From contig JAJXUA010000003.1 of the NCBI GenBank assembly GCA_021783275.1, positions 1-62,219 of the forward strand: 62,219 nucleotides of DNA. Direction: 5' to 3'. Below are positions 1-62,219 of this stretch, one piece after another. The notes under the pieces were generated by a model, which was not told the DNA's origin, searched no databases, and saw nothing but the letters and a program-made list of their open reading frames with translations. How positions within the stretch are numbered: position 1 is the stretch's first letter; every line of letters starts with the position of its first letter. Made by a program: the position numbers and the translations under genes. Source of the stretch: Pseudomonadota bacterium (GTDB lineage Bacteria > Pseudomonadota > Gammaproteobacteria > Burkholderiales > Thiobacillaceae).

Positions 1-791
1 CACCAGACAGGTCGCTCGTGCGCAAAAGAGTCCACCATGCGGTGGGCGGTTTGGCCCCAGAAAATCGCCTGCTGATACGCTTCGCCCCCCATCCTGCCCG
101 CAGGCACCGCCCAGGCCAGCGCAATGGCCATACCCAGCAACACCGCCAGTAGCAGCCCGCCGAATCTGCGCAGTGACGACTGCATACGCTCGCGCTGCCA
201 CCAGCCCGCCAGCAGCGCCACCGGCAGCACGTCGAGCAGGATTACCGGCCCCTTGGTCAGTGCGCCCAGCCCGATCGCCACGCCCAGCAGCCCCCAGCCG
301 CGCGCGTGCCCCGCTGCGGCCGTCAGCACGCCCAGCATCCCCAGCAGCACCCAGAAGGTCAGCAAAACATCGAACATCAAGGCGCCGGAGAACACCATCC
401 ACAACAGGCTGCTGCTGAGGATGAGCATGGCCCGGCCCGCGCAGCCAGCGCACGCCGGCCACAGCTGATGCGAGAGCCTGCCGGTCAGCACGAGGCAACC
501 CACCGCAAACAGCGGGCTGATCAGGCGCGGCCACCATTCGGATACGCCGAACAGCGCCCAGCCCGCATGGATCATCCAGAACAGAAAAGGCGGCTTGTGG
601 CTGTAGGCTTCGCCGTTTTTGAACGGCACCCAGAAATCGCCGCGCAGCCACATTTCCCAGGCCACGCTCACGTAGCGGGTTTCGTCGATGGGGGCGAGCG
701 GACGCAGCAGCAGGCTGGCCGCGGTGAGCACCGCGAGCAGCGCACCACTCAGCCAGACCAGATAGCGGTCAGGGATGCTGGGCGGTGACAC
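1..791 (-). CDS. ArnT/PMT-like membrane glycosyltransferase, 3' end beyond window
   Basis: The frame is open from a GTG at 789-791 to the window edge (about 262 residues seen), so it is an N-terminal part only. The product starts with a hydrophobic helix, then a DETRY motif in a first periplasmic-type loop followed by HKPP and FWMIHAGWALFG, the layout of the GT-39/GT-83 family (protein O-mannosyltransferase, ArnT). These enzymes move sugars from polyprenyl-phosphate carriers to lipid A or proteins on the periplasmic face. The GTG start overlaps the end of the VTT gene by 23 bp, implying translational coupling. With the GT2 gene two places upstream it suggests carrier-linked sugar synthesis followed by transfer. 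The acceptor is unknown. No ATG fits the N-terminus. Confidence 0.8.
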   Translation of the reverse strand, partial: MSPPSIPDRYLVWLSGALLAVLTAASLLLRPLAPIDETRYVSVAWEMWLRGDFWVPFKNGEAYSHKPPFLFWMIHAGWALFGVSEWWPRLISPLFAVGCLVLTGRLSHQLWPACAGCAGRAMLILSSSLLWMVFSGALMFDVLLTFWVLLGMLGVLTAAAGHARGWGLLGVAIGLGALTKGPVILLDVLPVALLAGWWQRERMQSSLRRFGGLLLAVLLGMAIALAWAVPAGRMGGEAYQQAIFWGQTAHRMVDSFAHERPVW

Positions 792-1500
792 GGCGTGCGG
801 CGGGTTGATCGGGCGCGGTCTCGTCGAGTGCCGCGTCGATCCGCGCATCCAGGCTCAGACCATGGCGGTAACGGCGATACAGCCAGGCCCCCAGCGCCGC
901 CGATACCAGCAGCAAGGCCGCGCCAAACGCCAGTTTGGACGCCGGATCGACTTGCACACCGCTGCCCACCAGCGCAAAGGCGAGCGACTGGGGCAGATAA
1001 CCGATGAAACTGGCGGCAAAAAATACTGCGGGCCGGATGCTGGAAATGCCCGCTGCCAGACTGGTCAGCAGATTGCTGCCCATCGGCAGCAGACGCACCA
1101 GCACCGTCATGGCAAAAGGATGGTCGTGGATGAAGCGGTCAAACCGCGCCGCGCGCGCGCCCAGCCGGTTGCGCAGCAGCCCGCGGCCCAGCAGGCGCGC
1201 AGCGCTGAAACTCAAGATGCAGCCGATCAATGCAGTCGCCGCGCCGATCAGCGCCCCCGCCACCATGCCGAAGGCATAGCCGCCCAGAAACGCCACCACC
1301 TGCCGTGGCAGGCCTATCGCCGTGAGCAGTCCGCCCACCAGCATGAACAGCAGCGCGCCGGTAATGCCATGCCCGCGTACCTGCGCATTGATCCAGGTTT
1401 CATTGATGCGCGATCCCAGCTCACTGCTGCCAAATAGATAGCCCAGCAGCGCCAGCCCGCACAGCAACACCAGCCCCCGGGTCAGCACGCGCAGTTTCAT
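769..1500 (-). CDS. TVP38/TMEM64 (VTT domain) membrane protein
   Basis: A 243-residue polytopic inner-membrane protein. The start used here is the ATG at 1498-1500, because the product then begins MKLRVL followed by a membrane helix, and the upstream glycosyltransferase stop overlaps it as TGATG. Several hydrophobic segments and the central run LPRQVVAFLGGYAFG and RLLPMGSNLLTSLAAG are typical of the VTT/SNARE-associated family related to DedA. Members are implicated in lipid scrambling or undecaprenyl-phosphate recycling; that role here is an inference supported by its place between two polyprenyl-sugar transferases. Confidence 0.85.
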   Translation of the reverse strand: MKLRVLTRGLVLLCGLALLGYLFGSSELGSRINETWINAQVRGHGITGALLFMLVGGLLTAIGLPRQVVAFLGGYAFGMVAGALIGAATALIGCILSFSAARLLGRGLLRNRLGARAARFDRFIHDHPFAMTVLVRLLPMGSNLLTSLAAGISSIRPAVFFAASFIGYLPQSLAFALVGSGVQVDPASKLAFGAALLLVSAALGAWLYRRYRHGLSLDARIDAALDETAPDQPAARRVTAQHP

Positions 1501-2249
1501 CACAGGTCGGAACCCGGTTCGATCACCGGCAGTTTGATCCGCCGCTGCAACCACAGCACCCCGGCCAGATCGATCAGTCCGGTCCACAGACGATTGTGGA
1601 TGCCATAGTGCGACCGGCCCCGCAGCCGGGCACGGTGGCTGACCGGAATCGACACTACCTCGCCGCCCTGGCGCTTCACCAGTGCCGGCAGAAAACGGTG
1701 CATGTGATCAAAGTCCGGTAATTGCAGGAAGGTTTCGCGGGCAAACAGCTTGATCCCGCACGCCGAATCCGCTGTGTGGTCTTTCAGCACCCGGGCGCGC
1801 ACCGCATTGGCCACACGCGATGACAGACAACGGAGCGTGCTGTCGCGGCGCTGTGCGCGCCAGCCAGCGATCAACTCCAGGCGCGGGGAATGCGCCGGGT
1901 CGGCCAGCACGGCCAGCAAACGGGGCAATTCCAGCGGATCGTTCTGCCCGTCACCGTCCAGCGTGGCTATCCACGCGTAGCGCGCCGCCCGCACGCCGGT
2001 GCACAAGGCTCGGCTCTGGCCGCAGGCGGTGCGATGGCGGATCACGCGCAACTGCGGGACCTGGGCTTTCAGCGCGTCCAGTCGGGCGCGGGTCGCATCG
2101 GTACTGCCGTCATCCACGTACACCAGTTCGAAATCCGCCACACCGGTCAACGCCGACACGATTTCGCGCACCAGCGGCTCGATATTGTCCTGCTCGTTTC
2201 TGACGGGAACAACCACGGACAATTGACCGTGATAGGCATGTTTTGGCAT
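1500..2249 (-). CDS. GT2 family glycosyltransferase (DPM1/ArnC-like)
   Basis: 249 residues from the ATG at 2247-2249, chosen because the GT-A fold starts at once with QLSVVVPVRNEQDNIEPL. A longer frame to 2423 has no family-like extension and would cross the promoter region of the divergent DGPF gene. Visible motifs are VDDGS (nucleotide-sugar binding) and TLDGDGQNDP (metal-binding DxD-like). It lacks C-terminal membrane helices, as in soluble dolichyl/undecaprenyl-phosphate mannose or aminoarabinose synthases of the DPM1 class. First gene of a three-gene operon; it probably makes the lipid-linked sugar donor used by the downstream ArnT-like enzyme. Confidence 0.85.
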   Translation of the reverse strand: MPKHAYHGQLSVVVPVRNEQDNIEPLVREIVSALTGVADFELVYVDDGSTDATRARLDALKAQVPQLRVIRHRTACGQSRALCTGVRAARYAWIATLDGDGQNDPLELPRLLAVLADPAHSPRLELIAGWRAQRRDSTLRCLSSRVANAVRARVLKDHTADSACGIKLFARETFLQLPDFDHMHRFLPALVKRQGGEVVSIPVSHRARLRGRSHYGIHNRLWTGLIDLAGVLWLQRRIKLPVIEPGSDL

Positions 2250-2351
2250 TGCTATCGTTAGGATACTGGGGTGACGGCGGAATCCGATTTCCCGCCCGGA
2301 AGGCACAGCAGGCCGCCATTCTAATTTATTTATTCCGGCGACCCCACACGC

Positions 2352-2380
2352 TGTCGATTTTGCCGGGTGTGCCCCGTCGT
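2352..2380 (+). promoter_or_regulatory. ECF42-type promoter, copy 1
   Basis: TGTCGA at 2352-2357, 17 bases, then CGTCGT at 2375-2380. The same two hexamers with the same spacing recur at 2851-2879 before the next DGPF gene. This resembles the published ECF42 target motif (TGTCGA at -35, CG-rich CGA/TC-like -10) as I recall it. The start codon is 41 bases downstream of the -10 element. Confidence 0.7.
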
Positions 2381-2421
2381 GGAAACAGGACACCCTTCGT
2401 CTGCCCCCCCGGGAGCACGCC

Positions 2422-2838
2422 ATGCGTTACCTGATCCTCGTCAAAGCCACGGCCGAATCCGCAGCCGAACCCCGTCCGGCAGCGCAAGCCGCATTTTTGA
2501 TCGCGATGACGCACTATCGCGACCAGCTGAACAAGGCGGGCGTCCTGCTCGATGGCAACAGCCTCAGACCCGGTTCGCACGGCTGCCGCATTCGCTACGA
2601 CGGCGATCAGCGCAGCGTCATCAACACGCCGTTTGCCAAAACCAGTGAATTGATCGCAGGCTATACCCTAATCCAGGTCAAAAGCCGCGAAGAAGCCCTG
2701 GAGTGGGCACGACGCCACCCCAATCCGTCGAGTCCGGGTCAACCCGCCGAAATTGAGATCCGTCAGCTGGATGAACTGGAAGACTTCGCGCCTTCCCGTT
2801 CAGTGGATTGCTACGACGAAACGGGGGCCACAAAATAA
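2422..2838 (+). CDS. YciI/DGPF-family protein with degenerate DGPF motif
   Basis: 138 residues starting MRYLILVKATAES. It is the ferredoxin-like YCII-related fold, often annotated COG3795 or DGPF-domain protein: an N-terminal beta strand, a helix with YRDQLNKAGVLLDG, then NSLRPGSHGCRIR, the motif position, ELIAGYTLIQVKSREEALEWARR, and an acidic tail EIEIRQLDELEDF. The DGPF tetrapeptide reads NTPF here, whereas the two paralogues at 2921 and 5368 keep DGPF. The biochemical role of the family is unknown. The gene is followed at 83 bp by a paralogue with its own promoter. Confidence 0.88.
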   Translation: MRYLILVKATAESAAEPRPAAQAAFLIAMTHYRDQLNKAGVLLDGNSLRPGSHGCRIRYDGDQRSVINTPFAKTSELIAGYTLIQVKSREEALEWARRHPNPSSPGQPAEIEIRQLDELEDFAPSRSVDCYDETGATK

Positions 2839-2850
2839 TTCGCGAGTCCG

Positions 2851-2879
2851 TGTCGATTTGCCCGAGGGTGGTTCGTCGT
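2851..2879 (+). promoter_or_regulatory. ECF42-type promoter, copy 2
   Basis: TGTCGA at 2851-2856, exactly 17 bases, CGTCGT at 2874-2879. The bases just after TGTCGA (TTTGCC) are also close to those of copy 1 (TTTTGCC). It lies in the 82-bp gap between two DGPF genes, 41 bases before the ATG at 2921, the same distance as for copy 1. Confidence 0.72.
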
Positions 2880-2920
2880 CATGACAGGCAGCCACATCTT
2901 CCCTATCAAAGGAGAACACC

Positions 2921-3349
2921 ATGCGTTTCATGATTATCATCAAAGCCAATGCCGAATCCGAGGCCGGTCAGATGCCGAGCGAGAAGCTGCTCGCCGACAT
3001 GGGCAACTACAACGAAGAACTGGTCAAGGCCGGCGTAATGCTGGCAGGCGAAGGCCTGCACCCAAGCAGCCGGGGCGCGCGCGTGCACTTTTCCCAAGGC
3101 CGCCGCACGGTCACTGACGGGCCGTTCACCGAAACCCGGGAGCTGATCGCGGGCTTCTGGATTTGGCAAGTCGGCTCGCTGGACGAGGCGATCGAATGGG
3201 TCAAACGCTGTCCCGACCCCTTCAACGGCGAATCCGACATCGAAATCCGCCAGATTTTCGAAGCGGAAGATTTCGGACCCGAGTTCACCCCCGAATTGCG
3301 CGCGCAGGAAGACCGGCTTCGTGCCGAGATGGCTGCGCAGCGCCCGTAG
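2921..3349 (+). CDS. YciI/DGPF-family protein
   Basis: 142 residues, preceded by a good ribosome site (AAAGGAG at 2908-2914). It begins MRFMIIIKANAESEAG and contains the signature TDGPFTETRELIAGFW, then the helix SLDEAIEWVKRCPDP and the strand EIEIRQIFEAEDFG. This is the canonical DGPF form, longer at the C terminus (RAQEDRLRAEMAAQRP) than the other two in the window. Function unknown; genes of this family are characteristically next to ECF42 sigma factors. It probably shares a transcript with the VOC gene 32 bp downstream. Confidence 0.9.
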   Translation: MRFMIIIKANAESEAGQMPSEKLLADMGNYNEELVKAGVMLAGEGLHPSSRGARVHFSQGRRTVTDGPFTETRELIAGFWIWQVGSLDEAIEWVKRCPDPFNGESDIEIRQIFEAEDFGPEFTPELRAQEDRLRAEMAAQRP

Positions 3350-3381
3350 TTTTCTACTGATGTTTTCGTAAGGAGCCGACC

Positions 3382-3849
3382 ATGAGTACCGTCCAACCCA
3401 TCCCTCAAGGCATGCACAGCCTCACGCCCCATCTCATCTGCCGCAACGCCAATGCGGCGATGGATTTTTACGTCAAGGCCTTTGGCGCACTCGATTGCGG
3501 TCGCCTGCCCGGCCCCGATGGCCGCCTCATGCACGGCATGATGTTCATCGGCGACTCCGCGCTGATGCTGTGCGACGAAATGCCGGAATGGAACACCTTG
3601 AGCCCCGCGTCGCTCAACGGCTCGCCGGTCGTGATTCATTTGTATGTCCCGGATGTCGATGCGTCGGTCACACGCGCAGTCGAGGCCGGAGCGACGCTCA
3701 CCATGCCGGTTTCCGATATGTTCTGGGGCGACCGCTACGGCCAGATTCAGGACCCGTACGGCCACCGCTGGTCGCTCGCCACCCATATCCGCGACATGAG
3801 CCCGGAAGACATTGCTGCTGCGTCGAAAGCCTCGCCGTGCGGAAATTGA
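3382..3849 (+). CDS. VOC-superfamily (glyoxalase/PhnB-like) protein
   Basis: 155 residues with AAGGAG at 3370-3375. The paired beta-alpha-beta-beta-beta fold of the vicinal oxygen chelate superfamily is visible as [61 protein letters not shown] and [23 protein letters not shown], the last resembling PhnB/COG2764 proteins. Members are enzymes or binding proteins on small molecules; the substrate is not deducible. VOC genes of this type commonly sit with DGPF genes, as here. Confidence 0.88.
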
Positions 3850-3877
3850 GTTCAACCATCACACAGGACACACCAAC

Positions 3878-4993
3878 ATGAATCGTATCCGGGTTCTGGT
3901 CGGCACGCGCAAGGGCGCGTTCATCCTCACGTCCGACGCCGCGCGCCGAGACTGGCAAGTGGCCGGGCCGTTTTTCGGCGGCTGGGAAATTTTCCATATC
4001 GCGGGTTCACCGGCCAATCCCGACCGGCTGTATGCCTCGCAAAGTTCGAGCTGGTTCGGCCAGGTCATCCAGCGCTCAGACGACGGCGGCGTGACCTGGA
4101 ACCCGGTCGGCAATGCATTCGCCTACGTCGGCGACCCCGGCACGCACCTGCATTACGACGGCACGCCGCGCCCGTGGGAATTCAAGCGCGTGTGGCATCT
4201 GGAGCCGTCGCCGACCGACCCGGACACGGTCTACGCCGGGGTCGAGGATGCCGCGCTGTTCCGCTCGACCGACGGCGGCGCGAGCTGGCACGAGTTGCCC
4301 GCTTTGCGCGAACAGCAGGGCGCGGCGTGGATGCCCGGCGCAGGCGGCATGTGCCTGCACACCATCCTGCTCGACCCGACCAATCCGCAGCGGATGTACG
4401 TCGCGATCTCGGCGGCGGGGGCGTTCCGCAGCGACGACAGCGGTGCGTCGTGGCGACCGATCAATCGCGGCCTGCAATCGCAATACATCCCCGACCCGGA
4501 AGCCGAAGTCGGGCATTGCGTCCATCGCATTGCGCTGCACCCGGCGCGCCCCGAAACGCTCTTCATGCAAAAGCACTGGGACGTGATGCGCAGCGACGAC
4601 GCGGGTGGCAACTGGCATGAGGTGAGCGGCAATCTGCCGAGTGATTTCGGCTTTGCGATGGTGGTGCACGCGCACGAACCCGACACGGTTTATGTCGTGC
4701 CCATCCTCTCCGATTCCGAGCACTATCCGCCCGAGGGCAAGCTGCGCGTGTATCGCAGCAAAAATGGCGGCAACGACTGGGACGCGCTGACCGACGGCCT
4801 GCCGCAGGAGCATTGCTATGTGAACATCCTGCGTGACGCGATGGCGGTCGATACCTTGCCCGAATGTGGCGTGTACTTTGGCACCACCGGCGGCCAGGTT
4901 TATGTGTCGGCAGATAGCGGCGACCACTGGCAGGCCATCGTGCGCGACCTGCCGGCGGTGCTCTCGGTGTCGGTGCAGACGCTGCCAGATTGA
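3878..4993 (+). CDS. Asp-box (BNR) beta-propeller protein, sialidase/VPS10-like
   Basis: 371 residues from the ATG at 3878, chosen because an AGGA precedes it and the upstream extension to 3812 overlaps the VOC gene and is not propeller-like. Six Asp-box hairpins are visible: RSDDGGVTW (about residue 66), RSTDGGASW (about 129), [27 protein letters not shown] and VSADSGDHW, so a six-bladed propeller is likely. There is no signal peptide, hence a cytoplasmic protein. Annotators often call such proteins exo-sialidase or glycosyl hydrolase, but no catalytic set of a sialidase is evident to me. Its stop is 7 bp before the MoaD/ThiS-like gene, so the two products are likely to act together. Confidence 0.85.
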
Positions 4994-5000
4994 ACCGGCC

Positions 5001-5306
5001 ATGCCCACGATCCGCGTCGTCCTGCCGTATCACCTGTACACGCTTGCGCAATGTGCCAGCACCGAGATCACGCTCGACCTCACCGGCCCGGTCACGCTCG
5101 GTAGCGTTCTCGACGCGCTTGAAACGGCCTACCCCATGCTTGTCGGGCTGATTCGCGACCACACCAGCGGTCTGCGCCGGCCCCTGATCCGGTTTTATGC
5201 GTGCCAGCAGGATCTCTCCCACATCGCGCTGGACACAGCCTTGCCCGAAGCGGTCGCAGCCGGGCATGAACCGCTGCTCATCGTCGGCGCAATCGCGGGT
5301 GGCTGA
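5001..5306 (+). CDS. MoaD/ThiS-like ubiquitin-fold protein ending in Gly-Gly
   Basis: 101 residues. It starts [16 protein letters not shown], has the [18 protein letters not shown] helix of the beta-grasp fold, and ends VGAIAGG. The exposed C-terminal Gly-Gly is the feature that is adenylated and thiocarboxylated in MoaD, ThiS and other sulfur carriers. No E1-like (MoeB/ThiF) gene is nearby. It follows the propeller gene by 7 bp. A sulfur-carrier or protein-modifier role is inferred; it is not a standard moaD because no molybdopterin genes are present. Confidence 0.85.
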
Positions 5307-5367
5307 CCACATGAAGCGGCGACGATCATGAGGCACAATCCGGTTTCTGATTCCCGCGGAGAACACC

Positions 5368-5724
5368 ATGCCCTACCTGTTCCTGATCGTTGAACCGCGC
5401 GGCCAGCGCGAAGCCCGCAATGAATCCGAAGCCCGTCAGGCGTACGACGACATGGTGCGTTACGGCGAATCGCTCGCTGAACAGGGGAAATTGCAGGCTG
5501 CCCAATCGCTGCGCCCCGACAAGTACGGGGTGCGCGTACAGGCACAGGAAGGCAGACCCATGCTGCGCGACGGCCCGTTTGCCGAAGCACGCGAAATGAT
5601 CGGCGGTTTTTTCATGGTGGACTGCGCCAGCATGGAAGAAGCGGTCGCACTTGCAGCGCAATGCCCGGCGGCACAGTGGGCGACGGTGGAAGTGCGCGAG
5701 ATTGCACCCTGCTACGCAAACTGA
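5368..5724 (+). CDS. YciI/DGPF-family protein, third paralogue
   Basis: 118 residues, CGGAGA ribosome site at 5356-5361. It starts MPYLFLIVEPRGQREA and carries RDGPFAEAREMIGGFFMVDCASMEEAVALAAQ, so the DGPF motif is intact. It is the most divergent of the three and the shortest. No TGTCGA-type promoter is seen in the 61 bp before it; it may be transcribed from the upstream promoters through the propeller and MoaD/ThiS-like genes. Function unknown. Confidence 0.88.
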   Translation: MPYLFLIVEPRGQREARNESEARQAYDDMVRYGESLAEQGKLQAAQSLRPDKYGVRVQAQEGRPMLRDGPFAEAREMIGGFFMVDCASMEEAVALAAQCPAAQWATVEVREIAPCYAN

Positions 5725-5817
5725 ATACCGGGACGATCCTTGGCGTGACGCATGAAAAACTTGCCCCGGCGAACGCACGCCATTACGCTTCTGCCTGATA
5801 CTCCTGACTGACCCATC

Positions 5818-6081
5818 ATGCAGCGCGCCGCCCTTGAAATCCTGCGTAGTGTGCGCCAGCGTCAATGCTGGCAAAACCTTGCGCGCGCGCGGGGAACCGA
5901 CACCGACGCCCTGTCGGTGAATCATTTCCGCAAACAGCGCCGTGTCGGGGGATGTGGTCACGCCCGCTGCTGGCTGTGTCATGCTGACAAGCTGGCGCAG
6001 CGGCCCAGTCCGCGCACCCGGCGCGCGTCGGATGCCTGGGCGGATAGCCTGCGCAGCCTCGATCCGGCCCGCCGTCCATGA
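5818..6081 (+). CDS. small Cys/His-rich protein with zinc-knuckle-like motif
   Basis: 87 residues, start ATG at 5818, stop overlapping the next gene's ATG as ATGA at 6078-6081. The first half is helical and basic (ALEILRSVRQRQCWQNLARARG). Then follows HFRKQRRVGGCGHARCWLCH, with C46, H48, C51, C54 and H55 spaced like a compact metal-binding knuckle, and a basic tail. It resembles the general class of short bacterial proteins with a basic helix and a CxxC knuckle that may bind nucleic acid, but I do not recognise a named family. Overlap and the same direction suggest it is co-translated with the 855-residue protein. The 93 bp before it (5725-5817) hold no clear promoter or repeat. Confidence 0.65.
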   Translation: MQRAALEILRSVRQRQCWQNLARARGTDTDALSVNHFRKQRRVGGCGHARCWLCHADKLAQRPSPRTRRASDAWADSLRSLDPARRP

Positions 6082-8645
6082 CGGCCTGGCCTGCGGCCAG
6101 CGACACCGAACCCGAGTGCATCGATCTGGCTGAAGACTTCGATGAACACCTGCTGCAACAGGTGTACACCGACATCTACCAACCAGCGTTTCCCATCCGC
6201 GACGAGCAGGAAGATCCGACCATCTGGACACCCCGGCTGCGCGATCCGCACGCCAATCCACATCTGTGTTTTCTGGTGCTGGGTCAACACTTGCGTGACC
6301 GCGAGCGCCGCAAACCCCAGGGCATGCTGCTCGCCGAATACTATGCCGCCAGCCAGTGTGTGCTGATCAGCTATGTGGCCGTGGATGAAACGCAGCGTGG
6401 CAAAGGCTTGGCACGAAAGCTGTTCGACGCCCTGCAACAGCGTTTGCATCTCTGGCAACAATCCGGCAGCCGCCCCGTCGTCGCCGTGCTGGCCGAAATC
6501 CACGACCCGGCGCTGACTCCGGCCACCCGTGATGTTCTCCCGCCACTGGCACGGCTGGAGGTCATGGCCCGGCTCGGTGGCAAGCGCATTCCTGTCGATT
6601 ACCTGCAACCGCCACTGAGCCAGACCCAGCTGGCCGCAGGCGGGCTCTGGCTGATTGCGTTTCCTGATCGGGTGATGCCTGCCCGCGCGCCCACCGTCGC
6701 ACAGATACGGCAATTCTTGCTGGAGTTTTACCGCGAACTCGGCAGCCCTGACCCGGAACAGGATCCGGTTTATACCGACACCTTCGCCAGCCTCAACACG
6801 CTCTCCGAGGGGACGATCGCCCTTGAACCGATGGTGGTGGTCGCTTCGACCCTGCGCCTGCACCAGGCTGCCGTGGCGCTGCAATACGCAGTGACGGGCT
6901 CGATTGAACCGGATGCCAAGTGCTGCCTGCCGCATGTGCCCTACTGCACGCACTATCACTCCTATGAAAAAGACCTGCTGTCACACGCGTTCCGCAATCC
7001 CCCGCCGGTACGCTCGTCCTGCGTGCCCAATATCCAGCGGCCTGATGGAGACCCCGCGTGCAGCGAGGATTATTTTCTGGAAGCCAAACTGCACCTGCCG
7101 ATGCGGCTGCGATTCATCACCGAGGGCGAAACGCTCGAACGCTATCGCCGGGGCGAACTCGTCCTGCCGGTGAAGCTGTCATTCAGCCGCAGCGATTTTC
7201 TGCAGTCGGATCGCACCATTTTCAATCTGGTCGTGCATATCGACACCCGCGCCAGCGGCGAGATATTCGGCGAGTACGAATTGCTGTGTCTGAGCAAGCA
7301 ATGGAGCGCTGCGGACGACAGCGAAGTGTGGCTGCACACCCAAGAGATCGAGGATGTCCGTTTCGAAATGATGGACAGCAACCCGCCTCGTTTCATGCGG
7401 CTGAACCAGCTCGCCAGCCACTACCTGAAGCTAAAACCCGAAGCCGCCCCTGTCGGAGGCTGCGTGCAGATCGTTTTCTGCGAAAAAGACGCTTGTCCGG
7501 ATATCTGCGCCCTGGATACAGAACAGGAGCCCATCCTGAGCCAGGAGCTGATCAACGCCCTGAACACGCTGCAACAGGAAAACACCGCACCGCCGGATCG
7601 CCTGCATCCTGCGCTGAATGCCGTCGGCTGTCTGCTGCAAAACATCCTTGATCTGGAAAATGTCGATCTCAACGAGCTGGAAGACATGCTCGATGGCGTC
7701 AACACCTCGCGCAGCGCAGTCACTGCCATTCACCGTAACACCCTGTTCGCGCTTACCGTCAACGACCGCCTGTTCGACGATCTGGCGTGCACCATCGGGA
7801 TGAGCCCCTACCTGCTGCTGCCGCAGGCTGCACTGCTGCACAACGAAGGCATCCTGCTCGATGCCAGTGCCCTGCTGCGCCAGATAGACGAAGTGACCGA
7901 AGCACTGGACGACACTGAGGAGTGTGATGTCATCCGCCGACGGCTGGTGGAGGGGGTACGACATGAAAAATTCGATGACCTGCCCGGCGGGCCGGATCAC
8001 CTGATCCGCTGGGTGGTGCGCTGGTTGTGGAAGCGTCACTACCGCAGCCGCAAGCTGAAACCTCGCCGCCGCTGGCGCGATGTCAACGTCTTCGCCGCCG
8101 AACTCGATCTTGCGATCAGGGAAGGCCTGGCCGCACATGCCCGCACCCGGCTGTCCACCCTGCTCGACCGCGACACCCTCGGCAATATTTTCCAGTACGT
8201 GTCGGAACGCTGGATTTTTGAGGAAGGCCAACGAGACCGTGGCCTCGACAGCCTGCTCGGGGTATTGCGCAAACGCATGCAGGACCTGGATACCATGCTG
8301 GAGTCGGCGGAAACCCGGCAATCCGACTGGCGCAACAGCAATTACACCGTGATCGGCCTGGTGTTCACGCTGTACACCGTGATTCCATTTGAGGGTACGC
8401 TCAAGCGTTTCGAGAAACTGAAAGCCGGCGACGACCTCAACTGGGCGGGCATCCTGCTGCTGGTCGGCGTCGGATTGGCACTCGTCACCAGCCTGCTGTG
8501 GCGGCGAATCATTGTGCTGATTTACCTGCCGGCGCTGGGTCATGTTGCCAGCAAGCTCGGCCCCCGTCCCCTGCTCGGGTTGAAACCCGATACTCCGCAC
8601 CCATCCGCTGCGCGAAAAACCCGCAAGCCCCTTAAAGCAGACTGA
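6078..8645 (+). CDS. large GNAT-domain protein with CorA-like two-helix membrane anchor
   Basis: 855 residues. An N-terminal GNAT acetyltransferase domain (about 15-240) has motif A VAVDETQRGKGLARKLFDAL near 101-119, with the R-x-x-G-x-A acetyl-CoA loop. A middle region has clustered cysteines and histidines (KCCLPHVPYCTHYHSYEK near 278-295, then SSCVPN and DPACSEDYF). The C-terminal part holds long helices (LGVLRKRMQDLDTMLESAETRQSDW) leading to two membrane helices at about 755-775 and 790-810 and a cytosolic tail. Helix bundle followed by two helices is the CorA-like architecture, but the GMN signature of CorA Mg channels is not present. I do not know a characterised protein with this order. 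Coupled to the zinc-knuckle gene upstream. Confidence 0.7.
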   Translation: MTAWPAASDTEPECIDLAEDFDEHLLQQVYTDIYQPAFPIRDEQEDPTIWTPRLRDPHANPHLCFLVLGQHLRDRERRKPQGMLLAEYYAASQCVLISYVAVDETQRGKGLARKLFDALQQRLHLWQQSGSRPVVAVLAEIHDPALTPATRDVLPPLARLEVMARLGGKRIPVDYLQPPLSQTQLAAGGLWLIAFPDRVMPARAPTVAQIRQFLLEFYRELGSPDPEQDPVYTDTFASLNTLSEGTIALEPMVVVASTLRLHQAAVALQYAVTGSIEPDAKCCLPHVPYCTHYHSYEKDLLSHAFRNPPPVRSSCVPNIQRPDGDPACSEDYFLEAKLHLPMRLRFITEGETLERYRRGELVLPVKLSFSRSDFLQSDRTIFNLVVHIDTRASGEIFGEYELLCLSKQWSAADDSEVWLHTQEIEDVRFEMMDSNPPRFMRLNQLASHYLKLKPEAAPVGGCVQIVFCEKDACPDICALDTEQEPILSQELINALNTLQQENTAPPDRLHPALNAVGCLLQNILDLENVDLNELEDMLDGVNTSRSAVTAIHRNTLFALTVNDRLFDDLACTIGMSPYLLLPQAALLHNEGILLDASALLRQIDEVTEALDDTEECDVIRRRLVEGVRHEKFDDLPGGPDHLIRWVVRWLWKRHYRSRKLKPRRRWRDVNVFAAELDLAIREGLAAHARTRLSTLLDRDTLGNIFQYVSERWIFEEGQRDRGLDSLLGVLRKRMQDLDTMLESAETRQSDWRNSNYTVIGLVFTLYTVIPFEGTLKRFEKLKAGDDLNWAGILLLVGVGLALVTSLLWRRIIVLIYLPALGHVASKLGPRPLLGLKPDTPHPSAARKTRKPLKAD

Positions 8646-8776
8646 ACCCCTGCGCCTGCCTGTCTGGGCCCGGGTCGATTTGATCCGGCGGCAGGTGTCA
8701 TCTCCCTGCCAGCACAGGAGTACAAGGCAAGAAAAATCCGGATCAGGCACGGCACGCTCGAATTACCGAATGCGGG

Positions 8777-10171
8777 TCAATGTCCCGCGTGACCCGTGGG
8801 CTTGCGCACCCGGACATTCGTATCGTCCGGTTTGCCAAGCGGCGAAGCCGACTCCGGCGCGCGTTCGGGAATCGGGGGGGGGCCTGCAGCTTCATGCGCG
8901 ATGCTGCCCGCTGGATGCGCGTACCAGCCGGGGTCGGAATAATCCCCCGGTTTCTGGTCGGCGCGTACTTTCAGGGTCGTGAACATGCCACCCATTTCGA
9001 TGGCACCGAATTGTCCCTGCCCGGCCATCATCGGCAGCGTGTTGTCGGGCAGCGGCATATTCATCTCGGCCATTTCCGCCATATCGGCCATGCCGCGTTC
9101 GCCCATCACCATGTAGTCGGGAATCAGCTTCGAGATTTTTTGCGCCAGCCCGGTGTGATCGACGCCGATCATGGTTGGCACGCCATGGCCCATCGCGTTC
9201 ATCGTGTGATGGCTTTTATGGCAGTGAAAACTCCAGTCGCCGGGTTCGTTGGCGATGAATTCGATCTGGCGCATCTGGCCGACGGCGACATCGGTCGTCA
9301 CCTCGGGCCAGCGTGCCGTCTTGGGCACCGGCCCACCGTCGGTGCCGGTGACTTCGAATTCGTGACCGTGCAGATGGATGGGGTGGTTGGTCATGGTCAG
9401 ATTGCCGATGCGGATGCGTACCCGGTCATTCAGCCGCACATTGAGGCTGTCGATACCGGGAAACGCGCGGCTGTTCCAGGTCCACAGATTGAAATCAAGC
9501 ATGGTGTTGACCGAAGGCGTGGCACTGCCCGGGTCGATGTCGTAAGCGTTCAGCAAAAAGCAGAAATCGCGGTCTACCGGGGCAATCAGCGGGTGCTGTG
9601 CGCGCGGATGGGTGACCCAGAAACCCATCATGCCCATGGCCATCTGCACCATTTCGTCAGCGTGCGGGTGATACATGAAGGTGCCGGGGCGACGCGCGGT
9701 GAATTCGTACACAAAGGTCTTGCCGGGCGGGATATGCGGCTGGGTCAGCCCGCCGATGCCGTCCATGCCGTTGGGCAGGCGCTGGCCGTGCCAGTGGACA
9801 GTGGTGTGCTCGGGCAGGCGATTGGTGACGAAAACCCGCACCCGGTCGCCTTCGACAACTTCGATGGTCGGCCCCGGCGACTGGCCGTTATAGCCCCACA
9901 AATGTGCCTTCATTCCGGGGGCGATTTCGCGCACCACGGGCTCGGCGACCAGATGAAATTCCTTGACGCCCGACTTCATCCGCCAGGGCAGGGTCCAGCC
10001 GTTCAGCGTCACTACCGGGTGATAGGGGCGTCCATTCGGCGGGTTCAGCGGGGGTCGGGTCGTCGCGCCGTCTTCGATGACGGGTTCGGGCAGGGCCGCC
10101 AGCGCTACGCTGCCGACACTGGCAGCGGCGAGGCCGCTTGCCATCTGGAAAAAATCACGTCTTGAGGTCAT
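8777..10171 (-). CDS. Tat-exported multicopper oxidase (copper oxidase)
   Basis: 464 residues. The N terminus SRRDFFQMASGLAAA is a twin-arginine signal. All four copper-binding blocks are visible: HWHG (about 126), HPHADEM (about 168), HPIHLHGHEF (about 261) and FHCHKSHHTM (about 315, type 1/type 3 ligands). A Met/Glu-rich stretch (GMADMAEMAEMNMP) and a C-terminal GHAGH could bind extra copper. Likely periplasmic cuprous or metal oxidase (CopA/CueO-like in role). Last gene of the minus-strand metal operon, 73 bp after the TolC-like gene. An inverted repeat at 8773-8796 (CGGGTCA/TGACCCG) spans the stop and may help end transcription. The 131-bp convergent gap to the upstream gene holds nothing else I can name. 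Confidence 0.92.
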   Translation of the reverse strand: MTSRRDFFQMASGLAAASVGSVALAALPEPVIEDGATTRPPLNPPNGRPYHPVVTLNGWTLPWRMKSGVKEFHLVAEPVVREIAPGMKAHLWGYNGQSPGPTIEVVEGDRVRVFVTNRLPEHTTVHWHGQRLPNGMDGIGGLTQPHIPPGKTFVYEFTARRPGTFMYHPHADEMVQMAMGMMGFWVTHPRAQHPLIAPVDRDFCFLLNAYDIDPGSATPSVNTMLDFNLWTWNSRAFPGIDSLNVRLNDRVRIRIGNLTMTNHPIHLHGHEFEVTGTDGGPVPKTARWPEVTTDVAVGQMRQIEFIANEPGDWSFHCHKSHHTMNAMGHGVPTMIGVDHTGLAQKISKLIPDYMVMGERGMADMAEMAEMNMPLPDNTLPMMAGQGQFGAIEMGGMFTTLKVRADQKPGDYSDPGWYAHPAGSIAHEAAGPPPIPERAPESASPLGKPDDTNVRVRKPTGHAGH

Positions 10172-10244
10172 GGGAGTCCTTGATTTTTAGGCGCGTGCGC
10201 CCTGTCAGGGTGAAAGCTGGAATAAAGAAATGTGCAAACTGTTT

Positions 10245-11675
10245 TCAGTGCCCGCCGCTCGTTTCATCTTGCGCTGCGCGCACCGGTTCCAGCGGTCGCG
10301 ACGCAGGTTTGCCGGCACGCGCCATCTGGAAGCTCGCGTCGGCAAGCCAGAAATCGCGCTGTGCGGCCAGCGCGGCATTGACCGCTGCGATTTGTGAACG
10401 CGCATCCGCCAGCAGTTCGAACACACTGGAGAGCATGCCGTTGTAGCGCAGCAGGGTTTCGTTCGAAATGCGTTTTTTGAGTGGCACGATCTCATCGGCA
10501 AAGTGCCGCGCCACAGCAAACTGCCCGGCGCGAGCGGCATAGGCTTCGCGTACTTCGGAGCGTGCGTCGATGGCGGCACCCCGCGCGGTTTCGAGCGCGC
10601 GCAGGTAGCGCGCCTCGGCGTTGGCAATCCGCGTCTGGCCAAAATCGAACAGCGGCAATTCGAAACTGATTTCATAGCCGCGCTGCTGCGGTTCGGTATT
10701 CGAGCCGTTGTTGATGACGCCCACATCGAGTGCGCCGGGCTCAAGCACGTTGATCAGGCGTGTGCGCCGCGCAAGGCCGAGGTTCGCCGCCAGCGTGTCA
10801 ACCTCGAAACGCAGCGTCTGCAAATCTATGCGGCTGTCGAGCGCCTGTTGCTCGGCGTCGGGCAAGGCGGGCAAGGTCGCAGGCAAATCCGGCAGGCGTT
10901 CGGGCAGTCTGACGCGGCTGCCGTCAGCCAGTCCCAGGCGCCGCACCAGGCGTTCACGCGCCTGGGTGCTGGCGAGTTCTGCCTGCGCGGCGGCAAGCGC
11001 CGTATCGGCGTAGAACGCCTGTTCGCGTGCCTGTTTGAGCGCGCTCCAGTTACCGACTGCGCGCATCCGCTGCGCGAGCGTCGCACTCGCTTCGGCCGCG
11101 TCGAGCGCCTGGCGCTGATACGACAGGGATTGCGCTGCTGCGACCGCATCGATCCAGGCGCGGCGGGTGGCGTCGGCAAGCGTCAGGATTTCCAGCGCAA
11201 CCGCGCGCCGCGTCTGTTCGAACTGGCGTGCACCTATCCGGGTAGTCAGCGGCAAGGCCAGCAGGCGTGCCAGATCGAGGTGCAGGCTGCGTTCCCATTC
11301 GATCTCGCCACCGCGCACCAGCCGACCGATCGTCAATCCCGGGTTGGGCAAGCGGCCGGCCGCCACGCGCTCGGCGTCGGCCAGCGCAAGCGACTGGAAT
11401 GCGGCTTGTACGCTGGGGTTGTTGAGCAGCGCGAGCTGCACGGCAGCGTCTGCATCAAGCGGCTGCGCCAGCAGGGTATCGACGCGCGCCTGAATGTCGG
11501 CGCGCTGTTCGTCGGTATGCGCCGGGATCAGCGTTTGCGTCAGAAAAGGTCTGGTCTCGGCACGCAATGCGTCGAGGCCACGCTCAGGCGCGAGGCTCGC
11601 ACACCCGGACAACACCGCGAGCGAAAGCAAGGCAGGCAGCGCCCGACGTGGCAGCCGCGATTCAATGATCGGCAT
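10245..11675 (-). CDS. TolC-family outer membrane efflux lipoprotein
   Basis: 476 residues from the ATG at 11673-11675, chosen because GGGAGG precedes it and it gives a lipoprotein signal with the lipobox LSGCAS. The rest is the helical TolC duplication (for example DADAAVQLALLNNPSVQAAFQSL and RYNGMLSSVFELLADARSQIAAVNAALAAQRDFWLADA). It overlaps the small His-rich gene upstream by 14 bp. Paired with a multicopper oxidase, this is a common copper-resistance arrangement; no RND pump is on this strand, so it may serve another pump or act on periplasmic metal directly. Confidence 0.88.
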   Translation of the reverse strand: MPIIESRLPRRALPALLSLAVLSGCASLAPERGLDALRAETRPFLTQTLIPAHTDEQRADIQARVDTLLAQPLDADAAVQLALLNNPSVQAAFQSLALADAERVAAGRLPNPGLTIGRLVRGGEIEWERSLHLDLARLLALPLTTRIGARQFEQTRRAVALEILTLADATRRAWIDAVAAAQSLSYQRQALDAAEASATLAQRMRAVGNWSALKQAREQAFYADTALAAAQAELASTQARERLVRRLGLADGSRVRLPERLPDLPATLPALPDAEQQALDSRIDLQTLRFEVDTLAANLGLARRTRLINVLEPGALDVGVINNGSNTEPQQRGYEISFELPLFDFGQTRIANAEARYLRALETARGAAIDARSEVREAYAARAGQFAVARHFADEIVPLKKRISNETLLRYNGMLSSVFELLADARSQIAAVNAALAAQRDFWLADASFQMARAGKPASRPLEPVRAAQDETSGGH

Positions 11676-11964
11676 GGTCGCCTCCCTGCGGGACTTGGGT
11701 TGCGCTTCCAGGGTGTGCATGACCATGGTGTGCGTGGCCAGCCGCCCCGGATTCGTCCATCAAGGCGCGCCAGCCTCCGACATGTCCAACGCGCTGATTC
11801 GCCGCGCGCCAGTCGATGGCTGCGGGCTGTGTGTCGCTCATGTAACCGGGAACGATGCTTGAAACGGTGTCCGGACAGGGTGCCGGGCAGGACTCGGCGT
11901 GGGCCGCCAAAGACGTGGCAAACGATGCGGCCAGCACCACGCGGAATAGATAGGGGTATCGCAT
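11662..11964 (-). CDS. small periplasmic His-rich metal-binding protein
   Basis: 100 residues from the ATG at 11962-11964, which begins MRYPYLFRVVLAASFATSLA, a signal peptide with probable cleavage after AHA. Longer frames to 12267 run into the DUF2946-like gene and are not supported. The mature part contains CPAPC and a C-terminal HAHHGHAHP and DHADH metal-binding tail. Probably a periplasmic copper or zinc buffer. Its end overlaps the TolC-like start by 14 bp. Confidence 0.75.
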   Translation of the reverse strand: MRYPYLFRVVLAASFATSLAAHAESCPAPCPDTVSSIVPGYMSDTQPAAIDWRAANQRVGHVGGWRALMDESGAAGHAHHGHAHPGSATQVPQGGDHADH

Positions 11965-12041
11965 GAAAACCTCGATGTCGGGCGATCCCGGGGGGATCGC
12001 GCACACGGAACAGCGGCTACAGACGCAACCGCACGTAAGGC

Positions 12042-12479
12042 TCAGTCGAGATTGAAGCGAGGGGGTCGGTCGAGTACCGAGGGCAGGAAATCGAAAGACA
12101 CCGCATCCGCTGTTCCGCCATACAAGGCTGCAAACGCGCTGAATGCTGGCATATTGCCCGTCAGCAATCCGGGGGCAAGCAGGCAGGCTGCGCAGTGTTG
12201 GCAGCCCGAGTCCCATGCGTGCTCGGCGTCCGGAGCGGGGTTGTCGGGCGTGGCCGCAGTGTGGCATGCCATCATCGCAGTCGCGTCCACGTCCGGGGCG
12301 GCGGCAGGCTGTGGGATATTCCCCGCTTGCGCATTACCCGCTTGCGCATTACCCGCTTGCCATGGGATGGCCGATGTCTGCGCCATTCCCGCGCACGCGA
12401 CATGCGAGATTGCCGCCCACGCCTGCCAGGGCAGGAGCAGCATCAATAACACGCAGAGGTAACGGCGCAGACGCAACAT
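12042..12479 (-). CDS. DUF2946-like exported protein with 15-bp internal repeat
   Basis: 145 residues with a signal peptide (LRLRRYLCVLLMLLLPWQAWA). After it come an Ala-rich segment, a tandem repeat QAGNAQAGNAQAGN, then MACHTAA, CQHCAACL and a hydrophobic C-terminal end. The CxxCxxC and His pattern after a LLPWQ-type leader matches the loosely conserved DUF2946 group found beside czc/cop genes. Role unknown, probably periplasmic metal handling. First gene of the minus operon, divergent from the CzcI-like gene. Confidence 0.7.
   Translation of the reverse strand: MLRLRRYLCVLLMLLLPWQAWAAISHVACAGMAQTSAIPWQAGNAQAGNAQAGNIPQPAAAPDVDATAMMACHTAATPDNPAPDAEHAWDSGCQHCAACLLAPGLLTGNMPAFSAFAALYGGTADAVSFDFLPSVLDRPPRFNLD
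12326..12360. repeat. 15-bp tandem repeat inside the DUF2946-like gene
   Basis: Two exact copies of CTTGCGCATTACCCG (12326-12340 and 12341-12355) plus the first five bases of a third. It keeps frame and codes for the QAGNA units on the minus strand. Confidence 0.85.
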
Positions 12480-12629
12480 GGAGAATGATTATCCGGCAAA
12501 ACTCTGATCTCAGGCAGCAGAGGGACTACAAAGTTCCAGCTGGCGGGCTGTTGAAATGGTGTTCCTGGCATGCTCTCCTGTTTTAACTGCGTGCGGAACT
12601 TGCGTTGCCGATATAGAATCCGACCCACC
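12480..12629. promoter_or_regulatory. divergent promoter region between the two metal operons
   Basis: 150 bp between divergent start codons. On the plus side a TATAGAAT at 12613-12620 lies 10 bp before the CzcI-like ATG and could be a -10 element, giving a very short leader. No strong dyad for a MerR or ArsR operator was found by eye. No regulator gene (CzcR/S, CopR/S) is in the island, so control must come from elsewhere. Confidence 0.4.
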
Positions 12630-13046
12630 ATGCGCCGCCGGGTATCCCTGTTCCTGCTGATTCTGCTGCCGTTCCAGTTTGTCTGGGCGGGGGTCGGTGC
12701 ATACATCGTGCATGACGCAGGTGCGGCGTCGTTTCATTACGGCGACCACGAGCATCCGGTCAACGCGCACCACACCGACCCGAACATGGCGACAGGCGCG
12801 GGACCAGACCTTCCCCATCCGGTGCCATCCGGAGGCGATCATGCCGCGCACGCATCGGATTGCACCTGCGGTGATTGTGACGACTGTAGCCATGACGTTC
12901 ACGCGCACTTTGTCGCTGTCGCGTGCGAGTCGTTCACCCCGTCTTCATTTGCTGTTACGCGCGGCATTGCGATGCCCTCGCGGACACGGCTGGACACCGC
13001 GCCACCCACACGCCCCGAACGCCCCAACTGGCGTATGCCCGCCTGA
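12630..13046 (+). CDS. CzcI-like exported His/Cys protein
   Basis: 138 residues from the ATG at 12630, which gives MRRRVSLFLLILLPFQFVWA, a signal peptide of the type seen in CzcI and related small proteins at the head of czc operons. The mature part has HYGDHEHPVNAHHTDP and a cysteine cluster DCTCGDCDDCSHDVHAH, likely metal ligands. Role in metal sensing or buffering is inferred from position. It starts the plus-strand czc set, 217 bp before czcC. Confidence 0.72.
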   Translation: MRRRVSLFLLILLPFQFVWAGVGAYIVHDAGAASFHYGDHEHPVNAHHTDPNMATGAGPDLPHPVPSGGDHAAHASDCTCGDCDDCSHDVHAHFVAVACESFTPSSFAVTRGIAMPSRTRLDTAPPTRPERPNWRMPA

Positions 13047-13111
13047 CCCGGCGGGACAGTTTCGCCCCCTCCTCTCCGAAAAATCCTGAGCCAGGCGTGA
13101 ATGCAGGCTGT

Positions 13112-13127
13112 GTGACGCGCGCGTCAC
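13112..13127. promoter_or_regulatory. 16-bp perfect palindrome upstream of czcC
   Basis: GTGACGCGCGCGTCAC reads the same on both strands. It lies 137 bp before the czcC start in a 217-bp gap. It may be an operator or a hairpin separating the CzcI-like gene from czcCBA. No known regulator is assigned. Confidence 0.5.
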
Positions 13128-13263
13128 CCCTGTTCATTGCACTGAGCAGGTCTCTGCGGCCTGCATGATTTTTCATGGATCGAGTGGGTGCACGCGTCAG
13201 ATCGCGTGCGCCAGCGGGCGTGCCGTGTTTCGCCGGATTCAATCTGTTGACCCGGAGAATTCG

Positions 13264-14709
13264 ATGCGATGTCACCTTTTGCCGCTGGGCCTGGCGGTAG
13301 CGTTTTTCAGCCCCTTTTCCGCCTTGCCCCTGCACGCGGCTCCCGTTGACGCCGCCGCTGCACGCGATTCCGTCACGCACACCGGCGTCACCGAGCCGCA
13401 GGGCGAGCTCACGCTGGCGTCTGCCCACGCGCTGGCGCTCGCCGCCAACCCGACGCTGGCCGCCGCTGCACGCGAGATCGATGCGCGCGAGGCGGCGATC
13501 CGGCAAGCGGGCGTGTGGCGCAATCCCGAGCTGTCAGTGCTGATGGAAGACACGCGCAACGCGACCCGCCAGACCACGCTGCAAATCGATCAGCCGCTCG
13601 AACTCGGTGGCAAACGCGCAGCGCGGATCGGCGCTGCGGAACAGGGCCGCGACGGAGCTACCGCCGAGCTCGACGCGCAGCGTCTGGACTTACGCGCGAC
13701 GGTGAAAGCCGCGTTTTATGAGGTGCTGGTCGCGCAGGAAAAACAGCGTCTGGCACTGGCCACGGTCGAGCTCGCGCAGCGCGCGACGCACGCCGCGTCC
13801 CGAAGAGTGACGGCCGGCAAGGTCTCGCCGGTCGAAGCCACCCGCGCGCGGATCGCCGAAGCCAGCGCAGGGATCGATCTGGCGCAGGCCGACAGCGAGC
13901 TCGCCCGCGCGCGCCTTGCGCTCGCGGCGACCTGGGGCAGTCACGCGCCGCGTTTCGCACGCGTCGAGGGCGATCTGCAGACGCTGCCGCCGCAGTCCGA
14001 AATGTCCGAGTTGCAGAGTCGTCTGCACGATTCGCCCGCCCTGCGGCGCGCGCGCATCGAAGTCGAACAGCGGCTCGCACTGACACGCATCGAAACCAGC
14101 CGCCGCCTCCCTGACGTGACGCTCAGCCTCGGCGCACGGCGCAACGAAGAGCTGGGGCTCAACCAGGCGATTTTGGGCGTCTCGGTGCCGCTACCCGTGT
14201 TCGACCGCAACCGGGGCAACGTGCTCGAAGCCGAACACCGCAGCGACAAGGCGCGCGACGAACTGCGCGCGACCGAGGTGAGGCTGGCGGGTAAACTGAT
14301 GTTTGCCCACGCGCAGATGAACGCCGCGCACGGTGCGCTCGAAGCGCTGCAACGCGACATCCTGCCCGGCGCGCAGAGCGCCTACGACGCCGCAACACAA
14401 GGTTTCGAGGCGGGCAAGTTCAGCTTTCTCGACGTGCTCGACGCGCAACGCACGCTGTTCGCCGCACGCGCCCAACACCTGCGTGCGCTGGCCGACGTGC
14501 ATCGCGCCGCGACCGACATCGAACGCCTGATCGACGACGCGACGCCCGAGCCCGTCGCAGTGAAAACGCCCGCCGCTGGGATAACACCCCACGCGCCGCA
14601 GGCTGCCGCACCCGGTCTGCCCGCAACGCCGCTGAGCGCAAGCCAGCAGTCAAGCCCGTCCGCTGAAACCCGCACCGATGTGGCCGCTCCCGGCGCCACC
14701 CACCCGTAG
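13264..14709 (+). CDS. czcC: CzcC-type outer membrane factor of RND metal efflux
   Basis: 481 residues from the ATG at 13264 with GGAGAA upstream; it gives a signal peptide ending near ALPLHAAP. The TolC fold is seen as two repeats starting ELTLASAHALALAANPTLAAAAREIDAREAAI and continuing with long helices to AARAQHLRALADVHRAATDIERLI. A Pro/Ala-rich tail follows (about 60 residues). It forms the outer membrane channel of the tripartite pump with the next two genes, 9 bp upstream of czcB. Symbol by operon position and family. Confidence 0.88.
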   Translation: MRCHLLPLGLAVAFFSPFSALPLHAAPVDAAAARDSVTHTGVTEPQGELTLASAHALALAANPTLAAAAREIDAREAAIRQAGVWRNPELSVLMEDTRNATRQTTLQIDQPLELGGKRAARIGAAEQGRDGATAELDAQRLDLRATVKAAFYEVLVAQEKQRLALATVELAQRATHAASRRVTAGKVSPVEATRARIAEASAGIDLAQADSELARARLALAATWGSHAPRFARVEGDLQTLPPQSEMSELQSRLHDSPALRRARIEVEQRLALTRIETSRRLPDVTLSLGARRNEELGLNQAILGVSVPLPVFDRNRGNVLEAEHRSDKARDELRATEVRLAGKLMFAHAQMNAAHGALEALQRDILPGAQSAYDAATQGFEAGKFSFLDVLDAQRTLFAARAQHLRALADVHRAATDIERLIDDATPEPVAVKTPAAGITPHAPQAAAPGLPATPLSASQQSSPSAETRTDVAAPGATHP

Positions 14710-14718
14710 GAACGCGCC

Positions 14719-19453
<4,735 letters not shown>

Positions 19454-19460
19454 CGCCAGC

Positions 19461-20768
19461 ATGTTCGCCGCTTTCTTCGCCCACCCGCTCGCCCGCAACC
19501 GCGATTTCCGCCTGCTGTTCTCGGCGCAGGTCATCTCGCTCGTCGGCAGCGGGGTGACGACGGTCGGGCTCGCGCTATTCGCGCACCAGCTGGTCGGCGG
19601 CGACTCGGCGGCGACCGTGATCGGCATCGCGCTGATGCTGCGCATCCTCGCGTTCCTGCTGTTTGCGCAGTTCGCCGGGGTGCTGGCGGACCGGGTCAAC
19701 CGCAAGCACCTGCTGATCGCGGCGGACCTGCTGCGCTTCGCCCTGTTGGCCTTGTTTCCGCTGATCGACAGGGTGTGGCAGGTCTATGCGATGATTTTTC
19801 TGATCAACGCGGCGACGGCGTTTTTCACGCCGACCTTCGACGCGACGATGCCGCAGGTCGCCGGGCGCGCGCACTACGTGCAGGCGCTGTCCCTATCCAG
19901 GGTGGCGGTCGATCTGGAGGCGATGGCCGCACCGCTGCTCGCCGGGTTGCTGTTCGCGTGGCTGGGGCTCGCGTGGTTGTTCTGGTTCGACGCAGCGAGT
20001 TATTTGCTGTCTGCCGCGCTGGTGCTGGCGAGCCATTTACGCCCCGTGGCCAAGGTGTCGCCCGTGCCGTCGCCAGCGCGGTCGCTCGCCGCCTTCGTGC
20101 GCGAACTCGGCGCCGGCGCGCGCGTGCTGCTGCGCGAAGCGGCGTTGCGGCGCGCGCTGATCCTGAGCTTCGTCGAAGCGACCGCCGGCGCGGCGGCGAT
20201 TGTCGCGACCGTGGTCTACGTGCGCGACGTACTGCATCTCGGCGAGTCCGCGTTCGTGTTCGCCATGGCCGCGGCCGGTGTCGGCTCGACCGTCGCCGCG
20301 CTGCTGCTCGGGCGCGCGACCGGACGCTATGAATCCGGCGCGGCGACGGTCACCCAGCTGCACGGCCTGCGCCACCGCTGGACCGAGCGCGCGTTAATCG
20401 TCGGCGGCTGCGTGCTCGGCGCGGCCTTGCTGCCGGGTATCCTACAACCGCCGCTGTGGCTGTTCGCGGCACTGTGGCTGCTGAACGGCGCGGGGCAGGC
20501 GCTGATCGCGATTCCCTCGGCCACACTGCTCGCCGAACACACCACCGAGGCCAACCGCGGCCGCGCCACCGCCGCATATTTCGCGCTCACCCACGCGTTC
20601 TGGCTCGTCACCTATCCGGCGATGGGTGTCGGCGCGAGCCAATTGGGTGTACCGCTGAGCTTCACTGTCGCGGGCGCGCTGTGCCTGCTGCTGACACTGG
20701 CGGTGTGGTGGACGCGCACGCCAGTGCAGGCGCATAGCCACGACGGGGCGAGGGATGCCCGCGCGTGA
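19461..20768 (+). CDS. MFS transporter
   Basis: 435 residues, about 12 hydrophobic helices, starting 8 bp after czcA, so co-transcribed. N terminus HPLARNRDFRLLFSAQVISLVGSGVTTVGLALFAHQL and loop DRVNRKHLLIAADLLRFALL (between helices 2 and 3) are typical of the MFS_3/enterobactin-exporter group. Substrate unknown; in this setting a metal-chelate or metallophore export role is possible but not shown. Confidence 0.85.
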   Translation: MFAAFFAHPLARNRDFRLLFSAQVISLVGSGVTTVGLALFAHQLVGGDSAATVIGIALMLRILAFLLFAQFAGVLADRVNRKHLLIAADLLRFALLALFPLIDRVWQVYAMIFLINAATAFFTPTFDATMPQVAGRAHYVQALSLSRVAVDLEAMAAPLLAGLLFAWLGLAWLFWFDAASYLLSAALVLASHLRPVAKVSPVPSPARSLAAFVRELGAGARVLLREAALRRALILSFVEATAGAAAIVATVVYVRDVLHLGESAFVFAMAAAGVGSTVAALLLGRATGRYESGAATVTQLHGLRHRWTERALIVGGCVLGAALLPGILQPPLWLFAALWLLNGAGQALIAIPSATLLAEHTTEANRGRATAAYFALTHAFWLVTYPAMGVGASQLGVPLSFTVAGALCLLLTLAVWWTRTPVQAHSHDGARDARA

Positions 20769-20881
20769 TGCCGCAAGTGAAACTCACCGTACCGCCGCCT
20801 GCGCGGCGAACCAGGAATTCAGGGGCATGCACCCAGCGTGCCCTGAATGCAGTGCCCTCAACCCACTTCAAAGGAAACCCC

Positions 20882-21118
20882 ATGAAAAAAACTCTTCCCC
20901 TGCTGCTGACTCTCTTCATCGCACCGGCCTTTGCCCACAGCGATCACGCGCACGACGACAGCGTGAGCAAGCCGCCCAAGCGCGCCGCGAGCGCGGCCAA
21001 ACCGGAACCGAAAGTCACGCCGCCCGCCGCCGTCAATAAAGCCGCCGTCAATAAAGCCAAGGCGGCAGCGGAAACGCCCGCTGAAACCACGCCTGCAAGT
21101 GACGCCAAACAGCCATGA
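20882..21118 (+). CDS. small exported His/Lys-Ala protein
   Basis: 78 residues from ATG 20882 with AAAGGAA upstream. Signal peptide MKKTLPLLLTLFIAPAFA, then HSDHAHDD as the mature N terminus, a possible metal site. The rest is low-complexity Ala/Lys/Pro with a duplicated AVNKA. Its stop overlaps the next ATG (ATGA at 21115-21118). No family recognised; likely a periplasmic metal-binding peptide working with the HupE-like protein. Confidence 0.6.
   Translation: MKKTLPLLLTLFIAPAFAHSDHAHDDSVSKPPKRAASAAKPEPKVTPPAAVNKAAVNKAKAAAETPAETTPASDAKQP
21026..21055. repeat. 15-bp tandem duplication in the small exported protein gene
   Basis: Two exact copies of GCCGCCGTCAATAAA, in frame, coding for AAVNK twice. 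Confidence 0.85.
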
Positions 21119-21813
21119 ACGAGCGGGCGATCAACTTCGCCCGTGCCCTGCTGCTGACCCTGCCCGCCGTGCTGTGGGCCGGGGCGGCAGCCGCGCACGG
21201 CGTAGCCGAGGGCGACAAGAGCTTTCTGCAAGCGGCGAGCGGGATGCAGCTGCTGCCGTATCTCTATCTCGGCGCCAAACACATGGTCACCGGCTACGAC
21301 CATCTGCTGTTCCTGTTCGGGGTGATTTTCTTTCTCTACCGGATGAAGGACATCGGGCTTTACGTCACGCTGTTCGCGGTCGGCCACAGCACCACCCTGC
21401 TGTTCGGCGTGCTCTCCGGCACCCACGTGAACCCGTATCTGATCGACGCGATCATCGGCCTGTCAGTCGTCTACAAGGCGTTCGACAACCTCGGCGGTTT
21501 CCAGCGCGTATTCGGCGTGCAGCCCGACACGCGCGCGGCGGTGCTGATCTTCGGCTTCTTCCACGGCTTTGGCCTCGCGACCAAATTGCAGGATTTTTCA
21601 CTCTCGCCCGACGGCCTGATTCCCAATATGCTGGCGTTCAACGTAGGCGTCGAAATCGGCCAGTTGCTCGCACTCGCCGCGATCCTGATCGCGATGAGTT
21701 TCTGGCGTCGTACGCAGGCCTTCACCCGCCAGGCCTTCGCCGCCAACGTGCTGTTGATGAGCGCCGGTTTCGTCCTCACGGGCTACCAGCTCACCGGCTA
21801 TTTCCAGACTTGA
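21115..21813 (+). CDS. HupE/UreJ-like metal permease
   Basis: 232 residues with a signal peptide (ALLLTLPAVLWAGAAAAHG) and about six membrane helices. Conserved His motifs of HupE/UreJ_2 are visible: GAKHMVTGYDHLLFLFG, LFAVGHSTTLL and FGFFHGFGLATKLQDF. Characterised HupE/UreJ proteins move nickel or cobalt for hydrogenase or urease; neither enzyme is in this window, so a nickel/cobalt or other metal role here is inferred. Overlaps the small exported gene upstream by 4 bp. Confidence 0.85.
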   Translation: MNERAINFARALLLTLPAVLWAGAAAAHGVAEGDKSFLQAASGMQLLPYLYLGAKHMVTGYDHLLFLFGVIFFLYRMKDIGLYVTLFAVGHSTTLLFGVLSGTHVNPYLIDAIIGLSVVYKAFDNLGGFQRVFGVQPDTRAAVLIFGFFHGFGLATKLQDFSLSPDGLIPNMLAFNVGVEIGQLLALAAILIAMSFWRRTQAFTRQAFAANVLLMSAGFVLTGYQLTGYFQT

Positions 21814-21836
21814 TGACCGGATTTGAAGGATCGACC

Positions 21837-22406
21837 ATGACCACGCATACGCTCCACGCCACCACCCCGCAACTACTCAAGGCCACCGCAGCAGCAGCAG
21901 TCATCGCCGCCGCTGTACTCGTCAGCGCCGTCCTGCCCGCCGAATATGGCATCGACCCGACCGGCATCGGCGGCGCGCTCGGCCTGACCGCGCTGCACGC
22001 CGCCAACATGCCCGCTGAAACCGATGTGCTGCTGCCCAAAGCGGGCGCAAATGCTGCTGCTGAGCCGGTCATCGCCTTCGACGTGCCGTATCGCAATGGC
22101 GAAATGACGCTGACGCTGGCACCCAGCGAAGGCGCGGAGATCAAAGCCAAAATGCTCGAAGGCGAATCGCTGGTGTTCAGCTGGACCAGCAGCGGCCCGG
22201 TCAGCTTCGACATGCACGGCGACCACATGGACGGCACCGACGCCTTCACCAGCTACTGGAAAGACCGTGACCAGACGGCAGCGCACGGCAGCCTCGTCGC
22301 GCCGTTCAAAGGCGCGCACGGCTGGTACTGGCACAACAAGGGCGCGACCCCGGTGACGGTGACGGTCAAGGCGAGCGGGTATTTCGAGGCGCTGTACCGG
22401 CCCTGA
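21837..22406 (+). CDS. membrane-anchored periplasmic protein of the HupE cluster
   Basis: 189 residues from the ATG at 21837, chosen for the GAAGGA site at 21823-21828. One N-terminal helix (ATAAAAVIAAAVLVSAVLPAEYG), then a periplasmic domain with VPYRNGEMTLTLAPSEGAEIKAKM and the His-rich SFDMHGDHMDG and HGWYWHNKG, resembling a cupredoxin-like strand pattern. Commonly annotated only as a transmembrane anchor protein. It follows HupE by 23 bp, so a periplasmic metal donor or acceptor is likely. Confidence 0.7.
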   Translation: MTTHTLHATTPQLLKATAAAAVIAAAVLVSAVLPAEYGIDPTGIGGALGLTALHAANMPAETDVLLPKAGANAAAEPVIAFDVPYRNGEMTLTLAPSEGAEIKAKMLEGESLVFSWTSSGPVSFDMHGDHMDGTDAFTSYWKDRDQTAAHGSLVAPFKGAHGWYWHNKGATPVTVTVKASGYFEALYRP

Positions 22407-22498
22407 GCCAATCCTGTGCCCATAGGCTCGGGTTTCGCATCCTGCGCACTCTTCGCAACACAGCGCGGCCCCACATGGGAACACAGCTGTGCATGCTT

Positions 22499-22530
22499 GA
22501 GTCGGACAGCAAATGTCCGGGGACTGACTC
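22499..22530. other. nested stem-loop in the gap after the HupE cluster
   Basis: Outer arms GAGTC (22499-22503) and GACTC (22526-22530) enclose inner arms GGACA (22504-22508) and TGTCC (22514-22518) with an asymmetric bulge. No T-run follows, so it is not a classical terminator. The rest of the 196-bp gap has no clear promoter. Confidence 0.4.
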
Positions 22531-22602
22531 CGCAGGCTGTCGTGTTATCGCGCTGAGGAAAACCCGGCTGCCCATCAATCGGGAGCTTTTGAGGAACATG
22601 TC

Positions 22603-22824
22603 ATGAATTTCATCGCCGAGTCGACCCTGGTGTGTCCGCGCTGCGGCCACGCCGAAACCCTCACCATGCCAACCGATCACTGTCTGTTTTTCCACGAATG
22701 TCCGGCGTGCAAAGCGCTGCTGCGCCCCCAACCCGGTGATTGCTGCGTGTTCTGCAGTTACGGCGATGTGGCGTGTCCGCCTATCCAGCTGCAAGGCAGC
22801 TGCTGCTCCACGGATAAAGGCTGA
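22603..22824 (+). CDS. GDCCVxC-domain cysteine-rich protein
   Basis: 73 residues with GAGGAA upstream. The signature GDCCVFCSYGDVACPPIQ is complete, preceded by CPRCGH and HECPACKALLRP, so two CxxC pairs plus the double-Cys motif. In this family the first motif cysteine is sometimes selenocysteine; here TGC codes are used. Such proteins often travel with mercury or other metal-resistance genes. Probably binds soft metals through thiols. Confidence 0.88.
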   Translation: MNFIAESTLVCPRCGHAETLTMPTDHCLFFHECPACKALLRPQPGDCCVFCSYGDVACPPIQLQGSCCSTDKG

Positions 22825-22979
22825 GGCAAGCAATCCGTAGCGTGCCCGAAGCACCCAATTCATATGGTGTTTCGCGCGACGCGCGAGTCCTCGCCATGTT
22901 GAAACGCGACAGCAAATCGCTCACGGCGCGTTTCGTGATGAAATAGCCGTCCGTCCAACCCTGTCCGCAGGCAGAGTCC

Positions 22980-24263
22980 ATGCCCGAACCCGATCACTCT
23001 GTCGCCAAAACCGTCGCAGCGCTCTGGCATATCGAATCGGCCCGGGTGGTGGCGCATGTGGCGCGCATCACCCGCGATCTCGGGCGGGCTGAAGAATTTG
23101 CCCAGGATGCCCTGCTGGCCGCGCTGGAACACTGGCCGCAGGACGGCATTCCCGACAAGCCGGGTGCCTGGCTGATGACCACGGCCAGGCATCGTGCGCT
23201 CGATCACGTGCGTCACCAGGCACAGGCCGCACCCAAGCATGTTGAACTCGCCACCGAGCTCGACACCCAGCATGCGCTTCGCGCGCAGGATTTCAGCGCC
23301 ATGGTGGACGACGCGCTGGATGACGATATCGGCGACGATCTGCTGCGGCTGGTGTTTACCGCCTGCCATCCTGTGTTGTCTCCCGACGCACGCGCTGCCT
23401 TGACCCTGAAGGTGGTTGGTGGTCTGACGACCGACGAAATCGCCCGCGCCTATCTCAAACCCGAGCCCACCATCGCCCAGCGTATCGTGCGCGCCAAACG
23501 CACCCTGGCGGAAGCCCGCGTGCCGTACGAAGTCCCGCGCGGCGCCGAACTGGCCGCCCGCCTCGTATCGGTGCTGGAGGTGATCTACCTGATTTTCAAC
23601 GAAGGCTATGCCGCCACCGCAGGCGAAGACTGGATGCGTCCGGCGCTGTGCGAAGAAGCCCTGCGGCTGGGCCGGGTGCTGGCCGAACTGATGCCGCAGG
23701 AGGCCGAAGTCCACGGTCTGGCCGCGCTGATGGAAATCCAGGCATCACGCCTCGCCGCGCGGGTCGATGCCACGGGCGATCCCATCCTGTTGCTGGATCA
23801 GGATCGCAGCCGCTGGGACCCTTTATTGATTCGTCGCGGGCTGGCTGCTCTGGCGCGTGCGCAGAGCCTGCCCGGCGCGCCGGGCCCCACCACGCTGCAA
23901 GCCGCCATCGCCGCCTGCCATGCCCGTGCCGCGACCGCGGCCGAAACCGACTGGCCGCGTATTGCCGCGCTGTACCAGACCCTCGCGCAAACCGCGCCGT
24001 CGCCGGTGGTGACACTTAATCGTGCCGTGGCAGTCAGCATGGCTTTCGGCCCGGCCGCCGGGCTGGAACTGGTCGATACCCTGTTGAACGAACCCGTACT
24101 GGAACACTATCACCTGCTGCCCAGCGTGCGGGGCGACCTGCTGGCCAAGCTTGACCGCCGGGATGAAGCGCGCACTGAATTCGAGCGTGCCGCCACCCTG
24201 ACCCGCAACGCGCGCGAACGCGCCCTGCTGCTGGCGCGTGCCAGCCAGCTGGCGGTCAGATAG
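22980..24263 (+). CDS. ECF42-type sigma factor with C-terminal TPR-like extension
   Basis: 427 residues. Sigma region 2 is seen in RVVAHVARITRDLGRAEEFAQDALLAALEHWP with GIPDKPGAWLMTTARHRALDHVRH; region 4 in ALTLKVVGGLTTDEIARAYLKPEPTIAQRIVRAKRTL. A long helical tail (about residue 190-427, DUF6596 type) contains EVIYLIFNEGY, LLLDQDRSRWDP, LNRAVA and HLLPSVRGDLLAKLDRRDEARTEFERA, tetratricopeptide-like. Factors of this class have no anti-sigma gene and usually sit beside DGPF genes; here those lie 17-20 kb away under promoters of the expected type. No matching promoter was found in front of this gene itself. The 155-bp gap before it shows nothing else. Confidence 0.92.
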   Translation: MPEPDHSVAKTVAALWHIESARVVAHVARITRDLGRAEEFAQDALLAALEHWPQDGIPDKPGAWLMTTARHRALDHVRHQAQAAPKHVELATELDTQHALRAQDFSAMVDDALDDDIGDDLLRLVFTACHPVLSPDARAALTLKVVGGLTTDEIARAYLKPEPTIAQRIVRAKRTLAEARVPYEVPRGAELAARLVSVLEVIYLIFNEGYAATAGEDWMRPALCEEALRLGRVLAELMPQEAEVHGLAALMEIQASRLAARVDATGDPILLLDQDRSRWDPLLIRRGLAALARAQSLPGAPGPTTLQAAIAACHARAATAAETDWPRIAALYQTLAQTAPSPVVTLNRAVAVSMAFGPAAGLELVDTLLNEPVLEHYHLLPSVRGDLLAKLDRRDEARTEFERAATLTRNARERALLLARASQLAVR

Positions 24264-24285
24264 TGCTATGGGATCAAACTAGATA

Positions 24286-24375
24286 TGGCGGAGAAGGCGG
24301 GATTCGAACCCGCGTTAGGAATTAACCTAAACACGCTTTCCAGGCGTGCGACTTAAACCACTCATCCACCTCTCC
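24286..24375 (-). tRNA. tRNA-Ser (GGA)
   Basis: Minus strand, 90 nt including encoded CCA. Acceptor GGAGAGG pairs with CTTCTCC, discriminator G, then CCA. Anticodon stem CACGC/GCGTG encloses the loop CTGGAAA, giving anticodon GGA. A long variable arm (TAGGTTAATTCCTA) marks class II, and the T loop reads GGGTTCGAATCCC. It lies between the ECF gene and grpE on the opposite strand; no integrase or duplicated 3' end is seen nearby. Confidence 0.96.
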
Positions 24376-24469
24376 GGGAGCGGCGCATCATACCGGAAGC
24401 CCCCTGACGCGGCAAACCACGGCGCATCCGGCCCAGTCAGCCGTTCACGCGAAAAATCTGCGCCCAGGG

Positions 24470-24497
24470 CTTGAAAGCCTGCATCCTGCCCCCATGT
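24470..24497 (+). promoter_or_regulatory. sigma-32 heat-shock promoter of grpE
   Basis: CTTGAAA at 24470-24476, 13 bases, CCCCATGT at 24490-24497. This fits the RpoH consensus (CTTGAAA, 11-16 bp, CCCCATnT) at every fixed base. The ATG of grpE is 27 bp downstream. Confidence 0.88.
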
Positions 24498-24524
24498 CCA
24501 CGCGAGTGAAAATGAGGAGCCCCC

Positions 24525-25064
24525 ATGCAGGACGAACAGCAAATCGCCCCCAATCCGGATGAAAGCCAACCGGTCGAGCCCGCCCACGAAGTTGAAATCA
24601 TGCCCAGCCTCGAGCAGTCGCTCAAAGCCGCCGAGCTTCAGGCGGCCGAACACCACGACGCCTGGCTGCGCGCCAAGGCCGAAACCGAAAATCTGCGCCG
24701 CCGTGCCGCCGAAGATGCCGACAAGGCGCGCAAGTACGCCATCGAAAGCTTTGCCAGCGAGCTGCTGGCGGTGAAAGACAGCCTGGAAGCCGCACTCGCA
24801 GATGCCGAACCGAGTATCGACACGCTGAAAAACGGCGTTGAGCTGACTCTGAAACAACTGGCTTCGGCGTTTGAAAAACACAAGCTGCTCGACATTGCAC
24901 CGCTGGGTGAAAAATTCGACCCGCACCTGCATCAGGCCATCAGTATGGTCGAGTCCGACCAGCCCGCGAATACCGTGGTGACCGTGCTGCAAAAAGGCTA
25001 TCGCCTGCATGAACGCACCCTGCGCCCGGCACTGGTGATGGTCGCCAAGGCGCAAGACGCCTGA
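24525..25064 (+). CDS. grpE: nucleotide exchange factor GrpE
   Basis: 179 residues; GAGGAG precedes the ATG. A disordered acidic N terminus, then the long coiled coil ([44 protein letters not shown]), then [16 protein letters not shown] and the C-terminal beta domain with [17 protein letters not shown] and [21 protein letters not shown], all family hallmarks. It promotes ADP release from DnaK. Own heat-shock promoter and 87 bp before dnaK with a second one. Confidence 0.97.
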
Positions 25065-25087
25065 TAGTCCGGCGGAAGGCGGTTCGG

Positions 25088-25115
25088 CTTGAAATCCGGC
25101 TCCCCTCCCCCATAT
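25088..25115 (+). promoter_or_regulatory. sigma-32 heat-shock promoter of dnaK
   Basis: CTTGAAA at 25088-25094, 13 bases, CCCCATAT at 25108-25115. Both elements and the spacer length are the same as in the grpE promoter. The ATG of dnaK is 36 bp downstream. Confidence 0.88.
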
Positions 25116-25151
25116 ACGATTTAATTCAACCTCTTGTAGAAGGAAAACATC

Positions 25152-27071
25152 ATGGGACGCATCATCGGCATCGACCTCGGCACCACCAACTCCTGCGTGG
25201 CAGTGATGGAAAACGGGGTTCCCAAGGTCATCGAAAACGCGGAGGGCGCGCGTACGACGCCGTCCATCGTCGCCTACACCGAAGACGGTGAAATCCTGGT
25301 CGGCGCGCCGGCCAAGCGCCAGGCGGTCACAAACCCCAAGAACACGCTGTACGCGGTCAAGCGCTTGATCGGCCGTCGCTTCGAAGAAAAAGAAGTGCAG
25401 AAGGACATCGGCCTGATGCCGTACAAGATCGTCAAAGCCGACAACGGCGACGCCTGGGTCGAAGTGCGCGACAAGAAAATGGCCGCGCAACAGGTGTCGG
25501 CCGAGACGCTGCGCAAGATGAAGAAAACCGCTGAGGATTACCTCGGCGAAGAAGTCACCGAAGCGGTCATCACCGTGCCGGCCTACTTCAACGACAGCCA
25601 GCGTCAGGCGACCAAGGACGCCGGGCGCATCGCCGGTCTCGATGTGAAACGCATCATCAACGAGCCGACGGCGGCGGCGTTGGCGTTCGGCATGGACAAG
25701 AAAGAAGGCGACCGCAAGATCGCGGTGTACGACTTGGGCGGCGGCACGTTCGATATTTCGATCATCGAAATTGCCGACCTCGACGGCGAGCACCAGTTCG
25801 AAGTGCTCTCGACCAACGGCGACACCTTCCTCGGTGGCGAAGACTTTGACCAGCGCCTGATCGACTACATCGCGGAAGAATTCAAGAAGGAGCAAGGCGT
25901 CGATCTGAAGAAAGACGTGCTGGCCCTCCAGCGCCTGAAGGAAGCCGCCGAAAAAGCCAAGATCGAGCTGTCGTCCGCGCAGCAGACCGAAGTCAACCTG
26001 CCGTACATCACGGCGGACGCGTCCGGGCCGAAGCATCTGGCGGTCAAAATCACCCGCGCCAAGTTCGAGTCGCTGGTCGAAGAGCTGATCGCGCGCACCA
26101 TCGCGCCGTGCAAGATGGCGTTGAAAGACGCCAATTTGACCACTTCGCAGATCGACGACGTGATCCTCGTCGGCGGCCAGACGCGCATGCCCAAGGTGAT
26201 GGACGCGGTGAAGGAATTCTTCGGCAAAGACCCGCGCCGTGACGTCAACCCCGACGAAGCCGTCGCGGTCGGCGCAGCGATTCAGGGCGGCGTGCTGAAG
26301 GGCGACGTGACCGACGTGCTGCTGTTGGACGTGACGCCTTTGAGTCTCGGCATCGAGACGCTCGGCGGCGTGATGACCAAGCTCATCCCGAAGAACACGA
26401 CGATCCCGACCAAGGCGTCGCAAACCTTCTCGACGGCAGACGACAACCAGAGCGCTGTCACCGTGCACGTATTGCAGGGCGAGCGCGAAGTCGCGTCGGG
26501 CAACAAGAGCCTGGGGCAATTCAACCTCGGCGACATCCCGCCCGCGCCGCGCGGCATGCCGCAGATCGAAGTCACTTTCGACATCGACGCCAACGGCATC
26601 CTGCACGTCTCAGCCAAGGACAAGGCGACCGGCAAGGAAAACACCATCCGCATTCAAGCCAGCTCGGGTTTGAGTGAAGAAGAAATCCAGCGCATGGTGA
26701 AAGACGCCGAAGCCAACGCCGCCGACGACAAGAAAGCGGTTGAACTCGCGACCGCGCGCAACAGCGCCGACGGCATGATCCACTCGGTCAAGAAAACCCT
26801 GGCCGAGCACGGCGACAAGGTCAGCGCGGAAGAAAAAGCCGCGATCGAGACCGCGTTGAAAGAGTGCGAAGAGGCGGTTCGCGAAGGCGACAAGGACACG
26901 ATCGAAGCCAAGACCACCGCGCTCGCGACCGCCAGCCACAAGCTCTCCGAACAGATGTACAAGGACGAGCAGGCGAAGAACGGCGGCGCGCAGGCCGACG
27001 GCGACGCGGGTGCGAAAGCAGCCGACGACAACGTGGTGGACGCCGAGTTTGAAGAGGTGAATGACAAGTAA
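25152..27071 (+). CDS. dnaK: chaperone DnaK (Hsp70)
   Basis: 639 residues, full length. ATPase domain with [13 protein letters not shown] at the N terminus, [15 protein letters not shown], and [12 protein letters not shown]; linker [19 protein letters not shown]; substrate domain and helical lid; C terminus [13 protein letters not shown], which is the usual end with the EEV(N/K)DK motif. Ribosome site AGAAGGA at 25137-25143. Acts with GrpE and DnaJ in heat-shock protein folding. Confidence 0.98.
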
Positions 27072-27089
27072 TCCTGGGGTCAGAGGTCG

Positions 27090-27170
27090 GGATTCAGGGG
27101 TCAGGGGGAGTCGCGTATTGCGCGGCTTTCCCTTTTTCCGCTGACCTGTGCCCACTTTTCCCCTGAATCC
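27090..27170. repeat. inverted repeat between dnaK and dnaJ
   Basis: Perfect 11-bp arms GGATTCAGGGG (27090-27100) and CCCCTGAATCC (27160-27170), extendable to about 16 pairs with wobbles. The GGATTCAGGGGTCAGG theme recurs in part (GAATCCTGACCCC at 27179-27191). It forms a long hairpin in the dnaK-dnaJ leader and looks like a mobile-type intergenic repeat. It might set the lower DnaJ level relative to DnaK. Confidence 0.7.
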
Positions 27171-27195
27171 TGATCACTGAATCCTGACCCCTACC

Positions 27196-28305
27196 ATGTC
27201 CAAACGCGACTATTACGAAGTCCTCGGTCTTGCCAGGAACGCTTCCGACGAAGAAATCAAAAAGGCTTACCGCAAGCTGGCGATGAAGCACCATCCTGAC
27301 CGCAATCCTGACAACAAGGATGCGGAAGAGAAATTCAAGGAAGCCAAGCTCGCTTACGAAATCCTGTCGGACTCCGATAAACGCGCGACCTATGATCAGT
27401 TCGGCCATGCCGGAATCGATCAGCAAGCCGGCATGGGAGGCGGTGGTGGTGGCGGATTTGGGGATGCCTTCTCGGATATTTTTGGCGACATCTTCGGGGG
27501 CGGCGGTGGTAACCGTCGCGACCGCGTCTATCGTGGTGCCGACCTGCGCTACAACCTGGAAATCAGCCTCGAAGAAGCCGCACGCGGAACCGAAACCAAG
27601 ATCCGTGTCCCCACGCTGGAAGAATGCGACACCTGCCACGGCAGCGGGGCCAAGCCCGGCACCACCCCCACCACCTGCACCACCTGTGGCGGTCATGGTC
27701 AGGTACGCATCCAGCAGGGCTTTTTCTCAGTGCAACAAACCTGCCCGCGTTGCGGCGGCAGCGGCAAGATGGTGTCCGACCCCTGTACCACCTGTCATGG
27801 CGAAGGCCGCATCAAAAAGCACAAAACCCTGTCGGTGAAGATTCCGGCCGGGGTGGATACCGGTGATCGCATCCGCCTGGGGGGCGAAGGCGAGGCGGGC
27901 GTCAATGGCGGCCCGAGCGGGGATTTGTATGTCGTCATCCATTTGAAGGAACACAGCGTCTTCAAACGCGATGGGGACGACCTGCATTGCGAAATGCCGA
28001 TCAGCTTTGCCACCGCCGCACTGGGCGGCGAAGTCGAAATTCCCACGCTGGAAGGCCATGCCAAAATCAAGATTCCAGCCGAAACCCAAACCGGAAAAGT
28101 GTTTCGCTTGCGGGGCAAGGGCATCAAAGGTGTGCGCAGCCAGGCGCCGGGTGACCTGATGTGTCACATCCAGCTGGAAACGCCCGTCAACCTGTCGGAA
28201 CGTCAGCGCGAACTGCTGCGCGAATTTGACGACCTGGCCGCAGGCCGCAACAACAACCCGCGCGCGCAATCCTTCCTCGACAAGGTCAAATCGTTTTTCG
28301 GATAA
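27196..28305 (+). CDS. dnaJ: co-chaperone DnaJ (Hsp40)
   Basis: 369 residues. J domain with [27 protein letters not shown] and the HPD triad ([11 protein letters not shown]), Gly/Phe-rich linker, then four zinc motifs [24 protein letters not shown] and CTTCHGEG, and the C-terminal substrate domain ([28 protein letters not shown]). It stimulates DnaK ATPase. No sigma-32 promoter is seen directly upstream, so it is probably read from the dnaK promoter through the repeat. Confidence 0.98.
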
Positions 28306-28323
28306 CCCGGTCCCCGTAGGCTA

Positions 28324-28360
28324 CTGTCTGACATGCAGACAGGCTGCCGGCTTACGGCAG
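28324..28360. terminator. two adjacent hairpins after dnaJ
   Basis: Arms CTGTCTG/CAGACAG (28324-28330, 28336-28342) and CTGCCG/CGGCAG (28344-28349, 28355-28360), each with a 5-base loop, 18 bp past the dnaJ stop. No T-run follows, so Rho-dependent ending or mRNA 3'-end protection is more likely than intrinsic termination. Confidence 0.55.
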
Positions 28361-28425
28361 AGGACAGGGGCGTTTCGGGATAATGCGGACTACCCGGGTC
28401 GTCCCCGTTCCGTGAGACCCTGAAA

Positions 28426-29406
28426 TTGAATCTGTTGCCCACCCTGTCTGCGGACGTCCGTCATCCCTCACCCTGTCGGCGGCATGCTACTGCCCAGATG
28501 ATCCTAGTGTGGATTGTGGCCGTGCTGTGGCTGGCCGCGCTCGTCAGCGCCCAGCCAGCCCTGTCTGCACCCGCGGATTCGGCAGCCGCACTCCAGGCCC
28601 GCTATGCCGCGCTTGCCGGCAAACTCCAGCACACCGCGTTTCAGCGACCGCTGGTACTTGAATCGTCGGAAACTGACCGGGCTCTGACTGGCGATATTTA
28701 CGCGCGGGTGGATTATCCGTTTGCCACGGTCAGTCGCGCGCTCAATAATCCGCAACACTGGTGTGACGTGATGATCCTGCATCTCAACACCAAATTCTGT
28801 CGTGCCGACAGCCAGGCCGACCACACCCGGCTTGCCGTGCGTATCGGGAAAAAAACCCCCCAATCACTCACGGATGCCCATCTGATTGAATTCAACTACC
28901 GCGCGGCTGAGGTCACCCCCCGCTATCTTGCAATCAAGCTGGATGCGCCCTCGGGTCCACTCGGCACCCGCGACTACCGGATCCAGTTGCAGGCCATCCC
29001 GGTCGGGTCAGGGCAGACTTTTCTGCACCTGACCTATACCTATGGCTATGGCACAGCCGGGCGGCTGGCAATGAAGTCGTATCTTGCGACCCTGGGGCGC
29101 GACAAGGTGGGGTTCACCCGCATCGGGCAACAGTCCAACGGCCAGCCTGACTTCATAGATGGAATGCGCGGTGTGGCCGAGCGCAACACCATGCGCTACT
29201 ACCTGGCCATCGACGCTTATCTGGGTGCATTGTCAGCGCCACCCGCCCGCCAGTTGCAGACACGCCTGCTGGGCTGGTTCAACGCCACCGAGCAATATCC
29301 GCGTCAGCTGCACGAAATTGAGCGGGACGCCTATCTGGACATGAAACGCAATGAATACCGGCGCCAGAACAGGATGATCAGCAACAGCCGGGCTGCGCCG
29401 CTGTAA
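28426..29406 (+). CDS. exported START/SRPBCC-like lipid-binding protein
   Basis: 326 residues from a TTG at 28426; an ATG at 28498 is an alternative, but that start leaves a signal peptide without basic residues, whereas the TTG start supplies an RR pair. Neither has a strong ribosome site. Hydrophobic segment ILVWIVAVLWLAALVSA is followed by a probable cleavage near QPALSAPA. The mature domain (DIYARVDYPFATVSRALNNPQHWCDVMILHLNTKFC) resembles START-like periplasmic proteins of unknown function. Its 3' end overlaps the convergent tatD-family gene by 29 bp. Confidence 0.7.
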   Translation: MNLLPTLSADVRHPSPCRRHATAQMILVWIVAVLWLAALVSAQPALSAPADSAAALQARYAALAGKLQHTAFQRPLVLESSETDRALTGDIYARVDYPFATVSRALNNPQHWCDVMILHLNTKFCRADSQADHTRLAVRIGKKTPQSLTDAHLIEFNYRAAEVTPRYLAIKLDAPSGPLGTRDYRIQLQAIPVGSGQTFLHLTYTYGYGTAGRLAMKSYLATLGRDKVGFTRIGQQSNGQPDFIDGMRGVAERNTMRYYLAIDAYLGALSAPPARQLQTRLLGWFNATEQYPRQLHEIERDAYLDMKRNEYRRQNRMISNSRAAPL

Positions 29407-30157
29407 ACAGGCGAAAATAATTCTGGCTGGTGATTTCACCTATCGCTTCGGGCGTGGTGCCACGCAGCCGGGCAATTTCCTCGGCAACATGCTTCACGAA
29501 CCCCGGCTGGTTGGTCTGGCCGCGATGTGGCACGGGGGCCAGATACGGCGAATCCGTTTCGATCAGCATGCGTTCCAGCGGAATCGCTGCGGCGACTTCG
29601 CGCAGCGCCCCCGCATTCTTGAACGTGACGATGCCGGAAAACGAAATATAAAAACCCAGATCAATCGCCGCTTCGGCAACCGCCAGACTTTCGGTAAAAC
29701 AGTGCATCACCCCGCCTGCCTCACCCGCCTGCTCTTCCCGCATGATGCGCAGCGTGTCGTCGGCCGCTGCCCGGGTGTGGATCACCAGCGGCTTGTGGCA
29801 GGCACGCGCGGCCCGGATGTGGGTACGAAAACGTTCGCGCTGCCATTCCAGATCGCCAGTGAGCCGGAAATAATCCAGACCGGTTTCGCCGATGGCCACC
29901 ACTTTGGGGTGATCAGCCAGCGCAAGCAGTTCCTCGACGCTGGGCTCGGTGCAGGCTTCATGATCGGGGTGCACCCCCACCGAGGCATAGAGGTTGGGAT
30001 AGGTTTCCGCCAGCGCACGCACTTCGGGAAATTTTTCCAGTTCCACGCTGATGCATAGCGCATGGCTGACCTGGTTCGCCGCCATCAGCTCGAACAGGGC
30101 GGGCAGCTTGCCTGCAAAATCAGGGAAATTGATGTGACAGTGGGAATCGATGTACAT
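29378..30157 (-). CDS. TatD-family metal-dependent DNase
   Basis: 259 residues. The metal-binding motif IDSHCHINFPDF opens the TIM barrel, followed by VGVHPDHEAC, AIGETGLDYF, HTRAAADDTLRIM, GVMHCFTES and the terminal LIETDSPYLAPVPHRGQTNQPGFV, so all ligands are in place. Such enzymes are 3'-5' exonucleases. The gene closes the minus-strand operon after pilZ, an order common in proteobacteria (holB-pilZ-tatD). Confidence 0.94.
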   Translation of the reverse strand: MYIDSHCHINFPDFAGKLPALFELMAANQVSHALCISVELEKFPEVRALAETYPNLYASVGVHPDHEACTEPSVEELLALADHPKVVAIGETGLDYFRLTGDLEWQRERFRTHIRAARACHKPLVIHTRAAADDTLRIMREEQAGEAGGVMHCFTESLAVAEAAIDLGFYISFSGIVTFKNAGALREVAAAIPLERMLIETDSPYLAPVPHRGQTNQPGFVKHVAEEIARLRGTTPEAIGEITSQNYFRLFTAAQPGCC

Positions 30158-30217
30158 GCGGTGGGCGGCCCGGGTTCAACTGGAGGATGGCCGACCCACC
30201 CGGTAACTGCCGGGCAA

Positions 30218-30616
30218 TTACATGGTGTGGGTCGGGCGGGTCGATTTTAACGAACCCCCGAGCAAACCTTCAATCTTGTTTTGTGCTGCCCGGCCACTTT
30301 CATTCTGGGCGAACTGCACGCCCACCCCCTGTGTGCGGCTGCCATGGCTGCCTGACGGCGTCACCCAGACCACTTTGCCGGAGACCGGCAGTTTGGCAGG
30401 ATCGTCCATCAGTGTCAGCAGCATGAAGACTTCTTCGCCCATTTTGTAGGTTTTGTTGGTGGGGATGAAGAGGCCACCCCCCTTGAGGAAAGGCATGAAC
30501 GCCGCAAACAGCGCGGATTTTTCCTTGATCGACAATGACAGCACGCCGGGACGCACCTGCCCGGCATCCATCGGGATCGTGTTGCCTGTCGGGGTATTGC
30601 CAACTGCTGCATTCAT
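30218..30616 (-). CDS. pilZ: type IV pilus PilZ protein
   Basis: 132 residues. The core RPGVLSLSIKEKSALFAAFMPFLKGGGLFIPTNK and GEEVFMLLTLMDDPAKLPVSGKVVWVTP match the founding PilZ of Pseudomonas twitching motility. It lacks the RxxxR and D/NxSxxG motifs needed to bind cyclic di-GMP, as expected for this subgroup. It works with the pilus assembly ATPase system. Between holB and tatD, the usual site. Confidence 0.92.
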   Translation of the reverse strand: MNAAVGNTPTGNTIPMDAGQVRPGVLSLSIKEKSALFAAFMPFLKGGGLFIPTNKTYKMGEEVFMLLTLMDDPAKLPVSGKVVWVTPSGSHGSRTQGVGVQFAQNESGRAAQNKIEGLLGGSLKSTRPTHTM

Positions 30617-30636
30617 GTCTGTTTCCTTGCCGGTAT

Positions 30637-31620
30637 TCAGTCAAACAGGCGGCGATAACGACTGAGCCAGGCCTGTAACTGCAAACTGCGATTGAGCGGA
30701 TGCGTCAGTGTTCTGCCTTCCTCCGCCTGCGTTCTTGCCAGCGCCAGCAGGGATGTCAGGTTGACCTGTTTGCCCAGCTGCACCAACGCCGTTTCAAAAT
30801 CCGGGTTAAACCGCACCCTGCCCTGTAGTTTCGCTGCCAGCATATCGCACAGCCATCTGTACGTGAACCCGTGCCAGGCCTGGGGGCTGAGTGTCTTCCA
30901 GCGTTCGCCCTCGGTGATCGGGTCCAGCCGCTCGGGCAATGCCAGCGATTCCAGCACGCCCTGCCGTGCCCCGGATTCACTGCCTTCAGCCCAGCGCAAG
31001 GCTTGCAGCGGTGCCCCGCCAGACAGCGCGAGCAGCACACCGGCATCCTTCAGCTGCCTGTCCTCCAGCCAGCGGGTTGCGATGTGCGCGTCGGGCAAGC
31101 CGATATCGACACGGGTGCAACGGCTGCGTATTGTCGGCAGCAGCCGCCGGGGCTGGTTGGACACCAGGATGAACACTGTGTTTAACGGCGGTTCCTCCAG
31201 CACCTTTAACAGGGCATTGGCCGCAGCCAGATTCAGGCTGTCTGCCGGATCGACCAGGACGACACGGGTTCCCGCCCGGTAGGTGGAAAGCTGGACGAAC
31301 TCGACCGCTTCGCGTGCCTGATCGACTTCCAGTCCACTGGCGAGTCGGATTTCATTGTCTTTGGTGGTTTTTTCCAGCAGCGTCACACGCAGGAAATCCG
31401 GATGCGAACCCGCTTCGAACCAGTGACACGCCGCGCAGATGTCACACGCCGCGCCGTCCGCAGCAGGCGACTCGCAGAGCAGGGTCTGCGCCCACCGCTG
31501 GGCCAACTCAGCCTTGCCGATGCCCTGTGGCCCGGCCAGCAGCAAAGCCTGGGCCGGACGGGCGCGACTGGCGAGCAAGCGCGTCCAGGTGCTTTCCAGC
31601 CAGGGATACGGCGCGCTCAC
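30637..31620 (-). CDS. holB: DNA polymerase III subunit delta'
   Basis: 327 residues from a GTG at 31618-31620 that overlaps the tmk stop (GTGA), giving [16 protein letters not shown]; the longer frame to 31713 lies inside tmk and is not supported. P-loop-like [16 protein letters not shown], zinc-type cysteines CESP, CDIC and CHWF, and [10 protein letters not shown] are typical. Part of the clamp loader. Sequence of genes tmk-holB-pilZ-tatD is conserved in proteobacteria. Confidence 0.92.
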
Positions 31621-32231
31621 AGCAGACGCTCCAGCAGCTGGGCAATCTCGCGCTGCAGGGCAGCAATATCCTGACGCGCGTCCAGCACACATATGCGCCC
31701 GGGCTCGGCGCACGCGCGTGCCAGATAGGCATTGCGCACGCGATTGAAAAACGTATCGGCTTCGCGTTCAAACCGGTCGGCGACACGTGCCGCCGAGCGG
31801 CGCGCTTCAGCCACCTCGGCAGGCACGTCGAACAGCAGGGTCAGATCGGGGACAAACCCGCGCTGCACCCAGTTTTCCAGTGTGACAATGCGTTCAGCGG
31901 CTATGCCACGCCCGCCACACTGGTAGGCATAACTGGCATCGGTAAAGCGGTCGGACAGGACCCACGCGCCACGCGCCAGCGCAGGCCAGATCAGTTCCGC
32001 CAGATGCGCCTGACGCGCAGCAAACATGAGCAGCAGTTCGCTGTCGGCATCCATGTCGCGATGCAGCAGCAGTTCGCGCAGGGTTTCACCCAGCGGGGTG
32101 CCGCCCGGTTCGCGGGTGACGATGACTTCGCGTCCCTGCCCGCGCAGCCAGTCCGCCACAAACGCGAGATGCGTGCTTTTGCCCGCGCCATCAACGCCTT
32201 CAAGGGTGATGAATTTACCGGGCGTCGTCAT
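31617..32231 (-). CDS. tmk: thymidylate kinase
   Basis: 204 residues. P-loop [18 protein letters not shown]-containing [33 protein letters not shown] and the lid-region RVADRFERE are all present. Converts dTMP to dTDP. It starts 10 bp after mltG and overlaps holB by 4 bp. Confidence 0.96.
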
Positions 32232-32241
32232 GCGGGACAGG

Positions 32242-33246
32242 TCATCGTTGATAGCGGTCTACTGCGCGGTTGTGGGCATCCAGCGTACGCGAAAACACAT
32301 GGGTGCCATCACCGCGCGCGACAAAATACAGCGCGTGGGTTGACGCCGGATTCAGCGCGGCACGAATCGCCGCTTCGCTCGGCATGGCAATCGGCGTGGG
32401 CGGCAAACCGGCACGGGTATAGGTGTTATAGGGCGTATCCCGCTGCAGATCGGCACGCCGCAAATTGCCATCGAACCGTTCGCCCAGGCCATAGATAACG
32501 GTCGGGTCGGTCTGCAGGCGCATACCGATGCGCAGACGATTGAGGAACACCCCGGCGATGAGCGGACGCTCGAACGCTGCGCCGGTTTCTTTTTCCACAA
32601 TCGACGCCATGATCAGCGCTTCGTAAGGCGTGCGATACGGCAGGCCGGGGGCCCGTGTTTCCCAGGCTGCCCGCAATTTTTCGCGTTGCAGCTGGTAGGC
32701 GCGACGCAGCACGCCGATATCAGACGAATGCGGCGCATAGAAATAGGTGTCAGGGAACAGCAGACCTTCGAGATGGGTTTCGTCAGCGCCCAGGGCCTGT
32801 AGCAGTTCGGCCTCGCTCATCCTGGCGCTGTCGTTGACCAGCAGCGGTTGATTGGCCAGCAAGGCCCGTACTTCACGCAGGTTTTTACCTTCGATCAATT
32901 GCAGCAGCGCCTGCGATACCTCGCCGCGCTCGAAAATGTCGAACAGCTTCAGTGGCGTCAGCGGCGGATTCAGCGTGTAAACCCCGACCTTGAGCGCGCC
33001 CCCCTTGCCCAGCACGCGTCCCAGCAGACGGAAAACCAGCGGATGATCGATCACCCCTTCGCGATGCAGCATCATGGCCAGGCTGCGCAGGTGCATACCG
33101 GGTGTGATATTGACCGTTTTCGCCGAGCCCGGAACCCGCGCCGACGCGAGCGGCAGCGGCTGGTTGCCGTACCAGGCGAGGCCGCCTGCGAGGGTCATGG
33201 CGGCCAGCACCAGCAACAGGAACAGTCGTTTAATCCAGGTCTTCAT
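32242..33246 (-). CDS. mltG: endolytic murein transglycosylase MltG
   Basis: 334 residues from the ATG at 33244-33246, which gives [22 protein letters not shown], a single membrane anchor; longer starts fall inside pabC. A LysM-like segment ([24 protein letters not shown]) is followed by the YceG catalytic core with [27 protein letters not shown], including the catalytic Glu, and [25 protein letters not shown]. It cleaves nascent glycan strands. Overlaps pabC by 17 bp. Confidence 0.95.
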
Positions 33247-34036
33247 ACAGGGCTTTTTCAAGACGTATGCGCCAACCGGCCTGCGGCAAATCAGTCGCGT
33301 CGATCCGGGCAATCCGGCGCACGCCGATCAGGCTGTTGCAGATCATCACTTCATCGGCGTCGAGTATAGCGGCTGCGGGGTGACGTTCGATACGCGTCGT
33401 CCATCCGTGGCGTACGGCTGCACGCAGCAGCCGCATGCGCGCGACGCCGGCCACCCCACAGTCGCTCAGATCCGGGGTATGCAATACGTCCGCCTTGACC
33501 CAGAACAGATTGCTCATGACACCACTGATGACATGGCCGGCCTGGTCGCACAGCAGCCCTTCGCGTATCGCCGGGTCATCCCATTCAGCACGCGCCAGCA
33601 CGTTTTCCAGCCGGTTCAAATGCTTGATGCCGGCCAGTCGCGGCTGCTGCCCCAATCGCAGGGCGCACCAGCGCGCCCTGACTTCGAGCGGCGCATGATC
33701 CCCGGCATAGTCCGGCAGCGCAGCGGCCATCACCATCCGCACAGGCCGCACTGCACCCAGCGCATAGCCGCGGCTACCCTGTCCACGCGTGATGATGATC
33801 TTGACGACGCAATCCGTGCCTGCGGCGACGCGGCACACCTCATCGTGCAGCACGCTCGCATCCGGGCAGGCCAGCCCCAGTGCGGCGCAGTCGGCTGCAA
33901 GTTTGGCTGCCTGGTCACGCCACCACACCGGCTGCCCCCGCATGGCGCGCAGGGTTCGAAACACGCCATCGCCATACGCCAGTCCGCGATCGCGGGCCGA
34001 TACGTTTTCGCCGGGCTGGCCGTCTACCAGGATCAT
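33230..34036 (-). CDS. pabC: aminodeoxychorismate lyase
   Basis: 268 residues. A PLP fold-type IV enzyme: DRGLAYGDGVFRTLRA near the N terminus, IKHLNRLENVLARAEW with the catalytic Lys, and VISGVMSNLFWVKADVLHTP. It makes p-aminobenzoate from aminodeoxychorismate for folate. ATG overlaps the pabB stop (ATGA at 34033-34036). Confidence 0.93.
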   Translation of the reverse strand: MILVDGQPGENVSARDRGLAYGDGVFRTLRAMRGQPVWWRDQAAKLAADCAALGLACPDASVLHDEVCRVAAGTDCVVKIIITRGQGSRGYALGAVRPVRMVMAAALPDYAGDHAPLEVRARWCALRLGQQPRLAGIKHLNRLENVLARAEWDDPAIREGLLCDQAGHVISGVMSNLFWVKADVLHTPDLSDCGVAGVARMRLLRAAVRHGWTTRIERHPAAAILDADEVMICNSLIGVRRIARIDATDLPQAGWRIRLEKALYEDLD

Positions 34037-35352
34037 GCGGGGTCCAGCGCCCGCAGCAATCCCCGCGCCTTGGCACGGGTTTCATCGAGTTCGCGCGCCG
34101 CGTCCGAATCGGCAACGATACCTGCCCCGGCGCGAAATTCGACGCGCTGGCCACGCAGCAGAAAACTGCGGATCAGGATGTTGAAATCGAAGCTGCCATC
34201 CAGGTTGATATAGCCCACACTGCCGGTGTAGCTGCGGCGTGGCGTCATTTCGAGTTCGCGGATGATCTGCATGGTGCGCACCTTGGGACAGCCGGTAATG
34301 GTGCCGCCGGGAAACACTGCGCGCAAGGCATCGAACACGCGGATTTCGCGACGCAGTCTGCCGCGTATAGTGGACTCGATGTGATGCACATGGCGGTAGC
34401 TGGTGATGTCCATCAGCGCGGTGACTGCCACGCTGCCGGGCTCGCACACCCGTCCCAGATCATTGCGCTCCAGATCCACCAGCATCACATGTTCGGCCCG
34501 TTCCTTGGGGTGCGCCTGCAAGCGTGTACGCAACGCGGCGTCTTCAGCCGCCTGGTCGCTGCGCGGGTGCGTTCCGGCGATGGGACGTGTTTCAAATACC
34601 CCATCCCGACCCAGTCGGATCAGCCGTTCCGGCGACGAGCTCACGATGGCCCAGTCGCCCAGTTGCAGCAGAACCGAAAATGGCGCGGGATTGGCCTGCA
34701 TCAGCCGGGTGAACAAGGATGACGCAGAAACCGGCGCTGCATAATCCGCGCGCCAGCCACGCGACAGATTCACCTGAAACACATCACCGGCGCGGATGTA
34801 CTCCTGTATTCGCGCCACACCTGCGAGAAAAGCGGGCGATGCATCTTCGGTCAGCGACTCAAAGGTGGGCAGAGCAGGCAACGCAGGCAGGTCGCGAATC
34901 AGATCGTCCCGCAGCGCATCCAGCAATTCCGCACGACCGGCTTCGGCAATCAGTACGCAGCGTCCACGGCTGCGGTCGATCAGGATCGCCGCCGGAATGC
35001 GCGCCAGCCAGGCAAGCGGAAACCCTTCCGGCTCGTCGGCGCAGCCTGCGCGCGGCTCGAACAGCCCGCCCAGTTCATACGCCAGCATGCACAGCCAGCC
35101 CCCGGTGAACGGCAGGTCATCCTCCGCCACGGCCGAACGTTCGGGTCGCAGCTGCATCGCCGGATGCGCGCGCAAGGCGTCGAGTCCGCCTGCCGCATCG
35201 ATGGAGGTAATGGATTCGGGAAACGCAAACAGGATGTCCCAGCCCGCTTCACCACTGCTGCGAAACAGGCCGGGATAACGCTGCGGATGCGACGCCTGAA
35301 GCCGGGTCAGGTCAGGCGTATGCGGCCATTCCCGGGTTGCCAGCGTAGTCAA
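34033..35352 (-). CDS. pabB: aminodeoxychorismate synthase component I
   Basis: 439 residues, of the TrpE/PabB chorismate-binding family. Motifs are FQVNLSRG, SSSPERLIRL, TRPIAGTHPR, VDLERNDLGRV, FPGGTITGCPKVRTMQII and YTGSVGYINLDGSFDFNILIR. The PIAGT loop has Ala where E. coli PabB has the nucleophilic Lys (PIKGT). Gene order next to pabC and the GTITGCPKVR form favour PabB over TrpE. Makes aminodeoxychorismate with a glutaminase partner that is not in this window. Confidence 0.88.
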   Translation of the reverse strand: MTTLATREWPHTPDLTRLQASHPQRYPGLFRSSGEAGWDILFAFPESITSIDAAGGLDALRAHPAMQLRPERSAVAEDDLPFTGGWLCMLAYELGGLFEPRAGCADEPEGFPLAWLARIPAAILIDRSRGRCVLIAEAGRAELLDALRDDLIRDLPALPALPTFESLTEDASPAFLAGVARIQEYIRAGDVFQVNLSRGWRADYAAPVSASSLFTRLMQANPAPFSVLLQLGDWAIVSSSPERLIRLGRDGVFETRPIAGTHPRSDQAAEDAALRTRLQAHPKERAEHVMLVDLERNDLGRVCEPGSVAVTALMDITSYRHVHHIESTIRGRLRREIRVFDALRAVFPGGTITGCPKVRTMQIIRELEMTPRRSYTGSVGYINLDGSFDFNILIRSFLLRGQRVEFRAGAGIVADSDAARELDETRAKARGLLRALDPA

Positions 35353-35369
35353 GGCCAGGCAGGCAGCGG

Positions 35370-36602
35370 TCAGACGCGCCTGAAAACCAGCGAGCCGTTA
35401 GTCCCGCCAAAGCCGAAGTTGTTTTTGAGCGCAACATCGATTTTCATGTCACGCGCGGTGTTAGCGCAGTAATCCAGATCGCATTCCGGATCCTGCGAGA
35501 AGATGTTGATGGTGGGGGGCGAAATCTGGTGATGCAGTGCCAGCACGGCAAACACCGACTCGATCCCGCCTGCCCCACCCAGCAGGTGCCCGGTCATCGA
35601 CTTGGTCGAGTTGACCACGGTGTTATAGGCCGCATCGCCCAGCGCCAGCTTGATGGCTTCAGTTTCGTTCTTGTCACCCAGCGGCGTGGACGTGCCATGG
35701 GCATTGATGTACTGCACCTGATCGGCATTGAGACCGGCGTCGCGCAAGGCATTCTGCATAGCCCGGCGCGGGCCGTCGGTACTGGGCGCAGTCATGTGAT
35801 AGGCATCGCCGCTCATGCCGAACCCGGCGACCTCTGCGTAGATTTTCGCGCCGCGCGCCCGGGCGTGTTCGTATTCTTCCAGCACCAGCACACCGGCACC
35901 TTCACCCAGCACGAATCCGTCCCGGTCCTTGTCCCAGGGACGGCTGGCAGTAGCCGGGTCGTCGTTGCGACCGGACAGGGCCCGTGCCGCCGAGAAGCCG
36001 CCCACGCCCAGCGGCGAAATCGCGCTTTCGGCGCCGCCCACCACCATCACGTCGGCATCGCCGTGCTCAATCATCCGCGTGGAAATACCCACGGCGTGCA
36101 GGCCCGTGGTGCAGGCTGTTACGACCGCAAGATTGGGACCTTTCATTCCGAAATGAATGGAAAGATTGCCGGAGATCATGTTGATGATCGATGCCGGGAT
36201 GAAGAAGGGCGAAATTTTGCGTGCCCCCACTTCAGTCAGCAGGGTGTGGGTTTCCTCGATCAGCGGCAAGCCACCGATGCCGGAACCAATATTGATGCCG
36301 ATGCGCTCGGCATTGGCTTCGGTCACTTCGATACCGGAATCGCGGATCGCCTGGATGCCTGCCGCCATGCCGTACTGAATAAAGACATCCATGCGCCGGG
36401 CTTCCTTGGCACTGAGGTAGTCTTCGATCTGAAAGCCTTTGACCTCTCCGGCAATCTGCGAGGCAAAAGGCGTGGGGTCAAAGCGGGTGATGCGGGTGAT
36501 GCCACTGCGCCCGGCGATCAGGTTGTCCCAGGCTTCGGGGATGGTATTGCCGACGGGAGACACGATGCCCAGCCCGGTAACGACGACGCGACGTTTGGTC
36601 AA
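35370..36602 (-). CDS. fabF: 3-oxoacyl-ACP synthase II
   Basis: 410 residues. Thiolase fold with the Cys-His-His triad: [26 protein letters not shown] and [16 protein letters not shown]. Elongates acyl-ACP. 48 bp after acpP, same strand. Full length. Confidence 0.97.
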
Positions 36603-36650
36603 AACTGTATCCTGAATAACTCGCTACCGCGAACAAAACCGCGCGGCAGT

Positions 36651-36884
36651 TCAGCTCGAATGGCTGTTAACGTAATCAATGGCTTGTTGAACGGTGGTGA
36701 TTTTTTCTGCGTCTTCGTCGGGAATCTCGCAGCCGAACTCTTCTTCCAGCGCCATCACCAGCTCCACGGTGTCGAGCGAATCAGCACCCAGATCGCCCAC
36801 AAAGGAAGACTCGTTCTTGATGTCTGACTCGTTCACGCCCAGTTGCTCGGCGACGACTTTAGTTACACGCGCTACGTTGTCCAT
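36651..36884 (-). CDS. acpP: acyl carrier protein
   Basis: 77 residues, acidic, with the phosphopantetheine site [20 protein letters not shown]. Between fabG and fabF. Ribosome site GAGAGGA upstream. The 98-bp gap before it probably holds extra signal for the high level of ACP, but no clear promoter was read. Confidence 0.98.
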
Positions 36885-36982
36885 TACTGATCCTCTCTTG
36901 AAATAGGGCTTCCCCGAAAAGGAAGCCGCTGAAAATGAAGCCGGGCAATTCTACCAAAATTTACCGGCAAAACTTCCGGCAC

Positions 36983-37729
36983 TTATGCCATGTACATCCC
37001 GCCATTGACATGCAAGGTTGAGCCGGAGATATATGCTGCAGCAGGCGACGCCAGAAACACCACCGCCTGTGCGATGTCGTCCACCGTGCCCAGCCGCCCC
37101 AGCGGAATATGACTGATCAGGGCCTGGCGCTGCGCTTCCGGCAGCGCACGGGTCATGTCGGTGTCGATAAACCCGGGGGCGACGCAATTGACCGTGATGT
37201 TGCGGCTGCCGACTTCGCGTGCCAGGGATTTGGTAAAGCCCATGATGCCCGCCTTGGCGGCACTGTAGTTGGTCTGCCCGGCATTGCCCATGGCCCCCAC
37301 CACCGAGGCAATGGAAATGATGCGCCCGGCCCGCGCTTTCGTCATCGGACGCAGCACCGCGCGCGACAGCCGGAACACGGACGTGAGGTTGGTCGCCATG
37401 ATGTCGTCCCATTCGGCATCTTTCATCCGCATCAGGAGATTGTCACGGGTAATGCCGGCGTTGTTGACCAGTATGCCGATCTCGCCATGGGTCTTGCTGA
37501 TGTCGGCAATGACCGCATCGACTTCCGCAGCATCGGTCACATCGAGCTTCATCCCGCCGCCCGGGATGCGGGCTGCGGCGAGGTAATCACTGATGGCCTG
37601 CGCGCCCACGTCACTGGTCGCGGTGCCGATCACCGTCGCGCCTGCCGCGCCCAGCGCCAGTGCTATCGCCTGGCCGATTCCCCGGCTGGCCCCGGTTATC
37701 AGAACTGTTTGACCTTGCAGCATATTCAT
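36983..37729 (-). CDS. fabG: 3-oxoacyl-ACP reductase
   Basis: 248 residues, classical SDR. NADPH site TGASRGIGQAIALALGAAGA, NNAGITRDNLLMRM, catalytic Ser-Tyr-Lys in SIASVVGAMGNAGQTNYSAAKAG. C terminus ISGSTLHVNGGMYMA is typical of FabG. 3 bp after fabD. Confidence 0.97.
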   Translation of the reverse strand: MNMLQGQTVLITGASRGIGQAIALALGAAGATVIGTATSDVGAQAISDYLAAARIPGGGMKLDVTDAAEVDAVIADISKTHGEIGILVNNAGITRDNLLMRMKDAEWDDIMATNLTSVFRLSRAVLRPMTKARAGRIISIASVVGAMGNAGQTNYSAAKAGIMGFTKSLAREVGSRNITVNCVAPGFIDTDMTRALPEAQRQALISHIPLGRLGTVDDIAQAVVFLASPAAAYISGSTLHVNGGMYMA

Positions 37730-37732
37730 TCC

Positions 37733-38656
37733 TTATTCAGTGAGTGCGGCAGCGAGACTGGCTTCGTCCACCAGCGCCCGTGCGGGCAAGCTGTCGTCGA
37801 TGCGCTTGGTCAGCCCCGCCAGCACCTTGCCGGGGCCGCATTCGATCAAACGCCCGGCCCCCGCAGCCTTGATCGCACGCACGGTTTCAACCCAGCGCAC
37901 CGGAGTGTGCAACTGTTTCGCCAGCGCAGCGCGAATCGCGTCGGCGTCCTGATGAGAATGCACGTCGGTGTTGTGCAATACCGGGATCGTCGGCGGTGCG
38001 ATAGCGATCATTTGCAGATGCGCCAGCAGCTTTTCTGCCGCCGGCACCATCAGGGTCGAATGCGACGGCACCGAGACCGGCAAGGGTAGTGCACGCTTCG
38101 CCCCGCGTGCCTTCGCCAACACCATCGCCCGCTCCACTGCCGCCCGGTTGCCCGCAATGACGACCTGGCCGGGTGAGTTCAGATTCACCGCTTCAACCAC
38201 GTCACCCGACGCCGCCTCGGCACACACGGCACGCACCGAGTCGTCATCCAGCCCCAGTATCGCCGCCATGGCCCCCACGCCTTCGGGCACCGCCGCCTGC
38301 ATCGCCTCGGCACGGAAACGCACCAGTTTGATGGCATCGGAAAAACCCAGCGCATTGGCCGCCACCAGTGCCGCGTATTCGCCCAGACTATGGCCCGCCA
38401 GCAGCGCGGGGGCAGCACCGCCTGCCGCCTGCCATACACGCCATACCGCCACATCCGCCGCCAGCATCGCCGGCTGGGTATTGACCGTCTGGTTCAGCCA
38501 TTCCGCCGGGCCATCGGCAACCATCGCCCACACATCGAGGCCCAGTGCATCGGAGGCTTCCTGAAACGTGGTGCGCACTTCTGCGTGCGAACCCCAGCCC
38601 GCCATCATGCCGACCGATTGGGAGCCCTGGCCGGGAAAAACAAAAGCTAATTTCAC
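37733..38656 (-). CDS. fabD: malonyl-CoA-ACP transacylase
   Basis: 307 residues. N-terminal FPGQGSQSVGM, nucleophile motif LLAGHSLGEYAALVAA, and catalytic-His block VSVPSHSTLM are present. Loads malonyl groups on ACP. Lies 114 bp after fabH; that gap has no evident signal. Confidence 0.97.
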   Translation of the reverse strand: MKLAFVFPGQGSQSVGMMAGWGSHAEVRTTFQEASDALGLDVWAMVADGPAEWLNQTVNTQPAMLAADVAVWRVWQAAGGAAPALLAGHSLGEYAALVAANALGFSDAIKLVRFRAEAMQAAVPEGVGAMAAILGLDDDSVRAVCAEAASGDVVEAVNLNSPGQVVIAGNRAAVERAMVLAKARGAKRALPLPVSVPSHSTLMVPAAEKLLAHLQMIAIAPPTIPVLHNTDVHSHQDADAIRAALAKQLHTPVRWVETVRAIKAAGAGRLIECGPGKVLAGLTKRIDDSLPARALVDEASLAAALTE

Positions 38657-38770
38657 TGCCTACCCTTTTTCCTTGATCCACCCGAAACGCAGCGCAGCGA
38701 CACGCCGCAGACCGTGCTCAGGCACGGCAAGGCGAAATCGATGCGGTCCCGATTCGAATCCATCATGCAA

Positions 38771-39730
38771 TCAGTATTTAAGGAGCGCCGAGCCCCAGGT
38801 GAACCCGCCCCCGAACGCTTCCATCAGCACGATCTGTCCCCGCTGGATACGGCCATCGCGCACCGCCACATCAAACGCCAGCGGCACCGACGCCGCCGAG
38901 GTGTTGCCGTGTCCGGCGACGGTGGTGACGACGTGATCCATGCTCATGCCGAGCTTTTTCGCGGTGGCGGTGATGATCCGGATATTGGCCTGGTGCGGCA
39001 CCAGCCAGTCGATGTCGGATTTCTGCAAACCATTGGCTTCGAGCGTTTCATCGACGATGCGATCCAGCGTATTGACCGCAATCTTGAAAACCGCATTGCC
39101 TTCCATGCGCATCAGGGCGGGAACGCTGGAATCGGTTGACGGCCCGGTGGTCGTCCGTAGCAGTTCCTTGTGACGGCCATCGGCGTGGAGGTGGGTGGCT
39201 ATGATGCCGGGCGCATCGGATGCGCCCACCACCACTGCTCCCGCACCATCGCCCCACAGAATGCAGTTGCCGCGATCGCTCCAGTCGGTGATGCGCGACA
39301 GGGTTTCCGCGCCGATCACCAGCACGTGCCTGGCCATGCCGGTTTTGACGAACTGGTCGGCCACGCTCAGGGCATAAATGAAACCGCTGCACACGGCCTG
39401 CACATCAAACGCAGGTTTGCCATTGGTAATGCCGAGTTTGGACTGAACGATGCACGCCGTGCTGGGAAACACCAGATCGGGTGTGGTGGTCGCCACCAGC
39501 AGCAGATCGATGTCGTCCGCCTGCAGTCCGGCCGCATCGAGTGCAGCACGCGCGGCCTCGGTTGCCAGGTCGCTGGTGAACTCACCCTCGGCGGCGATAT
39601 GCCGCTCACGGATGCCGGTACGCTCGACGATCCACTGGTCAGTGGTATCCACCCGCTTTTCCAGATCGGCATTGGTGAGCAGGCCTGCAGGCAAATAGCT
39701 GCCGGTGCCCAGAATACGGGATGAGATCAA
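38771..39730 (-). CDS. fabH: 3-oxoacyl-ACP synthase III
   Basis: 319 residues with the Cys-His-Asn triad: [25 protein letters not shown] and [15 protein letters not shown]. Starts fatty acid synthesis from acetyl-CoA. ATG overlaps the plsX stop by 4 bp. Confidence 0.97.
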
Positions 39731-40746
39731 GCGGCCACCCGTTGCAGGAGCTGGATCTGGTCGGTAATGCGCTTCAGCACGTTGTTGCGGACTTCGTCAC
39801 TGGCGGTATTGATCGCATGTTCGAAGGCAAAGCGGTCCGCCGAGCCATGACTTTTGACCACCACGCCGCGCAGTCCCAGCAAGGTGGCGCCATTAAAACG
39901 ACGCGGGTCCAGCCGACGCTTGAACGCATTCAGTACCGGGAGTGCAATCAGTCCGGCAATGCGGGTACGCCAGTTGCGCTTGAATTCGGTACGCAGGATG
40001 GTGGCGATCATTTTCGCCAGGCCTTCCGACGCTTTGAGTGTGACGTTACCGACAAAGCCGTCGCACACCACGACATCGGTTGTGCCCTTGAAAATATCAT
40101 TGCCTTCGACATTGCCGTAGAAATTGAGATGACTGTCGCGCAGCAACTCGGCAGCCTGTTTCACCATTTCGTTACCCTTGATGTCTTCTTCCCCGATATT
40201 GAGCAGGCCCACACTTGGATTCGGCTTGTGTTCCACGGCAGACACCAGCATCGCGCCCATGATGCCGAATTGCAGCAGGTGCTCGGCGGTGCAATCGACG
40301 TTGGCCCCCATGTCCAGCACCAGCGCGTGGCCGGTGACCGTGGGCATCACCGCCGCAATCGCGGGCCGGTCGATACCGGGCAGGGTTTTCAGGACAAAAC
40401 GCGCAGTGGCCATCAGGGCGCCGGTATTGCCCGCCGACACACAGGCATCGGCTTCACCGGATTTCACCAGGTCGATTGCCACCCGCATGGAGGAATCTTT
40501 TTTACCGCGCAGCGCCAGCGCTGGCGCTTCGTCCATGGCCACCACCTGGCTGGCATGGCGCACGATCAGACGGGGGGTGGATTTGGCGCGACGCGCCTTG
40601 AGTTCGGCGGCCACAATGTCCTGCGGCCCGACCAGAATCACATTCAGGTCGGGATAGCGCGCAAGGCAACGGAGCGCCGCCGGAACGGTAACGTGAGGGC
40701 CATGATCACCACCCATCACGTCGATGGCGACTGTGATATTTCTCAT
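39727..40746 (-). CDS. plsX: phosphate acyltransferase PlsX
   Basis: 339 residues beginning [22 protein letters not shown], followed by [18 protein letters not shown] and [18 protein letters not shown]. Makes acyl-phosphate for phospholipid synthesis. 66 bp after rpmF, before fabH. Confidence 0.97.
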
Positions 40747-40812
40747 GCAGCCTGAATAAGGGGCTGATCGGCGCGTGCCCGGGCAGTAACGTCAACCCGG
40801 ACAGACAGGAAT

Positions 40813-40992
40813 TTATTCGCCCTTGGCCTTGGCAACCTTGCGGCCACGATAAAAGCCGTTCGGGCTGATGTGATGGCGCAGATGGGTCTCACCCGTGGTC
40901 GGCTCGATGGCCAGCGACGGATTGGTCAGGAAGTCGTGCGAACGGTGCATACCGCGCTTGGACGGGGATTTTTTGTTTTGCTGGACTGCCAT
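40813..40992 (-). CDS. rpmF: 50S ribosomal protein L32
   Basis: 59 residues starting [20 protein letters not shown] and ending [14 protein letters not shown]. It has the form without the CxxC zinc pairs (the L32 motif area reads [16 protein letters not shown]), normal for proteobacteria. ATG at 40990-40992, stop at 40813, 3 bp after yceD, so translationally coupled. Confidence 0.96.
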
Positions 40993-40995
40993 GTT

Positions 40996-41439
40996 TTACT
41001 CCTTAAAAATTTGCACATCCCCGGAGGGACATTCACCTTCAGCATGCATGGCCGCCAGGGGCAGGCTCAGCAGCACTTCATCTTCCACCAGTGCGACCAG
41101 ATCGAGTGCTGCTTCGATCAGGATCGCATCGCAATCGGGATCTGCATCCAGCCGTTCCAGCTCGCTCGCGCTGCGTGCCAGCAGCAGGCGATACGCGATC
41201 TGCACATCATGCTGCAAGGCTCCCAGACAGCGCTGACACGTCAGCGTCAACCCCCCGGCTATCGTGATACGCAACGACAGCCCTCCGTGTGCGTCCGTCT
41301 CGCCCATGACTCGACAGAACAGCTCGCCTTGCGTAAATTCAGGGGCAAGCCTCGGAAACGCGGACACGTCTGACCGGGTTTCCCAAGACTGGTTGCCGCT
41401 GCAAAAGCGCCTGGGCTCAATCTCAACACCCGGCATCAT
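40996..41439 (-). CDS. yceD: YceD (DUF177) ribosome-biogenesis-linked protein
   Basis: 147 residues from the ATG at 41437-41439, chosen because a strong GGAGGGGAG lies 9 bp upstream; in-frame ATG at 41493 and TTG at 41517 give longer forms without such a site. Core motif LTCQRCLGALQHDV and acidic LVALVEDEVLLSLPLA are the family hallmark. Always beside rpmF; implicated in 23S rRNA accumulation. Confidence 0.9.
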   Translation of the reverse strand: MMPGVEIEPRRFCSGNQSWETRSDVSAFPRLAPEFTQGELFCRVMGETDAHGGLSLRITIAGGLTLTCQRCLGALQHDVQIAYRLLLARSASELERLDADPDCDAILIEAALDLVALVEDEVLLSLPLAAMHAEGECPSGDVQIFKE

Positions 41440-41592
41440 GACCTGGGTCTCCCCTCCGGATAAAGGCTGGGCGGGAACGGCAGAATGCGACATACCCGGA
41501 TAAACATTAGCCCGCAATAATATGATTTCTCGTTATTTTTGTCAAAGCCAGCACAACCAACCTGCGCAACCAACCCGGTATCGACCCCACCC

Positions 41593-43011
41593 ATGATTAA
41601 AAAGATACTCGTTGCCAACCGTGGGGAAATCGCCGTGCGTATCGTGCGCGCCTGCGCCGAACTGGGTATACGCTCCGTGGCGATCTATACCGATGCTGAT
41701 CGCCACGCGCTGCATGTCAAAAAGGCCGATGTGGCCTATCACATCGGCAAGGACCCGATTCAGGGCTATCTCAACGCCCATACGCTGGTCAACCTGGCGG
41801 CCGCGTCGGGCTGCGATGCGCTGCATCCGGGTTATGGCTTCCTGTCCGAAAACCCCGATCTGGCGACCATATGTGCACGCCGGGGTATCCGCTTCATCGG
41901 CCCGTCGCCCGACGTCATCCGCCGCATGGGCGACAAAATCCAGGCACGCAACGCCATGGTCGCCGCCGGCATCCCCGTGGTGCCCGGCGCGGATCACAGC
42001 CTGGAAAACGTCGAGGAAGCGCGCAAGCTGTCCGGCAAGATCGGCTATCCGGTGATGCTCAAAGCCACCAACGGCGGTGGCGGACGGGGCATCCGCCGTT
42101 GTGACAGCGAACAGGACCTGCTGAAAAACTATGACCGCGTGGTGTCCGAAGCCAGCAAGGCGTTTGGCAAGCCCGAGGTTTTTGTCGAAAAATGCGTGGT
42201 CCATCCCAAACATATCGAAGTGCAGATACTGGGCGATACCCAGGGCAATGTCATCCACCTGTTCGAACGCGATTGCTCGATTCAGCGGCGCAACCAGAAA
42301 CTGATCGAAATCGCCCCCAGCCCCCAACTCACCGAAGCGCAGCGGCAATACATCGGCAAGCTGGCGGTACGCGCCGCCAAAGCGGTTGGCTACGTCAACG
42401 CCGGCACGGTCGAGTTCCTGCTCGACCAGGACAACCAGTTCTACTTCATGGAAATGAACACGCGCTTACAGGTTGAACACCCCATCACCGAGACCATCAC
42501 CGGTGTCGATATCGTGCAGGAGCAGATCCGCATCGCTTCCGGCCTGCCGCTGCAATACAGCCAGGACGAAATCAAGCATCGCGGCTATGCCATGGAATTC
42601 CGCATCAATGCCGAAGACCCGAAAAATGATTTCCTGCCCAGCCTCGGCCGCATCACACGCTATTACTCGCCGGGCGGCCCCGGCGTGCGGGTGGACGCAG
42701 CGATCTACACCGATTACGTGATTCCGCCCTACTTCGACTCGATGTGCGCCAAGCTCACGGTGTGGAACCTGAACTGGGAGGCGACCATCGCGCGCGGCCG
42801 CCGGGCACTGGCTGACATGCTGGTGTATGGCGTGAAGACGACGATTCCCTACTACCAGGAAATCCTCAAGAATCCCGAATTCCAGAGTGGCCGCTTCAAT
42901 ACCAGCTTTGTCGAGTCGCATCCCGAACTCACCCAGTACACCGAAAAGAAACCGCCGGAAGTGATGGCCGCCGCCATCGCTGCCGCCATTGCCGCACATC
43001 AGGGACTCTGA
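41593..43011 (+). CDS. pycA: pyruvate carboxylase subunit A / biotin carboxylase
   Basis: 472 residues from ATG 41593. Biotin-carboxylase fold: KKILVANRGEIAVRIVRAC, ATP-grasp GGGGRGIRR, HIEVQILGD, MNTRLQVEHPITE and RINAEDP. A following gene carries the carboxyltransferase and biotin domain, so this is the two-subunit type (PycA/PycB, CfiB/CfiA-like) rather than the fatty-acid AccC. Substrate could be pyruvate or 2-oxoglutarate; not decidable by eye. Divergent from yceD across a short AT-rich gap. Confidence 0.9.
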   Translation: MIKKILVANRGEIAVRIVRACAELGIRSVAIYTDADRHALHVKKADVAYHIGKDPIQGYLNAHTLVNLAAASGCDALHPGYGFLSENPDLATICARRGIRFIGPSPDVIRRMGDKIQARNAMVAAGIPVVPGADHSLENVEEARKLSGKIGYPVMLKATNGGGGRGIRRCDSEQDLLKNYDRVVSEASKAFGKPEVFVEKCVVHPKHIEVQILGDTQGNVIHLFERDCSIQRRNQKLIEIAPSPQLTEAQRQYIGKLAVRAAKAVGYVNAGTVEFLLDQDNQFYFMEMNTRLQVEHPITETITGVDIVQEQIRIASGLPLQYSQDEIKHRGYAMEFRINAEDPKNDFLPSLGRITRYYSPGGPGVRVDAAIYTDYVIPPYFDSMCAKLTVWNLNWEATIARGRRALADMLVYGVKTTIPYYQEILKNPEFQSGRFNTSFVESHPELTQYTEKKPPEVMAAAIAAAIAAHQGL

Positions 43012-43013
43012 AC

Positions 43014-44864
43014 ATGGCCAAAGTATTTGTCACCGATCTCGTCCTGCGCGACGGCCACCAGTCACTCATCGCCACCCGGATGCAGACTGCCGACATGTTG
43101 CCGATCTGCAGCAAGCTCGACCAGGTGGGCTTCTGGTCGCTGGAAGCCTGGGGCGGCGCAACATTTGACGCCTGCGTGCGCTTTCTGCGCGAGGATCCGT
43201 GGGAGCGTCTGCGTCAATTGCGCCGCGCGCTGCCCAACACGCCCATCCAGATGCTGCTGCGCGGGCAGAACCTACTCGGCTACCGGCATTATCCCGACGA
43301 CGTGGTGCGCGCCTTCGTACAAAAATCGGCTGACAACGGCGTCGATGTGTTTCGCGTGTTCGACGCGATGAACGACCTGCGCAATCTACGGGTGTCCATC
43401 GAGGCGGTGAAGGCTGCAGGCAAGCACGCCGAAGGCGCGATCAGCTACACCACCAGCCCGGTACACGATATTCCGCATTTCGTTACGCTTGCCAAAGGCA
43501 TGGCCGACATGGGCTGCGACACCATCGCGATCAAGGACATGGCCGCGCTGCTCACGCCTTACACCGCCTACGAACTGGTGCAGGCGATCCGCGCAGCGAC
43601 CGATCTACCGGTGCACACCCACAGCCACGCCACGTCAGGTCTGGCGCACATGACCCATCTCAAAGCCGTTGAAGCCGGTGCCACCATCATCGACACCTGC
43701 ATCGGCGCATTTGCCGAGGGCGCGTCGCACCCGACGACGCAAAGCCTGGTCGCCGCACTCGCAGGCACCGAATACGACACCGGCCTGTCGCTGCCGCTGC
43801 TGGAAGAAATCTCCGCATATTTCAGGGAAGTGCGCAGGAAATACTGGCAATTCGAATCAGAGTTCACCGGCACCGACACCCGTTCGCTCATCAATCAGGT
43901 GCCGGGCGGAATGATTTCCAACCTGGCCAATCAACTGAAAGAACAGGGCGCGATCGACAAAATGGACGCCGTGCTCGACGAGATTCCGCGTGTGCGTGAA
44001 GACCTCGGCTATCCGCCGCTGGTCACCCCCACGTCACAGATCGTCGGCACCCAGGCCGCGCTGAATGTGCTGACCGGCGCGCGCTACAAATCCGTCACCA
44101 ACGAAGTGAAACTCTATTTGCAAGGCCGCTATGGCAAGGCACCGGGGCAGATCAGCGAAACCGTCCGCAAACTGGCCATCGGCGATCTCGATGTGATCAG
44201 CTGCCGACCGGCCGACCTGCTGCCCGACGAGCTCGACAAACTGCGCAGCGAAATCGAAGGACTGGCCAAATCCGACGAAGACGTGATGACCTACGCCATG
44301 TTTCCCGACCTGGCAAAAACCTGGTTGCAGGAACGCGCCGCTGGCAGCCTCAAACCCGAACAGCTCCAGCCGCCAGGGTCCTCGCAACAGGACAGTGCAC
44401 CGCGTTATGCCGCTGACGAGTTCCGCATTACGTTGCATGGCGAGACCTATCACATCAAGCTGTCCGGCAGCGGTCGCAGCGACACCAGCCAGCGGCCCTA
44501 TTTCGTTTCCATCGATGGCGTATCGGAAGAAGTCCTGGTCGAGTCGCTCAACGAAGTCGCCATCGCGGACAGCTCGGGGAGTGGCCCGCGCATCGACAAA
44601 CCGGCGGTGCCCGCAGCCCCCGGCCAGAAACCCCGCCCCACGCATCCCGGCCATGTCACCGCCGCCATGCCGGGCAGCATTGTTGACGTGCTGGTGAGCG
44701 TGGGCCAGACCGTGAAAGCCGGCGACGGCGTGCTGGTGATCGAAGCCATGAAAATGGAAAACGAGGTGCAGGCCCCGATCACCGGGGTCGTCATCAGCAT
44801 CTTCGCCAAGAAGGGCGACGCAGTGACGCCCGACATGGCGCTGGTCGAGATACAGCCGGAATGA
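43014..44864 (+). CDS. pycB: pyruvate carboxylase subunit B / oxaloacetate decarboxylase alpha-like
   Basis: 616 residues. HMGL-like carboxyltransferase domain with LRDGHQSLIATRM (metal/active site), EAWGGATFDACVRFL, HTHSHATSGLAHM (Zn ligands) and NQVPGGMISNL; a linker; and a C-terminal biotinyl domain with EAMKMENEVQAP, the Lys being biotinylated. No membrane beta/gamma subunits of the sodium-pumping decarboxylase are nearby, so carboxylation (anaplerosis) is more likely. 2 bp after pycA. Confidence 0.92.
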   Translation: MAKVFVTDLVLRDGHQSLIATRMQTADMLPICSKLDQVGFWSLEAWGGATFDACVRFLREDPWERLRQLRRALPNTPIQMLLRGQNLLGYRHYPDDVVRAFVQKSADNGVDVFRVFDAMNDLRNLRVSIEAVKAAGKHAEGAISYTTSPVHDIPHFVTLAKGMADMGCDTIAIKDMAALLTPYTAYELVQAIRAATDLPVHTHSHATSGLAHMTHLKAVEAGATIIDTCIGAFAEGASHPTTQSLVAALAGTEYDTGLSLPLLEEISAYFREVRRKYWQFESEFTGTDTRSLINQVPGGMISNLANQLKEQGAIDKMDAVLDEIPRVREDLGYPPLVTPTSQIVGTQAALNVLTGARYKSVTNEVKLYLQGRYGKAPGQISETVRKLAIGDLDVISCRPADLLPDELDKLRSEIEGLAKSDEDVMTYAMFPDLAKTWLQERAAGSLKPEQLQPPGSSQQDSAPRYAADEFRITLHGETYHIKLSGSGRSDTSQRPYFVSIDGVSEEVLVESLNEVAIADSSGSGPRIDKPAVPAAPGQKPRPTHPGHVTAAMPGSIVDVLVSVGQTVKAGDGVLVIEAMKMENEVQAPITGVVISIFAKKGDAVTPDMALVEIQPE

Positions 44865-44876
44865 ATATGCACCCCT

Positions 44877-44967
44877 CACCACAGAGGCACAGAGACACAG
44901 AGAAAAAACAGCGTGAATCTGCCAGCGATGCTCGGAGTGTGCGCTGTGCCTCCGTGCCTCTGTGGTG
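44877..44967. repeat. imperfect inverted repeat with CACAGAGGCACAGAG theme
   Basis: Perfect 14-bp arms CACCACAGAGGCAC (44877-44890) and GTGCCTCTGTGGTG (44954-44967), with about 10 more paired bases inward (GACACAG against CTGTGCC). Fills the pycB-maf gap. The wording is of the kind found dispersed in many environmental bacterial genomes. Confidence 0.8.
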
Positions 44968-44982
44968 CTGGGTTTCCCCAGC

Positions 44983-45573
44983 ATGACACTTGTCCTGGCT
45001 TCCACCTCGCGCTACCGCCGCGAGCTGCTATCGCGCCTGGGTATACCGTTCGAGGTGCTGTCGCCTAATGTCGACGAAACCCCGTTGCCGGAAGAGTCTC
45101 CCTCGGCCACCGCGCTGCGGCTGTCTGTACTGAAGGCGCAGGCTGCTGCGTCAACCTATCCTGACGCCCTCATCATCGGGTCGGACCAGGTGTTGATGCT
45201 CGGTTCCGAACAGCTTGGCAAGCCCGGCAATTTTGACAAGGCCTTTGCCCAGCTAAAAGCTATGCAGGGCAAGGCCATGGTTTTTCACACCGCGCTCACG
45301 CTGCTCAACAGCCGTACCGGCCACACGCAGACACGTGATGTGCCCACCGTCGTACACCTCCGCCCGCTCACCGACGCGCAGATCACCGCCTACCTGGAAA
45401 AGGAAACACCGTACGATTGCGCCGGTTCGGCCAAGAGCGAATCGCTGGGGATAGCCTTGATTGAGCGTATGGACAGCACCGACCCCACCGCGCTGGTTGG
45501 CTTGCCGTTGATGGCACTGACCGAGATGCTGGCCAACGAAGGCATCGACGTGCTGACCTGGCGTCCGGCCTGA
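44983..45573 (+). CDS. yceF: Maf-family nucleotide pyrophosphatase, YceF type
   Basis: 196 residues from ATG 44983. LASTSRYRRELLSRLGIPFEVLSP, VDETPLPEESP, LIIGSDQVLMLG, CAGSAKSESLGIALIERM and TALVGLPLMALTEML match YceF (7-methyl-GTP pyrophosphatase) more than YhdE, because of GSDQV and the GSAKSES block. House-cleaning of modified nucleotides. The ATG is close to the repeat hairpin. Confidence 0.92.
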   Translation: MTLVLASTSRYRRELLSRLGIPFEVLSPNVDETPLPEESPSATALRLSVLKAQAAASTYPDALIIGSDQVLMLGSEQLGKPGNFDKAFAQLKAMQGKAMVFHTALTLLNSRTGHTQTRDVPTVVHLRPLTDAQITAYLEKETPYDCAGSAKSESLGIALIERMDSTDPTALVGLPLMALTEMLANEGIDVLTWRPA

Positions 45574-45577
45574 TCTC

Positions 45578-46282
45578 GTGACGGGCACGCTTTACCTGAT
45601 CCCCGTTCCGCTCGGCCCGGTCAGCCCCGCATCCTGCCTGCCCCCCGACACCCTCGCCGTCGCCCGCCGGCTCGAGCATTTCGTCGTCGAACGCGCCAAA
45701 ACCGCGCGCGCGCATCTCAAGGCCATGGGTCATCCCTTGCCCATGCAGCAGATCGAAATGCACGAGCTGAACGAACACACCCCCGCCTCCGCCATCGCCG
45801 CCCTGCTGGCTCCCCTGCACGCAGGCCACGATGTCGGCCTGCTCTCGGAAGCGGGCTGTCCTGCTGTCGCCGATCCCGGTGCCCATCTCGTGCGCGCGGC
45901 GCATCACGCCAATATCGCCGTTGCACCGCTGATCGGGCCTTCGTCCATCTTGCTCACGCTGATGGCTTCCGGTTTGGGTGGCCAGCGCTTTGCCTTCCAC
46001 GGCTATCTGCCCGCGAAAGAACCCGAACGCAGTCAGGCGATCCGCACACTCGAAATCACCGCGCGCAAACAGCACAGCACCCAGTTATTCATTGAAACGC
46101 CCTACCGTGCTGCCGCCCTGCTCGACGCCCTAGCCCTCGCCCTGCACTCCGACACATACATCAGCGTCGGTGCCGACCTCAGCCTGCCGGGGCAGTTCAT
46201 TCGCACCCAGCGTGCGGCGGACTGGCGCGGACTCAGTCATCAGGTGAAAGACCGGCTGGTGGTGTTCGGCATCGGGGCCTGA
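45578..46282 (+). CDS. SAM-dependent methylase of the tetrapyrrole methylase fold
   Basis: 234 residues from a GTG at 45578. It reads GTLYLIPVPLGPVSP, LLSEAGCPAVADPGAHLVRAA and LIGPSSILLTLMASGLGGQRFAFHGYLP, close to RsmI but lacking its full GTP(I/L)GN start and shorter. Often annotated only as SAM methyltransferase next to maf in betaproteobacteria. An RNA-modifying role is possible. Convergent with the Rof-like gene, 1 bp apart. Confidence 0.82.
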   Translation: MTGTLYLIPVPLGPVSPASCLPPDTLAVARRLEHFVVERAKTARAHLKAMGHPLPMQQIEMHELNEHTPASAIAALLAPLHAGHDVGLLSEAGCPAVADPGAHLVRAAHHANIAVAPLIGPSSILLTLMASGLGGQRFAFHGYLPAKEPERSQAIRTLEITARKQHSTQLFIETPYRAAALLDALALALHSDTYISVGADLSLPGQFIRTQRAADWRGLSHQVKDRLVVFGIGA

Positions 46283-46283
46283 T

Positions 46284-46499
46284 TCAAAAGTGCAGCTGGT
46301 CGAGCCGGAACGTCACGGTTTCCCCCGCTGCATTCCGCGCCTGCAGCCACTCCGTTCCCTCACGGGCGTAGACATCCAGCGGCAGCAGGCGCTGCGTCAC
46401 GCCATCCACACGCACGTCCAGCCACTGCCGGGTGAGCGCAGCGTATTCCAGACGCTCATGATCGGCGCAGGCGATGGGCTGGTAAGGCGTGTTGCTCAA
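46284..46499 (-). CDS. Rof-like Rho-binding antiterminator
   Basis: 71 residues: SNTPYQPIACADHERLEYAAL, RQWLDVRVDGV and NAAGETVTFRLDQLHF follow the Rof/YaeO order (YQPIxCxDxxxLE, then a small Sm-like barrel). In E. coli Rof binds Rho and blocks termination. Start overlaps the sppA stop by 4 bp, so it is at the 3' end of the rluC operon. Confidence 0.8.
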   Translation of the reverse strand: MSNTPYQPIACADHERLEYAALTRQWLDVRVDGVTQRLLPLDVYAREGTEWLQARNAAGETVTFRLDQLHF

Positions 46500-47434
46500 C
46501 GCAACTGGATTCCCGTCTGGGCAAATGGTGCCCAGGCTTTGCCGATGCTGGCACCCAGCCGCCCGGCCAGCCGTTCGGCAAAGCTGTCCTGCTGGGTGTA
46601 ATCGACGACATCCTTGGCCTTGATGACATCCCGGGCGACGGACTCAACGCTGCCGAGGCCATCGGCCAGACCCAGCTGGATGCTTTTTTCGCCGCTCCAC
46701 ACCAGGCCGCTGAACATATCAGGGGTTTCTTTCAAACGTTTGCCACGTCCTGCGCGCACCACCCCGATGAACTGGCCGTGGATTTCTTCGAGCATGTCCC
46801 TGGCGAAACCCTGCTGCTTGGGATCGACGGGTGAAAACGGATCGAGGAATCCCTTGTTTTCCCCGGCGGTGAGCAGACGACGCTCGACCCCGAGTTTTTC
46901 CATGGTCTTGGTAAACCCGAAGCCGTCCATCAGCACGCCGATGGAGCCAACGATGCTGGCCTTGTCGACGTAGATTTTGTCAGCCGCAGCAGCGACGTAA
47001 TAGCCGCCCGACGCACAGATGTCATCGACCACGGCATACAGCGGAATCTTCGGATGCTTGGCGCGCAGGCGTTTGATCTCGTCGTGAATCTGCCCGGCCT
47101 GCACCGGGCTGCCGCCGGGGCTGTTGATGCGCAGGATCACGCCGCGAGTTTTTTCATCGTCAAACGCGCCCTGCAGGCTGCTGATGATGGAATCGGCACT
47201 GACCTCGCCAGAAGCGATCACGCCTTGCATGTCGATCAGCGCCGTGTGGTTTTTGGGAATACCCACCCCGTCGCCCTTGAACCAGCCGGTGGCCAGCACC
47301 AGCACCACGGTCAGGTAGAGGAAACCGAGCGCCTTGAACAGGATGCTCCAGCGGCGGCTGCGGCGTTGCTCCTGCACAGCCGATAGCGCCAGTTTTTCGA
47401 GAACCGCGCGTTCCCAGTTGGGTTGGTCGTTCAT
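46496..47434 (-). CDS. sppA: signal peptide peptidase SppA, S49 short form
   Basis: 312 residues. One N-terminal membrane helix (GFLYLTVVLVLATGWF), then the S49 protease with LRINSPGGSPVQAGQIHDEI, DDICASGGYYVAAAADKIY (nucleophile Ser) and ASIVGSIGVLMDGFGF. Degrades leftover signal peptides. Overlaps the Rieske gene by 4 bp. Confidence 0.95.
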   Translation of the reverse strand: MNDQPNWERAVLEKLALSAVQEQRRSRRWSILFKALGFLYLTVVLVLATGWFKGDGVGIPKNHTALIDMQGVIASGEVSADSIISSLQGAFDDEKTRGVILRINSPGGSPVQAGQIHDEIKRLRAKHPKIPLYAVVDDICASGGYYVAAAADKIYVDKASIVGSIGVLMDGFGFTKTMEKLGVERRLLTAGENKGFLDPFSPVDPKQQGFARDMLEEIHGQFIGVVRAGRGKRLKETPDMFSGLVWSGEKSIQLGLADGLGSVESVARDVIKAKDVVDYTQQDSFAERLAGRLGASIGKAWAPFAQTGIQLR

Positions 47435-47796
47435 GGTGACTCCGTCGTCAGGGTATGTAAAAGGTAAACCTGCCCGTCACGTTCGACGACCGGCAGGGAA
47501 ATCAGGCCGCGTCCGGCGCAGCGCCCACCCACACAATGCCCACTGCGTGGATGGTAGAGCGCACCGTGGGTGGAGCAGATCAAGTATAGCCGCGAGGTAT
47601 CGAAGAACTCGCCGGGCTGCCAGTCGAGCTCCACCGGCACATGGCCGCACTGGTTGAGAAAGGCATAGGGTTTGCCATCGTAGCGCACCACAAACGCGGC
47701 TTGCGTCTGGCCGTGGCGTTCGATCTCGAAACGCACGCCGCGCCCGCCTTCAGCCAGTTCGCTGGCGGCGCAGATCAGGCGTTCGCTGCCAGCCAT
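47431..47796 (-). CDS. Rieske [2Fe-2S] protein
   Basis: 121 residues. Cluster ligands in CGHVPVELDWQ (Cys-x-His) and LICSTHGALYHP (Cys-x-x-His). Small soluble Rieske ferredoxin, partner unknown. Conserved position between a phosphatase and sppA. Overlaps gph by 22 bp. Confidence 0.9.
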   Translation of the reverse strand: MAGSERLICAASELAEGGRGVRFEIERHGQTQAAFVVRYDGKPYAFLNQCGHVPVELDWQPGEFFDTSRLYLICSTHGALYHPRSGHCVGGRCAGRGLISLPVVERDGQVYLLHTLTTESP

Positions 47797-48431
47797 GCGC
47801 GCACCTCGGCAAAACTGTCCAGCACTGCCAGCGGCGCGTGCGGATGCAGGTCTTCGACGCGGTGCGCGCCGTAGCTCACGCCCAGACTGGCCACGCCTGC
47901 ACTCGACGCCATCAGCAAATCATGGCTGGTATCGCCGATCACCAGCGTGCGCGCCGGGTCGGCATCGAGTTCATCGAGCAGTTCCAGCACCATCGCCGGA
48001 TGCGGCTTGGAATGCGTTTCATCGGCACAGCGGGTGGCAGCAAAGCACGGTCCCAACTGGCTGCTTTGCAGTGCGCGCGCCAAACCCATGCGGCTCTTGC
48101 CCGTGGCCACTGCCAGCGTATGTCCCTGCGTCGCGAGTTCACGCAGGCCGTCGGACACGCCGTCAAACAGCGGTATCCGGTCGTCGCGTCCCAGATAGTG
48201 ATGCCGGTAGCGCTCCACCAGTGCGGGATAGTCCGCTTCCGGCCAGTCCGGCAACAGGGTTTGCAGCGCCTGGATCAGGCCCAGCCCGATGATCTGGCGA
48301 CACGCACGATCGTCCGGCGCAGCGCGACCCATATCCTCACAGGCACGCTGGATCGAATCGACGATCACCCCGGCGGAATCCATCAGCGTGCCGTCCCAAT
48401 CGAAAATCAGTAAATCAAACTGCCTGGTCAT
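47775..48431 (-). CDS. gph: HAD hydrolase, phosphoglycolate phosphatase-like
   Basis: 218 residues with HAD motif I DWDGTLMDSAG, motif II AVATGKSRMGL, and motif IV VIGDTSHDLLMASSAGV. Cap-type C1 as in Gph. Sequence position after rluC is conserved in betaproteobacteria. Overlaps rluC by 17 bp. Confidence 0.88.
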   Translation of the reverse strand: MTRQFDLLIFDWDGTLMDSAGVIVDSIQRACEDMGRAAPDDRACRQIIGLGLIQALQTLLPDWPEADYPALVERYRHHYLGRDDRIPLFDGVSDGLRELATQGHTLAVATGKSRMGLARALQSSQLGPCFAATRCADETHSKPHPAMVLELLDELDADPARTLVIGDTSHDLLMASSAGVASLGVSYGAHRVEDLHPHAPLAVLDSFAEVRAWLAANA

Positions 48432-49383
48432 GGTTCAGGGTCTCGAGAAAGCCCGCCAGGTCGGCGGGCAGCGGCGCGTTGATGTCGAGCGGCTCACCGC
48501 TCAGGGGATGGGCAAATTCAAGATGCGCCGCATGCAGGAACATGCGTTTCAATCCCTGTTTGGCTAACCGTTTGTTGAGTTCGAAATCGCCGTATTTGTC
48601 GTCACCTGCGATGGGAAACCCCAGGTGCGAGGTATGGACGCGTATCTGATGCGTGCGACCAGTCTTGAGTTCCGCTTCCAGCAGGGTGAAATCGGCATAG
48701 CGCTGCTGACGGCGAAAAATAGTATGCGCAGTCTGGCCATCGTCGCGCACGGTCACGCGTTTTTCACCGTTGTCATCGACACGCTTGTGCAAGGGCAATT
48801 TCACATGCTGCAGCGGATTGGGCCAGCGCCCGGCCACCAGGGTGATATAGCGCTTGCGGATGGTTCCGGCGCGCATGGCTTCGTGCAGCCCCACCAGCGC
48901 GCGCCGCTTCAGCGCAATCAGCAGCACCCCCGAGGTTTCGCGGTCGAGCCGGTGCACCAGTTCCATATAGCGGCATTCCGGCAGTTCCAGCCGCATCTGC
49001 TCGATCACCCCGCGCGAAATGCCGCTGCCACCGTGCACCGCCATGCCGGGCGGCTTGTTCAGTGCAATCAGCGCTTCATCCCGGTAGAGTATGTGCGGCA
49101 ACAGGCGCAACCCGCCTTGCGGCAAATGGGTGGCGGGGGTAATGACCGGCACGGCAGTGCGCACCGGCGGTATCCGGACTTCGTCACCGAGTTGCAGGCG
49201 ATAGCCGACCTCGACGCGCCCGCCGTTGATGCGCACCTCGCCCCCGCGCACCAGCTTGTAGATGCGGCTTTTCGGCACGCCCTTGAGTTCGCCGAGCAGG
49301 AAGTTATCCAGACGCTGGTTGTCGGCCCCGTCATCGATCTTCAGTTTGCGGACAGAATCTTTCTCTAAGTCCTTCATTTTCAT
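48415..49383 (-). CDS. rluC: 23S rRNA pseudouridine synthase RluC
   Basis: 322 residues from the ATG at 49381-49383 (another Met two codons later); the longer frame to 49608 runs through the rne leader and is not supported. S4 domain (QRLDNFLLGELKGVPKSRIYKLVRGGEVRING), then catalytic MELVHRLDRETSGVLLIALK. RluC is classically divergent from rne. Makes pseudouridines in 23S rRNA. Confidence 0.94.
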   Translation of the reverse strand: MKMKDLEKDSVRKLKIDDGADNQRLDNFLLGELKGVPKSRIYKLVRGGEVRINGGRVEVGYRLQLGDEVRIPPVRTAVPVITPATHLPQGGLRLLPHILYRDEALIALNKPPGMAVHGGSGISRGVIEQMRLELPECRYMELVHRLDRETSGVLLIALKRRALVGLHEAMRAGTIRKRYITLVAGRWPNPLQHVKLPLHKRVDDNGEKRVTVRDDGQTAHTIFRRQQRYADFTLLEAELKTGRTHQIRVHTSHLGFPIAGDDKYGDFELNKRLAKQGLKRMFLHAAHLEFAHPLSGEPLDINAPLPADLAGFLETLNHDQAV

Positions 49384-49796
49384 ATACACTACCGCCGGTT
49401 CAGGCCAAGTTTTGCCTGACCATTGCCCGGCGCAACCCTGCCGGAAATTTTTAGAGATCACGCCGGTTAAAACGCTCACCGGCCGCCGTCTGCCCGGCCC
49501 GTCCGGATTCCTGCCGCCCTGCCAGCACGCTGGCGGGCCGACCAGTCGAACCCACCTGCCTGCCAGCCGACCAAGCAGCGATGTTATCAACGACGCGACA
49601 TCAAGCATACGAAATCAGTATTCACGCCCGGAATTCATTCCAGCGGGGATCGGAAAGACAGGCTGCTCAGCAGCACCCTCTCCAGGAACAGGACACATTG
49701 ATCCATGCCATTTCACCCAACACACTCCGTGATCGCATGAGCCGCTGATTCAGCGGCGGTATGGCCTGTCCCGTATGCACGCGCGCGGGAGAAGAA
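49384..49796. promoter_or_regulatory. rluC-rne divergent control region and rne leader
   Basis: 413 bp without a convincing gene. Must hold the divergent promoters and the long leader of rne, known in other bacteria as the site of RNase E self-control. By eye there is one perfect hairpin near its end (49741-49757), and GC-rich text in the middle. Exact promoter elements not resolved. Confidence 0.6.
49741..49757 (+). other. hairpin in the rne 5' leader
   Basis: Arms GCCGCTG (49741-49747) and CAGCGGC (49751-49757) with loop ATT, 39 bp before the rne start. A leader hairpin binds RNase E in E. coli autoregulation; similar role inferred here. Confidence 0.55.
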
Positions 49797-52394
49797 ATGA
49801 AGCGCATGCTATTCAACGCAACCCAGGCGGAAGAACTCCGGGTTGCCATCGTCGACGGGCAAAAACTCGTTGACCTTGACATCGAGTCCGCCAGCAAAGA
49901 ACAACGCAAAGGCAATATCTACAAGGGCGTCATCACCAATATCGCCCCCAGCCTGGAAGCCGCCTTTGTCGACTACGGCTGTGAACGTCACGGCTTCCTG
50001 CCGTTCAAGGAAATTTCCCGTGCCTGCCTGCCCGGCAATGGCAAGGTTCCCGACAATCTCAAAGAAGGCATGGAGCTGCTCGTCCAGGTGGAAAAGGACG
50101 AACGCGGCAACAAGGGCGCAGCACTGACCACGTTTGTTTCGCTGGCCGGTCGCTATGTCGTGCTGATGCCGACCAACCCGCGCGGCGGTGGCGTATCACG
50201 CCGCATCGAAGGGGAAGAGCGCAACGAACTGCGCGACACCCTGGCGCAACTCGACATCCCCGATGGCATGAGCCTGATCGCCCGCACTGCGGGGATCGGT
50301 CGCAGTGCCGAAGAATTCCAGTGGGACCTGAATTACCTGTTGAGCCTGTGGAAAGCCATCGACGGCGCATCGCAATCGAACAAGGGCGCATTCCTGATTT
50401 ACCAGGAAGGCAGTCTGGTGATTCGCGCCATCCGCGACTACTTCTCCGCCGACATCGGCGAAATCCTGATCGACACCGAAGACATCTACGAACAGGCGCA
50501 GCAGTTCATGGCGCACGTGATGCCGGACAACGCCAACAAGATCAAACTCTATCGCGACGACGTGCCGCTGTTTTCCCGTTTCCAGATCGAACACCAGATC
50601 GAATCGGCGTTTTCGCGCCAGGTGAATTTGCCGTCCGGCGGTGCCATCGTCATCGACCATACCGAAGCCCTGGTCTCGGTGGACGTCAACTCGGCGCGCG
50701 CCAACAAGGGCAGCGATGTCGAACAGACTGCCTACAACACCAATCTGGAAGCCGCCGACGAAGTGGCCCGGCAGATGCGCCTGCGCGATCTCGGTGGTCT
50801 GATCGTGATCGACTTCATCGACATGGAAAACCCGAAGAACCAGCGCGAAGTCGAAAACCGGCTGAAAGACGCGTTGCATCATGATCGCGCCCGCGTCCAG
50901 ACCGGCAAGATTTCGCGTTTCGGTCTACTGGAAATGTCACGCCAGCGGCTGCAGCCCTCGCTCGGCGAAACCAGTCACAACTCATGCCCGCGCTGCCACG
51001 GCACCGGCCACATTCGTGGCACCGAATCGTCGGCGCTGCACATCCTGCGCATCCTCGGTGAAGAGGCGATGAAGGAAAACACCGGTGCGGTGCACGTGCA
51101 GCTGCCGGTCGATGTCGCCACGTTCCTGCTCAACGAAAAACGCGTGGACATCCACACCATCGAATCGCGCCTCAAGGTCAACGTGGTGCTGATTCCCAAC
51201 GTGCATATCGAAACCCCGAACTACACCATCACGCGCCTGCGTCACGACGAGCTGAACCAGCGCGACGCCGCCGAACCCAGTTACAAGATGGCGACGATGC
51301 CGGAGACCGAATCGACGTATCAGACCGAACAGTCAGCTGCGCCGGTACGTCAGCAGGCCGCGGTCAAGTCCATCGCGCCGCCGCAGCCCATGCCGGTAGC
51401 CAAACCCGTGGTGCAGCCCAGCCCGCCTGAAGAAACCGGCCTGTTCGACCGGATTTTTGGCTGGTTCAAGAAACGCGGTGACGAGATGCCGGCTGTTTCG
51501 GCCCAGCCCGTCATTGAAACTACGCCCGTGCGTGCGCGCAGCGAACGCACCAGCGAGCGGCATGACCGCAAACCCGGCCAGCGCCGCAGCCGTGGTGAGG
51601 GTCGTAACAGCGAGGGCCGCAACGGCGAAGGACGCCAGGCTGAACCGCGTCCCCAGGCAGGCCGTACGACCGAACCCCGTCAGGCTGATGCCCGGCCCGA
51701 CCGCAAAGCCGAAGCGCGCCCCGAAGGCAGCAAGCCGCCGCGTCCCCCGCGGCAGCCCAAGCCCCCACGCGCCGAAGCAGTCGCCGCACCGCGCGACGAA
51801 ACCAGCGCGCCTCCGCGTGAGGCCGACGGTGACGAAAAACGCGAATCGCGCAGCCGCCGCGGCCGTGGCCGCCGTGGCCGTGATGGCCGGACGGAGGACG
51901 CCGCGTCACAGTCTGAAGCGAGTGCAACGCGCAGCCCGCAAGGTTTTCACGCCATCATCGAAATCGCCGGTGCGGCACCAGCCCCGGTTGCGCCGATGGC
52001 AGATGCACCGCGACAGCAGGCATTGCAGCTGGATGCTGCGCCCGCTCCCCAGCGCACAGCAGTCGCCACGGCCGCTGTGACCGCCAGCCCGGCCAGCGTG
52101 CTGGCCGAACTGGCGGCGAGTGCGCGTCAGTTGCAACAGGTGGAAACCCGGAATGCCAGCACCGGGATCGCCAGCGAGCCGGCAGAAGCATCACGCCCGC
52201 GCCGCCGCCGTCGCCCGACGAGTGCAACCGGCACGGAAGCGGTCAGCCTGATGCAGGTGGAAACCAGTGCACCGGTCAGCGCGCCCGTGGATGTGCCGGT
52301 TGAATCCTCGCCTCACCCCACACGCCGTCGTCAGCGTCCGGCCATGGCGGTGACGCAGGAGCCCTTGGTGCAGGTCGAAACCCGGTCGAACTGA
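49797..52394 (+). CDS. rne: ribonuclease E
   Basis: 865 residues from the ATG at 49797 (GGGAGAAG upstream). S1 domain at the N terminus (GNIYKGVITNIAPSLEAAFVDYG), RNase H/DNase I-like core with VSVDVNSARANKGSDVEQTAYNTN and GGLIVIDFIDM, Zn-link CPRCHGTG, then a long disordered Arg/Pro-rich tail (from about 500) with two RRGR-like patches. The tail is a degradosome scaffold and differs from E. coli. A GLFDRIFGWFKKRG segment may be the membrane-binding helix. Confidence 0.96.
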   Translation: MKRMLFNATQAEELRVAIVDGQKLVDLDIESASKEQRKGNIYKGVITNIAPSLEAAFVDYGCERHGFLPFKEISRACLPGNGKVPDNLKEGMELLVQVEKDERGNKGAALTTFVSLAGRYVVLMPTNPRGGGVSRRIEGEERNELRDTLAQLDIPDGMSLIARTAGIGRSAEEFQWDLNYLLSLWKAIDGASQSNKGAFLIYQEGSLVIRAIRDYFSADIGEILIDTEDIYEQAQQFMAHVMPDNANKIKLYRDDVPLFSRFQIEHQIESAFSRQVNLPSGGAIVIDHTEALVSVDVNSARANKGSDVEQTAYNTNLEAADEVARQMRLRDLGGLIVIDFIDMENPKNQREVENRLKDALHHDRARVQTGKISRFGLLEMSRQRLQPSLGETSHNSCPRCHGTGHIRGTESSALHILRILGEEAMKENTGAVHVQLPVDVATFLLNEKRVDIHTIESRLKVNVVLIPNVHIETPNYTITRLRHDELNQRDAAEPSYKMATMPETESTYQTEQSAAPVRQQAAVKSIAPPQPMPVAKPVVQPSPPEETGLFDRIFGWFKKRGDEMPAVSAQPVIETTPVRARSERTSERHDRKPGQRRSRGEGRNSEGRNGEGRQAEPRPQAGRTTEPRQADARPDRKAEARPEGSKPPRPPRQPKPPRAEAVAAPRDETSAPPREADGDEKRESRSRRGRGRRGRDGRTEDAASQSEASATRSPQGFHAIIEIAGAAPAPVAPMADAPRQQALQLDAAPAPQRTAVATAAVTASPASVLAELAASARQLQQVETRNASTGIASEPAEASRPRRRRRPTSATGTEAVSLMQVETSAPVSAPVDVPVESSPHPTRRRQRPAMAVTQEPLVQVETRSN

Positions 52395-52408
52395 TCATCG
52401 GGTCGCAC

Positions 52409-52444
52409 ACAGCACAAGGGCCGCTTACGCGGCCCTTGTGCTGT
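52409..52444 (+). terminator. strong 16-bp hairpin after rne
   Basis: ACAGCACAAGGGCCGC (52409-52424), loop TTAC plus flank, GCGGCCCTTGTGCTGT (52429-52444), perfect. Lies 15 bp past the rne stop and 15 bp before the end of the convergent phosphatase gene, so it could serve both strands. No T-run of note. Confidence 0.75.
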
Positions 52445-52458
52445 CAGACCCGGGAATA

Positions 52459-52941
52459 CTATCGGGGAGCAGCATTGCCGGTGATTTCGCGGATCAGTCC
52501 CTGCACGGCGTCTTCGATCATGTCGAGGTTTTCTTCGAACCCCTGCGGCCCGCCGTAATACGGATCCACCACATCCAGATTCGGATACTTGCGGCTGTAT
52601 GCCAGCAGGCGCTTGATCTTGCCCTGATGCTGGGCCGGTGCACGGTCTAGCAGGCGGCTCATGTTGTCACCATCCATGGCCAGAATGTAGTCGAAACGCG
52701 CGAAATCCTGATCGGCCACCTTGCGCCCTCGCAGGTCACTGATCTCCGCCCCGCGCTGGCGCGCGGCCTGCTGCGCACGTGGGTCGGGCGCATCGCCGAC
52801 GTGATACGCATGGGTGCCTGCCGAATCCGACTCGATCTGGCCTTCCAGCCCCGCGTCCCGCACTGCCTTGCGGAACATCCCTTCCGCCATCGGCGAACGA
52901 CAGATATTACCCATGCACACAAACAACACCCTGACAGCCAT
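52459..52941 (-). CDS. low-molecular-weight protein tyrosine phosphatase
   Basis: 160 residues. Active loop VCMGNICRSPMAEGMF, general acid DVVDPYYGGPQGFEENL. Full length. Substrate unknown; no kinase or exopolysaccharide genes flank it. The 100 bp before its start show nothing notable. Confidence 0.94.
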   Translation of the reverse strand: MAVRVLFVCMGNICRSPMAEGMFRKAVRDAGLEGQIESDSAGTHAYHVGDAPDPRAQQAARQRGAEISDLRGRKVADQDFARFDYILAMDGDNMSRLLDRAPAQHQGKIKRLLAYSRKYPNLDVVDPYYGGPQGFEENLDMIEDAVQGLIREITGNAAPR

Positions 52942-53041
52942 GTAACCCTTTCAACAATATGATCAAAACTGCGCACCGGCACAGCACCCCCTGCGCGAAC
53001 TGCCCCATAGAGCGGTCATCGCACAGCGGGTTCCGCACAGC

Positions 53042-53467
53042 TCAATCCAGCGCGTTTTTCAGCTTGTGCCACTGGATCGGCGCGGGACGGATGTCCGCCT
53101 GCGCCTCGTCCTGCTTGCGCTGGGTGTATTCCTCGGCAAGCTGCGTGAGCTTCTGCAGATCGGCATTGGCTTTGCTCGTCTGCGTTTCCATCGCAGCGGC
53201 ATCCAGCGGCGTATCCACCAGTTGCGTCTCGATGCGCAGAATCGCCGGATAGCGTTCAGTCAGCGTCTGCAGGATCGCGTCGAGCTTGTCGCCGGTAAAG
53301 GCATAGCGCAGCTTTGGGGTCAGAAACAGCCGCAGGATCGCGCCGTCGCCCGGATTGGCGCGCGCGTTAACCTCTGCCGCCTCCTTCTGCAGCCAGCCGC
53401 GCAGCCGCAGTGGGGTGATCTCGACGCCCGGATTCAGAATCGCGATGAAAAGTTGTCCCGAAGCCAT
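53042..53467 (-). CDS. hypothetical protein
   Basis: 141 residues, start MASGQLFIAILNPGVE. Hydrophilic, mixed, with a helical C-terminal half (AAAMETQTSKANADLQKLTQLAEEYTQRKQDEAQ) likely coiled coil. No signal peptide or known motif. It may be transcribed with nothing else; gaps of 100 bp and 142 bp flank it. I do not recognise a family. Confidence 0.6.
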   Translation of the reverse strand: MASGQLFIAILNPGVEITPLRLRGWLQKEAAEVNARANPGDGAILRLFLTPKLRYAFTGDKLDAILQTLTERYPAILRIETQLVDTPLDAAAMETQTSKANADLQKLTQLAEEYTQRKQDEAQADIRPAPIQWHKLKNALD

Positions 53468-53609
53468 GGGGGTTCCTGTCGTGTAAAAGCGGCATTGTGC
53501 AGAAGATTGACGGGCAGAGCCAACCCGCGTGTCGGTCAGTGTCGGCAGCTTGCCTGTCGGGACGGGGCGCGAACACTCGGGTCCGGTAGCCAGTCCACCG
53601 GGGTGACGG

Positions 53610-55637
53610 CTACGTCCGTTCCTCCACCCCGAACAGCAGGGCTTTTAATTCCCGCAACTGGTCGCGCAGTACGGCGGCCTTTTCGAACTCCAGATTTTTC
53701 GCCGCGTCCTGCATTTCCTTTTCGATTTTCTTCACTTTCCTGGTCAGCGATTTTTCATCCATCACCTTGTATTCGGCAGCCGTCTGCGCGGCCTTCAGTT
53801 CCTGCCGCGACGCGTCTGCATCGTAGACGCCATCGATGATGTCCTTGATGCGCTTGACCACGCCGCGCGGGGTGATGCCATGTTCCAGGTTGAAGGCGAT
53901 CTGCTTGACACGGCGGCGCTCGGTTTCGTCCATCGCGCGGCGCATCGAGTCGGTGATCTTGTCAGCGTACAGAATCGCGCTGCCGTTGAGATGGCGTGCG
54001 GCGCGGCCGATGGTCTGGATCAGCGAACGCTCGGAACGCAGGAACCCTTCCTTGTCGGCATCGAGTATCGCCACCAGTGACACCTCGGGAATATCCAGTC
54101 CTTCGCGCAGCAGGTTGATGCCCACCAGCACATCGAACAGCCCTAGACGCAGATCGCGCAGGATTTCGACGCGCTCGACGGTGTCGATGTCGGAATGCAG
54201 ATAGCGCACCTTGATGCCATGCTCGGCCAGATAATCCGTCAAGTCCTCGGCCATGCGCTTGGTCAGCGTGGTCACCAGCACGCGCTCGCCCAGCGCAATG
54301 CGCTTGCGTGCTTCACTCATCAAGTCATCGACCTGGGTGCCCACCGGCCGTACCTCGACCTGCGGATCGACCAGCCCGGTCGGGCGCGCGACCTGTTCCA
54401 CCACCTGGCCGGCGTGCTCGGCTTCGTACTTGGCGGGGGTCGCCGAAACAAACACCGTCTGCGGCAGCAGCGTTTCGAATTCCTCGAATTTCAGTGGCCG
54501 GTTGTCCAGCGCCGACGGCAGGCGGAAACCGTAGTCGACGAGGTTTTCCTTGCGCGAGCGGTCGCCCTTGTACATGCCGCCCACCTGGGTCACGGTGACG
54601 TGCGACTCATCAATGATCATGATCGCGTCCTTCGCCAGGTAGTCGATCAAGGTCGGCGGCGGCTCGCCAGGCTTGCGCCCCGACAGGTGCCGTGAGTAGT
54701 TTTCGATGCCCTTGCAGAACCCCAGCTCGACCATCATTTCCAGATCGAATCGCGTGCGCTGTTCCAGCCGCTGCGCCTCGACCAGCTTGTTGTTGGCGTA
54801 GTACCACTCCAGCCGTTCGCGCAGTTCGACCTTGATCTGCTCGATGGCTCTTAAGGTCGTCTCGCGTGGCGTGACGTAGTGGCTCGACGGGAACACGGTG
54901 AAGCGCGCCACCTTCGACAGAATCTGTCCGGTGAGCGGATCGAACAGGTGCAGCGTCTCGACCACATCGTCAAACAGTTCGACGCGGATCGCGGTCTCGG
55001 CGTGTTCCGCCGGAAAGATGTCGATGACGTCGCCACGCACGCGGAAATGCCCGCGCGAAAAGTCGACGTCGTTGCGCTCATACTGCATCTGCGTGAGCCG
55101 CGTGATCACCTCGCGCTGGCTCATTTTTTCGCCGGTGCGCAGGAGCAGGATCATGCTGTGGTAGTCGGACGGGTCACCAATCCCGTAGATCGCCGACACC
55201 GTGGCGACGATGACGGTGTCACGCCGTTCCAGCAGCGATTTGGTCGCTGACAGCCGCATCTGCTCGATGTGCTCGTTGATGCTGGAGTCTTTTTCGATGA
55301 ACAGGTCGCGCGCCGGGACGTAGGCCTCGGGCTGATAGTAGTCGTAGTAGGAGACGAAATATTCGACTGCGTTCTCGGGAAAGAACTCGCGCATTTCCGA
55401 ATACAGCTGCGCCGCCAGCGTCTTGTTCGGCGCCATCACGATAGCCGGGCGACCGGTCTGCGCAATGACATTGGCCATGGTGAAAGTCTTGCCTGAGCCG
55501 GTCACCCCGAGCAGGGTCTGGAACGCCAGTCCGTCTTCGATGCCCTCGATCAGTCTGGCAATCGCCTGCGGCTGGTCGCCCGCCGGGGGAAACGGCTGAA
55601 ACAGACGGAACGGGCTATTGGGGAAGGTGACGAACAC
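53610..55637 (-). CDS. uvrB: excinuclease ABC subunit B
   Basis: 675 residues from a GTG at 55635-55637, giving [26 protein letters not shown], close to the usual length; the frame open to 55676 is less likely. Walker [35 protein letters not shown]-type [11 protein letters not shown], helicase [13 protein letters not shown] and C-terminal UVR motif [21 protein letters not shown]. Nucleotide-excision repair. Divergent from the aminotransferase gene. Confidence 0.96.
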
Positions 55638-55707
55638 AGGTAGAATCGCGCGGCCAAAACCAACTGATAGTAGCACTCCGCCAAGACGGATGCATGAAGG
55701 AAACTCC

Positions 55708-56901
55708 GTGGAACTCTCCCGCCGCGTTCAGGCCATCAAGCCTTCGCCCACCCTCGCCGTCACCGCCCGCGCTGCCGCGCTCAAGGCGGGCGGCCGCGAC
55801 ATCGTCGGCCTTGGTGCGGGCGAGCCCGATTTCGATACGCCGCAGCCCATCAAGGATGCCGCAGTCGGAGCGATTGCCCAAGGCTTCACCAAATACACCG
55901 CGGTCGATGGCACACCTGGCCTAAAGGCCGCGATCATCGCCAAGTTCAAGCGCGACAACGGTCTGGACTACACGCCGAAGCAAATTCTGGTGTCGTGCGG
56001 CGGCAAGCAGAGCTTTTTCAATCTGGTGCAGGCGGTGATCAACCCCGGCGACGAGGTCGTCATTCCCGCGCCGTACTGGGTGTCGTATCCCGACATCGTC
56101 CTCCTCGCCGACGGCGTGCCGGTGATCGTCGAAGCGGGGATCGAACAGGGTTTCAGGATGACGGCTGCGCAGCTCGAAGCGGCGATCACCCCGAAGACGC
56201 GACTGGTCGTCATCAACAGCCCGTCGAACCCGACCGGCGCGGTCTACAGCGCCGACGAACTCGCGGCCCTCGGCGCAGTGCTGAAGCAGCACCCGCAGGT
56301 GCTGATCGCCACCGATGACATGTACGAGCACATTCGCCTCGACGACGTGCCTTTCGTGAACATTCTCAACGTCTGCCCCGAGCTCTACGACCGCACCCTG
56401 GTGCTCAACGGCGTATCGAAAGCCTACTCGATGACCGGCTGGCGCATCGGCTATTGCGGCGGGCCCGAGGCGATCATCCGTGCCATGACCAACGTGCAGT
56501 CGCAATCCACCTCCAACCCCACCTCGATCTCGCAGGTGGCCGCCGAGGCCGCGCTCAACGGCGACCAGGGCTGCATCACGCCGATGCTCGACGCCTTCAA
56601 ATCGCGTCACCGTTATCTCGTCGATGCGCTCAACGCCCTGCCCGGCGTGAAATGCCTGGACAGCGGCGGCGCGTTTTATGCCTTCCCCGATGTGCGCGGC
56701 GCGATCCAGTCGCTGCTCGCGCGCGACGTGATTGCCGAAGGCACAGACATCGCCTTTTCCGAATACCTGCTCGAATCGGCCGATGTCGCCGTCGTGCCGG
56801 GGTCGGCCTTCGGCGCCGAAGGCTATATCCGCCTGTCGTTCGCCACCTCGCAGGCCAATCTGGAAAAAGCCATCCAGCGCATCGCCGCCGCGCTCGCATG
56901 A
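55708..56901 (+). CDS. class I/II aminotransferase, aspartate type
   Basis: 397 residues from the GTG at 55708 (GAAGGA 7 bp before). [43 protein letters not shown], and the PLP-lysine block [19 protein letters not shown], as in the bacterial AspC/AspB (Ib) group. Interconverts oxaloacetate and aspartate. Its stop lies inside the first unit of a tandem repeat. Confidence 0.9.
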
Positions 56902-57017
56902 GCGCGTATTAAGGTGGCGCTCGCATGAGCGCGTATTAAGGTGGCGCTTGCATAAGCACGCATCAGCGTGGCGATTGCATAAGCGCGCATTAACTGGCAC
57001 TGGCCTAAGCCGCGCTC
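56890..57017. repeat. 27-bp tandem repeat array starting in the aminotransferase stop
   Basis: Units 56890-56916 and 56917-56943 are identical; 56944-56970 and 56971-56996 are diverged copies (27 and 26 bp), then a partial. Each has the dyad CGCTC-GCAT-GAGCG, so it can form hairpins. The unit begins 12 bp before the end of the aminotransferase gene (TGA at 56899-56901) and looks like copies of the gene's end. Ends just before the next gene. Confidence 0.85.
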
Positions 57018-57036
57018 CGCAGGTAGGCTAGCGCGG

Positions 57037-58329
57037 ATGTTGATTCGATCAGCGCGTCTGCCTGTCCTTCCATCTGCCCGTGGCACGCTGGCCTGGCTGC
57101 TGCAACTCGGCTACACCACCGCCCGGCTGTTTGCCCAGAACGGTCTGCAAAATCATGCCGCCGCCACGGCGTTTTATTTCCTGCTGTCGGCCACGCCGCT
57201 GCTGCTGTTGCTGAGCTACGGGATGCAGTTGCTGGGCCGGATTGCCGAAAACTCGGTGCCCGCCACCATCCTCATGGCCGCACTCTACGACCAGTTGCGG
57301 TTCGACAGCCTCACCGCCTATGGCTTCATTCCGCGCCAGACCCAGCTGGCCGCAGGCGGTGTCGGCCTGCTCACGCTGGTGCTGTCGTCGCGCGGGCTGG
57401 TGAACGCCGTACAGGGTGCATTCCGCATCGTGTTTCCCGACCAGGGCAAACGCAATCTGGTGGTGTCGTGGGTCTTGCCGCTGGTGATTTTGCCGGTGAT
57501 GTTTCTGCTGATGGGGCTGGCTGCGCTGGCCCAGGTGACGCTGAGTTTTCTGGCGCAGAATGATTTCATCGGCACCGGCAATGCACAGGTCTTGCAGGGA
57601 CTCAACACCCTGTTCGGCTTTGCCCTGCTGTGGGCGCTGGTCTTTGCGGCGTACTGGCGACTGCCGCGCCGCCATCCCCCGGCACGGGTGGCGGCCGCGT
57701 TTGCACTGGCCGCCACGCTCAGTCTGGCACTGCTGTTTTCGCTGTTTGGCGCGTTTTTCAAACTGGAAAACTACCACAGCCTGTATGGTGCACTGGGCGG
57801 CGTGGTGTTCGTTCTGATCGGAGGCTATTTCGCTTTTTTGCTGCTGTATCTGTGGGCGCAGGCGCTCTTTGCCTATGGCAAGGCCGATATCACCGCACTG
57901 GAAAAACTGTTCCTCGGCGGCAGCGGCACCGGGGCAAGCCGGCTCGAAAGCTATGTCTTCGGCGACACCGGCCGCCTGCTCGAAAAATACGGCCAGACCC
58001 ACCCACCCGGGCATGTCCTGATTGCAGAAGGCGACGATTCGCGTATCGCCTACTTTCTCCATGCCGGGCGCGCCGTAGTCTACAAGGACACCGACACGGG
58101 CCGCCGCCGCCTGGGTGAACTCAACGAAGGCCAGCTGTTTGGCGAAATGGCCTATCTGCTGAACGAAAACCGCACCGCTTCCGTTATCGCCGACAGCGAC
58201 ATCACCGTGCTGGCCCTGCCGCCACAGATCATGGAAGAACTGATGCAGCATTCCGCCCCATTGTCGCGCCGCATCATCGGCACACTCTGCCAGCGGCTGG
58301 AGCGGATGAACCTGGCGAACGCCGACTGA
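57037..58329 (+). CDS. YihY/BrkB-type membrane protein fused to a cyclic-nucleotide-binding domain
   Basis: 430 residues. N-terminal YihY part with about six helices (LQNHAAATAFYFLLSATPLLLLLSYGMQ, AVQGAFRIVFPDQGKRNLV), then from about 316 a Crp-like domain: HPPGHVLIAEGDDSRIAYFLHAGRAVVY, GELNEGQLFGEMAYLLNENRTASVIADSD, with the phosphate-cassette-like GEM. Membrane protein under control of a small ligand or second messenger, by inference. Single gene between the repeat array and the ArsR operon. Confidence 0.85.
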   Translation: MLIRSARLPVLPSARGTLAWLLQLGYTTARLFAQNGLQNHAAATAFYFLLSATPLLLLLSYGMQLLGRIAENSVPATILMAALYDQLRFDSLTAYGFIPRQTQLAAGGVGLLTLVLSSRGLVNAVQGAFRIVFPDQGKRNLVVSWVLPLVILPVMFLLMGLAALAQVTLSFLAQNDFIGTGNAQVLQGLNTLFGFALLWALVFAAYWRLPRRHPPARVAAAFALAATLSLALLFSLFGAFFKLENYHSLYGALGGVVFVLIGGYFAFLLLYLWAQALFAYGKADITALEKLFLGGSGTGASRLESYVFGDTGRLLEKYGQTHPPGHVLIAEGDDSRIAYFLHAGRAVVYKDTDTGRRRLGELNEGQLFGEMAYLLNENRTASVIADSDITVLALPPQIMEELMQHSAPLSRRIIGTLCQRLERMNLANAD

Positions 58330-58384
58330 TTGCCAGGCATGCGTGTGATGAACCGGAGAAGGAAACGGGTAATCTGTGCCTTGC

Positions 58385-58410
58385 AATATTCTAATAATCG
58401 TTAGAATATT
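58385..58410. promoter_or_regulatory. ArsR-type palindromic operator
   Basis: Perfect 10-bp arms AATATTCTAA (58385-58394) and TTAGAATATT (58401-58410) around a 6-bp spacer. A TAGAAT (58402-58407) in the right arm can act as -10. The ATG is only 6 bp past the repeat, so transcription likely starts near the ATG (leaderless or very short leader). Confidence 0.85.
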
Positions 58411-58415
58411 GACCT

Positions 58416-59078
58416 ATGAACACTCGCCAGACCAAAGACCTGCTGTACGAACACGTCGCCCGCATCGGCAAGGCCACGTCCAGCCCCAAGCGGCTGGAAC
58501 TGCTGGAAATCCTCGCTCAGGGCGAAAAGACCGTGGAAGCCTTGGCGGCCGATGCCAACCTGTCGGTCAAGCTCGCCAGCGCACATCTCAAGGTGCTGAA
58601 GGAAGCGCGGCTGGTGGAAGCGCGGCGCGATGGCCGTTACATCGCCTATCGCCTGTCTGGACCGGACGTGTCGGCGCTATGGGTCAACCTGCGTACCGTG
58701 GCCGAGGAACATCTGGTCGAGCTGAAGCTGGCGATGGACCGCCTCTTTACCGCGCCGGAAAAACTCGACGGCGAAACCCGCCGCTCACTCATGGACAAGG
58801 CGAAGCGCGGCGAAGTGGTGGTGATCGACGTGCGTCCGGCGGCGGAATACGACAACGGCCACCTGCCATTCGCGCGCTCCATGCCCGTGGCCGAACTGCG
58901 CCAGCGCCTCAAGGAGTTGCCCGCTGACAGGGAGATCGTTGCCTACTGCCGGGGACCGTTCTGCATGATGTCCGCCGAGGCGGTGGCGCTGCTGAAAAAA
59001 CACGGCTACCGCGCCCGCAAGATCGCCGACGGCACGCCCGAATGGCAGGCCGCCGGCCTGCCGCTCGCCGCGCCCTGA
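58416..59078 (+). CDS. ArsR-family regulator with C-terminal rhodanese domain
   Basis: 220 residues. N-terminal winged helix (SSPKRLELLEILAQGEKTVEALAADANLSVKLASAHLKVLKEARLVEARRDGRY), then rhodanese (about 125-215) with VIDVRPAAEYDNGHLPFARSMP and the active loop CRGPFCMMS. There is no cysteine in the DNA-binding domain; the only two are in the rhodanese loop. Probably a sulfide/persulfide-sensing repressor of the two downstream genes. Confidence 0.92.
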   Translation: MNTRQTKDLLYEHVARIGKATSSPKRLELLEILAQGEKTVEALAADANLSVKLASAHLKVLKEARLVEARRDGRYIAYRLSGPDVSALWVNLRTVAEEHLVELKLAMDRLFTAPEKLDGETRRSLMDKAKRGEVVVIDVRPAAEYDNGHLPFARSMPVAELRQRLKELPADREIVAYCRGPFCMMSAEAVALLKKHGYRARKIADGTPEWQAAGLPLAAP

Positions 59079-59115
59079 CGCCCCTCACCCCTCACTAATA
59101 ACAAGGAGACCCCCC

Positions 59116-59847
59116 ATGTTCTTCCGCCAACGGCTGGCCCAGGACGCCACCCTGTCCTACTTTTTTGGCTGCGGCTCGTGCCACGTCGGCGTGGCCGTCG
59201 ATCCGGTGCGGGGCGACGAGGACTGGTTCATCGGTGAAGCGGCGAAACAGGATGTGAAACTCACCCACGTCATCGACACGCACGTTCACGCCGACCATTA
59301 TTCGGGCGGCCGCGCGCTGGCCGAAAAAGCCGGCGCGGCTTATTGCCTGCACGAATCGAACCACGGCAGAACGGCGTTTGCCTTCACCGCGCTCGCGCAT
59401 GGTCAGCAGATCGACGTGGGCAATGTCCTGATCGACGTCCTGCACACGCCGGGGCACACGCCCGATTCGGTCTGCCTCCTGGTGACCGACAAGCGCCGGG
59501 CGGCCACCCCCTGGTTCGTGCTCACCGGCGACACACTTTTTGTCGGCAGCGTCGGCCGGCCCGATCTTGCCGGTCGGGAGCAGGCGATGGCCGGCGAACT
59601 CTACGACACCCTGCAGAACACGCTCATGACGCTGCCGGCGGAAGTCGAGCTCTATCCCGGCCACACCTCGGGCAGCGCCTGCGGGGCCGGTCTGTCGGGC
59701 AAGCCCATGTCGACCCTCGGTTTCGAGAAGCGCTGGAATCCCATGTTGTCGATGCCGCGCGATGAATTCGTCGCTGCGCTCGTCGCCGCGATCCCGCCGC
59801 ACCCGGCGGAGATGGATCGCATGGTCGCCTTCAATCTGGGCAACTGA
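59116..59847 (+). CDS. MBL-fold hydrolase, persulfide dioxygenase-like
   Basis: 243 residues. Metal-binding THVHADHYSGG, HTPGHTPDSVCLL, LTGDTLFVGSVGRPDLAG, and YPGHTSGSACG; a Cys pair GCGSCHVG near the start. Related to ETHE1/Blh persulfide dioxygenases and to glyoxalase II. AAGGAG precedes the ATG, 37 bp after the ArsR gene. Expected substrate is glutathione persulfide, by context and family. Confidence 0.85.
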   Translation: MFFRQRLAQDATLSYFFGCGSCHVGVAVDPVRGDEDWFIGEAAKQDVKLTHVIDTHVHADHYSGGRALAEKAGAAYCLHESNHGRTAFAFTALAHGQQIDVGNVLIDVLHTPGHTPDSVCLLVTDKRRAATPWFVLTGDTLFVGSVGRPDLAGREQAMAGELYDTLQNTLMTLPAEVELYPGHTSGSACGAGLSGKPMSTLGFEKRWNPMLSMPRDEFVAALVAAIPPHPAEMDRMVAFNLGN

Positions 59848-59849
59848 AC

Positions 59850-61181
59850 GTGACCGTCGCGCCGGAAGTCGCTGAATACCGCTATGGCATCCGCGCCAAT
59901 CTCGGCCAGTTCCTGCACCAGCTGGTGCAGGTATTTTTCGTCGGCCTGACCATCGGCATGTTCCGCACCGTGGTACCCGCGCTCGCCGAATCCGAATTCG
60001 GCGTGGCCAAGGGTTCGTTCATGATGCTGATGGCCTTCGTCACCGCCTTCGGTTTCGTCAAGGGCGCGATGAATTTCGTCGCGGGACGCCTGGCCGAGCG
60101 CATCGGCCGCAAGAAAGTTTTGTTCATCGGCTGGCTCGCGGCGGCACCGATTCCCTTCATGATCCTCTACGCACCGGACTGGAACTGGATCGTGGCGGCG
60201 ACGGTGCTGCTGGGCATCAACCAGGGCCTCACCTGGTCGATGACGCAAACGTCCAAGCTCGACCTCACCACCGCCGACCAGCGCGGCCTCACCATCGGCC
60301 TCAACGAATTCGCCGGCTACTTCGGCGTCGCCGTCGCGGGCGTCGTCACCGGCTACCTCTCCACCGCCTACGGGCCGCGCGAAGGCCTGATGCTGTTCGG
60401 CCTGGTGGTGGTGGGACTGGCCGGCCTGCTGACGCTGCTGTGGGTGAAAGACACCCTGCCTTGGGCTCAAGCCGAAATCAAATACAGCGCGCATGCCGAA
60501 GGCAGGAAACACGCCGCCGGCCTGATGACTGAACCGAAACCGCGCTACCCGGGCAACATCGCGGACAGCCCCAGCACCTGGGACGTGTTCACGCTGATGT
60601 CGTGGCGCGACGCGCGCATGGCGTCGATCAGCCAGGCCGGGCTCACGGAGAAATTCGTCGACGCGCTGGTGTGGGTGTTCTTCCCGGTGTACCTGTATCA
60701 GCACGGCCTGAGCCTGGCCGGCATCGGCTGGGTCGTCGGCGTCTACGGTTTCGTCTGGGGGCTGTCGCAGCTCCTCACCGGCCACTGGTCGGATCGCATC
60801 GGCCGCAAGAAACCCATCGTCGCCGGCATGTGGCTGTGCGGCACCGGCGTCGCGCTGGTGCTGCTGGGTGAAGGCGAACTGTGGTGGTCATTTGCTGCCG
60901 CTGTCATGGGCTTCGGCATGGCGCTGCTGTACCCCACGCTGTCCGCCGCCGTGTCCGACATCGCGCATCCCAACTGGCGTAGCTCGGCCATCGGCATTTA
61001 CCGCTTCTGGCGCGACACCGGTTACGGCATCGGTGCCTTGCTGCTCGGCGTCGTGGCCTCGGCCTTCGGCCGCATCGAGGCGGGCTTCTGGTTCACCGCC
61101 GCCGCCATGTTCGTGTCCGGTCTAATCGTGCTGCTGGTGTGCGAGGAAACGCATCCCCGCCTGAATCCGGCGCAGGGCTGA
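59850..61181 (+). CDS. MFS transporter of the sulfur operon
   Basis: 443 residues from a GTG at 59850, 2 bp after the MBL gene. About 12 membrane helices; motif RLAERIGRKKVLFIGW after helix 2 and DRIGRKKPIVAGMW in the second half. Conserved NLGQFLHQLVQVFFVGLTIGMFRTVVPALA at the start. Substrate unknown; sulfur-compound export or uptake is inferred only by linkage. Confidence 0.85.
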   Translation: MTVAPEVAEYRYGIRANLGQFLHQLVQVFFVGLTIGMFRTVVPALAESEFGVAKGSFMMLMAFVTAFGFVKGAMNFVAGRLAERIGRKKVLFIGWLAAAPIPFMILYAPDWNWIVAATVLLGINQGLTWSMTQTSKLDLTTADQRGLTIGLNEFAGYFGVAVAGVVTGYLSTAYGPREGLMLFGLVVVGLAGLLTLLWVKDTLPWAQAEIKYSAHAEGRKHAAGLMTEPKPRYPGNIADSPSTWDVFTLMSWRDARMASISQAGLTEKFVDALVWVFFPVYLYQHGLSLAGIGWVVGVYGFVWGLSQLLTGHWSDRIGRKKPIVAGMWLCGTGVALVLLGEGELWWSFAAAVMGFGMALLYPTLSAAVSDIAHPNWRSSAIGIYRFWRDTGYGIGALLLGVVASAFGRIEAGFWFTAAAMFVSGLIVLLVCEETHPRLNPAQG

Positions 61182-61194
61182 ATTGTCTGAACTA

Positions 61195-61210
61195 CTGTAT
61201 TTATATACAC
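61195..61210 (+). promoter_or_regulatory. LexA (SOS) box
   Basis: CTGTATTTATATACAC fits CTGT-N8-ACAG except the last base, with flanking TA on both sides, like the full consensus. It stands 51 bp before the ATG of the polymerase gene. Confidence 0.8.
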
Positions 61211-61261
61211 TAGTTCACACCCCAGCCCCCACCTCCGCGCGCCGGAGGTTTGCCGTTTGCC

Positions 61262-62219
61262 ATGGCCCTGCATTCGCTGTACGTCGATCTCAACTCCTAC
61301 TTCGCTTCGGTCGAGCAGCAGCTGCGCCCCGAACTGCGCGGGCGTGCCGTGGGCATCCTGCCGGTGATGGCCGACACCACCTGCTGCATCGCCGCCAGCA
61401 TCGACGCCAAGCGTTACGGCATCAAAACCGGCACCCCGGTCTGGCAGGCGCGCAAACTGTGTCGCGATATCGTTTTTGTGCAGGCACGGCCCGCCACCTA
61501 TGTCGAAATCCATCACCGCATCGTCGCTGCGGTGGAATCGTGCACGCCGGTGGCCGCCGTGCTGTCGATCGACGAAATGGCCTGCGACCTGATGGGCAGC
61601 GAACGTGAGGAATCGCGCGCAATCGCGCTGGGCAAACAGATCAAGCAGGCGATCTACACCCAGGTGGGCGACATCCTGCACAGCTCGGTGGGCATTGCGC
61701 CCAACCGCTTTCTCGCCAAAACCGCGTCGAACATGCAGAAGCCCGACGGCCTCGTCGTCATCCACGCGCACCAGCTGCCGCAGTGCCTGTACGGCCTGAA
61801 GCTGGGCGCGCTCAACGGCATCGGCCGCGCCATGGAAGCGCGCCTCAGACAGCACGGCATCCATACCGTGGAGCAACTCTGTGCCGCCAGCCAGGCCACC
61901 CTGCACCACATCTGGGGCGGGATCGAAGGCGAACGCTACTACGCCAAACTGCGCGGCGAAGTCAGCACCACCCCGCCCACCCAGCGCGCCAGCGTCGGCC
62001 ATTCACACGTACTCGCACCCGAGCTGCGCGACCCGGTGTCTGCACTGGCCGTGCTCTACCGCCTGCTGCACAAGGCCGCCACGCGATTGCGGTATTACGG
62101 TTATTGCGCCAGCGGACTCAGCCTGCACCTGCGGTTTCTGAATAACCGCACCCCGCGCCAGAGCTGGACGGATCAGGCACGCTTTTCCCCCCACGCCGAC
62201 ACCCTTAAATTCAACCCCG
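61262..62219 (+). CDS. Y-family DNA polymerase, 3' end beyond window
   Basis: 319 residues seen from the ATG at 61262, no stop before the edge. Palm motif LYVDLNSYFASVEQQLRPELRGR (first Asp), VAAVLSIDEMACDL (SIDE with the second acidic pair) and HSSVGIAPNRFLAKTASNMQKPDG, then helix-hairpin-helix text LGALNGIGRAMEARLRQHGI. So the catalytic set is intact, DinB/ImpB-like. A GGAGG lies 14 bp before the ATG. SOS control by the LexA box. C terminus missing, so subfamily is open. Confidence 0.9.
   Translation, partial: MALHSLYVDLNSYFASVEQQLRPELRGRAVGILPVMADTTCCIAASIDAKRYGIKTGTPVWQARKLCRDIVFVQARPATYVEIHHRIVAAVESCTPVAAVLSIDEMACDLMGSEREESRAIALGKQIKQAIYTQVGDILHSSVGIAPNRFLAKTASNMQKPDGLVVIHAHQLPQCLYGLKLGALNGIGRAMEARLRQHGIHTVEQLCAASQATLHHIWGGIEGERYYAKLRGEVSTTPPTQRASVGHSHVLAPELRDPVSALAVLYRLLHKAATRLRYYGYCASGLSLHLRFLNNRTPRQSWTDQARFSPHADTLKFNP

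Follow-up and report, generated by a model that had tools for sequence, protein, structure and literature searches.

The 62-kb window (the whole stretch of 62,219 nucleotides that was analysed) carries two ECF42-type promoters, P1 and P2, in front of consecutive YCII-family (DGPF) genes, and the gene for an ECF42-type sigma factor far to their right. The reading that we favor, with a probability of roughly 0.8, is that these are parts of one ECF42 regulon, in which the sigma acts on P1, P2 and a third promoter on contig C155 of the same draft genome, and that the sigma gene has been severed from its operon by an insertion of about 14 kb of metal genes. P1 and P2 would be read by RNA polymerase carrying the 22980–24263 sigma and would drive DGPF1 and the gene run from DGPF2 to the GNAT gene, with the C155 copy driving an AHSA1/SRPBCC gene. 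The sigma gene would once have closed the same locus, beside grpE-dnaK-dnaJ, as it does in most sigma-bearing relatives; a metal-resistance-type block would then have inserted at the junction of operon and sigma gene, destroying a DUF1428 gene, and the sigma would still work in trans on all three promoters.

The DGPF operon and the sigma factor gene

The putative operon occupies positions 2422 to 8645 and is transcribed rightwards (+ strand throughout). DGPF1 (2422–2838, 138 aa) and DGPF2 (2921–3349, 142 aa) score 49 and 81 bits against PF03795 (cut-off 24), and a third member of the family, DGPF3 (5368–5724, 118 aa, 69.9 bits), has the DGPF signature and is without a motif of its own. A first-pass annotation of this DNA had described P1 and P2 as preceding consecutive DGPF genes, and both genes do belong to the YCII family; the namesake signature is intact in DGPF2, but DGPF1 has NTPF at that place, unlike its sigma-linked relatives, which have DGPF, and may be losing its usual function. 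Genes for a glyoxalase/VOC-fold protein (3382–3849), a BNR/Sortilin-like repeat protein (3878–4993) and a small protein that is MoaD/ThiS-like by inspection only and lacks a Pfam match (5001–5306) lie between DGPF2 and DGPF3, and all three are probably part of the same operon, the first to judge from its spacing. To the right of DGPF3 are a small conserved gene (5818–6081), which also precedes the GNAT-TM gene in genomes G038 and G081, and GNAT-TM itself (6078–8645), whose 855-residue product has an N-terminal GNAT domain identified by domain search and a hydrophobic C-terminus, with no Pfam or NCBIfam match beyond the GNAT domain. A relative of GNAT-TM is located directly before the sigma gene in G038, and a PhnB-like gene lies between the two in G081. 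The operon is a mosaic: the BNR protein groups with those of the type-B clusters of other Thiobacillus, G038 and G034 (support 98/95 in the BNR tree), and the type-B sigma clade (100/100) does not include the window's sigma, whose position among the type-A sigmas is not settled by the tree; operon and sigma therefore need not share one history.

The sigma gene (22980–24263, + strand) encodes an ECF42-type protein of 427 aa with sigma2 and sigma4 regions and a DUF6596/TPR-like C-terminal extension. Matches to Sigma70_r2 (PF04542), Sigma70_r4_2 (PF08281) and TIGR02937 are all over cut-off, and the tail of about 250 residues after sigma4 matches DUF6596 with 131 bits. The description of this gene in the first-pass annotation, ECF42-like with a TPR-like tail, is thus sustained for sigma2, sigma4 and DUF6596; the TPR matches are weak and below the Pfam cut-offs, leaving the TPR-like character of the tail tentative. 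Searches of Pfam and NCBIfam gave no match to an ECF group, and the protein fits ECF42 by its domain make-up, by the neighbours of its relatives and by its promoter, the candidate targets having the TGTCGA/G–17 bp–CGTC form, a likeness in sequence only. The ECF42 trait of an immediate YCII/DGPF neighbour is absent, with the nearest such gene, DGPF3, 17.3 kb upstream, although this is a trait of the neighbourhood and not of the sigma protein. The best named database match is from a Thiobacillus MAG (78%), and the protein is 66–69% identical to seven sigmas from Achromobacter, Myxococcus, Nonomuraea, Bosea, Geothrix, a Chloroflexi MAG and a Symbiobacteriaceae MAG, and 49–51% identical to two sigmas of its own order; the database search finds ECF42 sigmas in many phyla. 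Six solved structures matched by the sigma cover the ECF core at most. It is the sole ECF42-like gene found in the draft genome, the other match being 23% identical over the ECF core.

Arrangement of sigma and DGPF genes

Separation of the sigma gene from DGPF genes is unusual. Among the best 80 of at least 587 database sigma loci, some of them cut near the sigma gene, 65 extend at least 3 kb to both sides, and a YCII gene lies within 3 kb of sigma in 61 of these 65 and within 1 kb in 57. A similar picture emerges from a set of 56 genomes, assembled from 47 + 8 relatives for the genus of the window's genome (Thiobacillus), in which 20 genomes have the sigma (17 at an E-value of 1e-60, a cut-off that short fragments may escape, and three more at 1e-20; the sigma genes of G008 and G083 are cut) and 36 were scored without it. 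A DGPF gene lies no more than 3.4 kb upstream of sigma in 16 of the 20 (15 within 3 kb, and G038 at 3.4 kb); in two of the other four, G031 and G083, the contig ends too soon to tell, and the remaining two, G081 and the window's genome, are split. The earlier remark that the sigma gene is not adjacent as usual is therefore borne out. In the linked relatives the sigma gene sits downstream within the target locus, with a DUF1428 gene directly upstream of it in 8 of the 16, one gene further away in 3 and not seen in 5.

Five of the linked genomes (G026, G044, G005, G045 and G087) share a layout that we refer to as type A, in which GT39, TM and GT2 genes pointing away are followed by DGPF1, VOC, DGPF3, a second VOC, DUF1428, sigma, grpE, dnaK and dnaJ, with a PhnB-like gene before sigma in two genomes; motifs are located before DGPF1 and, in four genomes by our own gene calls, before VOC. 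G016 has the type-A left side and different genes past sigma, from which the surroundings of the sigma gene seem prone to insertions. The genes right after sigma in G016 (contig C11, locus L122, 10320–19001), which replace the type-A grpE-dnaK, are phage-like by eye. G081, a genome in nine contigs that is 100% complete, has its sigma gene at the grpE locus and a motif-bearing DGPF cluster on another contig (L181 and L182, on C7 and C8), and no motif was found before the genes at the sigma site; it is a second, natural split in Thiobacillus.

The window shares the flanks of this layout, GT39-TM-GT2 on the left and grpE-dnaK-dnaJ on the right, with the five type-A genomes and G081. Between operon and sigma gene lies a metal-resistance-type block of 14 kb (8777–22823, both strands), in which leftwards-transcribed genes for a multicopper oxidase and an outer-membrane efflux protein (OEP), the two on the opposite strand, are followed by rightwards-transcribed genes for OEP/HlyD/RND efflux, an MFS protein, a HupE-like protein and a GDCCVxC protein, so that from 13279 to 22823 the block is on the same strand as sigma. 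The GDCCVxC gene is of the (seleno)protein type. DNA resembling the block is found elsewhere in many relatives, among the matches listed, and is absent between the DGPF genes and sigma in all 16 linked genomes.

Between GNAT-TM and the block, a 52-bp segment (8723–8774, + strand) aligns to DUF1428 genes in the orientation expected of a former neighbour of sigma, with a best score of 44 (G033) that is reached by none of 500 shuffles (maximum 32) and none of 248 window segments (maximum 33), although no tblastn match was seen there at an E-value below 1 among those listed. The left junction thus fits an insertion that removed DUF1428, and the remnant would be its left scar. No corresponding scar was found by alignment at the right junction, none of the direct or inverted repeats listed fits the insertion ends, and no transposase was recognised by eye among the open reading frames of the gene-poor stretch from 11.7 to 13.3 kb.

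The same data bear on two other accounts of the split. In one, the sigma gene was never part of this operon in this lineage and the DGPF operon arrived separately, so that the distance would stem from two sources instead of an insertion, with the sigma perhaps acting on the sites nonetheless. G081, where sigma lies by grpE and the DGPF genes are on another contig, offers a precedent, and the nesting of the BNR protein with G038 and G034, set beside a sigma outside the type-B clade, points the same way. However, the operon, divergent from GT2 and with grpE downstream, is at the chromosomal site where five linked relatives have it by both flanks and G016 by the left flank, and the DUF1428 remnant follows GNAT-TM; we regard separate arrival as rather unlikely. 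The second account, that an error of assembly or binning joined unrelated pieces and the split is an artefact, draws on the state of the draft genome (2.53 Mb in 201 contigs, of which C118 is that of the window; 92.58% complete with 5.16% contamination), but a second split occurs in the nine-contig, complete genome of G081, and as relatives have the left and the right flank together at a single locus, two misjoins would be needed to restore synteny, making an artefact very improbable.

ECF42-type promoters and their distribution

The motif TGTCGA-N17-CGTCGT occurs twice in the window as first described, exactly and with the 17-bp spacer, and both times 41 bases separate its end from the ATG (at 2422 and 2921). 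P1 (2352–2380, + strand) has its −35 element TGTCGA at 2352–2357 and its −10 element CGTCGT at 2375–2380, and P2 (2851–2879, + strand) lies in the 82 bp that separate DGPF1 from DGPF2. By analogy with the S. meliloti RpoE10 promoters, the P1 transcript is expected to start near 2387, and its spacing and CGTC element are as in the promoters listed in PMC6180224. P1 and P2 are the only places in the 62-kb window that match with at most one mismatch, but this count is weak by itself because chance yields a mean of 0.50 such matches and at least two in 8 of 100 shuffles.

A stronger separation comes from a matrix of 47 columns built from 35 distinct sites, all from other genomes and located 20–115 bases upstream of called genes, on which P1 scores 34.7 bits and P2 34.3, with nothing else in the window, on either strand, above 3.3. 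Sigma-bearing members of the genus supplied 33 of the sites, and the other two come from G018, which was scored without sigma, and from G077, which belongs to a different genus; L040, the same locus as that of G036, was excluded. Selection was by the pattern TGTCG[AG]-N17-CGTC and those columns are conserved by construction, all 35 sites reading TGTCGA and 31 going on as CGTCGT. The assignment of P1 and P2 as ECF42-type promoters is thus supported by position, the other-genome matrix and conservation across the genus, and not by the raw motif count.

The genome scan proposed in the first-pass annotation gives three exact sites in the draft genome, P1, P2 and C155:5838–5866. The reversed pattern used as a control likewise matches three times, and when one mismatch is allowed the motif has 14 matches versus 23 for the control, and raw genome counts were dropped as evidence. 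The C155 site scores 24.9 bits on the same matrix, and 51 bases separate it from the ATG of a gene whose 148-residue product has an AHSA1 domain (103.9 bits); the proposal that the window holds a complete regulon fails at this point. The search for orthologues of this AHSA1 protein found them in 18 genomes, and a spacer-17 motif precedes them in 7 of 10 sigma-bearing genomes (the window's included) versus none of 7 without sigma (Fisher p = 0.0098, relatedness ignored; the eighth of the latter, in G082, is cut and was excluded). The orthologues of sigma-bearing G026 and G032 are without the motif, and the G081 site departs from it, with a spacer of 16 or a changed −10.

Across the genus the excess of the motif tracks the presence of sigma. 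The 20 sigma-bearing genomes have 44 exact matches versus 7 for reversed-pattern controls, and the 36 genomes scored without sigma have 16 versus 12; for a shorter pattern ending in CGTC the numbers are 139 versus 96 with sigma and 153 versus 151 without, all uncorrected for relatedness. Forty of the 44 could be placed in loci (the other four, and three of the 16, are outside the loci examined), some through an identical 29-mer in a sister genome and those of G037 only in that way. The first-pass annotation had named a motif common before unrelated genes as grounds against its reading, and this was not what the scan showed; 35 of the 40 placed sites have a YCII, glyoxalase-fold or AHSA1 gene 26–107 bases downstream, a count in which some genes were named by eye and the C155 site is included, and five are not. 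Of the 13 placed sites in genomes scored without sigma, two precede genes of such clusters: G018 (83% complete) has an exact motif before a DUF1428-VOC-DGPF cluster (L185, on G018:C369), and the site of G037 (86% complete) was placed through a 29-mer that it shares with G028. At the level of the genus, the consensus TGTCGA-N17-CGTCGT lists the likely regulon, namely DGPF, glyoxalase-fold and AHSA1 genes, with DUF1428 genes in the same clusters. That both window motifs are chance matches, with the DGPF genes transcribed by another sigma, is scarcely credible given the matrix scores, the agreement of the two sites in spacing and in distance to the gene, and the association seen across the genus, even if 8 of 100 shuffles contain two matches and the exact count in the genome equals its control.

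Two further occurrences of the motif were seen in relatives. G016, G005 and G044 have one more YCII gene away from the sigma cluster (L177, L179 and L180), its signature reading DGPL or DGPW, with the motif 26 bases upstream of the called start in G016 and G005 and with a spacer of 16 in G044. The type-A cluster of G026 (contig C3; L120, 10200–10480) has an exact motif before a short open stretch in which no gene is called.

Transcription of the sigma gene

The region upstream of the sigma gene (22400–22990, + strand) contains no ECF42 motif, the best matrix score being −10.4, and autoregulation through a motif of its own was rejected. The first-pass annotation had noticed this absence and suggested that the sigma might not be autoregulated; the absence is confirmed, but it is no ground for a loss of autoregulation, as the 180 bp before the matched sigma start contain a motif in none of the 80 database ECF42 loci described above (the best of at least 587), and a sigma gene without the motif is the rule. 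By the strict pattern, a motif precedes the YCII gene in 31 of these 80. What does make such a loss plausible is the 14 kb, with two opposite-strand genes, between promoters and sigma. Where the loci are linked, RNA started at the DGPF promoters could extend into the sigma gene and provide feedback; in the window's genome, read-through from P1 and P2 would no longer feed sigma synthesis because the 14 kb and the two genes intervene, and the sigma gene would therefore have to be transcribed from another promoter.

A crude scan of the + strand from 20700 to 25200 found no terminator-like and no sigma-70-like promoter site. Since the block is on the same strand as sigma from 13279 onwards and no such site was seen, read-through into sigma from the metal genes is possible. 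We speculate that the insertion may even have rewired the circuit, such that copper or another metal induces a sigma formerly located behind its own target promoters, and although we consider this improbable, it would mean that a self-feeding stress switch has become metal-driven.

Comparison with other ECF42 systems

One of the closest known systems is RpoE10 of Sinorhizobium meliloti, an ECF42 sigma (PMC6180224). Its promoters are TGTCGG-N17-CGTC, and it upregulates glyoxalase-like proteins and a protein with a predicted hydrophobic-ligand-binding function; some of its targets are encoded on another replicon. The sigma of the window is similar in its long C-terminal extension, TGTCG-type N17 CGTC promoters and candidate glyoxalase-like targets, with TGTCGA in place of TGTCGG at the −35 element; the literature search returned no paper that pairs ECF42 with TGTCGA. 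The arrangements differ, in that a YCII gene adjoins the sigma gene in S. meliloti whereas 17 kb separate the window's sigma from the last DGPF gene. Two DGPF genes of the window have sites; the motif of the S. meliloti YCII gene overlaps its start, yet that account does not find it raised by sigma overexpression, and RpoE10 apparently does not activate its own expression or its YCII-sigma operon. DGPF genes therefore need not respond in every species.

A review (PMC8999054) describes ECF42 sigmas as having a TPR-rich C-terminal extension of about 200 residues and a YCII protein in the neighbourhood, and names as members Sven_0747, Sven_4377 and Sven_7131 of Streptomyces venezuelae and ECF-10 of Pseudomonas putida. 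These resemble the window's sigma in the C-terminal extension, a likeness drawn from their description and not from loci or promoters. The reviews, in the parts covered, name no signal for ECF42 sigmas. The split layout is derived, within a family that has published targets away from the sigma gene. Because linked, split and sigma-free genomes occur within one genus, Thiobacillus can show whether linkage to DGPF genes, or feedback, is needed for function. The five type-A loci are like that of the window in their flanks, promoters, homologous DGPF and VOC genes and sigmas (76–79% identical). In them the stretch from the nearest DGPF gene to sigma is about 1 kb long and holds VOC, DUF1428 and sometimes PhnB-like genes, where the window has GNAT-TM and the metal block.
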